From Yinghuangia seranimata (GTDB lineage Bacteria; Actinomycetota; Actinomycetes; Streptomycetales; Streptomycetaceae): 64,000 bases of DNA. Of this stretch, positions 1-64,000 are shown in pieces. A program made the position numbers and the translations under genes. The notes under the pieces are model-generated. The model did no database searches, had not been told where the DNA came from, and saw only the letters and a list, made by a program, of their open reading frames with translations. The number at the start of each line of letters is the position of its first letter. Position 1 is the stretch's first letter. The stretch covers positions 1 to 64,000 of the forward strand of contig NZ_JASAOI010000068.1 in NCBI RefSeq assembly GCF_029953285.1. The letters run 5' to 3'.

Positions 1-1269
1 GGTCCCGGCTGCGGCTCCTGCGGCGTGGGCGCCTGCCACGCCGCCTGCCGTGCTCGCGCCGCCGACGCCGGTTGCCCCGGCCGCGACGCCTCCCGCGTGC
101 GCGCCCGCTGCCGCAGCCGTACCCGAGCCCGCCGCCGCGCCGGATGCGGCGGCACCCGAACCGGCCGCCGCACCGGCCGCGTGTGCGCCTGCCACGCCGC
201 CTGCCGTGCTCGCGCCGCCGACGCCGGTTGCCCCGGCCGCGACGCCGCCCGCGTGCGCGCCCGCCGCCGTGGCGGCACCTGAGCCTGCCGTGGCCCCGGA
301 TATCGCGGCTCCCGAACCGGCTGCGGCACCTGTTCCCGCCGCTCCCGCGACCGTTGCCCCCGTTCCCGCTCCCGTTCCCGCCGCGATCGCGCTGCCCGCC
401 GCGTGCGCCCCCGCTGCTCCGCCCGCCGCTGCCGCGCCGAGGGTTCCCGCTCCTCCGGCTGCCGCGCTCCAGCCCGCCGGGAGCAGCAGGGGCATGCTCG
501 CCAGCAGTCCTTCCGCCGGTATCAGTTCGGTCCAGTGGCCGCCGCAGGCCGTGCAGCCTCGGGCGTGGCGGGCTATGCGTTTGCGCCAGATGGCGGCCGG
601 GTGGCCGTCCCAGGTGCGGGTCATGGTCTCTATCTCGGCGCAGCGCGGTGTCACGCCGAGGGCGCGGACGACGACGCGGGCCGCGGACAGCTGTTCCTTC
701 ATGCGCTGCACCCGCACGGCCGCGTGTTGCGGTGTGACGCCGAGGGCTTCGGCGAGTTCGGGGCGGGTCAGGTCACCGGAGGCTTCGAGCCACCACAGGG
801 CGAGCAGGGCGCGGTCGTCCTCGTCGAGCCAGCGGGTGGCTTCGGCGACTTCGCGGCGCTGGCCGGAGAGGCCGAGGCGGAGGATCGTCAGGTCGACGAA
901 GTCGCCGCCGGGGTCGGGGAGGTCCCAGGCGTCGTCGAGGCCCGGGACGGCGGCTTCGCGGCGCAGGGCGGCTCGGGTGCGGACCTGGTTCATGGCGATG
1001 GCGACGAGCCAGGACCGGAACGCCGCGGGGTCGCGCAGCGCGGGGAGGTTGTCGACGGCGCGGAGCATCGTCTCCTGGACGACGTCGTCGACGTCGGGGT
1101 GGCCGCCGAGGGCGCGGCCGACGACGTTGTAGACGAGGGGGAGCCACGCGGCGGCCAGGTCCTCGCGGGCCCGCCTGTCGCCGGACTGCGCGGCGATGAC
1201 GAGTGCCGTGCCGCCGGGGGTGCGGTCGGCGGTGTGGCGGGCGTCGCGTGGGGTGCGGTCGGCGCGCAT
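1..1269 (-). CDS. ECF-type RNA polymerase sigma factor with zinc-finger-like motif and repetitive tail (3' end outside window)
   Basis: The reverse strand is open from an ATG at 1269 to the window edge, giving 423 residues with no stop. Residues ~25-105 look like sigma-70 region 2 (DVDDVVQETMLRAV, FRSWLVAIAMNQVR). Residues ~145-200 look like region 4, with a helix-turn-helix (TRPELAEALGVTPQHAAVRVQRM). A Cys/His cluster HARGCTACGGHW follows at 235-246, as in streptomycete sigma factors fused to a zinc-finger-like anti-sigma segment. From ~265 the protein is almost only Ala, Gly, Thr, Ser and Val, with a 52-residue repeat. A GGAGG lies about 12 bases before the ATG. The likely role is to direct RNA polymerase to a small regulon, but the target is unknown. 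The tail might be membrane-associated or disordered. The family call is firm; the function of the tail is not known. Confidence 0.85.
   Translation of the reverse strand, partial: MRADRTPRDARHTADRTPGGTALVIAAQSGDRRAREDLAAAWLPLVYNVVGRALGGHPDVDDVVQETMLRAVDNLPALRDPAAFRSWLVAIAMNQVRTRAALRREAAVPGLDDAWDLPDPGGDFVDLTILRLGLSGQRREVAEATRWLDEDDRALLALWWLEASGDLTRPELAEALGVTPQHAAVRVQRMKEQLSAARVVVRALGVTPRCAEIETMTRTWDGHPAAIWRKRIARHARGCTACGGHWTELIPAEGLLASMPLLLPAGWSAAAGGAGTLGAAAAGGAAGAHAAGSAIAAGTGAGTGATVAGAAGTGAAAGSGAAISGATAGSGAATAAGAHAGGVAAGATGVGGASTAGGVAGAHAAGAAAGSGAAASGAAAGSGTAAAAGAHAGGVAAGATGVGGASTAGGVAGAHAAGAAAGT
29..267. repeat. 156-bp tandem repeat in the sigma factor tail
   Basis: A segment beginning gcgcctgccacgcc at base 29 recurs at base 185. 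The offset is 156 bp, exactly 52 codons, and about 80 bp are nearly identical with one visible mismatch. The reading frame is preserved, so the repeat is translated as part of the Ala/Gly-rich tail. The array may continue beyond the left edge. Confidence 0.85.
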
Positions 1270-1301
1270 GGGGTTTCGGGGGCCTCCGTTGTGCGGGGGG
1301 G

Positions 1302-1334
1302 TTCCGTCGGTGTGGGGGTTCCGTCGGTGTGGGG
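1302..1334. repeat. Two tandem 16-17 bp units upstream of the sigma factor
   Basis: The unit ttccgtcggtgtgggg occurs twice head to tail, about 30 bp upstream of the sigma factor ATG, in its untranslated leader. It could be a regulator site or just slippage. Nothing else decides between these. Confidence 0.6.
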
Positions 1335-1351
1335 CGGGGTGCTGGATCTTC

Positions 1352-1388
1352 GCGGGTACGCGGGTTGGGGGGCAACCCGCGTACCCGC
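1352..1388 (-). terminator. Strong hairpin terminator after the CAP-domain gene
   Basis: A perfect 16-bp stem (outer bases 1352 and 1388, core gggtacgcgggttg paired with caacccgcgtaccc) has a 5-base G loop. It sits 8 bases past the stop of the CAP-domain gene and before the sigma factor start. There is no U-tract, as is usual in this GC range. Confidence 0.8.
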
Positions 1389-1395
1389 CCGCGGG

Positions 1396-2325
1396 TCAGC
1401 GCGGTGCGGCGAAGTTCTGGGTCCAGTACGGGCTGCCGGAGGCGAGGTTGACGCCGACGCCGATCTCGGTGAAGGAGCAGTTGAGGATGTTGGCCCGGTG
1501 TCCGGGGCTGTTCATCCAGGCGTCCATGACCTCGGCGGGGGTGCGCTGGCCCATGGCGATGTTCTCGCCCCAGGTGCTCCATTGGTAGCCGGTGGCGTTG
1601 ATGCGGTCGCCGGCGCTGGAGCCTTCGGGGCTGTTGTGGGCGAAGTAGTTGCGGGCGACCATGTCGTCGCTGTGCCCCTGGGCGGCGGTCTGGAGCTTGG
1701 TGTTGGCGGTGAGCGGGGCGCAGCCGTTGTTGGCGCGCTGGACGTTGACGAGGTCGACGACCTGCCGGGCGTAGTCGGCGGCGGTGCCGGTGGGGGTGCC
1801 GGGCGCCGCGGGGGGCTTGCGGGGTGTGGCGCTGCGGGTGGTCGGCGCGGCCGTGGTGGTGGACGCGGCGGGCCGGGTGGTGGTGGTGGGGCTCGCGGCG
1901 GGTGTGGTGGGTGCCGCCGTGGTCGCGGCGGCGGTGCTCGCGCTGGGCGTGGCCCCGGTGCCGGGCTGTCCGGGGGCGCCGGGCGTACTGGGTATGGGGC
2001 TGGCGTTGACGGGGATGTCGGCGGCCACGCCCGGGGGGCGGCCGCTGGAGTCGACGGAGGCGGTGTCGGGTGCGGACGTGCCGGGTCGCGCGTCGGCGCC
2101 GGCGGGGGCCGCGCCGTCCCCGCCGAAGACGCCGCCGGCGACCGCGCCGCCCACGGCCGTGACGGTGAGCGCGGCTGCGGCGATGACGACGCCGGTGCGT
2201 CCGCCGCGCCGCCTGCGGTGTCCCCCGGCCCGTCGCCGTCCGCCACCGCCGCCGGCCCGGTGCCGGGCGCGCCCGGTCGGGGCCGGGTAGGGGGTGTGCG
2301 TCTCGGTCTCGAAGTCGTCGTCCAC
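1396..2325 (-). CDS. Membrane-anchored or secreted CAP (SCP/PR-1) domain protein
   Basis: This 309-residue protein starts at a GTG preceded by AGAGG. Residues 1-43 are basic and presumably cytoplasmic. Residues ~45-67 form one hydrophobic segment (VVIAAAALTVTAVGGAVAGGVF), so it is exported or anchored with the rest outside. Residues ~70-180 are a Thr/Ala/Pro-rich linker typical of cell-wall-spanning stalks. Residues ~185-309 are a CAP domain with the family signatures LVNVQRANNGCAPL, HSDDMVARNYFAHNSP, WGENIAMG and MNSPGHRANILN. Bacterial members of this family are common downstream of sporulation or cell-wall genes, but their activity is poorly defined. The gene is monocistronic, with a hairpin directly after it. 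Confidence 0.9.
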   Translation of the reverse strand: MDDDFETETHTPYPAPTGRARHRAGGGGGRRRAGGHRRRRGGRTGVVIAAAALTVTAVGGAVAGGVFGGDGAAPAGADARPGTSAPDTASVDSSGRPPGVAADIPVNASPIPSTPGAPGQPGTGATPSASTAAATTAAPTTPAASPTTTTRPAASTTTAAPTTRSATPRKPPAAPGTPTGTAADYARQVVDLVNVQRANNGCAPLTANTKLQTAAQGHSDDMVARNYFAHNSPEGSSAGDRINATGYQWSTWGENIAMGQRTPAEVMDAWMNSPGHRANILNCSFTEIGVGVNLASGSPYWTQNFAAPR

Positions 2326-2492
2326 GCGCCTCTGCTTTCTCGCTCGGGACGGCCACGTTAAGGGGCCGACACCAAGGAGACCCGCGCGGGGCGCGGGGAT
2401 AACAGGAATTCGCCAGACCGGGCCACGAAGGTTTGCCGAATCCCCGGCGGGGGTCGCGGTCGTGTTCCGGCCACCGGTGCGGAAAACGCCGC

Positions 2493-2533
2493 GGGCCCGC
2501 CGCTCGGCCGGTGGTCCGGCGTGCGGCGGGCCC
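2493..2533 (-). terminator. Hairpin terminator after the acyl-CoA synthetase gene
   Basis: Perfect 11-bp arms gggcccgccgc and gcggcgggccc are separated by 19 bases. The hairpin lies 14 bases past the stop of the upstream minus-strand gene. Confidence 0.65.
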
Positions 2534-2547
2534 GGGTCGGGCGGGGG

Positions 2548-4164
2548 TCAGCTGCCGTTGGAGAGTTCCTCGGCGCGGGCCTTGGCCGCCCGCAGGTCGA
2601 CCTTGCCGGCCGCCGTGCGCTCGATGCCGTCCACGAAGTGGATCTCCTTGGGCACCTTGTAGCCGGCGATCAGGGTGCGGGCGTGCCCGCTGACGTCGGC
2701 GAACGTCGGGGCGGAGCCTTCGCGCGGGACGATCAGCGCGGTGACGCGCTGGCCGAACCGCGGGTCGGGGACGCCGACGACGACGGCGTCGAACACGTCG
2801 GGGTGCGACTTGAGGGCGGCCTCGACCTCGTCGGGGAAGACCTTCTCGCCGCCGGTGTTGATGGTGGCGCTGCCGCGGCCGAGCAGGGTGAGGGTGCCGT
2901 CGGCCTCGATGAGGGCGAAGTCGCCGGGCAGGACCCAGCGGCGGCCTTCGCCGTCGACGAGGAACGTGGCGCGGGTCTTCTCGTCGTCGCCGTGGTAGCC
3001 GAGGGGGATGTGCCCGCTGACGGCGAGCCGCCCGACCTTGCCCGATCCCGGTTCGACGGGCTTGAGGTCGTCGTCGAGGACGGTGGTGGTCTTGGACGAC
3101 GCGAAGCGGGTGGCGCCGTCGGGGGCGCCGGCCTGGCGGGCGGCGGCGCCGGTCTCGGAGGCGCCGAAGCTGTCGATGACGAACAGGCCGGCGACGCTTT
3201 CGAGCTGCTTGCGGACGGGGGCGCTCATGGGCGCGCCACCGTTGCTGACCGCCATGAGGGAGGACAGGTCGTACTTGCCCTTGTGCTCCTCGTACCAGTC
3301 GGCGAGGGGCCGGGCCATGCCGTCGCCGACGACGGCGAGCGAGAGGACCTTCTCCTTCTCGACGAGCGCCATGACGGTGTCGGGCTCGAAGCGGCGGCCG
3401 GTCCACAGCAGGTACGTGTTGCCCATGTAGAACGTGTTCCACATGGACCACTGGCCGCCGCCGTGCATCATCGGCGCGAGGCCCATCATCACGTGCCCGG
3501 CCGAGGCGAGGGCGTCGGCGGCCAGCTCGGCCGGCTCCTCGACCTTCGGCTTCCCGGCGCGGCCGGCCTGGAGCGCGGCGAAGAAGATGTCCTCGCTGCG
3601 CCACAGCACGCACTTGGGCATGCCGGTGGTGCCGCCGGTGTAGAGGCCGTAGAGGTCGTCGCCGCTGCGCGGGCCGAAGCCGCGGGCGGGGGACGCGGCG
3701 GCGAGGGCGTCCTCGTACGACACCGAGCCGGGCACCGTCTCGGCGGCGTCGGTGCCGTCCTCGAGGACGAGCACGTGCTCGAGCGCGGGGAAGTCGGGCG
3801 CGAGGCCGGCGACCGTTCCGGCGAAGGCGCGTTCGACGACGAGGGCCACCATGCCGGAGTTGTCGAAGAGGTAGCGCAGCTCGGCCTCGACGTACCGGTA
3901 GTTGATGTTGATCGGGACGGCGCGCGCCTTGTGCACACCGATCATCGTCTCGATCCACTCGGCGCGGTTCCACGCGTGGACGCCGACGAAGTCACCGGGC
4001 TTGACGCCGCTGCCGACCAGGTGGTGCGCGACGCGGTTGGCGCGCTCGTCTAGCTCGCGGTAGGTGAGCCGGGTGTCCCCCGCGATGAGTGCGGCACGGT
4101 CGGGCACGGCGTCGACGACGACCTCGAACAGGTCGGCCAGGTTGAACGTCGGGCTGGTGGTCAT
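2548..4164 (-). CDS. Acyl-CoA synthetase (AMP-forming, FadD-like)
   Basis: This 538-residue member of the ANL adenylating superfamily activates a carboxylic acid with ATP and couples it to CoA. The P-loop-like motif YTGGTTGMPK is near residue 175, the adenine-binding stretch DSFGASETG near 325, and the hinge region GRGSATINTGGEKVFPDEVE near 435. The catalytic lysine is in the C-terminal motif RTAAGKVDL near residue 520. Length is normal for a FadD. The motif GRGS lacks the usual Asp of GRxxD. The substrate cannot be read from sequence; a long-chain, steroid or aromatic acid is likely from context. It faces a divergent aldehyde dehydrogenase and shares a 20-bp upstream element with the acyl-CoA dehydrogenase operon at 13.7-19.6 kb, so joint control is likely. 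Confidence 0.88.
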   Translation of the reverse strand: MTTSPTFNLADLFEVVVDAVPDRAALIAGDTRLTYRELDERANRVAHHLVGSGVKPGDFVGVHAWNRAEWIETMIGVHKARAVPININYRYVEAELRYLFDNSGMVALVVERAFAGTVAGLAPDFPALEHVLVLEDGTDAAETVPGSVSYEDALAAASPARGFGPRSGDDLYGLYTGGTTGMPKCVLWRSEDIFFAALQAGRAGKPKVEEPAELAADALASAGHVMMGLAPMMHGGGQWSMWNTFYMGNTYLLWTGRRFEPDTVMALVEKEKVLSLAVVGDGMARPLADWYEEHKGKYDLSSLMAVSNGGAPMSAPVRKQLESVAGLFVIDSFGASETGAAARQAGAPDGATRFASSKTTTVLDDDLKPVEPGSGKVGRLAVSGHIPLGYHGDDEKTRATFLVDGEGRRWVLPGDFALIEADGTLTLLGRGSATINTGGEKVFPDEVEAALKSHPDVFDAVVVGVPDPRFGQRVTALIVPREGSAPTFADVSGHARTLIAGYKVPKEIHFVDGIERTAAGKVDLRAAKARAEELSNGS

Positions 4165-4227
4165 GCGGCGCCCCCACGGCGGAACACGGTGGAACTGGAA
4201 CAGGTTCTTGAATCAGTTCCAGGCAAC

Positions 4228-4247
4228 ATACCCTTGACAAGGTCAAA
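4228..4247. promoter_or_regulatory. Putative operator CCTTGACAAGG between the acyl-CoA synthetase and aldehyde dehydrogenase genes
   Basis: The 11-bp palindrome CCTTGACAAGG sits in a 20-bp element that recurs at 19678-19697 with 18 of 20 bases identical. Each copy lies 60-90 bp upstream of a minus-strand lipid-degradation gene. The region is AT-rich relative to its surroundings. It is probably the site of one shared regulator; TetR or FadR-like is a guess. Confidence 0.65.
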
Positions 4248-4323
4248 AACATAGCCGGAGGCTTGGGTCCGGTACGTCCGGCGCCAGAGCTGCGTTCGGC
4301 CATGGAATCACGGGAGTTTCGGG

Positions 4324-5760
4324 ATGCGCGTACACGACAAGGTGTTCATCGGCGGCGAGTGGGTCGCCCCCGCGGGCACGGGCACGTTCGACGTGCACAA
4401 CGCCTCGACCGAAGAGGTCATCGGGCGCGTCCCGGCGGGCACCGAGGAGGACGTGAACGCCGCCGTCGCCGCCGCCCGCAAGGCGTTCGACGAGGGGCCG
4501 TGGCGCACCTCCACCCCCGAGGAGCGCGGCAAGGTCATCGCCGCGCTGTCGGCCGGCGTCATGGCGCGCCTGCAGGAGTTCGCCGAGATCATCGCGCAGG
4601 AGACCGGCTGTCCGATCGACAACTCGATCGGCGTCCAGGTGTTCAGCTCGACGATGGTGCTGGACTACTACGCCAAGCTGGTCAACGAATACCCGTTCGA
4701 GGAGCAGCGCCAGGGCGCCATCTTCAAGACGCTGGTGCGCCGCGAGCCGGTCGGCGTGGTCGCGGCCATCGTGCCGTGGAACGTGCCGCTGTTCGTGACC
4801 GTGCTCAAGCTCGCGCCCGCGCTCGCGGCCGGCTGCACGGTCGTCCTCAAGCCGTCCCCTGAGACCGCGCTGGACGCCTACCTGCTGGCCGAGGTCGCCA
4901 TCGAGGCGGGCGTGCCGGCCGGCGTCCTGAACATCGTGGTCGCGGACCGCGAGGTCAGCGAGAAGCTGGTCGTGCACCCGGACATCGACAAGGTGTCGTT
5001 CACCGGCTCGACCGCCGCCGGCCGCCGCATCGGCGCGCTGTGCGGCGAGCGCCTGCGCCCGGTCACCCTGGAGCTCGGCGGCAAGTCGGCGTGCATCCTC
5101 CTCGAGGACGCCGACCTCGACAAGGCGGTCCCGGGCCTGCTCCCGGGCTCGCTCAACAACAACGGCCAGGCCTGCGTCGCGCAGACCCGCGTGCTCGCGC
5201 CGCGCAGCCGCTACGACGAGGTGGTCGCCAAGCTCGCCGAGCACGTCGGCGCGATGACGGTCGGCGACGCGCTGGTCAAGGGCAACGCGATCGGCCCGCT
5301 GGTGTCCGAGCGGCAGCGCGACCGCGTCCTCGGCTACATCGAGAAGGGCAAGGCCGAGGGCGCCCGCGTGGTCGTCGGCGGCGGCCGTCCCGAGGGCCTG
5401 GACAAGGGCTGGTTCGTCGAACCGACCGTCTTCGCGGACGTCACCAACGACATGACGATCGCGCAGGAGGAGATCTTCGGCCCGGTGCTCGCCGTCATCG
5501 CGTACGAGGACGTCGACGACGCGGTCCGCATCGCCAACGACTCGCCGTACGGCCTGTCCGGCGGCGTGTGGAGCGAGGACGTCGAGGCCGCCACCGAGGT
5601 CGCGCGCCGCATCGAGACCGGCACCATGTCGGTCAACTCGTGGGTCGCCATGGACTTCGGCGCGCCGTTCGGCGGCTACAAGCAGTCCGGCCTGGGCCGC
5701 GAGCTCGGCCCGGAGGGGCTGGACGCGCTGGTCGAGTTCAAGACCGTCGTCCTGCCGTAG
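4324..5760 (+). CDS. NAD(P)-dependent aldehyde dehydrogenase
   Basis: This 478-residue ALDH-superfamily enzyme oxidises an aldehyde to a carboxylic acid with NAD(P)+. Visible motifs are VVAAIVPWNVPL (cofactor site), FTGSTAAGRRI, the general base Glu250 in LELGGKS, and the nucleophile Cys284 in NNNGQACVAQ. The C-terminal EEIFGPVLAV and GGYKQSGLGRELG motifs are also present. GGAG precedes the ATG at a normal distance. It is divergent from the acyl-CoA synthetase across the operator-like palindrome, which suggests the pair converts an aldehyde to an acid and then an acyl-CoA. The natural substrate is unknown. Confidence 0.92.
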   Translation: MRVHDKVFIGGEWVAPAGTGTFDVHNASTEEVIGRVPAGTEEDVNAAVAAARKAFDEGPWRTSTPEERGKVIAALSAGVMARLQEFAEIIAQETGCPIDNSIGVQVFSSTMVLDYYAKLVNEYPFEEQRQGAIFKTLVRREPVGVVAAIVPWNVPLFVTVLKLAPALAAGCTVVLKPSPETALDAYLLAEVAIEAGVPAGVLNIVVADREVSEKLVVHPDIDKVSFTGSTAAGRRIGALCGERLRPVTLELGGKSACILLEDADLDKAVPGLLPGSLNNNGQACVAQTRVLAPRSRYDEVVAKLAEHVGAMTVGDALVKGNAIGPLVSERQRDRVLGYIEKGKAEGARVVVGGGRPEGLDKGWFVEPTVFADVTNDMTIAQEEIFGPVLAVIAYEDVDDAVRIANDSPYGLSGGVWSEDVEAATEVARRIETGTMSVNSWVAMDFGAPFGGYKQSGLGRELGPEGLDALVEFKTVVLP

Positions 5761-5810
5761 CCCGGACGGGCGTGGCAGCGCCCGGCGCGCGTGCGCGCGA
5801 GGACGTCGCC

Positions 5811-5845
5811 CGGTGGCCCGGGACCCGTGCGGTCCCGGGCCACCG
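5811..5845 (+). terminator. Perfect hairpin terminator after the aldehyde dehydrogenase gene
   Basis: The 15-bp arms cggtggcccgggacc and ggtcccgggccaccg pair perfectly around a 5-base loop, about 50 bases after the stop. Confidence 0.85.
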
Positions 5846-5953
5846 GCGCGCCCGGGGGCGTGTCGGGGCGGGCCCGGCAAGCCCCGCGCCCGGGCACGCC
5901 CAGCCTGCCCCGGACCCCACCCCCAAGATGTCCAAATTCGGCACATAATGCCC

Positions 5954-5981
5954 TCATATGAGACACTCTTGTCTCATATGA
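5954..5981. promoter_or_regulatory. Perfect 11-bp inverted repeat overlapping the MFS start codon
   Basis: TCATATGAGAC and GTCTCATATGA face each other across 6 bases, and the right arm contains the ATG at 5978. A CATAAT -10-like hexamer lies just upstream at 5944-5949. This is the form of a TetR- or MarR-family operator. No regulator gene adjoins it, so it would have to act in trans. Binding there would block both transcription and, if a leader is made, ribosome access. Confidence 0.75.
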
Positions 5982-7510
5982 AGACCGAAAGCGTCACCCG
6001 CACCCCCGCCGTCACCCCCGACCCCCGGCGCTGGATCGTGCTGGCCATCCTCGCGGGCAGCCTGCTGCTCATCGCGATGGACACGACGATCTTGAACGTC
6101 GCCTTCCCGTCGCTGGTCGCCGATCTGCAGCCGGGCTCCGTCCAGCAGCTGTGGATCATCGACGCGTACGCCCTCGCGCTGTCCGGCCTCCTGGTCACCG
6201 CGGGCGCGCTCGGCGACCGGTGGGGCCGCAAGCGGCTGCTGCTGATCGGCTTCGCGGTGTTCGCCGCCGCATCGCTGGCCGCGGCCTTCGCGACCGCGGC
6301 GTGGCAGGTCGTCGCGGCCCGCGCGCTGCTCGGCGTCGGCGGCGCGGCGATCATGCCGTCGACGCTGTCGCTGCTGCGGGCGGTCTTCACCGACGCGCGC
6401 GAACGGGCCCTCGCGTACGCGATCTGGGCGGCCGTCTTCGGCGGCGGCATGGCGCTCGGCCCCGTGGTCGGCGGCCTGCTCGTGGAACGGAACGGCTGGC
6501 AGTCGGCCTTCCTTCTGAACATCCCCGTCGCGCTCGCGGTGATCGGCTTCGGCTGGTGGCTGCTGCCGGAGTCGCGCGGCCCGGCCCGTGGCCGCTGGGA
6601 CTGGCTCGGCGTCGGCCAGTCGGTCGTCGGCATGCTCGCCCTCGCGGGCGGCATCAAACAGCTCGGCAAGTCCGGCGTGGGCGACCCGCTGCCGTGGCTG
6701 CTGCTCACCCTCGCGGCAATCACACTCACCGTGTTCGTCCGCCGCCAGCTGCGCATCGCGCACCCGCTGCTCCAAGTGCGGCTGTTCGCGAGCCGGCCGT
6801 TCAGCATCGCGGCCTCGACGCTGTTCCTGAGCATGATCGCGATGGGCGCCGTGCTGTTCCTCACGACGCAGTGGTTCCAGTACGCGCAGGGCTACACCCC
6901 GCTGGAGGCCGGCATCCGCCTCCTCCCCGCCCCGCTCGCCCTGGTCGCGGCGTCGATGGTCGCACCAACCCTCATGCACCGGTTCGCGATCCGGCACATC
7001 CTCGGCCTCGCCCTGCTGCTGATGGCCGGCGCGCTTGCCCTGCCGTGGATCGTCGACCACACCGGCACCCTCGGCTACCCGGGCGTCGCACTGTCCCTCG
7101 CCATGCTCGGCACCGGCGCGGGCGTCGCAACGACCGTGGCCTCGGTCACGCTCATGGCCGCGACCCCGACCCGGGACGTCGGCGGCGCCGCCGCGATCGA
7201 GGAGACCTGCTACGAACTCGGCGCCGCGATGGGCGTGGCCATCCTCGGCAGCCTGGCCGCGGCGCTGTACCGCACCAACCTCCCGGCCGACGTCACCGCC
7301 GCCGCCCGCGACTCCGTCGGCGAAGCCGCCCACGCCGCAACCGCCCTCACCGGCCCGGCCGGCACCGCCCTCCTCGACACCGCCGCCAAGGCCTTCACCG
7401 CCGGAATGACCCCGACCTTCCTGATCGCCGCCACCCTCCCGGCAGCAGCCGCCGCCCTCGCCTGGACCCAGATCCCGAAGAACCTCCGCCCGACCGAGAA
7501 CACCCACTGA
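5978..7510 (+). CDS. MFS drug exporter, DHA2 (14-TM, EmrB/QacA) family
   Basis: This is a 510-residue proton-coupled multidrug efflux transporter of the inner membrane. TM1 carries the DHA2 signature (IAMDTTILNVAFPSLVADLQ). The loop 2-3 motif GDRWGRKRLLLIG follows, and about 14 hydrophobic segments can be counted. The ATG at 5978 is preferred because an upstream in-frame ATG at 5948 adds residues with no membrane-protein similarity. No convincing ribosome site precedes it and the operator overlaps it, so the transcript may be nearly leaderless. The exported compound is unknown. Confidence 0.88.
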   Translation: MKTESVTRTPAVTPDPRRWIVLAILAGSLLLIAMDTTILNVAFPSLVADLQPGSVQQLWIIDAYALALSGLLVTAGALGDRWGRKRLLLIGFAVFAAASLAAAFATAAWQVVAARALLGVGGAAIMPSTLSLLRAVFTDARERALAYAIWAAVFGGGMALGPVVGGLLVERNGWQSAFLLNIPVALAVIGFGWWLLPESRGPARGRWDWLGVGQSVVGMLALAGGIKQLGKSGVGDPLPWLLLTLAAITLTVFVRRQLRIAHPLLQVRLFASRPFSIAASTLFLSMIAMGAVLFLTTQWFQYAQGYTPLEAGIRLLPAPLALVAASMVAPTLMHRFAIRHILGLALLLMAGALALPWIVDHTGTLGYPGVALSLAMLGTGAGVATTVASVTLMAATPTRDVGGAAAIEETCYELGAAMGVAILGSLAAALYRTNLPADVTAAARDSVGEAAHAATALTGPAGTALLDTAAKAFTAGMTPTFLIAATLPAAAAALAWTQIPKNLRPTENTH

Positions 7511-7515
7511 CCGAA

Positions 7516-7549
7516 TACCATGCATGCGTTATATAGTGCATACATGGTA
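7516..7549. promoter_or_regulatory. Palindromic operator/promoter of the toxin-antitoxin operon
   Basis: The 12-bp arms TACCATGCATGC and GCATACATGGTA match with one mismatch. They flank a TATAGT hexamer (7532-7537) that fits a -10 box for the toxin gene. An autorepressor sitting across the -10 box is the usual arrangement in type II toxin-antitoxin operons. Confidence 0.7.
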
Positions 7550-7571
7550 CGTCGAGAGACGAGGGCAGTCT

Positions 7572-7934
7572 GTGGCCTGGCGGATCATCGTTCTGGAACC
7601 TGCGCTGTCGTGGCTGCGGGAGTTACGCAAGACGGACCGGTCGACGGCGCAGCAGGTCGGCGCGGCCCTGACCGTCCTCTCGGAAGAGGGGCCCGCACTC
7701 GGCAGGCCGCTGGTGGACACCGTTCGCGGCTCCTCCCTCAGCCATCTCAAGGAACTCCGGCCGGGTTCCTCGGGATCGAGCGAAGTACGCCTGTTGTTCA
7801 TCTTCGACCCCGACCGTAATGCGGTGGTGCTCGTCGCGGGCGACAAATCGGGGCAGTGGAGCGGTTGGTACGCCGAGGCGATCCCCTTGGCCGAGTTGGT
7901 GTACGAGGCTCATCTGGCGGCACGCGAGGGGTAG
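7572..7934 (+). CDS. Type II toxin, RelE/HigB superfamily (Gp49-like)
   Basis: The protein has 120 residues from a GTG start preceded by a weak GAGGG; an upstream in-frame ATG at 7524 would lie inside the operator and is less likely. Motifs of the Gp49/HigB family are visible: VLEPALSWLRELRKTDRSTAQQVGAAL, GPALGRPLVDTVRGSSLSHLKELR, VRLLFIFDPDRNAVVLVAGDKSGQW. Such proteins are usually ribosome-dependent mRNA interferases. Toxin-before-antitoxin order matches higBA-type operons. The antitoxin gene starts 52 bases downstream. Confidence 0.82.
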   Translation: MAWRIIVLEPALSWLRELRKTDRSTAQQVGAALTVLSEEGPALGRPLVDTVRGSSLSHLKELRPGSSGSSEVRLLFIFDPDRNAVVLVAGDKSGQWSGWYAEAIPLAELVYEAHLAAREG

Positions 7935-7986
7935 TGACCGAGGGGTGCGATCCACGGCGCACGATTTTTCGGAAAGGATGGGACCC

Positions 7987-8325
7987 ATGCGCGAGGTGAC
8001 TAGGGCGACTCCCGAGGCGGCGTCCTGGGACGAGCTCAAGGACGAGCTCTTCGACGCCGAGGATCAGGTCGAGATCGAGCGCCGGGCGGAAGAGCTGCGC
8101 GCGGAGGTTCGCGCGTACCGGCTCGCCGAGGTGCGCAAGCGGCAGAAGACCACGCAGGTGGAGCTGGCCCAGCGGATGGGGATCTCGCAGTCACGGGTCT
8201 CCGACATCGAGCGCGGCCGACTGTCGCGCAGCGAAGTCGACACGCTTGCCGCCTACGTCGCGGCGCTGGGCGGCACGTTGAAGATCGTCGCGGACTTCGG
8301 GGACGAGTCGCTCGTTCTCGGCTGA
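7987..8325 (+). CDS. Antitoxin, XRE-family helix-turn-helix (HigA-like)
   Basis: The ATG at 7987 has GGAAAGG at a good distance, whereas the ATG at 7978 would lie directly on it, so 7987 is chosen (112 residues). Residues ~10-40 are acidic and charged (WDELKDELFDAEDQVEIERRAEELR), suitable for covering a basic toxin. Residues ~55-95 are a Cro/C1-type HTH (TQVELAQRMGISQSRVSDIERG). The tail GGTLKIVADFGDESLVL is common in these antitoxins. It would neutralise the upstream toxin and, with it, repress the promoter at the 7516-7549 palindrome. Confidence 0.85.
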   Translation: MREVTRATPEAASWDELKDELFDAEDQVEIERRAEELRAEVRAYRLAEVRKRQKTTQVELAQRMGISQSRVSDIERGRLSRSEVDTLAAYVAALGGTLKIVADFGDESLVLG

Positions 8326-8350
8326 CCCGCCCCCTCCGTCACGTTCCGCG

Positions 8351-9853
8351 TCAGATGAGGCGGGCGGCGCGTTCGGCGAGCATTGCGCAGCCTAGGTAGG
8401 TGTTGCCTGCTGGGAGGACCGGCATGGTGGAGGCGTCGACGACGCGGAGGCCCTTGATGCCGCGGACGCGGCAGCGGGGGTCGAGGACGGCTTGGGGGTC
8501 GCCGTCGGGGCCCATGGCGCAGGTGCCGCCCAGGTGGCCGTAGCTGATGAGGCCGCCGTCGGCGAGGGTGGTGGCGGCGTTCGGGGCGCGTAGGTCGGAT
8601 GCGGGGTGGACGCGTTCGACGCCGAGGGCGGTGAAGGCGGCGGTCTCTTCGAGGGCGGCGATGCGGTCGAGGAGCCAGTCGAGCCGGGCGAGGTCGTGCG
8701 CGGTGGGCCGGGGCATGGTGACGGCGGGTTCGGCCTCGGGGTCGGTGCCGGTGGCGTCGACGCGGCCGCGGCCGGTGACGTCGAGGAGGAACGGCACGAG
8801 GGAGAAGTGCGTCCCGTCCGGCCCCGGTTCGCCGATCGGCAGGGCGAGGACGTGGAAGTCGACGGACGAGGCGTCCGGCGTCCGCCCGACCCACACCGGC
8901 TGGACCGGCCCGCCGCGCAGCGGGGTGCCGCCCGGGTGCCGGTAGAGGAGGGCTATGCCGAGGTGGTCCTGGAGGTTCGCGCCGACGCCCGGCAGGTCGG
9001 CGACCACGGGGATGCCGAGCGCGTCGAGGAGGTCCTTGGGTCCGATGCCGGAGCGCTGTAGGAGGGCCGGGCTGCCGGTGGCGCCGCACGCGACGACGAT
9101 CTCGGGCGCGGCCCAGGCGCGGCCGTCGGCGGCGACGACACGTGTCGCGCGGCCGTCCTCGACGTCGACGCGGGCCGCGGTGACGCCGGTGAGCACGGTC
9201 AGGTTGGGCCGGGCCCGCACGGCGTCGGTCAGGTAGGCGCGGCTGACCGTGAGGCGTTCGACGGTGCCTTCGGCGTTCTCGGTGACGGTGAGCGGGAAGA
9301 TCCCGACCCCGGGCAGCCGGCGCGGGTCGTTGATGTCCTCGGACCACGGCACGCCGAGTTCGCGGACGCCGGCCAGGAACGCCCGGTGCGCCTCGTTGCG
9401 TTCATGCTCGGGCGAGCGCCGCACGCGCAGCGGCCCGGCGTCGCCGTGGAGCGCGGTCGCGCCGAAGTCGACGTCGGTCTCCATCGCGCGGAACGTCGCG
9501 AGGATGTCGGGCCAGCCCCAGCCGGGGAGGCCGCGCGCGGCCCACGCGTCGTAGTCGGCGGGCTGGCCGCGCAGCGTGGCGAGGTAGTTGACGGCGGAGG
9601 TGCCGCCGAGGACGCGGCCGCGCACCATCTGGACGGTGCGCTCTGCGGACGCGGTCATCGGGTAGGGCCGGGCGAAGGGCGTGCCCGCCCACACGTCGCC
9701 GGCCGCGGCGGGGCGCAGCACGCTCGCGTCGTACGCGGTGTCGTCGGGCCCCTGTTCGAGCAGCAGGACGCGCCGGTCCGCGCGCTCGGACAGCCGCGCG
9801 GCGAGCACCGCCCCGCTGGTGCCGCCGCCGACGACGATGACGTCCGCGTCCAC
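8351..9853 (-). CDS. GMC-family FAD-dependent oxidoreductase
   Basis: A 500-residue flavoenzyme starts at a GTG preceded by GAGGAGG. The FAD-binding VIVVGGGTSGAVLAARL lies at the N-terminus, VRGRVLGGTSAVNYLA is the GMC signature 1 region, and GATGSPALLQRSGIG is signature 2. The C-terminal catalytic region shows YGHLGGTCAMG with the active-site His and AGNTYLGCAMLAER. GMC enzymes oxidise alcohols such as choline, sugars or alkanols. Choline dehydrogenase-like substrates cannot be separated from others by these motifs. It is convergent with the antitoxin gene and divergent from the kinase pair. Confidence 0.88.
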   Translation of the reverse strand: MDADVIVVGGGTSGAVLAARLSERADRRVLLLEQGPDDTAYDASVLRPAAAGDVWAGTPFARPYPMTASAERTVQMVRGRVLGGTSAVNYLATLRGQPADYDAWAARGLPGWGWPDILATFRAMETDVDFGATALHGDAGPLRVRRSPEHERNEAHRAFLAGVRELGVPWSEDINDPRRLPGVGIFPLTVTENAEGTVERLTVSRAYLTDAVRARPNLTVLTGVTAARVDVEDGRATRVVAADGRAWAAPEIVVACGATGSPALLQRSGIGPKDLLDALGIPVVADLPGVGANLQDHLGIALLYRHPGGTPLRGGPVQPVWVGRTPDASSVDFHVLALPIGEPGPDGTHFSLVPFLLDVTGRGRVDATGTDPEAEPAVTMPRPTAHDLARLDWLLDRIAALEETAAFTALGVERVHPASDLRAPNAATTLADGGLISYGHLGGTCAMGPDGDPQAVLDPRCRVRGIKGLRVVDASTMPVLPAGNTYLGCAMLAERAARLI

Positions 9854-9926
9854 GGGTCCTCCTCTTTGTACCTGCGTTGTACGTGCGTTGTTCTTGCGCG
9901 TCGCGGTCGCTTGTCCGTCGCCGTCG

Positions 9927-9943
9927 ATTGCTTGACTGAGTCA
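9927..9943. promoter_or_regulatory. Palindrome TGACTGAGTCA between the GMC and kinase genes
   Basis: A perfect 11-bp palindrome (9933-9943) lies inside ATTGCTTGACTGAGTCA. The first 14 bases match a site before the PPOX gene (20306-20326, minus strand) at 13 positions. It is a possible shared operator. Which of the two divergent genes it serves is not clear. Confidence 0.45.
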
Positions 9944-10062
9944 CTTTATGGGCGGCGGCGCACCGCGTCGAGGGATGTCCCCGCGATGTGCCCGAAGAGG
10001 GTTCGGACCACCCCCCGCTTCGGTATCTTCCGCTCGGGGTCCACATCTTGGGGGTCGATCGC

Positions 10063-11826
10063 ATGCGCGTTCTCGCGGAGCGCTACGAACTGCAGGAACT
10101 GGTCGGCAGAGGCGGCATGGGCGAGGTGTGGAAGGGCGCCGACCGCGAGCTCGGTCGCACCGTCGCCGTCAAGGTGCTGCCGGCGGAGCTGACCCGCCAC
10201 GAGGAGTTCCGCACCCGGTTCCGACGCGAGGCCCGCACCGTCGCGGCGCTGTCCCACCAGGGCGTCGCCACGCTGTACGACGTGGGCGAGGACACCGGCG
10301 GCCCCGAGGCCACCCCGTTCCTGGTCATGGAGTACGTCGACGGCCGCACCCTCGCCGACGTCCTGCGCGACGGCCCGCTGCCGGTCGCCCGCGCCGTGGC
10401 CGTCGCCCGCGACATCGCCGACACGCTCGTGCACAGCCACGGGCACGGCCTCGTGCACCGCGACATCAAGCCGTCCAACGTGATGCTGACCGCCGCGGGC
10501 GGCGTGAAGGTCCTCGACTTCGGCATCGCCAAGGCGCTCGCCGAGACCACGACGCGCCTGACCGCGACCGGCATGACGGTCGGCACGCCCGCCTACCTCT
10601 CCCCCGAGCAGATCGACGGCGTGTCCGTCGACGGCCGCTCGGACCTGTACTCGCTGGGCTGCGTGCTGTACGAACTGCTTACCGGCAGGCCGCCGTTCAC
10701 CGGGGACTCGCCGTTCGTCGTGATGAACCAGCACCTGATGAAGGGCGCCCCGGCACCGTCCGGACTGCGGCCCCAGGTACCGGAGTTCGTCGACGCCGTC
10801 ACCCTGCGGCTGCTCGCCAAGCGTCCCGAGGAGCGGTACGACACCGCGGCGCAGCTGCGCGGCGCGCTGGAGGACGTGCAGGCCGAACTGCGGGGCGGCA
10901 CCGCCGCCGTGACCACCCCGGCCACCACCCCGGCCACCGCCGCGGCGCCGCCGCCGACCCCCGCACCGGCCACCGCCGCCCCGGCCACCCCGCCCCCACC
11001 GTCCGGCCACGGGGCCGACGGCCCCTGGCAGACCGCCACCGCGACCGCGGCGCCCGCGCCGCCGCGCCCGCGCGGGGAGCCCGCGACGCCCGCCCCGGCG
11101 ACGTCCGCCGTGCCGCCGCCCCGCCCGACGCTGCACGACCAGGTGCCCTCCGGCACGACCGGCGCGGCGATCCCCGCTCCCCCGTACAGCCCGACCGCGC
11201 ACGCCGCGACCCGGATCGTCCCGCCCGGCATGCAGGTGCGGCCCGGCACCGGCGGCCGGTGGGCGGTCCGCTTCCGCGTCACCGCCGACGGAATGGTGGC
11301 GCTGTTCGGGATCGGACTGATCCCGCTGACGTACTTCAGCGTCGACGCCGACGGCTTCAACGGCCACAACTATCTGACGCTCGCCGCCGCGGTCCTCGCA
11401 CCGGTCGCGCTGCTGTGGTCGGCCCGCATCGCGGCGCTCATCGCCTGGATGCCGACTGCCGTCCTCACCGGCGCGATGTTCGCCTTCACGCATTCGGCGT
11501 CCCGCGACTACGAGGACTTCCCCCGGGACACCTACGGGCGCCAAATGGGTTGGGAGGTGGGCGACCTGACCAGCCGCTACGCCGCCGTCGCGCTGCCGCT
11601 GATGCTCATCACGCTGTTCGCTCTCGGCGCGTTCCTGCGCAGCCGTTCCTCGTCCGCGCTCTACGCCGCGGTGTTCTGGGTCGCCGGGATGCTCACGGCG
11701 TTCTCGTGCGGCTCCTGGTCGTCGGCCGCGGCGGTGCGCACGGGGTGGCTGACGCTGGCGGGCCTGGTGATCGTTTGTATCGTGCAGGAGGCCGCCGCGC
11801 GCCGTCGGCTGCCGTCCGCGAACTGA
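10063..11826 (+). CDS. Membrane-associated Ser/Thr protein kinase, first of a tandem pair
   Basis: This protein has 587 residues from the ATG at 10063, chosen because it aligns with the start of the downstream paralogue. It has a Hanks-type kinase domain, residues ~8-270: glycine loop GRGGMG at 15-20, Lys37 in AVKVL, catalytic loop HRDIKPSN from His132, and DFG at 152-154, so it should be active. Residues ~285-395 are a Pro/Ala/Thr linker. Residues ~405-585 hold five or six hydrophobic segments in place of the usual single TM plus PASTA sensor. The kinase would thus face the cytoplasm with a polytopic sensor-like membrane domain. The stop lies 17 bases before the second kinase ATG. Confidence 0.92.
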   Translation: MRVLAERYELQELVGRGGMGEVWKGADRELGRTVAVKVLPAELTRHEEFRTRFRREARTVAALSHQGVATLYDVGEDTGGPEATPFLVMEYVDGRTLADVLRDGPLPVARAVAVARDIADTLVHSHGHGLVHRDIKPSNVMLTAAGGVKVLDFGIAKALAETTTRLTATGMTVGTPAYLSPEQIDGVSVDGRSDLYSLGCVLYELLTGRPPFTGDSPFVVMNQHLMKGAPAPSGLRPQVPEFVDAVTLRLLAKRPEERYDTAAQLRGALEDVQAELRGGTAAVTTPATTPATAAAPPPTPAPATAAPATPPPPSGHGADGPWQTATATAAPAPPRPRGEPATPAPATSAVPPPRPTLHDQVPSGTTGAAIPAPPYSPTAHAATRIVPPGMQVRPGTGGRWAVRFRVTADGMVALFGIGLIPLTYFSVDADGFNGHNYLTLAAAVLAPVALLWSARIAALIAWMPTAVLTGAMFAFTHSASRDYEDFPRDTYGRQMGWEVGDLTSRYAAVALPLMLITLFALGAFLRSRSSSALYAAVFWVAGMLTAFSCGSWSSAAAVRTGWLTLAGLVIVCIVQEAAARRRLPSAN

Positions 11827-11843
11827 GAGGTGGCGACGCACCC

Positions 11844-13550
11844 ATGCGCGTTCTCGCGGGACGATACGAACTGCACGAACTGGTGGGCCGCGGCGGGATG
11901 GGGGAGGTGTGGAAGGGCACCGACCGCGAACTCGGCCGCACGATCGCCGTCAAGGTGCTGCCTGCCGAGCTGACCCGGCACGAGGAGTTCCGCCAGCGGT
12001 TCCGCCGCGAGGCGCGCACCGTCGCCGCGTTGTCGCACCAGGGTGTGGCGACGCTGTACGACGTGGGCGAGGACGTCGGCGGCCCCGAGCCGACGCCGTT
12101 CCTGGTCATGGAGTTCGTCCCCGGCCGCACGCTCGGGGACGTGCTGCGCGAGGGCGGCCCGATGCCGGTCGACCGCGCGGTGGCGGTGGCCCGCGACATC
12201 GCGGACACGCTCGTGCACAGCCACGGGCTGGGGCTGATCCACCGCGACATCAAGCCGTCGAACGTGATGCTGACGCCGTCGGGCGCGGTGAAGGTGCTCG
12301 ACTTCGGCATCGCGAAGGCGCTCGCCGAGACGACGACGCGGCTGACCGCGACGGGGCTGATGGTCGGCACGCCCGCGTACCTCTCCCCCGAGCAGATCGA
12401 CGGCGCGGCGGTCGACGGCCGCACCGACGTCTACTCGCTGGGCTGTCTGCTCTACGAACTCCTGGTCGGGCGGCCGCCGTTCGCCGGCGACTCGCCGTTC
12501 GCCGTGATGAACCAGCACCTGACCAAGCCACCGGCGCCGCCGTCCACCCTCCGGGCCGAGGTGCCGGGGCAGGTGGACGCGGTGGTCCTGTACGCGCTCG
12601 CCAAGACGCCGCAGCAGCGGTACGCGGACGCCTCCGCGCTGCGCTCGGCCCTGGAGTCGGCGCAGCGCGCGGTGAGCGTGGCCGCCGAAGTCCCGGACCC
12701 GGTACCGCCGTACGCGCAGCCGACGGCGCTCGCCGGGCCGCGCCCCGCGGCACGGTCCGTGTTGGGTTCGTTCGGCACGCCCGTGCCCGCCCCCGCGACC
12801 GGGGCGGCGATGCCGCCTCCGTCCGGGCCGCCGACCGCGCCGCCCGCGCCGCCGAACCAGGCCGATGCCGCGCCGAGGCCTTCAGTGCCGCCGCAGGGCT
12901 TCGCCGCTCCGGGCGTGCCGAGCGGGCCGGGCAACGTCCACGCCGCGCCGCATGGTTACCCGCAGCCGGAGCCGGGGACAGCCCCCGCACCCGCCGCACG
13001 GTCGCCGTGGACGGTGCGGTTCCGCCCCACCGAGGCGGGTGCGGCGGCGGTGCTGGGCCTCGCTTTCCTGCTCGCCTACATCAATGTGGCCATGCAGTTC
13101 GCCGACGGCACTCCAGGCCTGGTGACCACCGCCGAAGTCGCGCTTGCCGCCTCACTGTTGGCCCTGCTGTGGTCGGCCCGCCTGAGCCTGACGATCGGCT
13201 GGGCGTACGTGGCGGCACTGAGCAGCGCGCTCGGCTTCAACGTCTACAGCTTCGACTACGGCGTCAAGTCACACCTGCAGGCGGCGTCGATGCTGACCCT
13301 GCCGTTCCTGGGGCTCGCGTTCTTCATGGCCGCCGGGTTCCTGCGCCGCAGGTCCGACCCGTCGCTGCTGGTGTGCGTGCTGTGGATGTGCCTGTCGACG
13401 TCGTGGTGGGCTTTCAGCGATACCGGGCAGGTGATCGCCGACCACCGCGACGCCGTGTTCAACGTCGTGGTGCTGGTCATCGTGACGATCACCGCCGGCC
13501 AGGAGTTGACCTCCCGCGTCCGCGGCGAACAGCCCGTACACCAGGAGTAG
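11844..13550 (+). CDS. Membrane-associated Ser/Thr protein kinase, second of a tandem pair
   Basis: This 568-residue paralogue of the preceding kinase has an almost identical first 50 residues (MRVLAGRYELHELVGRGGMG). Catalytic motifs are intact: AVKVL, HRDIKPSN, DFGIAKAL and GTPAYLSPEQIDG. After ~residue 270 comes a different Pro/Ala linker (to ~385), then a polytopic membrane domain (LGLAFLLAYINVAMQFA, ASMLTLPFLGLAFFMAAGF and others). GAGAGGTGG precedes the ATG. The two genes form an operon made by local duplication; the linker and membrane parts have diverged, which suggests different signals feeding a similar catalytic domain. Confidence 0.92.
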   Translation: MRVLAGRYELHELVGRGGMGEVWKGTDRELGRTIAVKVLPAELTRHEEFRQRFRREARTVAALSHQGVATLYDVGEDVGGPEPTPFLVMEFVPGRTLGDVLREGGPMPVDRAVAVARDIADTLVHSHGLGLIHRDIKPSNVMLTPSGAVKVLDFGIAKALAETTTRLTATGLMVGTPAYLSPEQIDGAAVDGRTDVYSLGCLLYELLVGRPPFAGDSPFAVMNQHLTKPPAPPSTLRAEVPGQVDAVVLYALAKTPQQRYADASALRSALESAQRAVSVAAEVPDPVPPYAQPTALAGPRPAARSVLGSFGTPVPAPATGAAMPPPSGPPTAPPAPPNQADAAPRPSVPPQGFAAPGVPSGPGNVHAAPHGYPQPEPGTAPAPAARSPWTVRFRPTEAGAAAVLGLAFLLAYINVAMQFADGTPGLVTTAEVALAASLLALLWSARLSLTIGWAYVAALSSALGFNVYSFDYGVKSHLQAASMLTLPFLGLAFFMAAGFLRRRSDPSLLVCVLWMCLSTSWWAFSDTGQVIADHRDAVFNVVVLVIVTITAGQELTSRVRGEQPVHQE

Positions 13551-13565
13551 TTCCGGACAGCACCA

Positions 13566-13598
13566 GGGCCCGGCCGCAACTGTCACGCGGCCGGGCCC
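13566..13598 (+). terminator. Perfect hairpin terminator after the kinase operon
   Basis: The 12-bp arms gggcccggccgc and gcggccgggccc pair with a 9-base loop, 15 bases after the second kinase stop. The converging dehydrogenase operon ends 70 bases further on, so it may serve both. Confidence 0.8.
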
Positions 13599-13668
13599 GT
13601 GCCGTCTCACCCCGCTTGCCCGCACGGCCGGCGCCGGGCCGAGCGCCCGGCGGCCGGTGTGCCGGGGA

Positions 13669-14817
13669 TCAGACGTACTCCCCCGCGGGGCGCGCCGCGA
13701 AGCCGGCACCGATGCGCAGGGCCTGCTCGTTGGCGCCGCCGAGCGAGAACTCGATCTGCTTGGCGTGCACGAAGTAGCGGTGCACGAAGTGCTCTTCGGC
13801 GATGCCCATGCCGCCGTGGACGTGGACGACCGCGTGCGCGACGCGGTGTCCGGCCTCGGACGCCCAGAACTTCGCGGTGGCGACCGCCTCGGACGCGTCG
13901 ATGCCGGCGCCGACCTGCCAGGCGGCCTGCCACGTGGTGAGCCGGATCGCCTCGACGTCGATGTAGCAGTCCGCGAGCCGGTGGCCGACCGCCTGGAACG
14001 AGCCGACCGGGCGCTTGAACTGCACGCGGGTGGTCGTGTACGCGGCGGCCTCGCGCATGGCGCGCTCGCACACGCCCAGCTGCAGCGCGCACAGCGCGAG
14101 CGTGGCGCGGTCGCGGAGCCACACCGCGACGGCGCTGTCGACGGCGCCGCCCAGCAGCGCGTCGTCGCCGACGAGCACGCCGTCCAGCACCAGTTCGCCG
14201 GCGATCTCCTTGGCGGTGGTCTGCTGCGGCGTGACGGTGACGCCGGCCGCGGCGGGGTCGACCAGGAAGATCCCGACGCCGTCCGGGGTGGCGGCCGGGA
14301 CCAGGATGACGTCCGCGACGGTGGCGACCGGCACGCCGGTCTTCTGGCCGGTGAGCCGCCAGCCGCCGTCGGCGCGTTCGGCGGTGGTCAGGCGCGGGGC
14401 GGCGGCGTCCCGGACGAGGCGCTCGGCGAGCGCCGCGGTGAGGATCTTCTCGCCGGAGACGGCGCCGGGCAGCCATGCGGCCTTCTGCTCGGCGGTGCCG
14501 TGCTCGGCGATCGCGGCCGCGGCGACCGCGATCGACGGGTAGACGGGCACGGGGGCGAGCGTGCTGCCGACCTGCTCGAGGACGAGCACCTGCTCGAGGA
14601 CGCCGAGGCCCGAGCCGCCGAACTCCTCGGGCAGCGAGATGCCCAGGATGTTGGCCTTGGCCAGCTCCTGCCACAGGTCGCGGTCGAAGCGCGGCGCGCC
14701 CTCGCCGGTGACCTTCGCCTCGAGCGCGGTCAGCGTCTCGTGCTTGACCCGCTCGCCGAGGATCTGCTGGACGAGACCCACCAGCTCCTGCTGCTCTTCG
14801 GTGTACGCGAAGTCCAT
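13669..14817 (-). CDS. Acyl-CoA dehydrogenase family protein (small partner)
   Basis: This 382-residue protein is the last gene of the four-gene operon. The N-terminus YTEEQQELVGLVQQILGERV and the central GGWRLTGQKTGVPVA are ACAD-like. The C-terminal VHVHGGMGIAEEHFVHRYF corresponds to the FAD-contacting helix. It begins 47 bases after the upstream ACAD stop and has GAGGGA before the ATG. Adjacent ACAD pairs of this form make obligate heterotetramers in actinobacterial steroid side-chain degradation (for example FadE28/FadE29); that model fits here but is inferred. Its sequence resembles the N-terminal half of the fused ACAD at 17385-19610. Confidence 0.82.
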   Translation of the reverse strand: MDFAYTEEQQELVGLVQQILGERVKHETLTALEAKVTGEGAPRFDRDLWQELAKANILGISLPEEFGGSGLGVLEQVLVLEQVGSTLAPVPVYPSIAVAAAAIAEHGTAEQKAAWLPGAVSGEKILTAALAERLVRDAAAPRLTTAERADGGWRLTGQKTGVPVATVADVILVPAATPDGVGIFLVDPAAAGVTVTPQQTTAKEIAGELVLDGVLVGDDALLGGAVDSAVAVWLRDRATLALCALQLGVCERAMREAAAYTTTRVQFKRPVGSFQAVGHRLADCYIDVEAIRLTTWQAAWQVGAGIDASEAVATAKFWASEAGHRVAHAVVHVHGGMGIAEEHFVHRYFVHAKQIEFSLGGANEQALRIGAGFAARPAGEYV

Positions 14818-14864
14818 TTCGAAATCCCTCAGTTCTCGCGTGGACGGATGGCGGTGGGCGGGGG

Positions 14865-16055
14865 TCAGCGCGGCGGGCGCGGCATGCGCAGCCCGAACAT
14901 GGCGATCATGTCGCGCTGGATCTCGTTGGTGCCGCCGCCGAAGGTGAGGATCAGCGCCGAGCGGTACATCTTCTCGATGCGGCCGCGCAGGACGACGCCG
15001 GGCGCGTCGGGCGTCAGGTACGCGTCCTCGCCGAAGCACTCCATGAGCAGCCGGTAGGCCTCGGTGGAGAACTCGGTGCCGAAGATCTTGGTGGCGGACG
15101 CGTCCGCCGGGCCGACCTTCTTGCCGTGGTCGACCGCCCACGCGATCTTCCAGTTGATGAGCTTGAGGTACTCGACCTTGGCCTGGACGCGGCCGAGGTT
15201 GAGCTGCACCTGCTCCTGGTCGATGACGCGGCTGCCGTCGGGCAGCAGCGTCGACTCGGCCCAGCGGCGGGTCTCGTGCAGCGCCAGCTGGACGCCGGCC
15301 GCCGAACACAGCGCCACGCGCTCGCGGTTGAGCTGGCCGGTCATCAGCGCCCAGCCGCCGTCGACCTCGCCGACCACCGCGGACGCGGGGACGCGCATGT
15401 CCTCGAAGGTCAGCTGGCTGACGGTCTGTCCGCCGAGCGTCTTGACCTCGCTCCACGACAGGCCGGGGGTGTCCGTCGGCACCAGGAAGATGGTGAGGCC
15501 CTGGTGCGCCTTGACGTCCGGGTTGGTGCGCGCGGCGAGCCACACGTAGTCGGCGACGTGGATGAGCGAGATCCACATCTTCGAGCCGTTGACCACGAAC
15601 TCGTCGCCGTCGCGCACCGCGCGGGTGCGCAGGTGGGCGAGGTCGGTGCCCGCCTCGGGCTCGGAGTAGCCGATGGAGAAGTGCATCTCGCCGGAGAGGA
15701 TCTTCGGGAGGAAGAAGTCCCGCTGCTCCTGCGTGCCGTACTCCATCAGCGTCGGGCCGACGGTGTTGATGGTGAGGAACGGCACGGCGGCGCCGGCGAG
15801 GGTGGCCTCGTCGGTGAAGATGAGCTGCTCCATCATGGAGCGGTCCTGGCCGCCGTACTCCTTGGGCCAGCCGATGCCGAGCCAGCCGTCCTTGCCCATC
15901 CGGTTGGCGATCTTCCAGTACGCGCCGTCCCGGCCGGCGAGCGTGGTCTCGCCCGCGGCCTGCTGTTCGCGGACCTCGGGCGTCATGATCCCGGCGAAGT
16001 ACTCGCGGAGTTCCCGGCGCAGTTCTTCCTGCTCGGGGGTGTAGGCGATGTGCAC
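14865..16055 (-). CDS. Acyl-CoA dehydrogenase (large partner)
   Basis: This 396-residue FAD enzyme oxidises an acyl-CoA to the 2,3-enoyl-CoA. Motifs seen are FSIGYSEPEAGTDLAHLRTRA (flavin and substrate contact), VNGSKMWIS, the FAD-binding GRVQAKVEYLKLINWK region, and the C-terminal LTFGGGTNEIQRDMIAMFGL signature. It is followed after 47 bases by the smaller ACAD-like gene and resembles FadE29-type proteins more than short-chain mitochondrial ACADs. The substrate is probably a bulky or branched acyl-CoA, judging only from family and neighbours. Confidence 0.87.
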   Translation of the reverse strand: MHIAYTPEQEELRRELREYFAGIMTPEVREQQAAGETTLAGRDGAYWKIANRMGKDGWLGIGWPKEYGGQDRSMMEQLIFTDEATLAGAAVPFLTINTVGPTLMEYGTQEQRDFFLPKILSGEMHFSIGYSEPEAGTDLAHLRTRAVRDGDEFVVNGSKMWISLIHVADYVWLAARTNPDVKAHQGLTIFLVPTDTPGLSWSEVKTLGGQTVSQLTFEDMRVPASAVVGEVDGGWALMTGQLNRERVALCSAAGVQLALHETRRWAESTLLPDGSRVIDQEQVQLNLGRVQAKVEYLKLINWKIAWAVDHGKKVGPADASATKIFGTEFSTEAYRLLMECFGEDAYLTPDAPGVVLRGRIEKMYRSALILTFGGGTNEIQRDMIAMFGLRMPRPPR

Positions 16056-16161
16056 GGTTACCTCCCGGGACCCCGGGGTCCCTCGTGGATGTTCGTGGTG
16101 CGTGGACGGTGCGGCGGACGGTTCGCCGGGCGGTGCGGCGGACCGGTGGGCTCAGGGCGCG

Positions 16162-17292
16162 TCAGGGCGCGACGGCGAGGAAGTCGGCGAAGCCGGAGGG
16201 GTCGTGGCGGCCGAGGACGCCGTGTTCGAACAGCCCCCAGCCCTCGGCGCCGTCGCAGGTGGCGCGGGCGACGTGGTCGAGCAGGCTGAACTTGGCGCGT
16301 CCGGCGGCGGCTTCGTCCTCGGCGAGGTCGACGACGACGGACTCGGCCCAGTCGCGGCCGCGCCACTGGCCGTGCGTCCAGGTCGGGTCCATGCCGTAGC
16401 CGGGGCCGCAGTTGAGCGCGATGTGGCCGAGCGGTTCGACGTCGACGACGACGGGCTTGCCGGACAGGTCCTTCATGCGGAGCGTGGCGCGCACGGGCAT
16501 GCGGGTGCCGGACGCGTACTCGATGTCGAACTCGGGCCAGCCGAGCTGCTCGGGGCGGCGGCCGGTCTCCGCGGGCCACACGCGGGTGGCCTGGTTGAGG
16601 GTGCGGGTGCCGTCGGGCTCCTCCTGCACGATGACGACGATCGCGAAGTCGTCGAAGCGCAGCGGCACGTACGTCCACCACATGCCGCCGGACGGGTCGC
16701 GCTCGGCGGCGGCGCGCCCGCCCGGCTCGGCCTCGCCGCTGGGGCGGATGCCCCACGAGCGGTCGCGGGAGCCGACCCAGGTGTCGGGGGTGACGGTGTA
16801 CTCGGTGCCCTCGACGACGAGGGTGCCCTCCCAGGTGCCGAGCTGCGCGAAGCGCTGCGCGTCGAGGATGACGCGGCCGTCGCGGCGCAGGACGTGCGGC
16901 TCCTCGTCGATCGCGGGGAAGCTGCCGCGCCACGTGAGGTCCATGGCGATCCCGTGCTCGGCGGTCTCGCTGACCACGCGCAGCTCGTTGAGCGGCTCCT
17001 TGACCTCGATGCGGTAGCCGCCGACGGCCGGGTTGAGCCGGTCGTCGGTGGCCGCGTCGAACGCGTCGGACAGCCGGACGGTGGTGTGCCGGCTGCCGCG
17101 GCCGACGGTGACGAACGCGTCCTTGACGCCGAGGTTCGGGTAGACCCCGAAGCCGGTGATCAGGAAGACGTCGCCGGTGCGGTCGTGGCCGTTGAAGTAG
17201 TAGCGGTCGTAGAAGTTGCGGTCGCTGCTGGCCACGCGCGCGATGGACAGCGGGGTCTGGTGGACCGGGAACTCGTCGAGCGGGGCGGGCAT
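16162..17292 (-). CDS. Conserved protein with probable lipocalin/AttH-like fold
   Basis: The protein has 376 residues; the ATG at 17292 has AAAGGA upstream. I do not recognise a characterised homologue. It is rich in beta-type segments and aromatic residues, and has the pattern GSRDRSWGIRP near residue 180. This resembles the W-G motif of AttH/CrtC-type lipocalin-like proteins. It has no signal peptide or TM segment. It lies between ACAD genes in one operon, so a role in binding or processing a hydrophobic acyl-CoA or its acid is likely, but this is inference from position. Confidence 0.6.
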   Translation of the reverse strand: MPAPLDEFPVHQTPLSIARVASSDRNFYDRYYFNGHDRTGDVFLITGFGVYPNLGVKDAFVTVGRGSRHTTVRLSDAFDAATDDRLNPAVGGYRIEVKEPLNELRVVSETAEHGIAMDLTWRGSFPAIDEEPHVLRRDGRVILDAQRFAQLGTWEGTLVVEGTEYTVTPDTWVGSRDRSWGIRPSGEAEPGGRAAAERDPSGGMWWTYVPLRFDDFAIVVIVQEEPDGTRTLNQATRVWPAETGRRPEQLGWPEFDIEYASGTRMPVRATLRMKDLSGKPVVVDVEPLGHIALNCGPGYGMDPTWTHGQWRGRDWAESVVVDLAEDEAAAGRAKFSLLDHVARATCDGAEGWGLFEHGVLGRHDPSGFADFLAVAP

Positions 17293-17384
17293 GCGCGTCC
17301 TTTCGCCGGCCGGTGCCGGATCTCTGGCTCGGTCGCCGGGCTGCCTGTTGACGGTGTTGTCAGCCGCCTCGCGGCGGCGCGGTG

Positions 17385-19610
17385 TCACCCGCGGGGCAGT
17401 CCGAGGATGCGTTCGGCGACCACGTTGAGCTGGATCTCGCGGGTGCCGCCGCCGAGCAGCACCGCGGGGATGGACAGGTAGGCGGTGACGAGTTCCTCCG
17501 CGGCGCCCTCGGCGGCCAGGCCGGCCTCGGCGGCGCGGTCCAGGCGCGCGGTGACGACGGCGCGCTGGTGCTCGGTGACGGCGAGCTTGAGGACGCTGGA
17601 CGCGGCGCCCGGGTTGAGCCCGGACAGCTGCTGGAGGGTGGAGCGCAGGGTGAGGGCGCGCAGCGCCCAGTTCTCGGCGGCGAACGCGCCGAGCCGGCCG
17701 AGCGTGGCGGCCGGGACGGCGGCGGCTCCGCCGGTGCCGGCCGCGGCTCCGATGTCGCGGAGCAGCTTGCCGTACGCGGCCATGCCGGGTCCGCCGGCGA
17801 TCATGACGCGCTCGTTGGCGAGCGTGGTGCGGGTGATGGCCCAGCCGCCGTTGACGTCGCCGACGACCATGTCGTCGGGCACGAACACGTCCGCGAGGAA
17901 GACCTCGTTGAACTCGGACTGGCCGTTGGTCTGCTTGAGCGGCCGCACGTCGATGCCGGAGGTGCTCATGTCGACGATGAAGTAGGTGATGCCCTTGTGC
18001 TTGGGCACGTCCTGGTCGGTGCGGGCGAGGCAGATGCCGAAGTGGGCTTCGTGGGCCTTGGAGTTCCACACCTTCTGGCCGCTGATGCGCCAGCCGCCGT
18101 CGACCTTCTCGGCGCGGGTGCTGAGCGAGGCGAGGTCGGAGCCGGCGCCGGGCTCGCTGAACAGCTGGCACCACACGATGTCGCCGCGCAGGGTGGCGGG
18201 GACGAAGCGGTCCTTCTGCGCGTCGGTGCCGTGCGCCATGATCGTCGGGAGCGCGAACTCGCCGATGATGGTGGAGGGCTGGGTCAGCCCCGCGGCGGCG
18301 AACTCCTGCTGGATGACGATCTGCCGGGCCGGGTCGGCGCCGACGCCGTACGGCTTGGGGTAGTGCGGGGAGACGTAGCCGCACTCGTCGGCGAGGAAGT
18401 GCCGGCGGGCGGGCTCGTCGAGTTCGGCGGCGCGCGCGAGGTTCGCGGCGACCTCGGCGCGGAAGGCGTCGAGGGAGCCGTCGAGTTCGAGGTCGAAGCG
18501 GCGCTCGGGGCCGCCGGACAGGCTCTCCAGCGCGCGGCGGCCGAGCAGTTCGGCCCAGGTGCCGGCGGGGCCGAGGAGCTGGCCGAGGAACACGGCGCGG
18601 CGCCAGTAGAAGTTGATGTCGTGTTCCCACGTGAAGCCGATGCCGCCGAGCATCGTGATGCAGTCGAGGGCGATCTCGCGGGCGGCCGGGAGGCAGGTGA
18701 CGGCGGCTTCGGCGGCGGCGAGTTCGAGCTGGGCCTCGGCGCCGGGGCCGGTCTCGTCGGCGGCGCGGGCGGCGTCCCACGCGGCGGCGGTCATCACCTG
18801 GAGGCGGGTGAAGAGGTTGGCGGCCTTGTGCTTGACGGCCTGGAACGAGCCGACGGCACGGCCGAACTGCTCGCGGATCTTGACGTACTCGACGGCGGTC
18901 TCGAAGCACCAGCGGGCGACGCCGACGGCTTCCGCGGAGGCGAGGACGGCGGCCAGGCGGCGCACCTTCTCGGTGTCGACGCCGGTGAGCACCTGCGCGG
19001 AGGCGACCTCGAGGGCGTGCGCCTTGACGCGGCCGGCGCCGCGGGCGAGGTCGACGCCGGTGAGCGGTTCGACGGCGACGGCGTCGGTCTCCGCGGGGGT
19101 GACGACGAACCACAGTTCGCGGGACCCGTCGCGGGCGCCGAGCAGCAGGTGGCGGGCGTTCGCGGCGCCGGGCACCGGGCCGGTCGCGCCGTTGACCTCC
19201 CAGCCGGCGGCGGTCGCGTGCGCGGTCAGTCCGGCGGTGACGGCGACGGCGCCGGTGGCCCCCTCGGCGAAGGCCGGCAGCAGCGCCTTGCCGGCCTCGG
19301 GTCCGGCGTAGCGGGCGAGGACCGCGCTGGTGACCACCGTGGGCAGCAGCGGCCCGGGGAGCAGCGCGCGCCCGGACTCCTCCAGGGCGACGGCGAGGTC
19401 GAGGAGGCCGGCTCCGGCGCCGTCGAACTCCTCGGGGAGGTGCACGGCGGGCACGCCCTCGGCCACCAGCGCGTCCCAGAACGCGGGGACGCTGCCCGCC
19501 GACAGTGCGTCCAGGTCGGCGCGGGTCGCCTCGACGGGTGCGTGGCGGCGCGCGAATCCGGCGACGGAGTCGGCGAACGTGCGGTGTTCCGGGGTGTATC
19601 CGATGGGCAC
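17385..19610 (-). CDS. Fused double acyl-CoA dehydrogenase (FadE34-like)
   Basis: This 741-residue protein contains two ACAD units in series. Residues ~1-370 resemble the small ACAD at 13669, including YVKIREQFGRAVGSFQAVKHK and LDCITMLGGIGFTWEHDINFYWRR. Residues ~385-741 resemble a full ACAD, with WCQLFSEPGAGSDLASL, RISGQKVWNSKAHEA, TTLANERVMIAGG and a C-terminal AVLLGGGTREIQLNVVAERILGL. This is the covalent counterpart of the heteromeric ACAD pair downstream, as in mycobacterial FadE34. It is the first gene of the operon, 46 bases after the shared operator-like element plus leader. The usual substrates of such fusions are sterol side-chain CoA esters; not proven here. Confidence 0.87.
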   Translation of the reverse strand: MPIGYTPEHRTFADSVAGFARRHAPVEATRADLDALSAGSVPAFWDALVAEGVPAVHLPEEFDGAGAGLLDLAVALEESGRALLPGPLLPTVVTSAVLARYAGPEAGKALLPAFAEGATGAVAVTAGLTAHATAAGWEVNGATGPVPGAANARHLLLGARDGSRELWFVVTPAETDAVAVEPLTGVDLARGAGRVKAHALEVASAQVLTGVDTEKVRRLAAVLASAEAVGVARWCFETAVEYVKIREQFGRAVGSFQAVKHKAANLFTRLQVMTAAAWDAARAADETGPGAEAQLELAAAEAAVTCLPAAREIALDCITMLGGIGFTWEHDINFYWRRAVFLGQLLGPAGTWAELLGRRALESLSGGPERRFDLELDGSLDAFRAEVAANLARAAELDEPARRHFLADECGYVSPHYPKPYGVGADPARQIVIQQEFAAAGLTQPSTIIGEFALPTIMAHGTDAQKDRFVPATLRGDIVWCQLFSEPGAGSDLASLSTRAEKVDGGWRISGQKVWNSKAHEAHFGICLARTDQDVPKHKGITYFIVDMSTSGIDVRPLKQTNGQSEFNEVFLADVFVPDDMVVGDVNGGWAITRTTLANERVMIAGGPGMAAYGKLLRDIGAAAGTGGAAAVPAATLGRLGAFAAENWALRALTLRSTLQQLSGLNPGAASSVLKLAVTEHQRAVVTARLDRAAEAGLAAEGAAEELVTAYLSIPAVLLGGGTREIQLNVVAERILGLPRG

Positions 19611-19677
19611 TGGGTTCCCCTATCTGTACGGGCTCCGGGCGGGAGGGGCCGGGCCCGCCGATCCTGATGACCCGACA

Positions 19678-19697
19678 ATATCCTTGTCAAGGTCAAA
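19678..19697. promoter_or_regulatory. Putative operator CCTTGTCAAGG upstream of the dehydrogenase operon
   Basis: This is the second copy of the 20-bp element at 4228-4247 (18 of 20 bases the same), with the palindrome CCTTGTCAAGG. On the coding strand it begins TTTGACCTTG. It is centred about 77 bp upstream of the fused ACAD start codon. A CAAG/CTTG order opposite to the KstR2 box argues against that regulator. Confidence 0.65.
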
Positions 19698-19731
19698 GGA
19701 AAAGACAGGAGTCCTTAGCTTTTCGCGCGAT

Positions 19732-19767
19732 GGGGCGGGCCCGAGGCGGGACACCGGGGCCCGCCCC
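19732..19767 (-). terminator. Hairpin terminator after the PPOX gene
   Basis: Perfect 11-bp arms ggggcgggccc and gggcccgcccc are separated by 14 bases. The hairpin starts 11 bases past the PPOX stop and separates it from the dehydrogenase operon promoter. Confidence 0.7.
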
Positions 19768-19778
19768 GTCTCACCCGC

Positions 19779-20279
19779 CTACTGCTGCGGGGGACGCGTG
19801 GACGGCAGGCCGAGCTTGCGGTGGTCCCACGTGACGATCTTCTTCGGCGTGACCTTGATGACCACGCGCTTGTTGAGCATCATCTCGACCGCCGGGCGCA
19901 GGGCCTCGGTGTACGGCATCGAGTAGCGGCTGAAGACGCTGACGCCCAGCTCCCAGATGCGGTCCGGGTCCTCGACGATCTCCGCGGTGCCGACGATCGA
20001 CACGCCGCGCAGCTCCTCGTAGTAGTCGCCCTCCTCGACCAGCAGCGTGATGTTCGGGTTGCGGCGCAGGTTCAGGATCTTCTGGGCCTTGGCCTTGCTC
20101 TCCAGGCCGATCTCGCCCTCGAGGAACCCGTACCACATGCCGATGGAGTGGATGCTGCCGTCGGCGTTGAGCGTCGACATGGTCATCGAGTGGCGCTCGT
20201 TGAGGAACGCCTCGACCTCCTCGTCGGTCATGCGCACCTTGTCGCGCTGCTTGACGCCGTGGCCCATCTGCTCGCCCAT
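19779..20279 (-). CDS. PPOX-family flavin/F420-binding protein
   Basis: This 166-residue split-barrel protein of the pyridoxamine 5'-phosphate oxidase superfamily has GAGGGG before the ATG. Visible family features are HSMTMSTLNADGSIHSIGMWYGFLEGEIGLESKAKAQKILNLRRNPNITLLVEEG and RGVSIVGTAEIVED. Members bind FMN or F420 and often reduce C=C or similar bonds; the substrate is unknown. It is transcribed alone, just upstream of the dehydrogenase operon, and diverges from the SDR gene. A palindromic CATTG...CAATG site lies in its promoter region. Confidence 0.8.
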   Translation of the reverse strand: MGEQMGHGVKQRDKVRMTDEEVEAFLNERHSMTMSTLNADGSIHSIGMWYGFLEGEIGLESKAKAQKILNLRRNPNITLLVEEGDYYEELRGVSIVGTAEIVEDPDRIWELGVSVFSRYSMPYTEALRPAVEMMLNKRVVIKVTPKKIVTWDHRKLGLPSTRPPQQ

Positions 20280-20305
20280 GCCGGCCCCTCACCCTTCGGA
20301 AATGT

Positions 20306-20326
20306 CATTGCTTCAGTCAAACAATG
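20306..20326. promoter_or_regulatory. Palindromic site CATTG-N11-CAATG between the PPOX and SDR genes
   Basis: The 5-bp arms flank a core that on the minus strand reads ATTGTTTGACTGAA. This matches 13 of 14 bases in the GMC/kinase intergenic site at 9927-9943. It lies about 27 bp upstream of the PPOX start and is a candidate operator for a regulator shared with that locus. Confidence 0.45.
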
Positions 20327-20415
20327 CCACAGCCTGCACCGTGCGCCCGGCGTGCGACAAGCCCCGGGCCGCGCACCCCCTTGCTCCTTGACGTTCCGTC
20401 AGATAGTCCTGACGC

Positions 20416-21231
20416 ATGACGCGCACCGACGACACCGAAGTCCCCGACTACCCCGGGCGCCTGCGCCTCGACGGCAAGGGCGTCGTCGTCCTCGGCGCGG
20501 GGCAGGGCATCGGGCGCCAGGCCACGCACGCCCTCGCGCAGGCCGGCGCGAAGGTCCTCGCCGTCGACCTCGACCCCGACCTCGCCGACGACGTCGCCAA
20601 GGAGGTCGACGGCCACGCCTGGGCCGGCGACGCCACCTCCCGCGAAGCCGTCGCCGAGCTGTGGCGCACCGCCGAGGAGCGGCTCGGCCGCGTCCACGCC
20701 CTCGTCGACATCATCGGCATGAGCAAGTACCAGGACCTGCTGTCGGTCACCGACGAGGACTGGGACTGGCACCAGAACGTCGTGCTGCGCCACGCGCTGC
20801 TCGCGCTGCAGTACGGCGGCGCCCACATGGCCCGCAACGGCGGCGGCGCCATCACGTTCGTCGCGTCCGTCTCCGGGCTGACCGGCGCGCCCATGCACGC
20901 CGCGTACGGCGCCGCCAAGGCCGCCCTGATGTCGCTGGTGCGCTCGGCGTCCGTCGAGCTCGGCCCGTCCGGCGTCCGCGTGAACGCGGTCGCCCCCGGC
21001 GTCGTGTGGACCCCGCGCGTCTCCGCCTACCTCGGCGACCCGGGCCGCGCCGCCAACGCCGCCAACGCGCCGCTGCGCGACGTCGCGCGGCCCGCCGACA
21101 TCGCGGGGCCGCTGCTGTTCCTCACCGGCGACCTGTCCCGCTACGTCTCCGGCCAGGTCCTGACCGTCGACGGCGGCGTCGGCGTGAAGTTCCCGTACCC
21201 GCTCCCCGACATGGAGGCGGCCCCGCACTGA
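20416..21231 (+). CDS. Short-chain dehydrogenase/reductase (SDR)
   Basis: This 271-residue classical SDR has the cofactor motif GAGQGIGR near residue 29, catalytic Ser in ITFVASVSGLTG, and Tyr/Lys in YGAAKAALM. The C-terminal GPLLFLTGDLSRYVSGQVLTVDGG is also typical. It interconverts a hydroxyl and a ketone with NAD(P)H. Placed among acyl-CoA and PPOX genes, it could be a hydroxyacyl-CoA or hydroxysteroid dehydrogenase. The ATG follows GATAGT by only 8 bases, so the mRNA may be leaderless. The exact substrate is open. Confidence 0.88.
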   Translation: MTRTDDTEVPDYPGRLRLDGKGVVVLGAGQGIGRQATHALAQAGAKVLAVDLDPDLADDVAKEVDGHAWAGDATSREAVAELWRTAEERLGRVHALVDIIGMSKYQDLLSVTDEDWDWHQNVVLRHALLALQYGGAHMARNGGGAITFVASVSGLTGAPMHAAYGAAKAALMSLVRSASVELGPSGVRVNAVAPGVVWTPRVSAYLGDPGRAANAANAPLRDVARPADIAGPLLFLTGDLSRYVSGQVLTVDGGVGVKFPYPLPDMEAAPH

Positions 21232-21345
21232 GCCCCAGGAGACGCGGGGCGGGGCGCGGCGACGACCACGCCGGACGCCGTCGCGTTCGGGCCCGCCCGA
21301 CCGCGTGGGGGCTTGCGGCCGGGCGGGGGTCTGCGGGGCGCGCGG

Positions 21346-22884
21346 TCAGCGCGCGACGGGGGCGTCCGCGGCGGCCTCGGCGGGCCGGGGCGCGGCCGCG
21401 ACGACCTGCTTGGCGGTCTGGAGCGGCTTCTCCTTGATCAGCAGCACGCACAACAGGGCCATCAGCCCGAACGGCGCGGCGACCAGGAAGATGTCGCCGA
21501 TCGCGTGGCCGTAGGCGCCCTCGACGACCTCGCGCACGCCCGGCGGGAGGTGGCGGGCGTCGGGGATGCCGCCGCTGCCGTCCCGGCCGCCGCCGAGGCC
21601 GCCCTCGGCCAGGTAGTCCTTCACGCGGTGCGCCATCACCGCGCCGAGGACGGACACGCCGACCGCGCCGCCGAGGCTGCGGAAGAACGCCACGGTGGAG
21701 CTGGCCGCGCCGAGCTCCCTCGCCGGGACGGCGTTCTGCACGGCGAGGATCAGGTTCTGCTGGAGCGCGCCGACGCCCACGCCGACCAGGAACATGAACG
21801 CGGACAGCACGATCAGGTTCGTGTCGAAGCGGGTCGTGCCCATGAGCACGAGCCCGACGGTGAGCGCGACCGCGCCCGCGACGAGGTAGCGCTTCCAGCG
21901 CCCGGTCGCGGTGATCGCCCGGCCGACGAGGGTCGAGGTGATCGCGAGGCCGAGGATGAGCGGCATCGTCATCAGGCCGGACACCGTCGGGGACTTGCCG
22001 CGCGCGATCTGGAAGTACTGGCTGAGGAACGTCGTCGAGCCCAGCATGACGAGCCCGACCGCGAGGCTGCCCAGCACCGCCAGCACGATGGTGCGGTCGC
22101 GGAACAGCCACATGGGGATGACCGGTTCGGCGGCGCGCCCCTCGACGAGGACGGCGAGCGCGAGCAGCAGCGCGGCGCCGCCGGTGAGCACCGCGGTCTG
22201 CCACGACATCCACGCGTACTTGTCGCCGGCCAGCGTGACCCAGACCAGCAGCAGCGCGACACCGCCGCTGATGAGCGTCGCCCCCGCGTAGTCGATCTTG
22301 ACGTCGGCGCGCTTCACAACCGGGAGGTCGAGGGTCTTCTGCAGGATGACCAGCGCCGCGACGGCGAACGGCACGCCGACGTAGAAGCAGCCGCGCCAGC
22401 CGAGCCCCGGGGTGTCGACGATGACGCCGCCGATCAGCGGGCCCGCGACGGTGGCCAGGGCGTAGGTGACGCCGAGGTAGCCGCTGTAGCGGCCGCGTTC
22501 GCGCGGCGGGATCATCGCCGCCATGATCACCTGCGCGAGGGCGGTGAGACCGCCGACGCCGATGCCCTGCACGACGCGGCAGGCGATCAGCATCCCGGCG
22601 CTCTGGGCGAGCCCGGCGAGCATCGACCCGGTCACATAGATGACGAGCGACAGCTGGACGAGCAGCTTCTTGCTGAACAGGTCGGAGAGCTTGCCCCAGA
22701 TGGGCGTGGTGCAGGTCATCGCGAGCAGCGTCGCGGTGACCACCCAGGTGTAGGCCGACTGGCCGCCGCCGAGGTCCGCAATGATGCGCGGCAGCGCGTT
22801 GCTCGTGATCGTCGACGACAGGATCGCCACGAACATGCCGAGCAGCAGCCCGGACAGCGCCTCCATGATCTTGCGGTGGCTCAT
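21346..22884 (-). CDS. MFS multidrug exporter, DHA2 family
   Basis: This is a 512-residue, about 14-TM efflux transporter. MSHRKIMEALSGLLLGMFVAILSSTITSNALPRI begins as in many streptomycete DHA2 exporters, so the ATG at 22884 is preferred over 22896. Loop motif GKLSDLFSKKLLVQLSL and motif C GYLGVTYALATVAGPLIGG are present. The C-terminal 20 residues are Ala-rich and cytoplasmic. A perfect AGTTGC/GCAACT inverted repeat lies 35-51 bp upstream. No regulator gene is adjacent. Substrate unknown. Confidence 0.88.
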   Translation of the reverse strand: MSHRKIMEALSGLLLGMFVAILSSTITSNALPRIIADLGGGQSAYTWVVTATLLAMTCTTPIWGKLSDLFSKKLLVQLSLVIYVTGSMLAGLAQSAGMLIACRVVQGIGVGGLTALAQVIMAAMIPPRERGRYSGYLGVTYALATVAGPLIGGVIVDTPGLGWRGCFYVGVPFAVAALVILQKTLDLPVVKRADVKIDYAGATLISGGVALLLVWVTLAGDKYAWMSWQTAVLTGGAALLLALAVLVEGRAAEPVIPMWLFRDRTIVLAVLGSLAVGLVMLGSTTFLSQYFQIARGKSPTVSGLMTMPLILGLAITSTLVGRAITATGRWKRYLVAGAVALTVGLVLMGTTRFDTNLIVLSAFMFLVGVGVGALQQNLILAVQNAVPARELGAASSTVAFFRSLGGAVGVSVLGAVMAHRVKDYLAEGGLGGGRDGSGGIPDARHLPPGVREVVEGAYGHAIGDIFLVAAPFGLMALLCVLLIKEKPLQTAKQVVAAAPRPAEAAADAPVAR

Positions 22885-22918
22885 CGGTTCACCCATGGAG
22901 AAGAATGTACGACACATT

Positions 22919-22935
22919 AGTTGCGCTAGGCAACT
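22919..22935. promoter_or_regulatory. Inverted repeat AGTTGC-N5-GCAACT before the MFS gene
   Basis: Perfect 6-bp arms with 5 bases between them lie in an AT-rich stretch upstream of the minus-strand exporter start. This is the size and form of a TetR/MarR operator. The regulator must be encoded elsewhere. Confidence 0.55.
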
Positions 22936-23023
22936 TTAACGATCCTTGGCATTCGCGTGCTTTCACGGAGATGCCGTAACGCGGCGCGCCGCGCGCCGGG
23001 CCGGCGCGTCCTAACCTGAAAAC

Positions 23024-23263
23024 ATGTCAAACACCAGCAAGAGCGGAGGAAGCGGCGGTTTCCTCTCGCAGATCAGCAACACGACCTGGATCGCGATCGC
23101 CGTCGGGATCCTGACCCTGTGGTTCGTGCTGGCCAACACCGGCTCGGCGTCGGTCCGCTTCTGGATCCCGACCGTCGAGGCGCCGATGTGGATCGTGCTC
23201 ATCGGCACGTTCGCGGTCGGCGCGTTCACCGGATGGATGATCAGCAGGCGCCGCGAACGCTGA
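23024..23263 (+). CDS. Small LapA-domain membrane protein
   Basis: This 79-residue protein has two hydrophobic segments (TWIAIAVGILTLWFVLANTGSASVRFW and MWIVLIGTFAVGAFTGWMI) and a basic end SRRRER. This is the pattern of the LapA/DUF1049 family. Members sit in the inner membrane; in Proteobacteria they help lipopolysaccharide assembly, but in Gram-positive actinobacteria the role is unknown. Monocistronic. Confidence 0.8.
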   Translation: MSNTSKSGGSGGFLSQISNTTWIAIAVGILTLWFVLANTGSASVRFWIPTVEAPMWIVLIGTFAVGAFTGWMISRRRER

Positions 23264-23306
23264 CGGCTCCAGCCGCAGCCGATCCGGCCGATTAAGCTTC
23301 CGGCTT

Positions 23307-24443
23307 GTGTCCAGGCAGCCCCGGCCCCATCGGCCCCTCCGCGCGTTCCGGGCCACGGCCGCGGCGCTCGCCGCCGCCGCGCTGCTCGGCGCGTGCGGCG
23401 TCGGCGGCACGACGAAGGCCGAGGCGCCGCCCGCCAGCGTGTGCGCCGGAATGCTGCCCACCTCCGACGTGACCGCGCTGCTGCCCCCCGGCAGCCCCGT
23501 CGTCCGCGAGGAACAGAAGCCGCTCCCCAAGTACCCGCTGCTGCGCTGCGAGGTCAGCTCCGGCGGCGCCACCTTCGTCGGCTCGGTCAACCTGCCGAAC
23601 ATGGCCGGCTCGGAGCTCGTCCAGCTGGCCGGCTCCACCGGCGCGGCCTCCGCCCCGCTCAGCGGCCGCGGCCTGGTCGGCATGGCCGGCCCCGACGACG
23701 CCTGGGTCACCCCCGACTGCGTGCTCGGCTTCACCGACGAGAACGGCAAGCCCGCCAAGGTGCCCGTGATCGTCCGCGCCCGCCTGCTCGGCGCGTCCAA
23801 CAGCGACCACCGCGACGAGCTCGCCCGGCTCGTCGCGCGCCTCGCCGCCCAGATGAACACCCGTGCCGAGTGCGAGATGGATCCCGCGCCCGGCGACCCC
23901 GACCCGGTGGTGCGCGCGCAGGCCCCCCAGCCGCTGAGCGACCAGCCGGTGTGCGGCCTCGTCGACCCGGCGGCGCTCGGCGCGGTCGCGCAGGGCACGC
24001 AGCGCGGACGGTGGAGCGCCGCGCGGACGCCGGTGCCGCACGCCTACGTGGAGACGTGCGACCTGTACCTCGACGGTGTGCGCGCGTTCTCCTTCACCGT
24101 GGCGCACGGCTACGTCGCGCCGTCCGCCGAGATCCCCGGCGAACGGCCGCGGCTGACCGAACGCCTGCCGGTGGCGCCGGAGGTCACTCCCCCGCCGCCG
24201 CGCGGCAGCCGCGTCGCGACCGCGATGCCGCCCGGCACCGTGATCGCCGCGGTCAACGGCACCCAGCCGGCCGTGAACGGCCCCGCGTGCAACGACGCCT
24301 ACCGGCTCGCCCGGCACGACGGGCTGCCGGCCGCCGCGTGGAACGTGCCGACCGAGCAGCTCTTCCACGCGTTCGTGAACGGCGCGGTCGCGGCGGGCAT
24401 CGGATGCGCGCCCGCCCCCGACGCGGCGTGGAAGACCGGCTGA
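23307..24443 (+). CDS. Secreted lipoprotein of unknown function
   Basis: This 378-residue protein starts at a GTG with little leader, possibly leaderless. The signal peptide ends in the lipobox LLGAC, with Cys30 as the lipidated residue. The mature part contains two similar halves. Each begins with a Cys in VCAGMLPTSDVTALLPPGSP or VCGLVDPAALGAVAQGTQRG and has a second Cys about 40 residues later, in the manner of DUF3558-type actinobacterial lipoproteins. Function unknown; location is the outer face of the membrane. Confidence 0.75.
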   Translation: MSRQPRPHRPLRAFRATAAALAAAALLGACGVGGTTKAEAPPASVCAGMLPTSDVTALLPPGSPVVREEQKPLPKYPLLRCEVSSGGATFVGSVNLPNMAGSELVQLAGSTGAASAPLSGRGLVGMAGPDDAWVTPDCVLGFTDENGKPAKVPVIVRARLLGASNSDHRDELARLVARLAAQMNTRAECEMDPAPGDPDPVVRAQAPQPLSDQPVCGLVDPAALGAVAQGTQRGRWSAARTPVPHAYVETCDLYLDGVRAFSFTVAHGYVAPSAEIPGERPRLTERLPVAPEVTPPPPRGSRVATAMPPGTVIAAVNGTQPAVNGPACNDAYRLARHDGLPAAAWNVPTEQLFHAFVNGAVAAGIGCAPAPDAAWKTG

Positions 24444-24805
24444 GGCCACGCCGGAGCGGCCTCGGGCCAGCGGCCCGTACGTGTTGTCGGCCTCGCCGAT
24501 GGCGCGTCCGAGCGGGTGACGGAACACCGTGTGCTCTCGCGAAACGCTGTTCCGCGCCTGCGGATCCGGCGGCCCGGCCGCGGATCGCGCGCTCCTGCGG
24601 CCGGCGCGCGCCACGGCCCCGGGTCGAACACATGTCGGGCGAAACAGTCGGCCAAACCCGAAATCCCCCGTACGGAGCACGACACGCCCGGGCCGGTTCC
24701 GCTCATACGAGTGACGTTCCCTGGCATCGTCTGTCACCCAACGTGACGGACCGGTAACGTCGCGCGGCGACATCTCTCCCTATCACCCGCAGCGAGGAGC
24801 CACCC
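24444..24805. other. 362-bp gap with promoter region
   Basis: I see no gene here. A weak 6-bp hairpin GAGGCC/GGCCTC (24442-24463) overlaps the lipoprotein stop. Near the right end GTCAC-N5-GTGAC (24733-24747) and an AT-rich stretch around 24758 form the probable promoter of the next gene. Confidence 0.4.
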
Positions 24806-25591
24806 GTGTCACGTTTGCTGGACGTCAGCCCCGAGGTACGCGCCGAGATCGGCGACGACGAGGCCTTCCGCCTGGTGTCCGGGGAGACCGGACCGCAGAC
24901 GTACGCGTGCGCCTCGTGCCGGGGCGGCGGCGACACCACCGTCGAGGAGACCAGCGCGCTGCTGTACCTGGCGCAGGAGACGGCCGTCCTCGCGTTCGCG
25001 CACGCCCGCTGCATCCCGTCGCAGGTCATCCCCGTGTCGGACGCCGCGGTCGAGCCGCTGATCGCCGCGCAGCAGGGCGACCCGACCAACGTCCCCACGC
25101 CGACCGTGATCCCGGGCGGCCCGGTGCCGATCTCGATCACCGGCAGCATGATGGTGTGCGACGGCATCACCTACGCCGCGCTGGTCGTCGAGCCGGGCGC
25201 CGCGGTGTCCCGTCCGGGGACGCAGGGCGCGCGCGACGAGTTCCTGTCGCTGCTGGCCGAGCGCGGGTTCAGCCCGATCGCGACGCCGGACATGACGCTG
25301 CCGCCGCTGCTGAGCGGCTGGTCCGTCGCACTCGACGGCGGCTTCCTCACGGCGGTTCTCTTCCCGGGCATGAGCGGCCGCACCGAGGCGTGGTGGCAGG
25401 CCCAGGTCCCCGCCGAGGTTCCGGAGGCCTGGCTGATGGCCGCGCGGGCCAACGGCGTCGTGCTGCTGTTCGCCGCGCCGGTCGGCACGATCGGCATCCA
25501 CACCGGCAACGACGAGCTGGGCGCCGCGCTGCGCGAGGCCGGCCGCCGCGGCCTGCTGGTGGCCGGCTCAGTCCCGCTGACCGGGGTGTAA
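24806..25591 (+). CDS. Conserved hypothetical protein with Cys/His cluster
   Basis: The protein has 261 residues from a GTG with AGGAG at a good distance. I do not recognise it. Near the N-terminus CASC (residues ~35-38) and AHARC about 30 residues later give a CxxC...HxxC pattern suited to zinc binding. There is no signal peptide or TM segment; the rest is a mixed alpha/beta cytoplasmic protein. A strong hairpin follows, so it is monocistronic. Confidence 0.7.
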   Translation: MSRLLDVSPEVRAEIGDDEAFRLVSGETGPQTYACASCRGGGDTTVEETSALLYLAQETAVLAFAHARCIPSQVIPVSDAAVEPLIAAQQGDPTNVPTPTVIPGGPVPISITGSMMVCDGITYAALVVEPGAAVSRPGTQGARDEFLSLLAERGFSPIATPDMTLPPLLSGWSVALDGGFLTAVLFPGMSGRTEAWWQAQVPAEVPEAWLMAARANGVVLLFAAPVGTIGIHTGNDELGAALREAGRRGLLVAGSVPLTGV

Positions 25592-25616
25592 CCAGGACCA
25601 CACCACACGTGTTGCG

Positions 25617-25648
25617 GGGAGCGTGCGCCGGGTGAGGCGCACGCTCCC
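25617..25648 (+). terminator. Perfect hairpin terminator
   Basis: The 13-bp arms gggagcgtgcgcc and ggcgcacgctccc pair around a 6-base loop, 26 bases after the previous stop. Confidence 0.8.
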
Positions 25649-25826
25649 GCGTGTTTGTGCGACGGGGCCTCGCCCGGGCGTGCGTTCCGCGCATCGCCCG
25701 CCGCCGCTCGCCATGTGCGCAGGTCAGGGCCGCGCGTGACCGACCCCATATCCTTCCCGCCCCACGCCGCGCTGCGCGGGCGCGGGTGACGCGGGCGCTG
25801 ATCGGCCGGCTGCTAGCGTCGGTCCG

Positions 25827-27173
25827 ATGAACGGTGACACCTCCCCCATGTCCCTGTCCCCCGTCGCGGCCGCCCGCCGGTACGACGGCGACGAGCTCGT
25901 GGCGTACGACCGTCAGCACCTGTGGCACCCCTACGCGGGCTCGCTCGGCGACGCCCCCCTGTTCCCGGTGGTGTCGGCGGAGGGGGTGCGGCTACGGCTC
26001 GCGGACGGCCGTGAGCTGGTGGACGGCATGGCGTCGTGGTGGTCGGCGATCCACGGCTACAACCACCCGGTCCTCAACGCCGCGGTGCGTTCGCAGGTCG
26101 ACCGCATGGCGCACGTCATGTTCGGCGGCCTCACGCATCCGCCCGCCGTCGAACTGGCCCGCCGACTCGTCGAGTTGACGCCGGAGCCGCTGCAGCGGGT
26201 GTTCCTGGCCGACTCGGGCTCGGTGTCGGTCGAGGTCGCGTTGAAGATGGCGCTGCAGTTCCAGCAGGCGCGCGGGCAGCGCGGCCGCACGCGCCTGGTG
26301 ACGGTGCGCGGCGGCTACCACGGCGACACGTTCGGGGCCATGTCGGTGTGCGACCCGGTCGGCGGCATGCACCAGTTGTGGTCGGGCGTGCTTCCCGAGC
26401 ACCTGTTCGCGCCACTGCCCCCGGCCGGTTTCACCAAGCCGCTTGCGGACGCCGACACGGCCGACCTCGCGGAGCTGCTGGCCAAGCACCGCGACGAGGT
26501 GGCCGCGGTCGTCCTGGAGCCCGTCGTGCAGGGCGCGGGCGGCATGCGCTTCTACCCGCCGGCCTACCTGCGCCGGGTGCGGGAGCTGTGCGACGAGTTC
26601 GGCGTGCTGCTGATCGCGGACGAGATCGCCACGGGCTTCGGCCGCAGCGGCGAGCTGTTCGCGTGCGACCACGCGGGGATCGCCCCGGACATCATGTGCC
26701 TGGGCAAGGCGCTGACCGGCGGCTACATGACGATGGCCGCGACGCTGTGCACGGAGGAGATCGCCGAGACGATCAGCCGCGCGCACGGCGCGTTCATGCA
26801 CGGACCGACGTTCATGGGCAACCCACTGGCGGCCGCCGTCGCGACGGCGAGCGTCGACCTGCTCGTCTCGGGCCCGTGGCGGGAGCGCGTCGCCGGGCTC
26901 GCGGAGGGCCTGGAGGCGGGCCTGGCACCCGCCCGCGGACTGCCCGGCGTCGCGGACGTGCGCGTGCTCGGCGCGATCGGCGTCATCGAGCTGGACGACC
27001 CGGTCGACATGGCCGTCGTGCAGCCGGCGTTCGTCGAACGCGGGGTGTGGGTGCGGCCGTTCGGCAAGCTCCTCTACGTCATGCCGCCGTACGTGATGAC
27101 CGCCGAGGACCTGGCGACCGTGACGTCCGCAATGGTGGACGTCGTCGCGAACGTCCACGTCCCGCGCGGCTGA
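25827..27173 (+). CDS. bioA: Adenosylmethionine-8-amino-7-oxononanoate aminotransferase
   Basis: This 448-residue class III PLP aminotransferase converts 8-amino-7-oxononanoate to 7,8-diaminononanoate in biotin synthesis, with S-adenosylmethionine as amino donor. BioA-specific features are [41 protein letters not shown] and [32 protein letters not shown] and PLP lysine Lys294 in [11 protein letters not shown] are also present. [13 protein letters not shown] completes the set. No bioB, bioD or bioF lies in the window, so the pathway is split here. Confidence 0.93.
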
Positions 27174-27251
27174 CCGCGCTTTCGGGTCAAATTTCCGGCT
27201 TGACGGGGTAATAGGGCGCATCGCTGCGGAGGGTCCGTCGTTGGACCATTC

Positions 27252-27770
27252 GTGTACAGCTTCGACGACTCCGTCCACCCCAACGCCCCCGGCACGCGGC
27301 CCGCTCTGAGCGGAGGCTCGGCCACACCGATCTTCGACAAGCTGATGGAGGAGTGGCAGCGGATGTTCCGGGCGGTGCCCGGGGACCGCTACGGGGAGGG
27401 CTACCAGTCCGCGTCGACCGGCATGCAGGCGGCGTACGGCCCGGCCTCCTTCGGGGTGTCCGGTCCGCTGTCGGTGCCCGCGTTCCAGCCGGGGCCGGGC
27501 GCGTACGGCGTGCCGTACGGCCCGTCGGGGTACGGCGCGTCGGGTGGGTACAACACGCCCCCGCAGCCGGCGTCGCAGGGCGCTTCGCCGCAGCAGCAGC
27601 CCGCGTACGACCAGTACGGCCGGCAGTCCGACGGCCGCGGCCCGTCGGCGGGCCGCTCGGGGCTGGCGCTGATGCCGGTGGCGGGCTACCAGGCGAACCA
27701 GGCGCCGCACGCGCAGGCGCAGGCGTCCGGCACGCCGGGCGGCCAGCAGATGCAGCACATGCCGCTGTGA
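27252..27770 (+). CDS. Small hypothetical protein with Gly/Pro/Gln-rich tail
   Basis: The protein has 172 residues from a GTG. The first 50 residues (PALSGGSATPIFDKLMEEWQRMFRAVPGDR) look folded and recall short streptomycete hypothetical proteins with a PGDR motif. The remainder is Gly, Tyr, Pro, Gln and Ser-rich and probably disordered (GAYGVPYGPSGYGASGGYNTPPQP). Codon use fits the genome. Function unknown. Confidence 0.6.
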   Translation: MYSFDDSVHPNAPGTRPALSGGSATPIFDKLMEEWQRMFRAVPGDRYGEGYQSASTGMQAAYGPASFGVSGPLSVPAFQPGPGAYGVPYGPSGYGASGGYNTPPQPASQGASPQQQPAYDQYGRQSDGRGPSAGRSGLALMPVAGYQANQAPHAQAQASGTPGGQQMQHMPL

Positions 27771-27846
27771 CCCGGCGCCCGGCCGAGCCCCCCGGCCCGC
27801 GCCCCGGCCCTGCGCCCGGCCCCGGCGACGAGCCGCCCCGGACGAC

Positions 27847-27884
27847 GACAGGCCCGGCCCCGCGAGAGCGGAGCCGGGCCTGTC
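27847..27884. terminator. Bidirectional hairpin between converging genes
   Basis: The 17-bp arms starting gacaggcccggc pair with one mismatch around the tetraloop gaga. It lies between the stop of the hypothetical gene and the end of der, so it can end both transcripts. Confidence 0.75.
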
Positions 27885-27936
27885 GAGCGTCTGCCTGACG
27901 GCCGCGTGCGCGGCGGCGGGCGTAGGGCGCGGGCTA

Positions 27937-29415
27937 CTACTTGGCCTTGCGGGACCGCTTCTCGCGGACCTTCATGCGGATCTCGATCGGGGTGCCGGGG
28001 AACCCGAACTCCTCGCGCAGCCGGCGCTCGACGAACCGCCGGTAGCCCGCCTCCAGGAAGCCGGAGGTGAACAGCACGAAGCGCGGCGGCTTGGTGCCGG
28101 CCTGGGTGCCGAACAGGATGCGGGGCTGCTTGCCGCCGCGCACGGGGTGCGGGTGGGCGGCGACGATCTGGCCGAGGAACGCGTTGAGGCGCCCGGTGGG
28201 GATGCGCTTCTCCCAGCTGTCCAGGGCGGTCTCGATCGCGGGGACGAGCTTCTCCATGTGCCGCCCGGTCTTGGCGGACACGTTGACGCGCGGCGCCCAC
28301 TGGACCTGCACGAGGTCCTGCTCGATCTCGCGCTCGAGGTAGTAGCGGCGCTCCTCGTCGAGGAGGTCCCACTTGTTGTAGGCGATGACGATCGCCCGGC
28401 CGGACTCGATGGCGAGCGAGATGATGCGGGTGTCCTGCTCGGCCAGCCGCTCGCTGCCGTCGATGAGGATGACCGCGACCTCGGCCTTCTCGAGGGCGGC
28501 CGTGGTGCGCAGCGACGCGTAGAAGTCCGCGCCGTGCGTGAGGTGGACGCGCCGCCGGATGCCCGCCGTGTCGACGAACTTCCAGGTCTTGCCGCCGAGT
28601 TCGATCATCTCGTCGACAGGGTCGCGGGTGGTGCCGGCCATCGGGTCGACGACCACGCGGTTCTCGCCCGCGAGCTTGTTCAGCATCGAGGACTTGCCGA
28701 CGTTGGGGCGGCCGAGCAGCGCGACGCGGCGCGGCCCGCCGACGCCCACGCCGAACCGCTGCGCGGGGGCCTCCGGCAGCACCTCGAGGACGGCGTCGAG
28801 GAGGTCGCCGCTGCCGCGGCCGTGCACGGCCGAGACGGGATACGGCATGCCGAGGCCGAGCGACCAGAGCATCGCCGCGTCGGACTCCTGGCCGAGGTTG
28901 TCGACCTTGTTGGCGGCCAGCACGACCGGCTTGCCGGAGCGGCGCAGCAGCTTGACGACGGCCTCGTCGGTGTCGGTGGCGCCGACCGTGGCGTCGACGA
29001 CGAAGAGGATCGCGTCGGCGTTGTCGATGGCGAACTCGGCCTGGAGGGCGACGGACAGGTCGATGCCCGCGACGTCCTTCTCCCAGCCGCCGGTGTCGAC
29101 GACGGTGAAGCGGCGGCCGTTCCAGTCGGCGTCGTACTTGACGCGGTCGCGGGTGACGCCCGGGGTGTCCTCGACGACGGCCTGGCGGCGGCCGATGATG
29201 CGGTTGACGAGCGTGGACTTGCCGACGTTGGGGCGGCCCACGACGGCGAGGACCGGCATGGCGGCGTGCGCCTCGGCCTCCTCCTCGCCGCCGCCGAGCA
29301 GGTCGCCGCCGGCGTCCACCCACTCGTCGGGGTCGAAGTCGGCCTCCCACGCGGCGGTGTCGATGAACCCCGGCGTCTCGTCGGCGGAAGCGCCGGATCC
29401 GGCGTCGTGCTGCAT
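27937..29415 (-). CDS. der: Ribosome-biogenesis GTPase Der (EngA)
   Basis: This 492-residue protein has two consecutive G domains and a KH-like end. First P-loop [11 protein letters not shown] at residues 60-70, with [13 protein letters not shown] and NKVD. Second P-loop [11 protein letters not shown] near 235, with DTAGIRRR and NKWD. The end [37 protein letters not shown] is the KH-like domain. It acts in assembly of the 50S subunit. The N-terminal 50 residues are acidic and specific to actinobacteria. It is the last gene of cmk / plsC-like / der, 30 bases after the preceding stop. Confidence 0.96.
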
Positions 29416-29445
29416 GGGATGCGTCCTCAGTGTTCGGTGGTGATC

Positions 29446-30201
29446 TCAGGCGCGGGCGTCGGCGCCGGCCGGGACCTTCGCGGCCCGGCCGGTGAGACGC
29501 TCGGCCTCGTGCAAGTGTGCGGTCAGTCGTTCGACGATGCGCTCCGACGCGTCCGTGACGGCGCGCCGGGAGCGCTTGCCGGTGTCGGGCGCGGGCAGGA
29601 ACGGCTTGCCGTACACGACGTCGATCTTCGCGCGGAACGCGGGCAGCGACCCGATGGACGCGCCGCGCTCGCCGGTGCCCAGGCAGGCGACCGGCACGAT
29701 CGGCGCGCCGGAGCGCATCGCGAGGTACGCGAGACCGTTGTGCACCTCGGCGAAGTCGCCCGCGCCGCGGGTGCCCTCGGGGAACACGCCGAGCGCGTTG
29801 CCCGCCTGGAGAACCTTCAGGGACGACATGATCATTCCCCGGTCGGCGCTGCCGCGGCTGACGGGGATGTGGCCGATGCCGCGCAGCACCGGGTCGAGCA
29901 CGCCGGTGAACATCTCCTGCTTGATCCAGAAGTGCACGGGGCGCGGGCTGAACGCGTACAGCAGCGGGCCGTCCGCGAAGTTGGTGTGGTTGCCGGCCAG
30001 GATGACCGGGCCGCCGAGCGGCACGTGGTGGGTGCCGAGTGAGCGGATCCGCCAGAACGACCGCAGCAGCGGGACACCGATCCAGTGCGCGGCGCCGGAC
30101 AGCGGCGGCTTGGTGATGTCGGCGGGCACCGGCCACCGGGGCCGGCGCGCCGGGTCCGCCGTGCCGCGCGGCGCGGGCAGCGGCGTCGTCCCCCGGCTCA
30201 C
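29446..30201 (-). CDS. 1-acyl-sn-glycerol-3-phosphate acyltransferase-like (PlsC family)
   Basis: The protein has 251 residues from a GTG whose GTGA overlaps the cmk stop, so translation is coupled. It has the PlsC motifs: catalytic NHTNFADG (H-x4-D) near residue 70, FPEGTRG near 145, and PIVPVACLG. Such enzymes transfer an acyl chain to lysophosphatidic acid in phospholipid synthesis at the inner membrane. In streptomycetes a PlsC-like gene between cmk and der is typical. A related acceptor cannot be excluded. Confidence 0.87.
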   Translation of the reverse strand: MSRGTTPLPAPRGTADPARRPRWPVPADITKPPLSGAAHWIGVPLLRSFWRIRSLGTHHVPLGGPVILAGNHTNFADGPLLYAFSPRPVHFWIKQEMFTGVLDPVLRGIGHIPVSRGSADRGMIMSSLKVLQAGNALGVFPEGTRGAGDFAEVHNGLAYLAMRSGAPIVPVACLGTGERGASIGSLPAFRAKIDVVYGKPFLPAPDTGKRSRRAVTDASERIVERLTAHLHEAERLTGRAAKVPAGADARA

Positions 30202-30881
30202 CGCAGGCGGTCCTCGACGAGGCCGAGCAGGTGGGCGACGACCTGGTCGCGGTCCATCTCGGTGGTGTCGACGAGCACGCCGTCGGCGGCCATCGACAGC
30301 GGGGCGGTGACGCGTCCCGAGTCGAGGGCGTCCCGGCGGGCGAGGTCGGCCTGGGTGGCGGCGACGTCGGTGCGCGGGTCGTTGTGCTCGGCGTTGCGGC
30401 GCGCGGCGCGGGCCGCCTCTGAGGCGGTGAGGTAGACCTTGAGGGCGGCGTCGGGGGTGACGACGGTGCCGATGTCGCGGCCTTCGACGACCATGCCGCC
30501 TTCGCCGATCGCGGCGCGCTGGAGGGCGACCAGGCGGGTGCGGATCTCGGGGACCGCGCTGACCGCGCTGACCGCGGCGGTGACCTCGGGGCCGCGGATG
30601 GGGCCGGCGACGTCGACGCCGTCGACGGTGATGGTCGGCCCGGCCGGGTCGGTGCCCGACACGATGTCCGGCTTGTCGGCGGCCGCCGCGACGGCGGCGG
30701 CGTCGTGCACGTCCACGCCGTTCCCGAGCATCCACCACGTCACGGCGCGGTACATGGCGCCGGTGTCGAGGTAGCGCAGCCCGAGCGCCTGGGCGACCGC
30801 CCTGGAGACGCTGGACTTGCCGGAACCGGACGGTCCGTCGACCGCGACCACGATCGTCGCGAGCGGCGTGCGTGCTTCCAC
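30198..30881 (-). CDS. cmk: Cytidylate kinase
   Basis: The protein phosphorylates CMP and dCMP. The GTG at 30881 is chosen because GAAGGG lies 9-10 bases upstream and it gives a family-length protein (227 residues); an ATG at 30920 would add 13 residues. The P-loop is VDGPSGSGKSSVSRAVA, with LRYLDTGAMYRAVTW, the CMP-domain VEGRDIGTVVTPDA and LDSGRVTAPLSMA. It is the first gene of the cmk / plsC-like / der operon. Confidence 0.95.
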   Translation of the reverse strand: MEARTPLATIVVAVDGPSGSGKSSVSRAVAQALGLRYLDTGAMYRAVTWWMLGNGVDVHDAAAVAAAADKPDIVSGTDPAGPTITVDGVDVAGPIRGPEVTAAVSAVSAVPEIRTRLVALQRAAIGEGGMVVEGRDIGTVVTPDAALKVYLTASEAARAARRNAEHNDPRTDVAATQADLARRDALDSGRVTAPLSMAADGVLVDTTEMDRDQVVAHLLGLVEDRLR

Positions 30882-30964
30882 GGTCGATGACCCTTCGATG
30901 TTCTGGGGGGGGTGTCCCATCGAGGGTACCGGGAACGGGAGGGCCCGATCATCCCCGAATCCGT

Positions 30965-30997
30965 CGGCCGCCCCCGGGGAGGGCCCAGGGGCGGCCG
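30965..30997 (-). terminator. Hairpin after the 31-kb MFS gene
   Basis: The 10-bp arms cggccgcccc and ggggcggccg are separated by 13 bases and lie 41 bases past the exporter stop, upstream of cmk. Confidence 0.5.
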
Positions 30998-31037
30998 GAC
31001 GGGACGGTTCCGGGGGGCCGGGACGGCCCGGCAGGGG

Positions 31038-32525
31038 TCAGGCGCGGGCGTCGGCCGGGGTCTCGGCGGGGGTGGGGACGGCGTGGGCGGCGATGGTGCG
31101 GGTGCGGTGCCGGGGCAGGCCGACCAGGGCGACGAGGAGGACCAGGCCGCCGGCGATCGCGCCGACCACGAAGGAGGCGGTGAAGGCGCCCTCGGTGGGG
31201 ACCTTGACCGGCAGTCCGGCGATGAGGTGGCTGGTGAGGAGGGAGGTGACGATCGCGCTGGCGAGCGAACTGCCGACGGAGCGGGCGATGGCGTTGACGC
31301 TGTTGGCGATGCCGGTCTGCTCGACGGGGACCTCGGCGATGATCAGCGCGGGCATCGCGGCGTAGGCGATCGCGACCGACGACTGGACGGCGACGGCCAC
31401 CACGATCAGGTGCCAGCTCTTGTCGTGCGCGAACGCGACGAAGACGTACGCGACGAGGCTGATCGCGCCGGCGACGGCGAGCGCGTGGCGGCCGCCGAAG
31501 CGGCGCACCAGCAGGCCGCCGACCGGGGCCGCGATGATCGCGGACAGCGCGCCCGGCAGCAGGTACACGGTGGACGCCGACAGGACGGAGGCGGTGAAGC
31601 CGTAGCCGGCGACCCGCTCGGGCATCTGCACGAACTGCGAGACGGCGAGGAAGCCGACGAACATGTTCACGCCGACCAGCACGCCCGCGAGGTTCGTGAA
31701 CGCGACGGGGCGCTTGACGAACACCTTCATGTCGACCATGGGGTCGGCGACGCGCCGCTCCACGGTGGCCCAGGCGGCGAACAGCGCCGCGGAGACGACG
31801 AACAGCCCGATCGTGCGGACCGACGTCCAGCCCCACGTGTTGCCCTGCGAGACGGGCAGCAGCAGCGTCACGAGCGCGGCGCCGAGCAGTCCGGCGCCGG
31901 CCCAGTCGATGCGGCCCTTCTGCGTGGGCTCACGGCGCGGGACGACGAACAGCACGGCGGCCGCGGCGAGCGCGGTCAGGACGAACGCGGCCCAGAACAC
32001 CCGGTGGTAGTCGCCGTGGTGGTTGGTCAGCAGGCCGGTGAGCACCAGGCCGATGCCGCCGCCGATGCCGATCATGCCGGAGACCATGGCCATCGCGCCG
32101 GTGAGCTTGTTCGGCGGCAGTTCGTCGCGGAGCGCGCCGAGCGCCACGGGGAACAGGCCGCCCCACGCGCCCTGCAGGACGCGGGCGACGATCAGCAGCG
32201 GCAGCGACGTCGTCACGGCGGCGAGCAGCGATCCGGCCAGGATCATGCCGAGCGCGACGAGCAGCATGCGCTTCTTGCCGTAGAGGTCGCCGGTCTTGCC
32301 GAACAGCGGCGTCATGACGGCGGCGGCGAGCAGGTTGGCGGTCAGCACCCACGAGACGGCGCCGGCGTCGGCGTCGAGGCGGGCGCCGATGGTGCTGAGG
32401 ACGGGGACGACGAGGGTCTGGAGCATCGCGCCGACCATGGCGGCGAACGACAGTGCGGCGATCAGGACGCCGCTGTGCGGGGCGCGGGTGGCGCTCGCGG
32501 GCGCTGTAGCTGCGGTGGCAGGCAC
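31038..32525 (-). CDS. MFS multidrug exporter controlled by the adjacent TetR protein
   Basis: This 495-residue, about 14-TM MFS protein starts at a GTG with AAGGA upstream. Motifs FGKTGDLYGKKRMLLVALG (loop 2-3) and MVSGMIGIGGGIGLVLTGLL (motif C-like) are visible. It diverges from a tetR gene, and a perfect 19-bp palindrome fills the intergenic promoter. The usual logic is repression by the TetR protein until its ligand, often the exported compound, binds. Substrate not deducible. Confidence 0.88.
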   Translation of the reverse strand: MPATAATAPASATRAPHSGVLIAALSFAAMVGAMLQTLVVPVLSTIGARLDADAGAVSWVLTANLLAAAVMTPLFGKTGDLYGKKRMLLVALGMILAGSLLAAVTTSLPLLIVARVLQGAWGGLFPVALGALRDELPPNKLTGAMAMVSGMIGIGGGIGLVLTGLLTNHHGDYHRVFWAAFVLTALAAAAVLFVVPRREPTQKGRIDWAGAGLLGAALVTLLLPVSQGNTWGWTSVRTIGLFVVSAALFAAWATVERRVADPMVDMKVFVKRPVAFTNLAGVLVGVNMFVGFLAVSQFVQMPERVAGYGFTASVLSASTVYLLPGALSAIIAAPVGGLLVRRFGGRHALAVAGAISLVAYVFVAFAHDKSWHLIVVAVAVQSSVAIAYAAMPALIIAEVPVEQTGIANSVNAIARSVGSSLASAIVTSLLTSHLIAGLPVKVPTEGAFTASFVVGAIAGGLVLLVALVGLPRHRTRTIAAHAVPTPAETPADARA

Positions 32526-32580
32526 GGGCGAAGTCCTTGCTTCGAGGGACGTCCGGTTGACGGCGGTACGGCAGGGATAA

Positions 32581-32599
32581 ACTCAACTGTGTGTTGAGT
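32581..32599. promoter_or_regulatory. TetR-type operator ACTCAAC-N5-GTTGAGT
   Basis: Perfect 7-bp arms sit midway in the 139-bp divergent promoter region of the MFS and tetR genes. It overlaps TTTATC and GTATTC hexamers that could be -10 boxes for the two directions, so one bound dimer could repress both. Confidence 0.75.
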
Positions 32600-32664
32600 A
32601 TTCCCGATGATGCGTCGAGAGCGCGAATCGGGCCGACCGCGGACACCCCCGCGGAGACGGGACA

Positions 32665-33330
32665 ATGGCGGCCATGGAGCAGCAGGAAGTGCACGAGCGG
32701 GCAGGCGGCCGCAGGCGCGGTCCGAGCAAGGGCGACCTGCGGGAACAGGCGATCCTGCGGACCGCGAGGGGGCTGCTGGCCGACAAGCCGCTGGAGCGCA
32801 TCACGGTCGACGACCTGGTCTCCGGAGCCGGCATCTCCCGCCCGACTTTTTACTTCTACTTTGCGAGCAAGCAGGCTGTCTTCGAGGCCCTGCTCGACCC
32901 GGTCGGCGACGCGATCATGGACGTCGCGGACAGCTGGCTGACCAGCCCCGGCGGCAGCCGCGAGGAACTGCACGCCTCCCTCGCCGGGCTCGCCGCGCTG
33001 TGGAGCGCGCACGGCCCGCTGCTCAAGGTCGTGCTGCGCGAGGACGCCACCGGCGCGCTGCTGGAGTGCCGCGACCGCATGCTCGGCCGGCTCGCCGCCA
33101 ACGCCACCGCCCGCATCGACCGCGACCGCGCCGCCGGCCTCGCCCCCGACGGCCCGCCCGCCGCCGACCTCGGCGCGCTCATGGTGCGGCTGCTCACCCA
33201 GGCGCTGTCCGACGCCATCGGGCCGTCCGGCACCGACCCCGTCCCGCCCGGCCTGCTGGACACCCTGACCGTCGTCGTCGGCCGCTCCATCTACGGGCGC
33301 ACCCCGAGCGACCCGGCGCCCGCCGGCTGA
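32665..33330 (+). CDS. TetR-family transcriptional repressor
   Basis: This 221-residue protein starts at an ATG with GGAG 8 bases upstream. Residues ~25-75 are a TetR helix-turn-helix (AILRTARGLLADKPLERITVDDLVSGAGISRPTFYFYFASKQAVFEALL). The C-terminal ligand domain (~85-215) is helical and resembles EthR-type regulators. It likely represses the divergent MFS gene and itself through the 32581-32599 palindrome. Confidence 0.9.
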   Translation: MAAMEQQEVHERAGGRRRGPSKGDLREQAILRTARGLLADKPLERITVDDLVSGAGISRPTFYFYFASKQAVFEALLDPVGDAIMDVADSWLTSPGGSREELHASLAGLAALWSAHGPLLKVVLREDATGALLECRDRMLGRLAANATARIDRDRAAGLAPDGPPAADLGALMVRLLTQALSDAIGPSGTDPVPPGLLDTLTVVVGRSIYGRTPSDPAPAG

Positions 33331-33517
33331 ACCGGACGGGCGGCCGTCCCCGGGCTGACCTCCGCCCCGAGGGGGTCTACCGTGGGAAGTGCCGCCGTGC
33401 CGAGGACGCCCCCGGACGGGTCAGGCCCGCCCGGCGCGTTCGCCGACTGCGCCCTGGCGCCCTCCGGTGCGACGGCCCCGCTCGGGGCGGCTCGGGGATC
33501 ACCCGAAGGGCCACGCC

Positions 33518-34903
33518 ATGACCACCCTCGGCCTCGACGCCGCGGCGCTCACCACGCTGCGCGGCGCATTCTCCGGCGACGTCCTGCTGCCCTCCGACCG
33601 GGGCTACGACGACGCCCGGGCCGTCTACAACGGGTCCGTGGACAAACACCCAGGCCTCATCGCGCAGTGCGCCGACACCGCCGACGTCGTCCAGGCCCTC
33701 GCCGCGGCGCGGAGCATGGGCCTGGAGGTCTCGGTGCGCGGCGGCGGGCACGGCGTCCTCGGCAACGCGCTGTCCGAGGGCGGCGTCGTCCTGGACCTGC
33801 GGCGTATGAACAAGGTCACGGTCGACCCCGACGCCCGCACCGCGAGGGTCGGCGGCGGCGCGACGATGGCCGACCTGGACACCGCCACGACCGCCCACGG
33901 CCTGGCCACCACCGGCGGCCGCGTCTCCACCACCGGCGTCGGCGGCTTCACCCTCGGCGGCGGCTCCGGCTGGCTCGAACGCAAGTACGGGCTCGCGTGC
34001 GACAACATGCTCGCCGTCGAAATGGTCACCGCCGACGGGCAGATCCTCACCGCCGACGCCGACCACGAGCCCGAACTGTTCTGGGCGCTGCACGGCGGCG
34101 GCGGCAACTTCGGCGTCGTCACCGCGTTCACGATGCGCCTCTTCCCGCTCCCGGACTTCTCCGTCGCGATGTTCCTGTACGAACCCGACGCCGGGCCCGA
34201 AGTCGCCCGCACCTACCGCGACTTCATCATGGACGCACCCGACGAGTGCGGCGGCGGCTGCATCTTCATGACCGGCCCGCCGGAGGACTTCGTGCCCCCG
34301 GAGCTGCAGGGACAGCTCGCGTGCGGCGCGCTCATCACGTACGCCGGCCCCGTCGAGGCGGTGCAGGACCTCGCCGGACCGCTGATGGCCATGGCACCCA
34401 ACGGCGCCATGGTGGCGCCCGTGCCGTACCAGATGTTCCAGTCGATGCTCGACGACCCGCCCGGCATGCGGAACTACTGGTCCGCCGAATACCTCGACGG
34501 GCTCCCCGACGAGGCCATCGACCGGTTCTGCGCCCGGGCCGGCAGCATGCCGGTGCCCTCCGGCTGCCAGCACGTGGTGTTCCCGCAGGGCGGCGCCATG
34601 GCGCGCAACGCGGCCGACTACCCGATGCCGTGGCGCGCCTCGCCGTTCGCCGTCCACCCGTTCGGGCTGTGGGAGGACGCCGCCGACGACGAACGCTGCA
34701 TCCAGTGGGTGCGGTCGGTACGCGCCGACATGCAGCCGTGGGCGAGCGGCAACGTCTACCTCAACTTCATCGGCGACGAGGGCCGGGACCGCCTGATCGC
34801 CGGCTTCGGAGGCCCGGACAACTACGCGCGCCTGGGCGCCGTCAAGGCGCAGTACGACCCGCAGAACGTCTTCCACCTGAACCACAACATCAAGCCCGCG
34901 TAG
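33518..34903 (+). CDS. FAD-linked oxidase, berberine-bridge (BBE) family
   Basis: This 461-residue protein starts at an ATG with AAGGG upstream. The N-terminal FAD_binding_4 domain has VRGGGHGVLGNAL with His78 for 8-alpha-histidyl FAD. The position that carries the second, cysteinyl link in plant BBEs is here GGRVSTTGVGG without Cys, so single covalent attachment is expected, as in 6-hydroxynicotine oxidases. The C-terminal YDPQNVFHLNHNIKP is the BBE motif. It oxidises sugars, alkaloids or secondary metabolites; substrate unknown. It ends 10 bases from the converging helicase-like gene. Confidence 0.87.
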   Translation: MTTLGLDAAALTTLRGAFSGDVLLPSDRGYDDARAVYNGSVDKHPGLIAQCADTADVVQALAAARSMGLEVSVRGGGHGVLGNALSEGGVVLDLRRMNKVTVDPDARTARVGGGATMADLDTATTAHGLATTGGRVSTTGVGGFTLGGGSGWLERKYGLACDNMLAVEMVTADGQILTADADHEPELFWALHGGGGNFGVVTAFTMRLFPLPDFSVAMFLYEPDAGPEVARTYRDFIMDAPDECGGGCIFMTGPPEDFVPPELQGQLACGALITYAGPVEAVQDLAGPLMAMAPNGAMVAPVPYQMFQSMLDDPPGMRNYWSAEYLDGLPDEAIDRFCARAGSMPVPSGCQHVVFPQGGAMARNAADYPMPWRASPFAVHPFGLWEDAADDERCIQWVRSVRADMQPWASGNVYLNFIGDEGRDRLIAGFGGPDNYARLGAVKAQYDPQNVFHLNHNIKPA

Positions 34904-34913
34904 CCGCGGCGGA

Positions 34914-37900
34914 TCATCCCGGGTCCTCGCCCGGCAGCACCATCCACAGCGTCTCCAGACGGAAAGGCAGCAACGCCGGACGGCCGTTCGGCGGCCGCAT
35001 GTACAGGCTGTCGCCCGCCATCGCCAGGTGCGCGACCGTGCTGGTCAACGGCTCGCCGTTGTACGCCGTCGCGGCCACCCGCACGGCGCTGCCGCGGTCC
35101 AACGCGTCCGCCAGCACCAGACAGTCCTCCGGCCCCAGCAACGGCGCCGCCTCCCGCAGCCGCGCCGCCTTCGCCGGCAGCACCGGCGCCGGCCGCGCCG
35201 CCCGCTCCAGCAACTCCGCCGCCCACTCCTGCCAGTCCTTCGACAGGTCCTCCGGCATCGGCAGCGCGACGGGCCAACTCCCCTGCCGCTCCGACGACTC
35301 CGCCCGGAACTCGGCGGGCCGCTCCACCAGCGCGCTCCCCGTCTCCGTCTCCGCGGCCGGCGCGTACCCCGCCCGCCGCATCGCCGCGACCGAAGCCTCC
35401 AACGGCTCCGCCGACAACAGCACCGTCGGCGCGATCCGCCGCAACCGCAGCGCGGACAACGCCCGGTGGTGCAGCAACTCCGTGACGAGGGCCTCGTCGT
35501 CGGAATAGACCACACACGCCGCGGGCGCCGCGCGCACCCGACCGTACCGGCGGCCCACCGCGTGGATCAGGTACTCCAACGGCTGCGGCAACTCCCCGAC
35601 GGCCACCTCCGCCAACTCCGCCAACAACCCGGCTGCGGTCCCCCCGGCATCCAAATGCCGCCGCACCGACGCCTCCCCGAACCGCCACACCCGCGCCCGG
35701 CCCTGCGTCTCGGCGTTCGCACACCCGTTCAACAACCGCGCCAACTCCACGGCAGGCGCCCCCGCGACAACCACCGTCAAATCCGCCTGAAACCGCGCCC
35801 GCCGCACCGCGGGAGGCAACAACTCCTCAGCGGCTGCCAACAACGCCGCCGCACTGTGCTGAACGGCGACCCCACCCCCAAGCGCCGTCAACGCCCCGTC
35901 GGCCACCAACCCCAACGCCGTCGCCTCAGCCAACGCCGCCACGGTGAACGCGACAGCGTCGAACCGCCCGCGATACGCATACTCAAGCTCCTCAGCGGCG
36001 TCGCGACAGTCGGGGCAGTCACAGGGCGCGGTGAGAGAGAGATCGGCCCCAAGCCGCAGCAGGTCGACCGACCCAGCCGCCGAATCCCCCGCAGTCGAGG
36101 GCACCTCCGACGAGCGGCCCGCACCCGACGCCCCAGCGTCGCCCCCGATGCCGGAGGCGGGGACCGAACCGGGTTCCGAAGCAACGGAATCAGCAGAGCC
36201 GGACGCCGCACGCGCGGCGTCGCGGCCGACCGACGAACCGGCCAGGTCGGACGCCGCAGCTGTGGGCCGACCTGCAGGCGTACCCGGTAGACCAGCCGCA
36301 GCAGGGGCCGCGCGCGAAGCGTGGCGGTCGACCGACGCGGAGGGGGCACCGGGCGCTGCGCCATCGCCATCGTCGGGAGCCAAGTGCGCCGAGGCCGCGA
36401 TCAGAGGCGCAGCGTACTGCGCGTCGCGGCCTCCCGCCGGTGCCGACGGACCGCTGGGAGCACCTTCCGCTGCCTCAGCCTCCGTTGCCGCCCCGCGCGC
36501 AGCGTCGCGGGCGATCGGTGGGACGGCCGGATCGGGCTCCGTAGCGGTGGAGTCGCCCGAAGGCGCGCCTGTTAGGCCCGTCGCAATAGCGGCCGCGCGC
36601 GAAGCGCCGCGGGCGACCGTCGGGGAGGAGGCGGGGGGAGCTGACGCTCCGCCGTCGTCGAGGCCCGTCGGCGTCGACAAGGCGCTCGAACAGCGCTCCG
36701 CCACCCCGGTCTCCGCGTCGCCCGCCCCGCGCGCAGCGTCGCGGCCATCGGGCGGCGCGCCACGTGAACCGCCTTCGCCTGCCAAGCCCTCGCCCTGCTG
36801 TGCCGAGGGGGCACCGACCGCTGCGGCATCGTCGGCATCAACGGCCGTCGGCGCCGGCAGACCGCCGGGACCGCCCTCCACTGCCCCGGCCTCCGCGTCG
36901 CCCGCCCCGCGCGGGGCGTCGCGGTCGGCAAGCCGCAGAGCGCCTGAACCGGTTTCGTCCGCCTCTCCCTCAACGCCCTTCGCCGCAGCCGGCGCCATGT
37001 TCGAGGCACCGCGGTCAGCACGGCCTGGCAGCGTCGGGCCGGTCCGTTCGTCGGAGAGGGGGTGGCGGGCGGGGACGGGGACGGTGGCGACGAGTTCTCG
37101 GTGTGGTGGGTCCGGGGGGTGGTGGGGGTCCGGGTCGGCGACGATCTCGTCGAGGCCTTGGCGGAAGGGGGTTGGGCAGATCCAGGCCACGCAGCGGGCC
37201 AGTGCCGTGGTGTCGGTGACTGCGCGGTCGGGGTTCTGGGTTCCCAGGGTTCGGAGGAGGGCGCCGCGGGCGACGAGGGCCAGGCCGCCGTGCCGTGAGG
37301 TGCCGGAAAGCGGGGCCGGGGGGCGGGATTTCGGCGGGGTGGTGGATACCGTCTCGAGGAGCGGGCTCGCGGCGGGGGTGTGTGCGGGCGGCGTGGCCGT
37401 GGAGTTCAGGACGTCCAGCGTCGGGGCGTCCGGCATCGTCACCCAGCCTCGGACCAACGCCAGCAGCCGCGCGGCCGGTTCGTTGTCGAGCCACTCGTCG
37501 TACGTGCGGGTCGGCAGGACCTGTCCGCGTTCCTGGTCGGCGACCACCAGCCCCGCCGACTCGACGACGTGCAGCCACAGCCGTACCGCGGCCTCGTCGC
37601 AGGCCAGTTCGCGGGTCAGGCGGCGCAGCTCCCGTACGCCGACGCCGCCGCTCTTGAGCAGTTGGGGCGGGCTCACCGCGCAGGTGTGCAGCAGGCGGGT
37701 CGCCTGGTCGAGCGCGGCCGCGGCGGCCGCGGCGGAGGCCCCGAGCACCGCCGCCCGGTCGACGGGCGCGGTCGGAACGTCCGGCGGCCGCGCCTCGAAC
37801 GGAACGCGGTAGTCGTCGCCGCGCAGCGCCAGCGCGACCTCGCGCGGCATCATCTCCCAGCCGTCGCCGGTCGGCAGCAGCAGGCCGCGGCGGCGCAGCC

Positions 37901-38663
37901 GGGCGTAGCCGTCGACGTTCGCCGGGTTCGCCGCCCGACGCCGGTAGTAGCCCCAGTCGGCGCTGGGGTCGCGGCGGATGCCGACCTCGGTCAGCTCCTC
38001 GAGCGCGGCGCGGGCCGGCGGATCGAGGCGGGACGCGACGCGCCGCACCACGTCGGGGTCGGCCAGCAGCCGCGCGGCGAGGGCCGCGTTGTCGTCCTTG
38101 CGGCCCGCCGGGAGGCCGCCCAACTCTCGGACGATGGCCTGGAGTTCCTCGGGCCGCTGGCCGAGCAGCAGGCCGTACGCGGGTGCGCCGAGCCCGAGCG
38201 GCAGCGGGAACACCGACGCCGATCCGGGGTGCAGGCGGATCCGACCGTCCTCGGGCCAGGCCAGCACGCGAGCAGTCAACGCGTCCAGTGCGGGGGCGAG
38301 TTCGTGGACCTCGGCGTGGTGCGCGCCGCCGACGAGACTGAGGAGCGCGTCGGGGTCGACGACCACAACGGGGTCGTCGTCGAGCCGCGGACCGGCCTCC
38401 CGCCCGATGCGCGCCGCACCGCCGGGTGGCCGCTCTTCAGCGACGGCCCACAGCACTTCGAGGAGCTGGAGTTCGCCGCGACTGAGGAACGAGCAGCCCA
38501 ACAGGGCGGTTTCGGGGTCCGCCAGGCACACGGCGAGGTGACGCAAGGTGGTCGGCCGCGGGAACTCGGGCACCGTCGGAGTGGTGGTGACGATGTGCGC
38601 GAGGTCGGGTGCGGAGAGCGAAGCGAGGTACACCGCGAGCGAGTCGGTGGTGGACAGCGTCAC
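34914..38663 (-). CDS. Giant helicase-associated (Helicase_C_3, XPB/Ssl2-like) protein with low-complexity insert
   Basis: The protein has 1249 residues from a GTG at 38663; an upstream in-frame ATG at 38858 adds non-conserved sequence. N-terminal SLAVYLASLSAPDLAHIVTTTP and FLSRGELQLLEVLWAVAEE, and C-terminal RARFQADLTVVVAGAP, VWRFGEASVRRHLDAGGTAAGLLAEL and ACVVYSDDEALVTELL, are those of streptomycete helicase-associated proteins. Those are about 750-850 residues; the excess is an Ala/Gly/Asp-rich region at ~530-870 with repeated RDAARGAGDAE-like units. A CDCPDC motif follows. I see no Walker A or B motif, so it is probably not a helicase by itself; the role may be in DNA repair or transcription. 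Confidence 0.8.
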   Translation of the reverse strand: MTLSTTDSLAVYLASLSAPDLAHIVTTTPTVPEFPRPTTLRHLAVCLADPETALLGCSFLSRGELQLLEVLWAVAEERPPGGAARIGREAGPRLDDDPVVVVDPDALLSLVGGAHHAEVHELAPALDALTARVLAWPEDGRIRLHPGSASVFPLPLGLGAPAYGLLLGQRPEELQAIVRELGGLPAGRKDDNAALAARLLADPDVVRRVASRLDPPARAALEELTEVGIRRDPSADWGYYRRRAANPANVDGYARLRRRGLLLPTGDGWEMMPREVALALRGDDYRVPFEARPPDVPTAPVDRAAVLGASAAAAAAALDQATRLLHTCAVSPPQLLKSGGVGVRELRRLTRELACDEAAVRLWLHVVESAGLVVADQERGQVLPTRTYDEWLDNEPAARLLALVRGWVTMPDAPTLDVLNSTATPPAHTPAASPLLETVSTTPPKSRPPAPLSGTSRHGGLALVARGALLRTLGTQNPDRAVTDTTALARCVAWICPTPFRQGLDEIVADPDPHHPPDPPHRELVATVPVPARHPLSDERTGPTLPGRADRGASNMAPAAAKGVEGEADETGSGALRLADRDAPRGAGDAEAGAVEGGPGGLPAPTAVDADDAAAVGAPSAQQGEGLAGEGGSRGAPPDGRDAARGAGDAETGVAERCSSALSTPTGLDDGGASAPPASSPTVARGASRAAAIATGLTGAPSGDSTATEPDPAVPPIARDAARGAATEAEAAEGAPSGPSAPAGGRDAQYAAPLIAASAHLAPDDGDGAAPGAPSASVDRHASRAAPAAAGLPGTPAGRPTAAASDLAGSSVGRDAARAASGSADSVASEPGSVPASGIGGDAGASGAGRSSEVPSTAGDSAAGSVDLLRLGADLSLTAPCDCPDCRDAAEELEYAYRGRFDAVAFTVAALAEATALGLVADGALTALGGGVAVQHSAAALLAAAEELLPPAVRRARFQADLTVVVAGAPAVELARLLNGCANAETQGRARVWRFGEASVRRHLDAGGTAAGLLAELAEVAVGELPQPLEYLIHAVGRRYGRVRAAPAACVVYSDDEALVTELLHHRALSALRLRRIAPTVLLSAEPLEASVAAMRRAGYAPAAETETGSALVERPAEFRAESSERQGSWPVALPMPEDLSKDWQEWAAELLERAARPAPVLPAKAARLREAAPLLGPEDCLVLADALDRGSAVRVAATAYNGEPLTSTVAHLAMAGDSLYMRPPNGRPALLPFRLETLWMVLPGEDPG
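35960..37060 (-). repeat. Degenerate RDAARG-type coding repeats inside the helicase-associated protein
   Basis: Units containing GRDAARGAGDAE, RDAPRGAGDAEAG and RDAARGAATEAE recur about every 50-60 residues. The matching DNA core ccgcgcgcagcgtcgcgg is seen near 36498 and 36722, with variants near 36208 and 36905. Similar cores appear in scpB (near 54680 and 54770). Confidence 0.7.
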
Positions 38664-38860
38664 CCGTCCAGACTGCCAGAAGCCCCGGAGGGGTTGGCAG
38701 TTTCGGCGGGGTGGCGCAGGGGTGGCGCTCTGCGAAACGGCGGACGCCACGACCGCTTTCGACGACCCGAGTTGCAGGTGCGCCGGATGCGCCGGGACGG
38801 GCGGAGCGCGCTTCCAGGTGCCGTCACACGTGCGCGGCGGGCAGTCGTTGAGCCGCATCG

Positions 38861-39480
38861 TCGACGAGACGCGCGGAACGCACCGCGCTCCCGGACGGCG
38901 ACTGCTGGACGCCCGCCGAGGCCATGGCGGCGGGCGGATCCGGGTGCCGCCGCGCGCGTCCAGCGGGCAGCCGTTCAGCCGTGTGCCTGGCCGCCGACCT
39001 CACGGCGCACTTTGCACGGCGAAGCCCTCGGAACGCGCCCGGCTCCCGACGGCAGCTGCTCGCCCCGCGCCAGGGCCACGGCGACCGGCCGGTCCAGGTG
39101 CAGTCGCGCGCGAAGGGCGGGGCGCCGTTCGGCCGCGTCGGCGACGAGACGCGCGGAACCCACCAGGCTCCCTGGCGGCGACTGCTAGGCGCTCGCCGAG
39201 GCCACCGCGGCGGGCGGGCCCGGGTGCCGCCGCACGCGAAGGGCGAGCAGCCGTTCGGCCGTGTGCCTGACCGCCGAACTGACGGCGCGCTGCGCGTGCG
39301 GCGAGGCCCTCGGAATGCACCGGGCTGCCGACGGCGACTGCTAGCGCCGCGCCAGGGTCACAGCAACGGGCCGGTCCGGGTGCCGCCGCGCGCGAACGGC
39401 CGGCAGCAGTTCGGCCGCGTCGTCGCCCAGGCGCGCGCAACACACCGGGCTCCGGGCGGACCACAGCCGGGCCGGCGCCG
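38861..39480. repeat. Non-coding tandem-repeat array, 280-bp unit with sub-repeats
   Basis: The blocks acgagacgcgcggaac (38863, 39143), cgggtgccgccgc (38941, 39221) and ccgttc.gccgtgtgcctg (38971, 39251) recur at 280 bp. A shorter core starting ggaa.gcaccg..ctcc occurs at 38875, 39030, 39155, 39312 and 39437, with alternating spacing of about 155 and 125 bp. Reading frames across it exist on both strands but third-base GC is not raised as in true genes here, so I treat it as non-coding. It fills the space between the helicase-associated gene start and tyrA. No gene is seen from 38664 to 39853. Confidence 0.8.
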
Positions 39481-39853
39481 AGGCCACCGCGGCAAACGAT
39501 CGCGCGGCACACGGTGTTGCGCGGCCGAACCGTTTTCCGCGCCCTCGCCGCGGTCGGCGGCGTCGCCACGGCCGACGCGACGGTCACCAGCCACCATTCG
39601 CGTGCGCGGCATGTCGCGCAGCCGAATGCGTGTGCGGCGGAATCCCCTTCCGTCGCACTCGCGTGTGGTCAGTCTCGGCAGGTGCCGCGGCCGCACGACG
39701 CCCGATCCCAGTCGGCCCCAGCAGCCGTCCCGCCGAACCGCAACGGCACGCCGGCTGCCGACCGCGTCCCGAGGGCGGCCTCGCGCCGAGGCGGGCCTCC
39801 ACCGACGGGGCCGCACGTCGGCTTCGCCTGGGGCCCGCCCGCGCCGGGGGCGT

Positions 39854-40939
39854 TCAGCGCTGGACGTTCCACCCCTTGCGCCGCAGGTCCACCACGAGGC
39901 CGTCGGCCGCCGCCGGGTCGACGCTGAGTTCGACGAGGCCCGCCGGGCGGCCCGGCGAGTGGTCGATGCTGATGTCCTCGATGTTGACGCCGGAGCTGCC
40001 GACGTCGGCGAACAGCCGTGCCAGTTCGCCCGGCTGGTCGCCCACCACGACTGGGATGGCCTCGTACCGCGCGGCGGGGGCGCCGTGCTTGCCGGGGATC
40101 CGGGCGTGGCCGGCGTTGCCGCGCCGGAGGATGCCGTTGATGCCTTCGCTGCCGACCTGGCGCTTGGCCTCGTCCTCGGCGGCGAGGGCGCGCAGGGCGG
40201 TGACGGTGTCGTTGAGGTCGTCGGCGAGGCCGGCCAGCACGTCGGCGACGGCCGTGGCGTTGGCGCCGAGGATCTCGAGCCACAGCCGCGGGTCGGAGCC
40301 GGCGATGCGGGTGACGTCGCGGACGCCCTGTCCGGCGAGCCGGGTCGCGGTGTCGGCGGCGTCCTCGAGCCGGGCGGCCATGAGCGCGGACACCAGGTGC
40401 GGCGCGTGCGAGACGAGCGCCACGGCGTGGTCGTGGGCGCGAGGCTCCATCACCACCGGGACGGCCCGGCACAGCGCGACCATCTCCAGCGCGCGGTTGA
40501 GCGTCTCGGTGTCGGTGTCGCGCGCGGGCGTGAGCACCCACGGGCGGCCGTCGAACAGGTCGGCGCGCGCGGCCAGCGGTCCGGAGCGTTCGCGGCCGGC
40601 GAGCGGGTGGCCGCCGATGTAGCGGGTGACGTCGCAGCCGAGCGCTTCTATGTCGCGCAGCGGCTGCTCCTTGACGCTGCCGACGTCGGTGTAGCTGTGC
40701 GCGAGGCCCGCGTCCTGGCACTCCTTGAGCGTCGCCGCGATGCGCGCCGGCGGAACGGCGAGCACGGCGAGGTCGACGGGCGCGGGGGGCGCCTCGTCCA
40801 GCCCGGCGCCGAGCGCGGCCGCGGTGCGGGCGGCGGTGGGGTCCGCGTCACGCAGGTACACGGTGGTCCCGCGCGCGGTGAGCGCGAGCGCGACCGAGGT
40901 CCCGATGAGGCCGGTGCCGACCACGGCGGCGGTACGCAT
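39854..40939 (-). CDS. tyrA: Prephenate dehydrogenase with ACT domain
   Basis: This 361-residue enzyme makes 4-hydroxyphenylpyruvate from prephenate with NAD+ in tyrosine synthesis. MRTAAVVGTGLIGTSVALAL is the Rossmann NAD site, YIGGHPLAGRERSGP carries the catalytic His region, and HAPHLVSALMAARL is typical. Residues ~285-361 (AIPVVVGDQPGELARLFADVGSSGVNIEDI) form an ACT domain for feedback control. The ATG at 40939 (GGAG upstream) is used; a longer frame to 41026 is not supported. In streptomycetes I remember this gene next to cmk; here 9 kb intervene. Confidence 0.92.
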   Translation of the reverse strand: MRTAAVVGTGLIGTSVALALTARGTTVYLRDADPTAARTAAALGAGLDEAPPAPVDLAVLAVPPARIAATLKECQDAGLAHSYTDVGSVKEQPLRDIEALGCDVTRYIGGHPLAGRERSGPLAARADLFDGRPWVLTPARDTDTETLNRALEMVALCRAVPVVMEPRAHDHAVALVSHAPHLVSALMAARLEDAADTATRLAGQGVRDVTRIAGSDPRLWLEILGANATAVADVLAGLADDLNDTVTALRALAAEDEAKRQVGSEGINGILRRGNAGHARIPGKHGAPAARYEAIPVVVGDQPGELARLFADVGSSGVNIEDISIDHSPGRPAGLVELSVDPAAADGLVVDLRRKGWNVQR

Positions 40940-41157
40940 GACGAGCTCCGTTGCAGCGGGGAGGCCACATCGGGACCGGCCTGGTCCGGGCGGCATCCGG
41001 CGGAATGCGGGGGCGGCACGACACACTGGGGCGCCGTCGTCCCCAGGCTATCCGCCCGACCCCGAACGGCCGGGCCACCGCCCACATGCCGAACGCAGCG
41101 GCGCGCCGGGCAGGACCGGACGGGCGGGGCGAGCACGGTTGGGCCTGGCTGGCCGGG

Positions 41158-41208
41158 TTGAGCCGGGGGGTTGAGCCGGGGGGTTGAGCCGGGGGGGTTG
41201 AGCCGGGT
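41158..41208. repeat. Short tandem repeat of 13-14 bp in the tyrA upstream gap
   Basis: The unit ggttgagccgggg occurs about four times (ttgag at 41158, 41171, 41184, 41198) and runs into ggctgggctgg repeats. It lies in the 411-bp gap between tyrA and the 41-kb paralogue, in which no gene is seen. This looks like simple slippage expansion. Confidence 0.75.
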
Positions 41209-41350
41209 GGACGGGGCTGGGCTGGGCTGGCCTGGGAAGGGTCGGGCTTGGCTGGCTGGGCTGCCGAGCGTCGGCCGTGCGGGACCGCAAACGCTCCGGT
41301 CCGAGGCCGCCACACTCGCCCCCGGCTCCCGGGCGCCCAGCGCGGGCCCG

Positions 41351-43510
41351 TCAGCCTTCCGCCGCCGGCTCCCCCTCCGCGAACGGGTTGAGCTCGAGCC
41401 AGCGCCGTCCGATCTCCTGGTAGTACACCTCGTCCCACGCCGAATGCCGCAGCACGTCGTCGAGGACCGGGTACGGGGCGAGCCTGCGCCGGTCGCTGAC
41501 CATGTCCTGGGCGAGGATCCGCAGCGGTTTGGCCGGGTCCTTCTCCAGCGTCAGCACGACCCGCACCACGCGTTCGAACAGGTGTCGGACGGCCTGGGGG
41601 TCGACGCCCGCCTCGACCAGCCGGTCGCCGTACCGGACGGGGTACAGCAGCGTGTGCCGCACGGCGTGCCGCTCGCGTTGGGACCAGCGCGGCGCGTCGT
41701 CGAGGCGCCGCGGCAGGTGCTCGACGACGTACGGCATGAGCCGTATGTCGGCCAGCTCCAGCGCGGCGGCCAGCGCGACGATGTCCTCGACGAACGCCAC
41801 CGCGCGCTCGGCTCCCCCGTCGGCGACCTGGTCGGCGGCGAACTTGAGGGCGTCGATGTCCTCGTCGTAGACGCCCCTGTGCTTCCAGCGCTCGTGTTCG
41901 GCGGTCCCCGCGCTGGGCGGCGGCGCGTCGGGACGGTCCGGGAGCGCGGCGCCGACGGTCTGCGCGGCAGGCGCGGAGCGCCGGGGGAAGGCCTCCGGTT
42001 CGCCGCTCAGGGCGTCGTCGTCGAAGGCCGGCACAGCTGCCGTATGGAGACCGGTGGCCTCCGTGAGGTCGGACTCGGGTGCGGGCTCCACCCCGCGGCC
42101 GACGTCAGCGTCACGTGCCCCGTCCTGGCGTGGCAGTGGGCCCCGCCCGCCGTCCGGGCCGGTCTCGTCGCCACTCGCCGCGCCGTCGCCCGGTCCCCGT
42201 CCCGGTTCCGGCCCCCGTCCCGGCCCCGGCCCCGGCTCCGGCTCCGGCCCTACCGCCCCGCCCTCGTCGTCCCCCACCCGCTTGTCGAAGAACGCGAACG
42301 TCGACGACTCGTCCCCACGCCCGCCGCCCCGCTCCGCGTACGCCTCGGCCTCCGCCTCGTCCCATTCCAGGTCGTCGAACGCCGTCGGGCCGACCCGGAG
42401 CGGCTCGGGCGCCCGCACGAGCCCGGCCGCGCGCAGTCTCGCCGTCCGCTCCAGCGGATCCACCGGTCCGTCGTCGTCGGCGGGCTCGTCCGGCGTCGTG
42501 TCGAAGCCGGACTCGACGGCCTCGTGCACCCGGTCGACGGCCTCAGCCGCGAGCGCCGCGTCCGTCGCGATGCCGCCCGACCAGCCGGCCGTCGTGCCCG
42601 ACGCGGCCGCGAACCGGTCGCGGATCTCGACGGCGCGGTCGTACGGCGGCATGCCGCGCACCGACTGCAGCCCGGTCAGCAGCGGGTACATCGTGTCCCA
42701 GTCGCTGTCGGCGTACCGGCGCACCATGAGGTCGGCGGCCACCCGGAACACGTCGGTCCGCGCCTCGGCGTCGGGGTCGATGCGGTGGCGGCCGCTCCAC
42801 AGCCGCGACGGCCAGCGCGGCACGACCACGAACCGGGGCCGCCCCGTGTCGTCGGCGGTCTCGTACGTGGAGAACGTGAGCGGCCCCGGCAGCGGCACAG
42901 TGATCAGGTCGAAGAGCCCCCACAGCAGCCCCACCGGGTCGCCGCCCGTGTCGGCGGTACGCAGCGAGAACCCCATCGTCGGGCGGCGCAGCACCGCGGC
43001 GAGCACGACCGCCAGCGCGTCGCCCTGTTCGCGGGCCGCGTCGCGGAGCGCGAACGCCCGTTCGGTGAGCGCGTCGTCGAGGATCTTCGCCGGGACGCGG
43101 GCCAGCCGGCGCCCCACCGGGATCTCGCCGAGCGCGGGCTGCCCCGCGCGCCACGACCAGCCGTCGAGGGCCAGCACCGCGTGCGGGGTGAGCGCGGCGC
43201 GGGTGCCGAGCAGGACGTGGGCGTTGTTGCCGAGCCGGCCCTGTTCGAACTCGGCGGCCACGCGGTGCACGACGGCCGCGTACGCGTCGACGTGCACCAG
43301 CGAGGTGCTGGTCAGCGGGGCCCCGTCGCCGCCGAACTCGGCGGCGACGGAGTCGGCCAGGTCGGGCCCCAGCCGCGCGAGGTCCGCGACCGGCAGGGAG
43401 GTCGCGGCCGGGCCGAGGCCCTTGCGTCCGAACAGGTCTTGGCGCTGCCACCGGTAGACGATCTGGTGCAGCGGCTGGCGGGTCGTCGTCGCGCGGGTGG
43501 AGCCCTCCAT
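41351..43510 (-). CDS. Large protein of unknown role, paralogue A
   Basis: The protein has 719 residues, with GAGGGG before the ATG. The N-terminal domain (~10-230) shares with paralogue B the patterns IVYRWQ.QDL.GR.GLGPAAT, LLWG.FDLI and FSTYETADD.GRPRFVVVPRWP. The C-terminal domain (~575-719) ends VYYQEIGRRWLELNPF, again like B. Between them (~340-560) lies an acidic, Pro/Gly-rich linker (GPEPEPGPGPGRGPEPG). I do not recognise either domain securely; GTPase-associated proteins of actinobacterial conflict or regulatory systems are one possibility. No GTPase gene is adjacent. It starts 10 bases after the stop of B, so they form one operon. Confidence 0.7.
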   Translation of the reverse strand: MEGSTRATTTRQPLHQIVYRWQRQDLFGRKGLGPAATSLPVADLARLGPDLADSVAAEFGGDGAPLTSTSLVHVDAYAAVVHRVAAEFEQGRLGNNAHVLLGTRAALTPHAVLALDGWSWRAGQPALGEIPVGRRLARVPAKILDDALTERAFALRDAAREQGDALAVVLAAVLRRPTMGFSLRTADTGGDPVGLLWGLFDLITVPLPGPLTFSTYETADDTGRPRFVVVPRWPSRLWSGRHRIDPDAEARTDVFRVAADLMVRRYADSDWDTMYPLLTGLQSVRGMPPYDRAVEIRDRFAAASGTTAGWSGGIATDAALAAEAVDRVHEAVESGFDTTPDEPADDDGPVDPLERTARLRAAGLVRAPEPLRVGPTAFDDLEWDEAEAEAYAERGGGRGDESSTFAFFDKRVGDDEGGAVGPEPEPGPGPGRGPEPGRGPGDGAASGDETGPDGGRGPLPRQDGARDADVGRGVEPAPESDLTEATGLHTAAVPAFDDDALSGEPEAFPRRSAPAAQTVGAALPDRPDAPPPSAGTAEHERWKHRGVYDEDIDALKFAADQVADGGAERAVAFVEDIVALAAALELADIRLMPYVVEHLPRRLDDAPRWSQRERHAVRHTLLYPVRYGDRLVEAGVDPQAVRHLFERVVRVVLTLEKDPAKPLRILAQDMVSDRRRLAPYPVLDDVLRHSAWDEVYYQEIGRRWLELNPFAEGEPAAEG

Positions 43511-43520
43511 GACTACCCCT

Positions 43521-45713
43521 CTATATGGAGTCCGCCGGAGTGGGGAGAAGGGACCGGCTGGCGGCCCACAGCCGCCCGATCTCCTCGTAGAACCGTGCGC
43601 CGAGGCCGTGTGCCACCACGGCGCGGATGAGTTCCTGCTGGTAGGGCCGGTAGGTGCCGGGCACCGTGTCGAGGTTGCGGACGACCAGCGCGAGCTGCTC
43701 GGCTGTGTTGCCAGTCTGGCACCCGTCGAGGACAAATGCGGCGAACTGTCCGATGATCGAGGCGATCTGATGGCGTGCCACACCGCTGCGGTCGAGCGTG
43801 CGCAGCGGTCCGTCGAGGGCCGCGAGCGCGCGTTCGAGGTACGCCTGGTCCCGCGGCGACGGCAGCGCGGACGCTCCGCCCACCGCGGCCACGACGAGTT
43901 CGCCGAGCCGCCCCAACAGCGCAGGCAGCAAGGGCTCTTCGGCCCGTTCCAAGGCGACCGCGACCGCGACGAGCGAGGCCTGCGACACCAGCCGCCGCAC
44001 CTCGTCGTCGGCGCCCGCAGCTCCGCCGGACAGCACGCGCGCGGCGTCCGCGAGCGAACGGAACGAGTGTTCGTCGACTCCGTCCGCGGCCCACGCGGCG
44101 TGGTTCCAGTCCCGCGGCGCGGGTTCGGCGACCGCCGGGGGCGGCGCGGCCCCGAACTGGACGGGAGGAGCGGGCGGAGCGGAAGGCGGCGGTACGGGCG
44201 GCGCCGGCGGTGCGGCCCCGAACGCGCCCGGCGCGGCGGGCGGCGCCGCGGGCCGCGCGGCCATCGGCGGCACGGACTCGCCTCCGCCCCGGGCCCGTTC
44301 GGGCACGGGCAGCGCGACGGGCAGGTACCGCGTTTCGGGCTGGACGGGCGCGGGCCCGCGCGGCCGCTCGACCCGGGGCGGAGCAACGGCCGCGCCTGCG
44401 GCGACGGGTCGCCCGGATTCGGCCGCCACACCGGCACGCCGTCCGACGCCGTCGTTCTCGCCCGCGGCCCCGCCGCCCTGCGCTGCAGGCGCGTTCGCGA
44501 CCCCCTCCGCGTCGAGGAACCGTTGGTCCGGCTGCCCGGCGCCGCGGCCTTGAGGCCGCTCCACCCGAGGCGGAGCGACGGCCGCGACGGGCGCGACGGA
44601 CGCCGCCGGGCGGGCGCCCCCGTCGGCGAACTGCTCTGTCCCTGCGGCCGGCTGCCCGTCGCCGCGCACCAACTCGTCCCAGTCGGACGGAGTCTCGCCG
44701 CCCAGTCGGCCCGCCGCCGCGCGGACCGCCGCCTGGGCCGCGTGGGCCTCGTGCGTCCTGCGCGGGTCCTTCCGCAGGTTCACCGGAACGCCCGCGCCTG
44801 CCGGGGCCGGTGGCGCGCCGGCGATGGCGTCCTTGATGGCGTCGGCCTTGGCGTCCGGTCCGAGTTCGGCGATCGTGCGCAGGCCGCGCAGGAGTTGGCG
44901 GGTCTGGTCCCACGGCCGTTCGACGTAGAAGTCCACGAGCAGCCGGGCCGCCTCCGCGCACGCGCCGGTGTCGAGTTCGGCCGCGCCGAGCCGCACCCGC
45001 CCTCGGGTCGCCCGCCCGTCGGGCCAGCGCGGGACGACCACGAAGCGGGGCCGGTTCGCGTCGTCGGCGGTCTCGTACGTCGAGAAGCTCCAACTGCCGC
45101 GCACCAGATGGCTCACCAGGTCGAAGACGCCCCACAGCAGCGGCGCCGGGTCGGGCCCGGCGTCGGCGCGGAGCAGCGACAGGCCGGCGCGCGGTCGGGC
45201 GAGGAGCGCGGCGGTGACCTGTTCGAGGACGGCGCGCCGGTCGCGGGCGGCGGCCCGCATCGCGTCGGCCCGTTCGTGGGCGACGGCGACGAGGCGGCCC
45301 GCGGCGATGCGTTCGAGACCGGGCCCGGATTCGGGGTCGGCGAGGGCCGGCCCGTCGGTCGCCCAGTCGAACATGCCGAGCGCGAGCACCACATGCGGCC
45401 CGAGCGCGCGCCCGGGGTCGAGCAGGGCGTGGGCGACGTTGCCCGGCGTGTTGTCGCGCCCGTGCAGCGCGAACTCGCGGTGTATCAGGGCCGGTCCGGC
45501 CGCGGTGCGGGCCCAGCACACGCTCGTGTACGGGCCGGTCTCGACGTCGACGTCCATGCCGACGTACTCGGCCAGCCCGTCGGCCCACTGCGGCAGCCGG
45601 TCCGCGGGCAGCGTGGTCGCCGCGGGCCCGAGCCCGCGCCGTCCCAGCAAGTCGCGTTCCTGCCACCGGTAGACGATCCGGTCGAGCAGTGCACCACCCG
45701 CGTCCGCCGCCAC
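43521..45713 (-). CDS. Large protein of unknown role, paralogue B
   Basis: The protein has 730 residues; the GTG at 45713 has GGGGGGT just upstream, while a TTG at 45725 is less likely. The N-terminal domain has LDRIVYRWQERDLLGRRGLGPAATTL, GVFDLVSHLVRGSWSFSTYETADD and NRPRFVVVPRWP. The C-terminal domain ends FYEEIGRLWAASRSLL. The linker (~330-560) contains the 12-residue repeat VAPPRVERPxG twice and a Pro/Ala run. The pair with A is an ancient duplication, the ends conserved and the linkers different. A two-component complex of unknown purpose is a reasonable guess. Confidence 0.7.
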   Translation of the reverse strand: MAADAGGALLDRIVYRWQERDLLGRRGLGPAATTLPADRLPQWADGLAEYVGMDVDVETGPYTSVCWARTAAGPALIHREFALHGRDNTPGNVAHALLDPGRALGPHVVLALGMFDWATDGPALADPESGPGLERIAAGRLVAVAHERADAMRAAARDRRAVLEQVTAALLARPRAGLSLLRADAGPDPAPLLWGVFDLVSHLVRGSWSFSTYETADDANRPRFVVVPRWPDGRATRGRVRLGAAELDTGACAEAARLLVDFYVERPWDQTRQLLRGLRTIAELGPDAKADAIKDAIAGAPPAPAGAGVPVNLRKDPRRTHEAHAAQAAVRAAAGRLGGETPSDWDELVRGDGQPAAGTEQFADGGARPAASVAPVAAVAPPRVERPQGRGAGQPDQRFLDAEGVANAPAAQGGGAAGENDGVGRRAGVAAESGRPVAAGAAVAPPRVERPRGPAPVQPETRYLPVALPVPERARGGGESVPPMAARPAAPPAAPGAFGAAPPAPPVPPPSAPPAPPVQFGAAPPPAVAEPAPRDWNHAAWAADGVDEHSFRSLADAARVLSGGAAGADDEVRRLVSQASLVAVAVALERAEEPLLPALLGRLGELVVAAVGGASALPSPRDQAYLERALAALDGPLRTLDRSGVARHQIASIIGQFAAFVLDGCQTGNTAEQLALVVRNLDTVPGTYRPYQQELIRAVVAHGLGARFYEEIGRLWAASRSLLPTPADSI

Positions 45714-45836
45714 GCCACCCCCCAAGCATCCCCGAACGGCCCGCCCCGTCCGCTCCCGCGGCGGCGGGCCCGTGCCGTGTCCTGGCTACGTTCTAGCAGC
45801 CTGCGGGCGGTGCCGCAGCAGGCTCGCCGAGTGTGT

Positions 45837-46676
45837 TCACCGCGGGCGTCGCCGCCGGTCGGGCACGACGGGCAGTGCGCGGTCGCCGAACCGGAACGCC
45901 GTGCCCAGCAGCACGATGAGCACGCCCACGAGGACGATGTTCCGTACGACGGTGACGTATCCGTGCTCGCCGACGTCGGTGAACGGGTACGGGTACCAGT
46001 CGGTGACCGCGCCGTGGACCAGCGTGTACGCCGCCCACAGCACGGGAAAGGCCAGGATCTTGACGGGAGTCGCCCGCTCGACGCGCGGCCGCGGCCCGAA
46101 CAGCACCCAGCCGAGCACCGCGAGGAACGGCACCGCGTAGTGCAGCAGCCGGTCGGCGAGCAGGCCTGCACCATGGAGTTCGACGATGCCGGCGAGGACG
46201 GTCGTGTACACGATGCCGGTGGTGGTGATGCAGACCAACGCGGTGAGCCGCAGGACGCGCCACAGCGGTCCGTCGCGGTCGGGCCGCAGCGTGAGCTGCA
46301 CTGCGGTGACGGCGACCAGGATGTTGCTCTGGATCGTGAAGTAGCTGAAGTAGCGCAGGACGCGCACGGCGGCGTTGTCGGAGGCGAAGGCCGACCCGCC
46401 GCGTGCGCTGAGCACGAGCTGGACGACCAGGCCGGTGATGCCGACGAGCGCGGTGAGTCCGTGCCAGAGGCGGGCCGAGGTGCGGACGTCCTGGCGGCCG
46501 GGGCCGGGGCGTTCGGCGATGTGCCCGGTGCCGTCGGCGTGCCCGCCGGGTGCGGTCGGGGCGACGGGGGCGGCGGTCGGGCCCGGTGCGTCGGTCCGGC
46601 CTACCGGACCGCCGCCGCCCGACGAGTCCGACATATCCGACGCATCCGATGACTCTCGGGCATTCTTCGCAGACAT
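45837..46676 (-). CDS. Pr6Pr-family integral membrane protein
   Basis: The protein has 279 residues. The first 65 are Ser/Gly/Pro-rich. The rest has six TM segments with the family patterns LRYFSYFTIQSNILVAVTAVQL, HYAVPFLAVLGWVLF and DWYPYPF. This is the Pr6Pr (FAR-17a/AIG1-like) group, members of which are predicted membrane hydrolases or esterases; activity in bacteria is not known to me. It begins only 4 bases after the stop of the SARP regulator, so it is probably co-transcribed with it. Confidence 0.8.
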   Translation of the reverse strand: MSAKNARESSDASDMSDSSGGGGPVGRTDAPGPTAAPVAPTAPGGHADGTGHIAERPGPGRQDVRTSARLWHGLTALVGITGLVVQLVLSARGGSAFASDNAAVRVLRYFSYFTIQSNILVAVTAVQLTLRPDRDGPLWRVLRLTALVCITTTGIVYTTVLAGIVELHGAGLLADRLLHYAVPFLAVLGWVLFGPRPRVERATPVKILAFPVLWAAYTLVHGAVTDWYPYPFTDVGEHGYVTVVRNIVLVGVLIVLLGTAFRFGDRALPVVPDRRRRPR

Positions 46677-46680
46677 CCGA

Positions 46681-49600
46681 TCATGATAGGAAAACGTCGA
46701 TCACGGACAGGGGACCGGCCTCCGCGCCGCGCCGACCTTTCGCCTCGTACGCCGCGAACCCGTCCGCGCCCAGCACGGCCCGCGCCGCTGCCGTCGCACG
46801 GTCGACGTCGACGCGCTCGGCGGGCGGCAGCGGCGTCCCGGCCGACTCTCGCAAGGCGGCCGCCGCACCCAGGAGCGGCGCCGCGCGGACGCCGTCCCCC
46901 GCTGCGGCCGCGGCGCCCGCGAGGCCCTCGAGCGCCAACGCGAGCGCACGCGGATCGCCGGTACGCCGCGCCGCCGCGAGCCCCTCGCGGTGCCGGGCCT
47001 CGGCGGCGGCCAGGTCGCGGCGCTGCTCGGCGACGAACCCCAGCTCGGCCAGCACCAGCGCCTCCCCCGCGGCGACCTCCAGGCGGCGGTTCCAGGCCAG
47101 CCACGGCAGCAGCCACCGCTCGGCCGCCTCCAGGTCGCCCCGGCGCCGCGCCGCGAGCGCGAGGCCGAGCTCGGCGAACTGCCGCGCCGTCTCGTGCGAC
47201 TGCTCGACGGCCATCGCGCGGGCCCGCTCGTGGAACACGTCGGCGCCCGCGAGGTCCCCGGTCAACAACGCGATCCGGCCGAGCCGTCCGAGATGGAACG
47301 CCGCGTCCGTGGGCAGGTCCAACTCCTCGGCCCCGCGCAGCCCGGCCCGCAGCAGCCGCGCCGCCTCGGCGTAGTCCCCGCCGATCTCGGCCAGCACGCC
47401 GAGGAGTTCACCGGCCCGCACGCGGCCCCAACGGTCGCCGAGCGCGTCGAACAGCGCGGCACTGTCCGCGGCGTCCCGGCGCAACCCGACCAGGTCCCCC
47501 CGGTACATCGCCTGCGTGGCCCGCGTCACGAGCGCAGCCGCACGCCCCCACCGATCCCCCGACGCCTCGAACGCCGCGATGAGCCGGGCCAGTTCGCCGC
47601 CGACCTCAGCGGCACTCCCGAACCCCGACCGTGCGAACGCAAGCAGCCATGCGGCCCGGTCGCCGGGCGTCGTGGCGGCGTCCCCCACCTCCGACGCGAA
47701 GGCCGGTTCGACCACATCGGCACCGCCGGCGGGCCCGGCCGTCCCGCGAGCAGTCGCGCCCGCGCCGAGTGCGGGCAGAGCCCCGGAGCCGTCTCTGCTC
47801 GCGGGTACCACCGGCCCACCTGTGGCACCGCCCCCGTGCGCGAGGCCGCCTCGGTCGGTCGGCGACCACGTGGTTTCGGCCCTGTCCTCCGACGGCACAC
47901 CAGGACCGCCCTCAGCGCCCGCGCGGCTCGCCGCCGACAGGTGCTCCGGTCCGCGGCCCCCCGCGGTCGTTCCATCGCGCCACCCATCGCCGCTGACCGT
48001 CACCGCGTCGTCCTCAGGCCGTCTTTCGCCGGCGACGCGCACGTCGGCTACTGCCGAACGGCTTCCCGCCTCACCCTGCGCGGGCATCACCGGACCACCT
48101 GCGGCCCGGTCCGCGTGCGCAAGGCCACTGGCAGCGGTCGAACCGGCCCACCGACCGCCGCCGTCATCCACCACCGCCTCGTCGGCAAGCTCCCGCTCCC
48201 CCGCGAACAGCGCGAACGCCGCCAAGCGCGCGCGGGCGTCCGCGTAGGCCTGCGTCGGGCCGCCCGGCACCGCCAGTGCCAGGCGCAGTGCCCGCCGTGC
48301 CTCGGTCAGGCGGCCGCGCAGCAGCCAGTACCAGGACTGGGCCGCGACCAGCCTGAGCGCCTCGTCGGCGGCGCCTCGGGTGACGGCCCGGTCGAGTGCG
48401 GCGCGTAGGTCGGCGGCCTCGGCGTCGAGGGTGCGCAGCCAGGTGCGCTGGTCGTGGCCGTACAGGTGTGCGTCAGCGCGTTCCGCGAGGGTGACGGCGT
48501 ACGCCATGTGCCGGTCCCGGACCTCGTCGGACTCCCCCGCCTCGGCCAGCCGTTCGAGCCCGTACGCGGCGACGGACTCGAGCAGCCGGTAACGCACGCC
48601 CGCGTCGCCCTCCACGACCGTGACCAGCGAACGGTCGACGAGCCGCGCGACCACGTCGAGCACGTCCACCGCGGGCTCGTCGGACGCCCGGCACACGGCC
48701 TCGACGGCCTCCAGCGTCGCCCCGTTCGCGAACACCGCGAGCCGCCGGAGCACAGCGCGTTCGGGCCCGTTCAGCGGCTCCCAGCTCCAGTCGATGACGG
48801 CCCGCAGGGTGCGTTGCCGCGCCGGGGCGTCCCGCCGTCCCGCCGCGAGCAGCCGGAAACGGTCGTCGAGCCGGTCGGCGAGCCCGCGCACGCCGAGCAC
48901 CCGTACGCGCGCGGCGGCGAGTTCGAGTGCGAGCGGCAGGTGGTCGAGACGCCGGCACAGCCCCGCGACCAGCTCCCGCTCGCCCGCGTCGGGCGCGAAC
49001 CCGGGCGCGGCGGCCTCGGCCCGTGCGACGAACAGGCGTACGGCCTCCGCCTCCGCCAGCGGCGCCACCGGCGACACCGCCTCGCCGTCGAGCGCGAGCG
49101 GCTCCCGGCTGGTCGCCAGGACGCGCAGGTCGGCCCCGTGCCGCAGCAGCCGGTCGGCGAGCGCGGCGGCCTCGTCGACGACGTGCTCGCAGTTGTCGAG
49201 GACGAGCAACAGCCGCCGGGACCGCAGTACGGCCGCGAGCCGCACCGCGACGGGATCGACCGGCACCCGCTCTCCGACGAACCCGGTACCGCGTGAACCG
49301 TTCACGTCGGAACGGGCGGACGCCCCCTGCCCGTGGCCCTCCACAGTCCCGATGGCAGCCCCCGCAACGCCGCCGTCCACATCAGCCGCGCCGGCAACGT
49401 CCAAGCGCGCCTCGGACCCGGTGGAGCCCCCGGCAGCCTCTTCGTTCACCGCCCCGGGACCAGCCCCTACAACGCCGCCGCCCGCACGTGCCGTGACCGC
49501 TACGTCCAGGCGTTCCCCAGGCCCGGTGAAGCCCCCGGCAGCCCCTTCGCCCGTCGCCCCCTCGTCCACCGCCGCCGCCGCGACCGCCCCGCCCTCCTCC

Positions 49601-50649
49601 CGCACCCCGAGTGCCGCCGCGACCGCCTCCGCGACCCCGCCCCGCACGGCCGCGAGTTCGACGAGCCACGTGCCGTCGGGGAACCGGTCCGCGACACGCA
49701 CCGCAGTCGCCAGCGCCAGGCGGGTCTTGCCTACGCCTCCGGGCCCGGTCAGCGTCACCAGGCGGTGCTCGGCCAGCAACGCGGCCGCGCGTTCGACGTC
49801 GGCCTCGCGTCCGATCAGCGGGCCGCGCGCGGCGGGCAAGTTGCCCACTGTCGGCGACGGCTCGGCGGTGGAGGGGGCCGCCACCGGGGCCAGAGAGACG
49901 TCCTGTTGGAGGATCGCCTGCCGCAGGGCGGCGAGTTCCGCCCCCGGGTCGAGACCGAGCTCGTCGGCGAGCCGTTCGCGGAGGTCCTCGTACGAGGCGA
50001 GCGCGTCAGCCTGCCGCCCCGCCCGATAGAGCGCGGTGACGTGTGCGGCCCGCAGGCGTTCGCGCAGCGGGTGCGCAGCTACGACGTCGGCGAGTTCGTC
50101 GGCGACGAGGTGGTGTTCGCCGAGCCCGAGCCGCAGTTCGGCGCGTTCCTCGACGGCGGACAACCGCTGCTCCTCCAGCCGCGCGGCCGCGGCACGCGCG
50201 AACCCCGGGTCCTGGAACTCGGCGAACGCCGGGCCGCGCCACAGCGCCAGAGCGTCCGTCAGCAACGCGACGCGCGCCCGCGCGTCACCGGTCCCCCGCG
50301 CGCGTCCCAGCAGGGCCGCGAACCGCCCGGCGTCGACGGCCTCGTCGGCGACGCGCAGCTGGTAGCCGGCCGGCAGGTAGGCCACCAGGCCGCGCCCGAC
50401 GCCCGGTTCGGCCTGTTCGAAGACCCGGCGCAGCTGCGACACCTTGGTCTGCAGCGTGTTGCCGGGGTTGCCGGGCACGGCCTCGCCGGGGCCGCCCCAC
50501 AGGTCGTCGGCGAGCCGGTCGACGGACACCGGCGTTCCGGCGTGCACCAGCAGGTCGGCGAGCAGCAGCCGCACCTTGGCCTCGGGGACGTTGACGGGAC
50601 GCCCGTCGTCCGTCCACACCCGCAGCGGGCCCAGCACCTCGAAACGCAT
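46681..50649 (-). CDS. AfsR/SARP-family regulator: DNA-binding + BTAD + NB-ARC + TPR
   Basis: This 1322-residue activator has the following order. Residues 1-95 are an OmpR-type DNA-binding winged helix (MRFEVLGPLRVWTDDG, VSQLRRVF). Residues 96-245 are a BTAD domain. An NB-ARC ATPase follows, with Walker A GPGGVGKT at 302-309 and Walker B LLLVLDN at 480-486. Then comes a long helical repeat (TPR) C-terminus. Two inserts are unusual: ~355-462, Gly/Ala/Val-rich and directly between Walker A and B, and ~820-990, Gly/Ala/Asp-rich. Normal AfsR-like proteins are about 1000-1100. It probably activates the divergent reductase gene and its own operon through heptads at 50703-50731. Confidence 0.88.
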   Translation of the reverse strand: MRFEVLGPLRVWTDDGRPVNVPEAKVRLLLADLLVHAGTPVSVDRLADDLWGGPGEAVPGNPGNTLQTKVSQLRRVFEQAEPGVGRGLVAYLPAGYQLRVADEAVDAGRFAALLGRARGTGDARARVALLTDALALWRGPAFAEFQDPGFARAAAARLEEQRLSAVEERAELRLGLGEHHLVADELADVVAAHPLRERLRAAHVTALYRAGRQADALASYEDLRERLADELGLDPGAELAALRQAILQQDVSLAPVAAPSTAEPSPTVGNLPAARGPLIGREADVERAAALLAEHRLVTLTGPGGVGKTRLALATAVRVADRFPDGTWLVELAAVRGGVAEAVAAALGVREEGGAVAAAAVDEGATGEGAAGGFTGPGERLDVAVTARAGGGVVGAGPGAVNEEAAGGSTGSEARLDVAGAADVDGGVAGAAIGTVEGHGQGASARSDVNGSRGTGFVGERVPVDPVAVRLAAVLRSRRLLLVLDNCEHVVDEAAALADRLLRHGADLRVLATSREPLALDGEAVSPVAPLAEAEAVRLFVARAEAAAPGFAPDAGERELVAGLCRRLDHLPLALELAAARVRVLGVRGLADRLDDRFRLLAAGRRDAPARQRTLRAVIDWSWEPLNGPERAVLRRLAVFANGATLEAVEAVCRASDEPAVDVLDVVARLVDRSLVTVVEGDAGVRYRLLESVAAYGLERLAEAGESDEVRDRHMAYAVTLAERADAHLYGHDQRTWLRTLDAEAADLRAALDRAVTRGAADEALRLVAAQSWYWLLRGRLTEARRALRLALAVPGGPTQAYADARARLAAFALFAGERELADEAVVDDGGGRWAGSTAASGLAHADRAAGGPVMPAQGEAGSRSAVADVRVAGERRPEDDAVTVSGDGWRDGTTAGGRGPEHLSAASRAGAEGGPGVPSEDRAETTWSPTDRGGLAHGGGATGGPVVPASRDGSGALPALGAGATARGTAGPAGGADVVEPAFASEVGDAATTPGDRAAWLLAFARSGFGSAAEVGGELARLIAAFEASGDRWGRAAALVTRATQAMYRGDLVGLRRDAADSAALFDALGDRWGRVRAGELLGVLAEIGGDYAEAARLLRAGLRGAEELDLPTDAAFHLGRLGRIALLTGDLAGADVFHERARAMAVEQSHETARQFAELGLALAARRRGDLEAAERWLLPWLAWNRRLEVAAGEALVLAELGFVAEQRRDLAAAEARHREGLAAARRTGDPRALALALEGLAGAAAAAGDGVRAAPLLGAAAALRESAGTPLPPAERVDVDRATAAARAVLGADGFAAYEAKGRRGAEAGPLSVIDVFLS

Positions 50650-50702
50650 CCGCCCACGCTAACCCGGCCGTGACCAGCGCCGACGCGGAGCCGCCCGCCC
50701 GG

Positions 50703-50731
50703 TCGTGCGCGAACCGTGAGCCGACCGTGCG
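50703..50731. promoter_or_regulatory. SARP-type operator of three heptads every 11 bp
   Basis: TCGTGCG (50703), CCGTGAG (50714) and CCGTGCG (50725) are direct repeats spaced exactly 11 bp, one helical turn. This is the classic form of a SARP binding site. They lie in the divergent promoter region between the SARP gene and the medium-chain reductase. Confidence 0.6.
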
Positions 50732-50830
50732 CGGCCCCGTCCACCGTGGTCCTCGTCGCGCCGACCACCGCCCGAACAGGCGGACCGGCGACCGGAATCA
50801 ACCCGCCATGCGCACCACCGAGGAGCCCCC

Positions 50831-51880
50831 GTGACCAGCACCGCCCCGGCCCCCGCCGACAAGAGCGTCCTCCCCACCCACACCCGCGAGATCCACCTCG
50901 CCGCCCGCCCCACGGGTGAGCCCACCGCCGACGCGTTCGCGCTCGCCACCGCTCCGCTGCCCGAACTCGCCGACGGCCAGGTGCTGGTGCGCAACCGGTG
51001 GATGTCGGTCGACCCGTACATGCGCGGCCGCATGAACGACGTCCCGTCCTACATGCCGCCGTTCGCCCTGGACGCCCCGCTCGACGGCAGCGCCCTCGGT
51101 GAGGTCGTCGCCTCCCGCGCCGCGGACATCCCGGTCGGGGCGACGGTCGTGCACTTCCTCGGCTGGCGCGAACACGCCGTCGTGGACGGCGCCACCGCGA
51201 CCGTCGTCGACACGACCCTCGTCCCCGAGCAGGCGTACCTCGGCGTGCTCGGCGCCACGGGGCTCACCGCCTACGTCGCGCTCACCGACACCGCGCCGGT
51301 CCGCGAGGGCGACGTCGTGTTCGTCTCCGCTGCCGCGGGCGCCGTCGGCAGCGTCGCCGGACAGATCGCCCGCAAGCTGGGCGCCCGCACCGTCATCGGC
51401 TCGGCCGGCGGCCCCGCCAAGGCCGCCGCGCTCACCGCCGACTTCGGCTACGACGCGGCCCTGGACCACCGCGCGGGCGACCTCGCCGCCCAACTCGCCG
51501 ACGCCGCCCCCGACGGCATCGACGTCTACCTCGACAACGTCGGCGGCGGCCACCTCCAGGCCGCGATCGGCGCGATGCGGCACGGCGGCCGGATCGCCCT
51601 GGTCGGCGCGATCAGCCAGTACAACGCGACCGAGCCCGCCACGGGCCCGAACAACCTGTACTACGCGGCCGGCCAGGAGATCACCCTCCGTGGCATGCTC
51701 ATCACCAACCACCTCGCCCGGTTCCCCGAGTGGATCGGCAAGGCCGCCGAATGGCTGGCCGACGGCTCCCTGCGCACGAAGGAGACCGTCGTCGAAGGCC
51801 TCGAGAACGCCCCGACCGCGTTCCGCGACATGATGCGCGGCGCCAACACCGGCAAGATGCTGGTTCGCCTCAGCGCCTGA
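50831..51880 (+). CDS. NADP-dependent medium-chain reductase (CurA/PTGR-like)
   Basis: This 349-residue MDR-superfamily enzyme starts at a GTG with GAGGAG upstream. N-terminal catalytic domain: WMSVDPYMRGRMND. Rossmann part: GATGLTAYVAL, FVSAAAGAVGSVAGQIARKLG and GIDVYLDNVGG. There are no zinc-binding Cys, as expected of the leukotriene B4 dehydrogenase/curcumin reductase group, which reduces alpha,beta-unsaturated ketones or aldehydes. The divergent SARP regulator and the heptad repeats suggest SARP control. Confidence 0.9.
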   Translation: MTSTAPAPADKSVLPTHTREIHLAARPTGEPTADAFALATAPLPELADGQVLVRNRWMSVDPYMRGRMNDVPSYMPPFALDAPLDGSALGEVVASRAADIPVGATVVHFLGWREHAVVDGATATVVDTTLVPEQAYLGVLGATGLTAYVALTDTAPVREGDVVFVSAAAGAVGSVAGQIARKLGARTVIGSAGGPAKAAALTADFGYDAALDHRAGDLAAQLADAAPDGIDVYLDNVGGGHLQAAIGAMRHGGRIALVGAISQYNATEPATGPNNLYYAAGQEITLRGMLITNHLARFPEWIGKAAEWLADGSLRTKETVVEGLENAPTAFRDMMRGANTGKMLVRLSA

Positions 51881-51895
51881 CGACCCCGACCACGA

Positions 51896-51930
51896 CCGAG
51901 CCCCTTCGCCGACCAGGCGAGGGGGCTCGG
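51896..51930. terminator. Hairpin between the reductase and Uma2 genes
   Basis: 15-bp arms (ccgagccccttcgcc against ggcgagggggctcgg, with one G-U pair in RNA) flank a 5-base loop. It starts 16 bases past the reductase stop and can also end the converging Uma2 transcript. Confidence 0.75.
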
Positions 51931-51936
51931 CGCCGG

Positions 51937-52518
51937 TCAGCTACGAGCACGCACCAGATCGGCGGGGTCGATCTTGACCGGAAACGGGTGCTCGGCCCGA
52001 GCCACGTCACCGGCGTCCACGACACACCGGGTCTCGTAGTGCCCACGGTCCAGTTCGGTCATGGTGAGGCGAGGCGTCGGCTCCAGCTCGACCCGCCAGT
52101 ACCACCGCACGCCCGCGTCGGCGTAGAGCTTGGGCTTGAGCACCGTGTCCGTGCTGCGGTTCGTCGACGCGATCTCCACAACCATGACCACATGTTCCGC
52201 CGCAAGGGACACGCCGGCTTCGGCGGCCGCGGCTTCGTCCGCGACCACGATGTCCGGGATCAGCAACCCGCACGGCGCGATCACGTTGATCGCTTCCAGA
52301 ACCTCGAACGGCGCCCCGGCGTCGGCTTGGGCCGCCTCGAGCCGACTGGCGAGTCGCCGCGAGGCGCGCTGATGCGGCAGCGCCGGATTCGGCGACATCA
52401 GCAGCATCCCGTCGACGAGTTCGACGCGGTGACTCGTCCGTGCCGGCAATGCGAGCGCCTGCTCCAACGTCCATTCCGGCGCGCGCAGTTCATCCAATGG
52501 GCTGTACGCAACGCTCAT
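51937..52518 (-). CDS. Uma2-family restriction-endonuclease-like protein
   Basis: The protein has 193 residues; the ATG at 52518 has GGAGGGGGT upstream, so the longer frame to 52575 is not used. The PD-(D/E)XK core is visible: VELVDGMLLMSPNP, LIPDIVVADEAA, VVMVVEIASTN, and the lysine in DTVLKPKLYADAGVRWYWRVE. Uma2 proteins are abundant in actinobacteria and cyanobacteria. They resemble nuclease folds, but their biological target is unknown. Monocistronic. Confidence 0.88.
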   Translation of the reverse strand: MSVAYSPLDELRAPEWTLEQALALPARTSHRVELVDGMLLMSPNPALPHQRASRRLASRLEAAQADAGAPFEVLEAINVIAPCGLLIPDIVVADEAAAAEAGVSLAAEHVVMVVEIASTNRSTDTVLKPKLYADAGVRWYWRVELEPTPRLTMTELDRGHYETRCVVDAGDVARAEHPFPVKIDPADLVRARS

Positions 52519-52612
52519 GACCCCCTCCATCCGGTTGTCCTGATCGCCGTTACTCTCGCCGTTCGGAACATGCATGTCAGGCAGTCACCGCGCAATCACC
52601 CTTGCGGGTTAA

Positions 52613-53674
52613 TCAGAGGCCGACCTCGCGGAACAGCAGGCCGATCTCCTCGTTCGACAGCCGCCGGGTGCGGCCCGGGCGCTGGTCGCCGAGTTGGATC
52701 GGGCCGAACTTCGTGCGCACCAGGCGCTCGACGGGGAAGCCCAGCTCGGCCAGCATGCGCCGGACGATGTGCTTGCGGCCCTCGTGCAGCACGACCTCGA
52801 CCATGTAGGTCTTGCCGAGCTGGTCGATGATGCGGAAGCTGTCGGCGCGCGCCAGACCGTCGTCGAGCTCGACGCCTTCCTTGAGGCGCTTGCCCAGGTC
52901 GCGCGGGATCGGGCCCTGGATCTGCGCGAGGTACGTCTTGCGGACCTCGTAGCTCGGGTGCGTCAGGCGGTTCGACAGCTCACCGTGGTTGGTGAGCAGG
53001 ATCAGGCCCTCGGTCTCGGTGTCGAGGCGGCCGACGTGGAACAGGCGCTGCTCGTGGTCGGTGATGTACTCCGCCAGCGTCGGGCGGCCCTCCGGGTCGA
53101 ACATGGTCGACACAACGCCCGCGGGCTTGTTCAGCGCGATGTAGACCTCGCCGCTGGACGTCGGGATGCGCAGGCCGTCGACCTTGATCTCGGCCTTCGC
53201 CGGGTCGACCCGCAGGCCCTGCTCGCGGACGACCTGGCCGTCGACCTCGACGCGGCCCATCTCGATCAGCTCTTCGCACGCGCGGCGGCTGCCGATGCCG
53301 GCCTGCGCCATGACCTTCTGCAGGCGGACGCCCTCCTGGGCCTCGCGCGGCGTACGCGGCTGCTCGCGCACGACCGTCGGACGCCGGTCCGGACGCCCGG
53401 TCCCCGTGCCCTGCCCCTTGCCGCGCCCGCCGCCGGAACCCTGGCCCTGGCCGTAGCCGCCGCCCTGGCCGCCCGAACGGGACCCGCCGCCGTAGCCGCC
53501 GCCCTGGCCGCCGGAACCCCGGCCACCGCCCGAGGCGCCCCGTCCGGACCCCGCGCCGCGACCCTCACCACCGGCGCCGCGGCCGCCCCGCGGGGCGCCC
53601 GAGCGCTCGTCGCGGTTGTTGCCCGCGCCGCGGTAGTTTCCTCGGCCGGAGCCCTGCCTGCCTGTGCCAGCCAT
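52613..53674 (-). CDS. rluB: 23S rRNA pseudouridine synthase (RluB/RsuA family)
   Basis: The protein has 353 residues from an ATG whose first base overlaps the scpB stop (TGATG), so translation is coupled. Residues 1-100 are Gly/Arg/Gln/Tyr-rich, like an RNA-binding RGG tail. Residues 117-160 are an S4 domain (VRLQKVMAQAGIGSRRACEELIEMGRVEVDG). The synthase domain has LNKPAGVVST, and catalytic Asp218 in GRLDTETEGLILLTN. LHEGRKHIVRRMLAELGFPVERLVR identifies the RluB/RsuA group; which rRNA position is modified is inferred. It ends the scpA-scpB-rluB set. Confidence 0.88.
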   Translation of the reverse strand: MAGTGRQGSGRGNYRGAGNNRDERSGAPRGGRGAGGEGRGAGSGRGASGGGRGSGGQGGGYGGGSRSGGQGGGYGQGQGSGGGRGKGQGTGTGRPDRRPTVVREQPRTPREAQEGVRLQKVMAQAGIGSRRACEELIEMGRVEVDGQVVREQGLRVDPAKAEIKVDGLRIPTSSGEVYIALNKPAGVVSTMFDPEGRPTLAEYITDHEQRLFHVGRLDTETEGLILLTNHGELSNRLTHPSYEVRKTYLAQIQGPIPRDLGKRLKEGVELDDGLARADSFRIIDQLGKTYMVEVVLHEGRKHIVRRMLAELGFPVERLVRTKFGPIQLGDQRPGRTRRLSNEEIGLLFREVGL

Positions 53675-55422
53675 CAATCGTCCGTAGTCGTCTGACCGGT
53701 CTCCTCCGCCGTCGCCCGCGGCGCGGGAACGGGGTCGTGACCGGTGTCGGTGGGGTCGTCGGCCGCGGGGGCGGGGTCTGCGGGAGCGCCGTCGTCGGGC
53801 TCCTCGGCGTCCGCCGCCGCGGGGTCTTCCCCACCAGTATCCCCGGTTCCGGCCTCCAGCGGCGCCACCGGGCCCGGCGAGCGCAACGGGAACCCGCCGA
53901 GCTCGCCCTCGGTCTCCGCCTCCAGCGCCTCGACGTCGGGCAGGAACGGCGCCAACTCGGGCAACTCGTCGAGGCTCCCCAGGCCCATGCGCTCGAGGAA
54001 GAAGTCCGTCGTGCGGTAGAGGAACGCCCCGGTTTCCGGCTCCGTCCCGTACTCCTCGACGAGCCCACGCGCGAGCAGCGTCCGCATGACGCCGTCGCAG
54101 TTGACCCCGCGCACCGCCGAGATCCGGCTCCGACTGACCGGCTGCCGGTACGCGACGACGGCGAGCGTCTCCAACGCGGCCTGCGTCAGCTTCGACTGCT
54201 GCCCGTCGAGGACGAACTTCTCCACGGCTTCGGCGTGCTCGGGCCGCGTGTAGAACCGCCAGCCACCCGCCACCTGACGCAGATCGAACCCCCGCCCCTG
54301 CGCGGTGTACTCGGCCGACAACTCCCGCAGCGCCGACAGCACGGTCTCGGTGGGCTGCTCGAGGACCTGCGCGAGCACGATGTCCGGAACAGGGTTCTCG
54401 ACGACCATGAGGACGGCCTCGAGCTGCGGCTTGAGGAACGAGGGATCCCCGACGGCGCTGACGACCGCGCCGGAGTCGGCCACCACATCGACGGCCGCCT
54501 CAGCCGCAGCGCCGGCGGCGTCACCGGAACCGGCCGCCGCGCCGGCGGCGGCGCCCGCCGCATCGTCGACAGCGGCCTCGCCCGCAGAGGTCTCGACGGC
54601 CTCGGTAGAGGCTTCGCGCCCGCCCGCCTGCATGTCTGTGCTGGATCCGGCAACGCCGGTGGTGGCCTCCTCGTCGCCGCGCGCAGCGTCGGCGACGGAT
54701 TCGTTCGCGCTCGCGCCGTGAGCACCCGTGACCGGGGAAGCTCTGCCGTTCATGGGCTCGGCATCGCCGCGCGCAGCGCCGGCGGTACCGGCGGCCGCTT
54801 CGTCGCCGCCCGCCCGAGGCGCATGATGCACGCCTGCGCCCCCGCTGGCGTGCATGCCCGAGGGGGCAGCGTCGTGCCGGTCGGGGCGCGGAGCATTGGC
54901 TGCGGCCTGCGGGTCGGGCTCCGCCTCGGTGTCGCGGCGGCCGTCGTCCACATCTGCGGCCGCGTCAGGCGCCGGCGCAGCCGTCACAGCTTCGCTGTGG
55001 CCGGCGTCCTCGCCCGTGTCGGAGCCGGGAACCGCGTCGGCGGCCGCACTCTCGGCAGCGGCTTCGTTCCCCTGGGCGCCGGCGGTCTCGTCGGTCGCCT
55101 CGCCCTCGTCCGACGCCGCGGCATCGGCGGAGCCCCCGGCCGGGTCGGCTTCGACGTCGGTGGGGTTCTCGTCGGGGCGATGCGCGCCGATCGTCCCGTG
55201 GGCCTCTGCTCGGGGCTCGGGGAGGGCGTCCGCTTCCGGCCAGGCCGCCGCCTCCGGGTCGCGGGCGTGGCTGTGTTCGATTTCGGGCTCGTCGGTGTCC
55301 GCGTTCTCACGCGGTATGGGCAGCGCGGCGGTGTCCGTGCCCGTCGGGTCCGGGCGTGGGGGCGACGCGGGGGTGGGCGGCGGGTCGTCGGGCGGTTCGA
55401 TCCAGAACCCGTCGTCGCTCAT
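53674..55422 (-). CDS. scpB: Segregation and condensation protein ScpB
   Basis: This 582-residue protein is a subunit of the SMC/ScpAB condensin complex. ATGA at its start overlaps the scpA stop. The core is at ~335-520: two winged helices including LKPQLEAVLMVVENPVPDIVLAQVLEQP, SKLTQAALETLAVVAYRQPVSRSRISAVRGVNCDGVMRTLLARGLVEEYG and TGAFLYRTTDFFLERMGLGSLDELPEL. The first ~330 residues are disordered, acidic and Ala/Gly/Asp-rich, with ADAARGDEEATT-like units. Usual ScpB is 180-250 residues. This extension is a striking lineage feature; its role is unknown. Confidence 0.93.
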   Translation of the reverse strand: MSDDGFWIEPPDDPPPTPASPPRPDPTGTDTAALPIPRENADTDEPEIEHSHARDPEAAAWPEADALPEPRAEAHGTIGAHRPDENPTDVEADPAGGSADAAASDEGEATDETAGAQGNEAAAESAAADAVPGSDTGEDAGHSEAVTAAPAPDAAADVDDGRRDTEAEPDPQAAANAPRPDRHDAAPSGMHASGGAGVHHAPRAGGDEAAAGTAGAARGDAEPMNGRASPVTGAHGASANESVADAARGDEEATTGVAGSSTDMQAGGREASTEAVETSAGEAAVDDAAGAAAGAAAGSGDAAGAAAEAAVDVVADSGAVVSAVGDPSFLKPQLEAVLMVVENPVPDIVLAQVLEQPTETVLSALRELSAEYTAQGRGFDLRQVAGGWRFYTRPEHAEAVEKFVLDGQQSKLTQAALETLAVVAYRQPVSRSRISAVRGVNCDGVMRTLLARGLVEEYGTEPETGAFLYRTTDFFLERMGLGSLDELPELAPFLPDVEALEAETEGELGGFPLRSPGPVAPLEAGTGDTGGEDPAAADAEEPDDGAPADPAPAADDPTDTGHDPVPAPRATAEETGQTTTDD

Positions 55423-56588
55423 ACCGGTTCCTCCACGTCGTCGCGCTGTTCTTCGGGTTCCGCCGAGGCCTCGGGTCCGTCCGGCGCGGGCGCGGTGCCG
55501 TCCGCCTCGTCGAACTCCGCGCCCACCTCGGGTGCGTCGGTGTCGCCGCCGGTCCACCGCACGTGCAGTTCGCCGAGCGCCTCGACCTGGTCGAACCCGA
55601 CGGCGGCCTCGCGGAACAGCTCCAGCAGGCACAGGAACCGCGCGATGACGTGCAGGTTGTCGGGGCAGTCGTCCGTGAGCGCACGGAACGTCAAAGCCCC
55701 GTGCCGGCGGAGCCGTTCGACGACGATCGCGGACTGCTCGCGGACGCTGACCCGCTGCACGTGGATGTGCTCGATCGAGACGAGCTTGGGTTCCTTCGGC
55801 GTCATCGCGCGCGCGGCCAGGCGCGCGAACTTGTCGAGGTCCATCTTGATGACGATCTCGGGCAGCAGCCCCGTGTACCGCTCCTCGAGCGGGACGGAGC
55901 GCGGGTAGCGGCGGCCTTCCTTCGCCCAGCGGTCCTCGAAGATCGACGCGATCTCCTTGTACGCACGGTATTGCAGCAGTCGCGCGAACAGCAGGTCGCG
56001 GGCCTCCAGGAGGGCGAGGTCCTCTTCGTCCTCGACCTCGGCGGCGGGCAGCAGCCGTGCGGCCTTGAGGTCGAGGAGTGTGGCGGCGACGACGAGGAAC
56101 TCGGTGGCGACGCCGAGGTCCCAGTCGGGCCCCTGCGCGCGGATGTACGCGATGAACTCGTCGGTGACCTTCGACAGCGACACCTCGGTCACGTCGAGCT
56201 TGTGCTTGGCGATCAGGCCGAGCAGCAGGTCGAAGGGGCCCTCGAAGTTGTCGAGCCGGACGGCGAATCCTTTGTGCTCGGACTCGGCGCCCGGCGTCGC
56301 TGCCGTCGGCCCGACGGGTCCGGCGTCCACCACGGCGACCACGGCGGACTCCTGGACGGCTTCCGCAGCCGCCTCGGGCACCTCGGCGGGTTCCGCCGCC
56401 CCGGCCTCCGGCTCCGGCTCCACCGCCTCGACGACCGGTTCCGCCCGCTCAGCCGCTTCCGCGGCCGTCTCGACGGCCTCCGTCGGCTCGACCGGCTCGT
56501 CCGGTCCGGCCGGAGGTGCCGTCGGCTCGGCCCCCGGTCCGCGTCCGAGGGCGCGGCGGGCGGGCGGTACGGAGTTCGCGGTGGGCAT
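55419..56588 (-). CDS. scpA: Segregation and condensation protein ScpA (kleisin)
   Basis: This 389-residue kleisin of the SMC complex has the core at ~105-335: FAVRLDNFEGPFDLLLGLIAKHKLDVTEVSLSKVTDEFIAYI binds the Smc neck. ATEFLVVAATLLDLKAARLLP and ALTFRALTDDCPDNLHVIARFLCLLELFREAAVGFDQ form the middle and C-terminal winged helix. The N-terminal 100 residues are acidic and Ala/Glu/Pro-rich. The stop overlaps the scpB start by 4 bases. A 286-bp gap (no gene) precedes it. Confidence 0.94.
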   Translation of the reverse strand: MPTANSVPPARRALGRGPGAEPTAPPAGPDEPVEPTEAVETAAEAAERAEPVVEAVEPEPEAGAAEPAEVPEAAAEAVQESAVVAVVDAGPVGPTAATPGAESEHKGFAVRLDNFEGPFDLLLGLIAKHKLDVTEVSLSKVTDEFIAYIRAQGPDWDLGVATEFLVVAATLLDLKAARLLPAAEVEDEEDLALLEARDLLFARLLQYRAYKEIASIFEDRWAKEGRRYPRSVPLEERYTGLLPEIVIKMDLDKFARLAARAMTPKEPKLVSIEHIHVQRVSVREQSAIVVERLRRHGALTFRALTDDCPDNLHVIARFLCLLELFREAAVGFDQVEALGELHVRWTGGDTDAPEVGAEFDEADGTAPAPDGPEASAEPEEQRDDVEEPV

Positions 56589-56874
56589 CGGGGTCCATGG
56601 TGCTGGGCGGGGACGTACCGGACGAGTCGCCCCGCCGGAGAGGAACGGATTTTCCTCCGGAACCCGTCGCCCGACAAGTGGACCGCGGCCGAACGGGACA
56701 CGACCCGTGCCCGGAAACTCGGCCGGGGCGGGTCCGCGCGCCGAGTGTCTCGGCAGCGGATCCGCCCCGCTCGTCGCCGTGTCGCGATGATCCGGTCAAC
56801 AGCCCGGCCGTCGGCCGTACCGTCACCCGGTCGGAGGCCGTCCAGAGCCCCGCCGGAGCGCCGTCGGCGCCCTG

Positions 56875-57555
56875 TCAGTGCCCCGGTGCCGCGCCCGGCC
56901 CCGGTCCGCCGCGCAACCGCCGCACCAGGATGCTCGCTTCGCCGCGGGCCTCCAGGTCGGCGAGGACGACCGCGATGGCCTCGCGCACTATCCGACCGCG
57001 GTCCACCGCGAGCCCGAAGTCGCCGCGGAGCGTGAGCCGGGCGTGTTCGAGGTCCATGAGTTCCTCGGCCGACACGTACACGGTGATCTTCTCGTCGTGC
57101 CGTTCCCGCCCGCTGGGGCGGCGCTGCACGCGGCCGCGCCGGGGGGCGGCGGCGGGGCGTGCCGTGGCCGCGCCGCCGGCGGGTTCGCGCGCGGGCGCGG
57201 GCACGGCGGTGCGCTGCTCGAGCATCCCGGCGGCGGCGCGCTCGGCGGCGAGCCGGGACTCCTGGTGGGCCTGGGCGATGACCGCGGCCTGTTCGTCGCC
57301 GGGACCGGTCGAACCGGCGGCGTCGTGGCCGGTGTTGTGCGGTCCGCTGTGCTCGGCCTCGGCGTCGCCGCCGTTGGCGGGGCCGGGGACGGCACGTGCG
57401 TGGCCGTTGCCGTTTCCGGACACCGCGCCCGGGACGCCCGACGCTCCGCCGGCCGCCGCGCCGTCGGCGCCCGCCGGCTCCGCGGCCTGCGGGCGCGCGG
57501 GCAGTCCGGCGCCCCCGGTGGTGCGGAACAGCTCGTCGGCGCCCGGAAGACTCAC
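56875..57555 (-). CDS. ParA-linked protein with probable ribbon-helix-helix end
   Basis: The protein has 226 residues from a GTG whose GTGA overlaps the parA-like stop, so the two are coupled. Residues ~1-150 are Ala/Gly/Pro/Arg-rich and probably disordered. Residues ~155-226 (ERHDEKITVYVSAEELMDLEHARLTLRGDFGLAVDRGRIVREAIAVVLADLEARG) begin with a strand-helix-helix pattern like CopG/MetJ-type RHH proteins. Small RHH proteins can be the centromere-binding partner of ParA ATPases; that role is inferred here only from coupling and fold pattern. The gene is conserved downstream of this ParA in streptomycetes as far as I recall. Confidence 0.7.
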   Translation of the reverse strand: MSLPGADELFRTTGGAGLPARPQAAEPAGADGAAAGGASGVPGAVSGNGNGHARAVPGPANGGDAEAEHSGPHNTGHDAAGSTGPGDEQAAVIAQAHQESRLAAERAAAGMLEQRTAVPAPAREPAGGAATARPAAAPRRGRVQRRPSGRERHDEKITVYVSAEELMDLEHARLTLRGDFGLAVDRGRIVREAIAVVLADLEARGEASILVRRLRGGPGPGAAPGH

Positions 57556-58733
57556 TCGGCGCGGCACCGGGCGAGCACCTCCCTCGCAAGCTGACGGTAT
57601 GCGGCGGCGCCCACCGAGTTGGACGCGTACGTCGTGATCGGTTCGCCCGCGACGGTGGTCTCGGGGAACCGGACGGTGCGTCCGATGACGGTGTGGAAGA
57701 CCTGCTCGCCGAACGCCTCGACGACGCGGGCGAGTACCTCGCGGCCGTGCACGGTGCGGACGTCGTACATCGTCGCCAGGATGCCGTCGAGGACGAGGTT
57801 CGGGTTGAGGCGCTCGTGCACCTTCTCGATCGTCTCGGTGAGCAGCGCGACGCCGCGCAGCGCGAAGAACTCGCACTCCAGCGGCACGATCACGCTGTCG
57901 GCGGCGGTGAGCGCGTTGACGGTCAGCAGGCCGAGGGACGGCTGGCAGTCGATGATGATGTAGTCGTAGTCCTGCACGAGCGGACGGATCGCGCGCGCGA
58001 GCGTTGTCTCGCGGGCCACTTCGGTGACCAACTGGACCTCGGCGGCGGACAGGTCGATGTTGCTCGGCAGCAGGTCCATGCCCGGGATGATGGTCTTCAG
58101 CAGGACGTCGTCCGCGCTGAGGTGCGACTCCATCAGCAGGTTGTAGACGGTGAGTTCGAGCTCCATCGGGTTGACGCCGAGGCCGACCGAGAGGGCGCCC
58201 TGCGGGTCGAAGTCCACGAGGAGGACGCGCCGTCCGTACTCCGCGAGCGCGGCGCCCAGGTTGATGGTCGACGTGGTCTTGCCGACGCCGCCCTTCTGGT
58301 TGCACATCGCGATGATCTTGGCGGGGCCGTGCTCGCCGACCGGGCCCGGGACCGGGAAGTAGGGCAGCGGGCGGCCGGTGGGACCGACGCGCTCGCGGCG
58401 CTGGGTCGCGGCGTCGGGCGCCAGGGTGGCGGCGTACTCCGGGTCGGGCTCGTAGTCGGCGTCCGGGTCGAAGGGCCCGCCGCGCAACTCCTCGGCGTAG
58501 CGCAGCTCGTCGTCGTAGTAGTACATGTCGTACGCGTACTCGTCCGCCTCGGCCCCGGCCGGGGCTCCAGCTGCACCCGCATGGTCGGCCGTCGACGGAG
58601 GCGCGGCGTCGCGCGTCCCCTGCTGCTCCGCGGCAGGGCCCGGGGTTCCCGCCCCGGTTCCCTGAACCGACCCACGGGGGGCCTGGGCCGACGCTGGCTG
58701 GGCACCCCCGGGAGCAAATGTCGACTCATTCAC
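57552..58733 (-). CDS. parA: ParA/MinD-family ATPase (orphan, in the scp region)
   Basis: The protein has 393 residues from a GTG with AAGGAGG upstream. Residues ~1-135 carry an acidic, Tyr-rich segment (YAYDMYYYDDELRYAEELRG). The ATPase follows with the deviant Walker A IAMCNQKGGVGKTTSTINLG near 140-155, LLVDFDPQGALSVGLGV, and the Walker B YIIIDCQPSLGLLTVNAL. VAGEPITTYASNSVGAAAYRQLAREV closes it. It is not the oriC-linked partition ATPase, as no parB or parS is near. A role in placing DNA or a protein complex with the SMC partners is plausible. Confidence 0.88.
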   Translation of the reverse strand: MNESTFAPGGAQPASAQAPRGSVQGTGAGTPGPAAEQQGTRDAAPPSTADHAGAAGAPAGAEADEYAYDMYYYDDELRYAEELRGGPFDPDADYEPDPEYAATLAPDAATQRRERVGPTGRPLPYFPVPGPVGEHGPAKIIAMCNQKGGVGKTTSTINLGAALAEYGRRVLLVDFDPQGALSVGLGVNPMELELTVYNLLMESHLSADDVLLKTIIPGMDLLPSNIDLSAAEVQLVTEVARETTLARAIRPLVQDYDYIIIDCQPSLGLLTVNALTAADSVIVPLECEFFALRGVALLTETIEKVHERLNPNLVLDGILATMYDVRTVHGREVLARVVEAFGEQVFHTVIGRTVRFPETTVAGEPITTYASNSVGAAAYRQLAREVLARCRAE

Positions 58734-58872
58734 AAGTCGTCTTACCTCCTTGCCGACCAGGCCATTTCTTGCTTCGTCAGCGTGACGATCCGTACTGACG
58801 GTTCGCGACTCTATGGCGTGTCGCATGGTCGCAGCAAGGCGAACCGCCCGACCCATGCAACATCGCACCGGT

Positions 58873-60096
58873 TCAGTCAAGGGCCCGCGGGTGGGAAGCT
58901 GCGTAGACCTCGCGAAGTCGATCAATCGTGACCAGGGTGTAGACCTGAGTGGTCGTCACCGAGGCGTGTCCCAACAGTTCTTGGACAACTCGGACATCGG
59001 CGCCGCCGTCCAACAGGTGTGTCGCGAACGAGTGCCGCAGGGTGTGCGGCGACATGTCGTCCCCGAGTCCGGCCCGCCGCGCGGCGGATCGCAGTACGGT
59101 CCAACCGCTTTGCCGGGTAAGCCGACCGCCGCGAGCGTTGAGGAACAGTGCGGCGCCACCGCGACCGTTACCGATCAATTCCGATCGGGACCGGGCGAGG
59201 TAGTCGGAGACCGCCTCCGCGGCGTACGAACCGACGGGCACCACACGCTGTTTGCCGCCCTTGCCGGCGAGCACCACCGTACGTGACGCCAGATCGACAT
59301 CGTCGACATCCAGCCCCACCGCCTCGGACACCCGCGCGCCGGTCCCGTAGAGGAGTTCGAGCAGCGCGCGGTCCCGCGCGCCGAACGGAGGATCGGCGGC
59401 CGACGCGGCGGCCAGCAGCGCCTCCACACGCTCCAGCGGAACGGCCTTGGGGAGCCGCAGCGGCGGTGCGGGCGGCGGCACTTCGCCCGCGACGTCCCGG
59501 GCCACCAGGCCCTCACGCAGGCAGAACCGGTGGAACCCACGCACCGCGACGACGGCCCGCGCCGCGGACGCGTCGGCGAGCGCGGGCCCGTGCGCGTCCC
59601 CCGTGCGCAACGTCCCGACGTACGCGGTGACATCCGCGGTCCCCACGTCCCCCGGATCCGACCGTCCGACCTCGGCCAGAACGGCTAGATATCGCCCCAG
59701 GTCCCGCCGATACGCCGCAACGGTATGCGCCGACAACCCGCGTTCAACGGACAGGTGGTCCAGATACGCCCGCACACCCCGACCGAGCCCGCTCGCGGAC
59801 GCGGGCGCGGATGCGGACGTGAACGCAGGCGTGGACGCGGATGCGGGCGTCGACCCGGGCGTAGACCTGGGCGCAGGCGTAGGCGTGTGCGCGGGCGTGG
59901 ACGGGTGCTTGGGCGTGGAGGTGGGCGTGGGCGTGTGCGTGGCTGCGCTCTTCGCCTCGCCGGCGCTCTGCGCACCCCCCGCGCCCTCGGCGTCGTCCGT
60001 GCGCGACGCGCCGTCGTGCGGTCCCGTCGCGTCCGTTCCGTCCGACGCGGTCGCCCGACCGTCCCCGTTCCCCGCCCCGTGGTTCTCGCCGTTCAT
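58873..60096 (-). CDS. xerD: Tyrosine recombinase XerD-like, with long N-terminal extension
   Basis: The protein has 407 residues from the ATG at 60096; a longer frame begins inside the ald terminator and is rejected. The core-binding domain (~105-205, [31 protein letters not shown]) precedes the catalytic domain. All catalytic residues are there: Arg255 in [11 protein letters not shown], His351 and Arg354 in [13 protein letters not shown], His377 in LLGHASV, and Tyr386 in TTTQVYT. It would resolve chromosome dimers at dif. Residues 1-103 are an extension with [20 protein letters not shown]-like repeats, not seen in usual 300-residue XerD. Confidence 0.9.
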
Positions 60097-60131
60097 GGCG
60101 GCCAGTCTGGCGTGCCTGCCCCCGGAAACGC

Positions 60132-60171
60132 GTGATGCCGGACCCCACGCCGTTGTGGGGTCCGGCATCAC
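60132..60171 (-). terminator. Perfect 17-bp hairpin after ald
   Basis: The arms gtgatgccggaccccac and gtggggtccggcatcac pair perfectly around a 6-base loop, 111 bases past the ald stop and 36 bases upstream of the xerD start. Confidence 0.88.
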
Positions 60172-60282
60172 ACCGTGCTTCGACGCGCCGTGAGACGGCC
60201 GCCTCGTACCCGCCGCCGGGCGCGACGTCGTTGTCGCGCGTGCGGGAGGGTCAGGTCGGGCCGGCCGCCGTCAGGGGGCGCG

Positions 60283-61398
60283 TCAGGCCAGCAGCTCCGC
60301 CGTCTCGACGTGGCCGAGGCCGTGGGCCTCGGCGACCGCCGCGTTGGTCAGCTGGCCCTCGTGGGTGCTCAGGCCGAGCGCGAGCGCCGCGTCGTCCTGG
60401 CACGCCTTGCGCCAGCCCTTGTTCGCGAGCGCGACGATGTACGGCATCGTCGCGTTGGTCAGCGCGAACGTCGACGTGTGCGGCACGGCGCCGGGCATGT
60501 TGGCGACGCAGTAGAAGATCGAGTTGTGGACCTTGTAGACCGGGTTGTCGTGCGTGGTCGGACGCGAGTCCTCGAAGCAGCCACCCTGGTCGATCGCGAT
60601 GTCGACGAGCACGGAGCCCGGCTTCATGCGCGACACGAGCTCGTTGGTGATGAGCTTCGGGGCCTTGGCGCCCGGCACCAGCACGGCGCCGATGACGAGG
60701 TCGGCGTCCAGCACGGCGCGCTCGATCTCGTACGCGTTCGAGGTGACCGTCTGCAGGTGGCCCTGGTAGATGCGGTCGGCCTGGCGCAGCGTCTCGATGT
60801 TGCGGTCGAGCAGCAGCACCTCGGCCTGCATGCCGAGCGCGATCGCGGCCGAGTTGAGGCCGGACACGCCGGCGCCGATGACGACGACCTTGGCCGCGTA
60901 CACGCCGGACACGCCACCCATGAGGGTGCCGCGGCCGCCGCCCTGACGCATCAGGTGGTACGAGCCCACCTGCGGCGCGAGGCGGCCGGCGACCTCCGAC
61001 ATCGGCGCGAGCAGGGGCAGCGCACCCGAGGGGAGCTGCACCGTCTCGTACGCGATCGAGGTGGTGCCCGCGGCCATCAGCGCGTCGGTGCACTCACGCG
61101 ACGCGGCCAGGTGGAGGTAGGTGAAGAGGGTCTGGTCCTTGCGGAGCCGACCGTACTCCTCGGCGATGGGCTCCTTGACCTTGAGGATCAGCTCGCCGGT
61201 CTCCCACACCGCGTCGGCGGTGTCGAGGATGGTCGCGCCGGCCGCGACGTACTCCTCGTTGGGGATGGAGGAGCCGAGTCCGGCGTCCTTCTGGATGAAG
61301 ACCTCGTGGCCGTTGCGCACGAGCTCGTGCACGCCGGCCGGGGTGATCGCCACGCGGTACTCGTGGTTCTTGACCTCGCTGGGAATGCCGACCTTCAC
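60283..61398 (-). CDS. ald: Alanine dehydrogenase
   Basis: This 371-residue enzyme converts L-alanine and NAD+ to pyruvate, ammonium and NADH. MKVGIPSEVKNHEYRVAITPAGV and HLAASRECTDALMAAGTTSIAYETVQ (catalytic His of family members) are in the N-terminal part. The NAD-binding VVVIGAGVSGLNSAAIALGMQAEVLLLDRN and DIAIDQGGCFEDSRPTTHDNPVY follow. It starts at a GTG, with AAGGACG about 13 bases before. TTGGCA-17-TAAGCT at 61494-61522 is a good candidate promoter. Confidence 0.95.
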   Translation of the reverse strand: MKVGIPSEVKNHEYRVAITPAGVHELVRNGHEVFIQKDAGLGSSIPNEEYVAAGATILDTADAVWETGELILKVKEPIAEEYGRLRKDQTLFTYLHLAASRECTDALMAAGTTSIAYETVQLPSGALPLLAPMSEVAGRLAPQVGSYHLMRQGGGRGTLMGGVSGVYAAKVVVIGAGVSGLNSAAIALGMQAEVLLLDRNIETLRQADRIYQGHLQTVTSNAYEIERAVLDADLVIGAVLVPGAKAPKLITNELVSRMKPGSVLVDIAIDQGGCFEDSRPTTHDNPVYKVHNSIFYCVANMPGAVPHTSTFALTNATMPYIVALANKGWRKACQDDAALALGLSTHEGQLTNAAVAEAHGLGHVETAELLA

Positions 61399-61493
61399 GG
61401 CTATCCACGTCCTTACTCGTACAGAGGGTTAAGACGCCGTCGGGCAACCCGTGGGCAGGCTGGCGCGCACCACCACGTCTCCGAGGCAGACTT

Positions 61494-61522
61494 AGCTTAA
61501 TGCGGCTCTAACGCCTTGCCAA
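61494..61522 (-). promoter_or_regulatory. Candidate ald promoter TTGGCA-17-TAAGCT
   Basis: On the coding strand a -35 TTGGCA and -10 TAAGCT are separated by exactly 17 bases in an AT-rich patch, about 95 bases upstream of the ald start. This implies an 85-90 base leader. Confidence 0.45.
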
Positions 61523-61618
61523 CCTTACAAAGTGCCAGTGAAGCCAGCAGACTGTTTTGCTTTCCCAGGTTGGGAGCTTTCGAGCTGCTGAAAGGCAGGT
61601 ACCCGGCGCCGTGCCCCC

Positions 61619-63808
61619 TCAGTCCCGCCGGGCGGGTGGCGGCGCGCCGTCCCCGGACGCGGCGGCCTCGGCTCCCGCGCCCCGTCCGGGCCCCGAGGCG
61701 TCCGCCTCTAGCATCCGGCGCACCGCGTCGGCCTGCGGCGCGTCGGCCAGCAGGGCGAGCGCCTGGCGGCGCCGGGAGCGGGCCTCGCGCAGGTCGCCGG
61801 TGTCCTCCAGGAGGTCGGCGGTGCGCAGCAGGGTGAGCGCCTCGAGCCGCTCGTCGCCCGCCGCGCGGAACGCCTCCAGCGCGTCCCGGTAGACGGTGAG
61901 GGCCTCGCGGGTGCGGCCCGCGTCCCCCAGGCACTCGCCGATGTCGGACAGCACGCGCCCCACCTCGGCGTGGTCGTCGAGCCTGCGCCGCACGCCGAGG
62001 GCGGCGCGGTGGTCGCGCAGCGCCTGTTCGAAGCGGCCCATGCGGGCGTGCAGGCGGCCGAGGTGGGACAGCACGCGGGCCTGGCCGACGCTGTCGCCGG
62101 TGGTGCGGCGCAGCAGCAGGGCGCGGTCGTACCAGTCGGCGGCGCGCTGGAGGTCGCCGAGGTCGGCGTACGCGTTCCCGAGGTTGACCATGGCGCGGCC
62201 CTCGCCGGCGGGGTCGGCGATGGACCGGGACACCTCGAGGGCGGCGCGGTAGCAGGCGAGCGCCTGTTCGAGCTCGGCCCGGGCGACGTGCAGGTTGCCG
62301 AGGTTGAGCAGCGCGACGGCCTCCTGGCGGCCCGAGCCGTGCCGGCGCGCGGTGGACAGCGCGAGCTCGTGCAGTTCGCGGACGTCGCGCCAGTGCGCGC
62401 GGCGGTCCAGCAGCCGGGTCAGGACCGCGACGAGCCTGCGGGTGGGGCCGTCGAGGCCGGCCGCGGCGGCGACGCGCGCGGCGGCGAGCAGCTCGGGGCG
62501 TTCCTCGCGCACCCAGGCGCGGGCCTGCGCCGGGGACTCGAAGCGGACGTCGGCGGGGACCGCGGCGCCGCGCCCGGCCAGGGTGTGCTCGGCGGCGCGG
62601 GCGAGCCGCACGTACCGGTCGAGGAGGCGCACGCGGGCGGTGCGGCGCTCGCCGGGGCGCTCCTCGGCGTCGAGGCACTCCTGGACGTAGCCGCGCAGCA
62701 GTTCGTGGAACCGGAAGCGGCCGGGCGCCCCGCCGGGTTCCAGCAGGTGCAGCTCGCACAGCTCGGCGAGCGAGCGGGCGGCGGCGTCGGGCCCGCAGTC
62801 GGCGAGCGCGGCGGCCGCGTCCGGGCCGAACTCGCGGCCGGGCACGAGCGCGAGGAGCCGCAGCAGGCGGGCGGCCGACGGCACGAGCTCGCGGTGCACG
62901 AGCGCGAAGCAGGCGCGCAGCGCCAGTTCGGCGTCGTCGCAGGTGCCCTGCAGGCGCAGTCGTTCGGCGCGGAGCCGCCGGGCGACGTCGGCGAGCGCGT
63001 AGCGGGGGCGGGCGCGCAGCCACGCTCCGGCGAGCTTGAGGGCGGCGGGGTGGTAGTCGCACAGCGACAGCAGGTCGTCGGCGGCGCGCGGGTCGCACGC
63101 GACGCGGGTCTGGCCGGCGAGCGAGCCGAGGAGCTCGGCGGCGGCCGCGGTGTCGAGGACGTCGAGCGCGCAGGCGCGCACGACGGCGGCCCGGCCGAGG
63201 CCGGTGAGCGGGCTGACGGTGGTGACGACGACCAGCGCGGTGGGGCTCTCGGGCAGTAAGGGCCGCAGCTGCGCGGTGCCGGTGAGGTCCTCGAGGAGGA
63301 CGAGTATGCGGCGGTCGTCCAGCAGTTCGCGGAACCGCTGCGAGCGGTCCTCGCCGCCGGGCGGGGTGTCGTGGTCGCCGAGCGCGTGCAGGAACGCCTC
63401 GAGCACGTCGGCGGGCGCGGTGGTCTCGCCGCGCGGGCCGGTCAGGCGGGCGTACAGCACGCCGTCGGGGAAGTGCGGGGCGAGCCGGTGGGCGAGCAGC
63501 ACGGCGAGCGAGCTGCGGCCGATGCCGGGCGGGCCGGAGATCGCCACGACGCGGTCGGGCGGCAGCAGCGAGGCCCGGGCCGCGACGCCCTGGACGGGCA
63601 CCGCGGCGCCGGGTCCGGTCACCCAGCCGTAGAGCGTGCGCAGTTCGTCGTCCCGCCCGACGAACTGGTCGGGCGCGGGGGGTAGTTGCGCGGGCCCGAG
63701 GCGGAGGGTGGGGATCCCGGGGTCGTCCGCGGCGCGGGGCGCGGGCACGGAGGCACCGCCGGCGCCGGGCGCCCCGGCCGCCGCGGTGGACTCACCAGCC
63801 TGAATCAC
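61619..63808 (-). CDS. STAND-type NB-ARC/TPR protein with degenerate P-loop
   Basis: The protein has 729 residues from a GTG. FVGRDDELRTLYGWV starts an AfsR-like NB-ARC domain without the DNA-binding or BTAD parts. The P-loop reads SGPPGIGRSS (92-99), with Arg98 where Lys is expected, and the Walker B region is RRILVLLEDLTG with Glu-Asp in place of the usual pair. ATP hydrolysis may therefore be impaired. The C-terminal half (~470-690) has TPR units (ALLNLGNLHVARAELEQALACYRAALEVSRSIAD, AMVNLGNAYADLGDLQRAADWYDRALLLRR). A signal or scaffold role is likely, not transcription directly. Confidence 0.82.
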   Translation of the reverse strand: MIQAGESTAAAGAPGAGGASVPAPRAADDPGIPTLRLGPAQLPPAPDQFVGRDDELRTLYGWVTGPGAAVPVQGVAARASLLPPDRVVAISGPPGIGRSSLAVLLAHRLAPHFPDGVLYARLTGPRGETTAPADVLEAFLHALGDHDTPPGGEDRSQRFRELLDDRRILVLLEDLTGTAQLRPLLPESPTALVVVTTVSPLTGLGRAAVVRACALDVLDTAAAAELLGSLAGQTRVACDPRAADDLLSLCDYHPAALKLAGAWLRARPRYALADVARRLRAERLRLQGTCDDAELALRACFALVHRELVPSAARLLRLLALVPGREFGPDAAAALADCGPDAAARSLAELCELHLLEPGGAPGRFRFHELLRGYVQECLDAEERPGERRTARVRLLDRYVRLARAAEHTLAGRGAAVPADVRFESPAQARAWVREERPELLAAARVAAAAGLDGPTRRLVAVLTRLLDRRAHWRDVRELHELALSTARRHGSGRQEAVALLNLGNLHVARAELEQALACYRAALEVSRSIADPAGEGRAMVNLGNAYADLGDLQRAADWYDRALLLRRTTGDSVGQARVLSHLGRLHARMGRFEQALRDHRAALGVRRRLDDHAEVGRVLSDIGECLGDAGRTREALTVYRDALEAFRAAGDERLEALTLLRTADLLEDTGDLREARSRRRQALALLADAPQADAVRRMLEADASGPGRGAGAEAAASGDGAPPPARRD

Positions 63809-63941
63809 TGCCGACGACCCCCTGCTCCCCGCCCCCGACTGTCCCTGCGCGCAGGGTAGCGAACCGTGCGCTCAGGACGCGTATCGACGCACGGGAGCCG
63901 AGGGTGGACCGCGCGAAGCGGTCGTCTCGACCGCCGCGGCG

Positions 63942-64000
63942 TCAGAACGGCCGGGCGGGCCAGGGGGCGTCAGCGGGGCGGAGTCCGTCGAGGCCGGTGG
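63942..64000 (-). CDS. C-terminal end of a gene continuing beyond the window
   Basis: The frame reads ...TGLDGLRPADAPWPARPF then a TGA at 63944-63942. Codon use fits the genome. With only 19 residues I cannot name it; a NUDIX hydrolase neighbour of ald is a vague memory in streptomycetes and is not claimed. Confidence 0.4.
   Translation of the reverse strand, partial: TGLDGLRPADAPWPARPF

Follow-up and report, generated by a model that had tools for sequence, protein, structure and literature searches.

A paralogous gene pair of Yinghuangia seranimata encoding possible divergent relatives of GAP1 with a predicted longin-DENN-like N-terminal domain

Organization of the gene pair

The window, a 64,000-nucleotide stretch of the Yinghuangia seranimata genome, contained two adjacent genes, B and A, on the minus strand, with B upstream of A and a gap of 10 bp between them (Table 1). 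The preliminary description had located the pair at positions 41351-45713, which fitted exactly, and had placed A before B, an order that had to be reversed. Two frames of the minus strand contained all six motif strings searched for, and the FSTYET..PRFVVVPRWP motif was located in the second part of the A N-terminal domain. Both genes were called as coding by a codon model that had been trained on 13 stretches of the window, including a part of A. Searches for promoter-like, terminator-like, and Rfam features gave no match.

Table 1. Positions of genes A and B and of their domains in the window
Feature	Position	Strand	Description
Gene B	45713..43521	minus	730 aa, GTG start, first gene of the pair
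Gene A	43510..41351	minus	719 aa, ATG start, second gene of the pair
B N-domain (AN)	44829..45686	minus	residues ~10-295, GAP1-N2/M-like; blastp against A
A N-domain, part 1	43166..43471	minus	residues ~14-115, longin-like fold predicted (AF2, VIA-align)
A N-domain, part 2	42602..43093	minus	residues ~140-303, DENN/GAP1-M-like; collinear GAP1-M profile match
A Arg83 codon	43262..43264	minus	candidate functional residue
A linker	41891..42601	minus	residues ~304-540, low-complexity, fast-evolving
A C-domain	41366..41890	minus	residues ~541-715
B C-domain	43539..44081	minus	residues ~545-725, homologous to A C-domain

Each protein was composed of an N-terminal domain, whose shared family was named AN, and a C-terminal domain, which were joined by a linker. 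When A was compared with B by blastp, the sole alignment covered the N-domain only, with 128 of 287 residues identical (45%) and an E value of 1e-50. The C-domains were more diverged between A and B than the N-domains; the B-type C-domain profile found A at 4.1e-6 and the A-type profile found B at 2.7e-6, and the two profiles matched each other with an E value of 3e-11 and a score of 74, against at most 32.4 for 60 block-shuffled controls. The view of A and B as a paralogous pair with common N- and C-terminal domains was thus confirmed by blastp and profile comparison. Among the proteins gathered, the C-domain was restricted to A, B, and their orthologues, including G005_2 and G005_3 from another genus of the same family (G005). 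When the genome of the window (G000) was searched with the sequence of A, the matches were only A itself and B; a third, distant AN member was later found on another contig of this genome by an N-domain profile.

The linkers of A and B were low-complexity and rich in Ala, Gly, and Pro; as had been described, they were dissimilar to each other. The omega values of the linkers were 0.49-0.62, higher than the 0.28-0.38 of the N- and C-domains, and those of two neighbouring genes were 0.07-0.24; the domain values were obtained over dS of ~0.4-0.8 in three genomes, and the C-domains were about as constrained as the N-domains. Because of their composition and higher omega, the linkers are probably disordered, as the preliminary description had held.

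The pair lies downstream of a SARP/Pr6Pr unit in this genome. The SARP gene of the window carried a BTAD domain, and the 'Pr6Pr' gene had no Pfam match. Among the relatives of the same genus (G001 and G002), only a Pr6Pr-like gene preceded B in G002, and neither a SARP nor a Pr6Pr-like gene preceded B in G001. Membership of A and B in a SARP/Pr6Pr unit was rejected, and the pair is not regarded as tied to these genes, because the neighbourhood is absent in G001. No match to the GTPase HMM was found among the called genes of the window.

Distribution of the AN family

Neither A nor B matched any entry in Pfam, NCBIfam, PHROGs, or PADLOC, and no Pfam family was reached at E ≤ 1, so that no characterised family was recognized in these collections. 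When A was searched against PDB sequences, only an enolase was matched, at an E value of 0.5, and its C-domain had no match there. No plasmid match was found for A and no plasmid relative for canonical GAP1 or the third AN protein of G000, and the AN model had no match at E ≤ 0.001 in viruses.

Matches to A at E ≤ 0.001 were found in 7 of 21 genomes, its own included. The match in G015, which comprised 47 residues of the linker, was not counted, so that six genomes remained (G000, G001, G002, G005, G016, and G017). The pair itself was present in both same-genus genomes searched, and a locus of Yinghuangia soli (L011) showed the same gene run as that of G002 (L025). Of the two outcomes that the preliminary description had named as refuting it, a clear match to a characterised family and an absence of the pair from relatives, neither was encountered. 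With an alignment of the N-domain (A2), matches were found in 5 of 79 genomes of the class, again including its own. The AN family is real, though sparsely distributed. Two of the 21 relatives, G003 and G017, contained the canonical GAP1-N2 domain, and the copy in G017 was on another contig than AN. Within the order, GAP1-M was present in 15 of 60 genomes; within the phylum, PF20013 was matched in 1 of 50 genomes, with a score below the cut-off.

Sequence comparison with GAP1

None of the AN proteins scanned, A and B included, scored above the cut-off for Pfam GAP1-N2, GAP1-M, or GAP1-C, while all three domains scored in two canonical GAP1 proteins used as controls (L045 and L046). A canonical GAP1 profile was composed of 18 of the 20 proteins gathered, with the omission of L061, the same gene as L046, and L066, which has an odd N-terminus. 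When AN profiles of 11 and 15 rows were compared with canonical GAP1-N2/M by hhalign, the scores were 39-42, with P values of 1.4e-4 and 6e-5 and probabilities of 53-65%, and the match was collinear over residues ~67-227 of A. A wider 13-row AN profile gave a P value of 1.6e-3 and a probability of 16%, and the comparison with just two canonical proteins gave P ~1e-3. Among the controls, reversed profiles scored 12.6-13.6, 60 block shuffles per query at most 21.2, and four unrelated profiles at most 22.0. Column shuffles scored at most 22.6 in 59 of 60 cases; the remaining one scored 132-134, above the real match, and was an end-gap artefact of 23 columns in the one of two queries for which it was inspected. 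HMMER gave E values of 0.014-0.044 at best, in lists in which unrelated proteins were interspersed; with the 15-row AN profile, no canonical GAP1 protein reached an E value better than 4.7. Remote homology between AN and GAP1 is likely on these sequence comparisons, though not proved.

The C-domains of A and B matched the GAP1-C region by hhalign only at an E value of 0.22, no better than controls, and contained no Pfam GAP1-C domain. The GAP1-type profile comparison proposed earlier for each end of the proteins gave a weak, collinear match to GAP1-N2/M for the N-domain and no relationship to GAP1-C for the C-domain.

Residue Arg83 (A numbering) was invariant in 15 of 15 aligned AN rows, and 12 of the 18 canonical GAP1 rows also had arginine at the corresponding position. 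As a guess, Arg83 of AN may be a catalytic finger; in FLCN, the catalytic arginine is located in the uDENN (longin-like) domain (PMC8336837).

Gene neighbourhoods of AN

Nine AN loci other than the A/B pair of this genus were read (L027, L028, L029, L030, L038, L074, L075, L076, and L077). A DO-GTPase and a kinase-like gene adjoined or were fused with AN in seven of the nine, and a tubulin-like gene was present within the same run in five. The GTPase neighbours suggested for examination in the preliminary description were found at these loci, beside AN or in the same polypeptide. The DO-GTPase2 domain scored above the Pfam cut-off in L027, L029, L030, and L038 and below it (E 7e-5) in L074, and the calls in L075 and L076 were made only with a one-sequence HMM built here. 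The Pkinase matches of L027 and L029 exceeded the Pfam cut-off, and that of L030 fell below it; L038 had no Pfam Pkinase match, and its kinase-like call, like those in L074, L075, and L076, came only from an HMM built here. The tubulin-like gene was recognized by PF13809 (Tubulin_2) in L027, L029, L030, and L038, and by our own HMM in L076. AN and the GTPase formed one polypeptide in L027 and L030. The AN protein of L028 was fused to a kinase domain, and no GTPase was seen in its neighbourhood or in L077. A sixth Tubulin_2 locus, that of G007 (L039), contained neither AN nor a GTPase.

The L038 locus, located on contig C31 of G000, was composed of a vWA gene, Tubulin_2, a gene for an 812-aa protein without Pfam match (X), a kinase-like gene, DO-GTPase2, and AN, in this order. 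Its vWA component, the sole one scanned with Pfam, scored above the cut-off for VWA and below it for MG2. The AN protein of this operon, the third member mentioned above, was ~26% identical to A. In the five tubulin operons with AN, the AN gene held the slot expected for GAP1. Tail sequences were displayed for five unfused AN proteins (L029, L038, L074, L075, and L076), and all of them ended in a hydrophobic stretch.

In genome G170, a kinase-GTPase-AN run was followed by an FtsW/RodA-transpeptidase fusion gene. This neighbour leans towards an envelope rather than a conflict role.

History of the pair

In G005, the genes were arranged in a single run of vWA, Tubulin_2, X, kinase, AN-GTPase, B′ (G005_2), and A′ (G005_3). 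This operon lies in the chromosomal region that corresponds to that of the pair. One of its flanks contained homologues of the window genes at 52613-63808. Past two genes, the other flank contained a prephenate dehydrogenase gene in inverted orientation and a homologue of the window gene at 30198-30920. In an unrooted tree of the N- and C-domains, one split with support of 100/100 placed A on the side of G005_3 and B on that of G005_2, and a topology uniting the A and B proteins of this genus was rejected (p-AU 0.0002); the tree of the C-domain only carries a long-branch warning. When 16 N-domain rows with outgroups were used, B was grouped with G005_2 with support of 89/96; on the same rows, the grouping of A with G005_3 was neither shown nor rejected (p-AU 0.245), and that of A with B had a p-AU of 0.051. 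Because of these tree results, the A/B duplication is probably older than the split of the genera.

In G001 and G002, the pair was kept, and both frames were intact there as well as in G000. No Tubulin_2 or DO-GTPase2 match at E ≤ 0.001 was found in these two relatives, one underlying search having scored 84 of 127 first-look candidates in G001 and 84 of 135 in G002. G000 contained one Tubulin_2 and one DO-GTPase2, both in the C31 operon. The complete operon of G005 and the orphan pair in G001 and G002 indicate that A and B most likely represent the surviving end of an operon that has decayed, and the loss of the five upstream genes, with tubulin, kinase, and GTPase among them, in this genus would be simpler than their gain in G005 by parsimony only.

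Since the orthologues of A and B are the two AN genes at the end of a tubulin/kinase/GTPase operon, the pair does not represent a self-contained new system. The preliminary description had seen in A and B a possible undescribed two-subunit system; its suspicion of a GTPase-linked, GAP1-type system was a good one and is partly supported, and the self-contained novelty tied to the SARP/Pr6Pr genes was given up.

The absence of the greater part of the presumed ancestral operon from this site in the genus would also be expected if A and B were functionless, decaying remnants, that is, pseudogenes in the making. This reading is disfavoured by the intact orthologues in three genomes and the domain omega values well below 1, and it is very improbable. 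The pair might instead act in trans with the C31 operon, as additional GAP1-like subunits of a dispersed tubulin/GTPase system. The presence of that vWA-Tubulin_2-X-kinase-like-DO-GTPase2-AN operon on another contig of G000 is consistent with such an arrangement, but the operon has an AN protein of its own, and the pair was kept in two genomes in which neither of the two marker domains was matched at E ≤ 0.001 among the candidates scored; a trans-acting system is unlikely.

Predicted fold of the N-terminal domain

The AF2 model of the A N-domain, made with 11 AN sequences, had a pLDDT of 78 and a pTM of 0.78. The model of canonical GAP1-N2/M, made with 17 other proteins (alignment A3, from which L059 was also omitted), had a pLDDT of 86 and a pTM of 0.88. 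The order of strands and helices was broadly alike in the two models, and a few extra short helices were present in the canonical one.

When the AN model was compared with the PDB by Foldseek, the only match under 0.001 was TagF (PDB code 9t0n), with an E value of 9.5e-6 and TM-scores of 0.33/0.34. The canonical model matched TagF at 2.0e-4 and a chain of an FLCN complex at 4.2e-4, with TM-scores below 0.35. For both models, the TagF matches had Foldseek TM-scores of 0.30-0.34 and rmsd values of 9-14.

In comparisons by VIA-align, where Z scores of 7-8 are common without relationship, the AN model exceeded this level only just: TagF 9t0n was aligned with a Z score of 8.7 and an rmsd of 5.1 over 241 residues, spanning A residues 10-284, and residues ~9-150 were aligned with longin-type chains at Z scores of 6.2-8.6. 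These chains, named from the titles of the PDB entries, belonged to KICSTOR/GATOR1, a Lokiarchaeota roadblock-longin protein, Lst4, FLCN complexes, and Sec22b; those matched within KICSTOR/GATOR1 and the FLCN complexes are presumably the longin proteins of these assemblies. DENND10 was aligned with the AN model over 253 residues with a Z score of 5.4. The DENN matches of the canonical model lay above the common level, with Z scores of 11.0 for DENND1B in complex with Rab35 (rmsd 4.7, 249 residues), 10.2 for DENND1A, and 9.8 for DENND10, and its scores for TagF and FLCN were 7.3 and 6.5, respectively. On these models, a longin-DENN-like fold is predicted for the N-domain of A and B.

The searches of open-access PMC papers yielded no announcement of a longin fold for GAP1 or of a bacterial DENN protein, and no occurrence of phrases such as 'bacterial DENN' or 'bacterial longin'. 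The main text of Kaur et al. (2020, PMC7159879) contains none of the words 'longin', 'DENN', 'TagF', or 'roadblock'.

Proposed role of A and B

A and B are best explained as paralogous, divergent relatives of GAP1 that have a longin-DENN-like, GTPase-binding N-terminal half and were retained from a decayed operon, a reading to which we assign a probability of roughly 0.55. A and B would form a heterodimer, by analogy with FLCN-FNIP2 or C9orf72-SMCR8, which are cited as pairs of DENN paralogues (PMC8336837). The N-domains of A and B would bind the switch of a GTPase and alter its nucleotide state or location. The flexible linker would join this half to the small C-domain, and the C-domains may serve as output.

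The candidate partner in G000 is the DO-GTPase of the second, complete operon on C31. In G001 and G002, the partner may be another GTPase, or the pair may keep a scaffold role only. Streptomycetes have conservon-type Ras-like GTPases, which would be further candidates.

The pair could also have lost its link to GTPases altogether and become a lineage-specific scaffold, for example at the cell wall or division site, acting through the linker and C-domain. The orphan state in two genomes, the similar constraint on C- and N-domains, and the FtsW/RodA-transpeptidase fusion gene next to the run in G170 agree with a scaffold, but the N-domain has retained the conserved residues of the family, including the invariant Arg83, and we consider this role improbable. 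Under the GTPase-binding reading preferred above, the orphan pair is a natural experiment in which the regulator half was kept without the tubulin, and in two genomes without a DO-GTPase2 found.

A wider proposal is more tentative and somewhat less probable than not. A bacterial longin-DENN superfamily, composed of canonical GAP1-N2/M, AN, and TagF, may regulate TRAFAC-type GTPases coupled to tubulin-like polymers and kinases, with the A-B heterodimer as the counterpart of FLCN-FNIP2 and C9orf72-SMCR8. DENN modules are described as longin, DENN, and d-DENN domains that act as GEFs for Rab GTPases in a 2012 survey (PMC3521125), which traces many of them back to the ancestral eukaryote and considers longins to have arisen from prokaryotic GAPs of MglA-like GTPases. 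If the proposal is true, the module traced to the ancestral eukaryote would gain bacterial relatives. The name GAP1 was given in 2020 to a partner of GTPases. A longin-DENN fold would assign to GAP1 a biochemical role that can be tested, that of a GTPase regulator, and would also suggest that the Rab/Rag regulators of eukaryotic membrane traffic have a bacterial counterpart.

Comparison with known systems

The TagF protein of type VI secretion (PDB codes 9t0n and 6iz8) was the top Foldseek match of both models and, according to PMC5995506, works beside a kinase, a phosphatase, and Fha. However, its operons differ from those of A and B, neither A nor B has a Pfam TagF match, and the TM-scores were ~0.3.

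The eukaryotic longin-DENN proteins (DENND1, DENND10, FLCN-FNIP2, C9orf72-SMCR8, and GATOR1) resemble AN and canonical GAP1-N2/M in the predicted fold and act as paralogous pairs on small GTPases, whereas AN and GAP1 are bacterial and have no PDB sequence match.

The AN operons also resemble the FtsZl1/vWA membrane-remodelling operons, in which a tubulin-like gene, vWA, a Ser/Thr kinase, and a divergent GTPase occur together; further unnamed associated families are placed in the supplement by Makarova and Koonin (2010) (PMC2875224).

The closest known proteins are GAP1 of the GAP1-N2 DO-GTPase systems, which are assigned to a tubulin theme in the relevant passages of Kaur et al. (2020, PMC7159879; Pfam PF20013, PF20014, and PF20052). 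Like GAP1-N2, AN is in most of the loci read located downstream of or fused to DO-GTPase2, together with tubulin-like and vWA genes, and its N and M regions show a weak collinear match to those of GAP1 and a similar predicted fold. The hydrophobic tails of AN proteins are comparable to the C-terminal TM segments that those passages report for many GAP1 proteins (PMC7159879). A and B differ from GAP1 in that their C-domain is unrelated to GAP1-C and lacks a hydrophobic tail, they are below all GAP1 Pfam thresholds, they form a paralogous pair, and no GTPase or tubulin adjoins them in this genus. In the scheme of Kaur et al., kinases mark a different theme, whereas the AN loci combine tubulin and kinase-like genes (PMC7159879). 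With these differences, A and B are regarded as a variant of the GAP1/tubulin systems, and their operon context comes close to the theme described there for GAP1-N2.

Operon context of the AN domain

In the genome of the window itself, a complete operon in the order vWA–Tubulin_2–X–kinase-like–DO-GTPase2–AN was located on another contig (C31; L038:153-12457), where AN is the N-domain family common to proteins A and B. Protein X, of 804–916 aa, was encoded between the tubulin and the kinase in all five tubulin operons with AN, and four of these proteins (L038, L027, L029, and L030) matched no Pfam family above the cut-off when scanned. A partial relative of 359 aa preceded AN at locus L077, which was without tubulin.

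Genes for protein X in the tubulin operons with AN
Locus	Positions
L038	5771-8209
L027	4611-7190
L029	11477-13972
L030	10239-12653
L076	11648-14398

A protein kinase domain followed by an AN domain formed one fused protein (L028:6905-8902), a further AN copy in G005, a genome of another genus, ~62 kb away from its AN triplet. In G007, Tubulin_2 was contained in a 1651-aa protein (L039:8055-13010), among whose neighbours no AN or DO-GTPase genes were found. At L074:3793-12505, kinase-like, DO-GTPase, and AN genes were followed by an FtsW/RodA-transpeptidase fusion gene (1019 aa), an order that possibly links the AN run to the cell envelope.

Other genes in the window

Apart from A and B, a tandem gene pair (10063-13550) matched a small kinase profile (1.2e-10 and 2.7e-11). 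A 1314-aa protein (34914-38858) contained Helicase_C_3 (PF13625) and a long low-complexity stretch, and its gene adjoined a prephenate dehydrogenase gene, as in the genomes of the same genus that were compared.

Structural comparison with TagF

The best Foldseek match for the models of both AN and canonical GAP1-N2/M was the T6SS repressor TagF (9t0n / 6iz8). TagF may belong to one longin-DENN-like superfamily with AN and canonical GAP1-N2/M.
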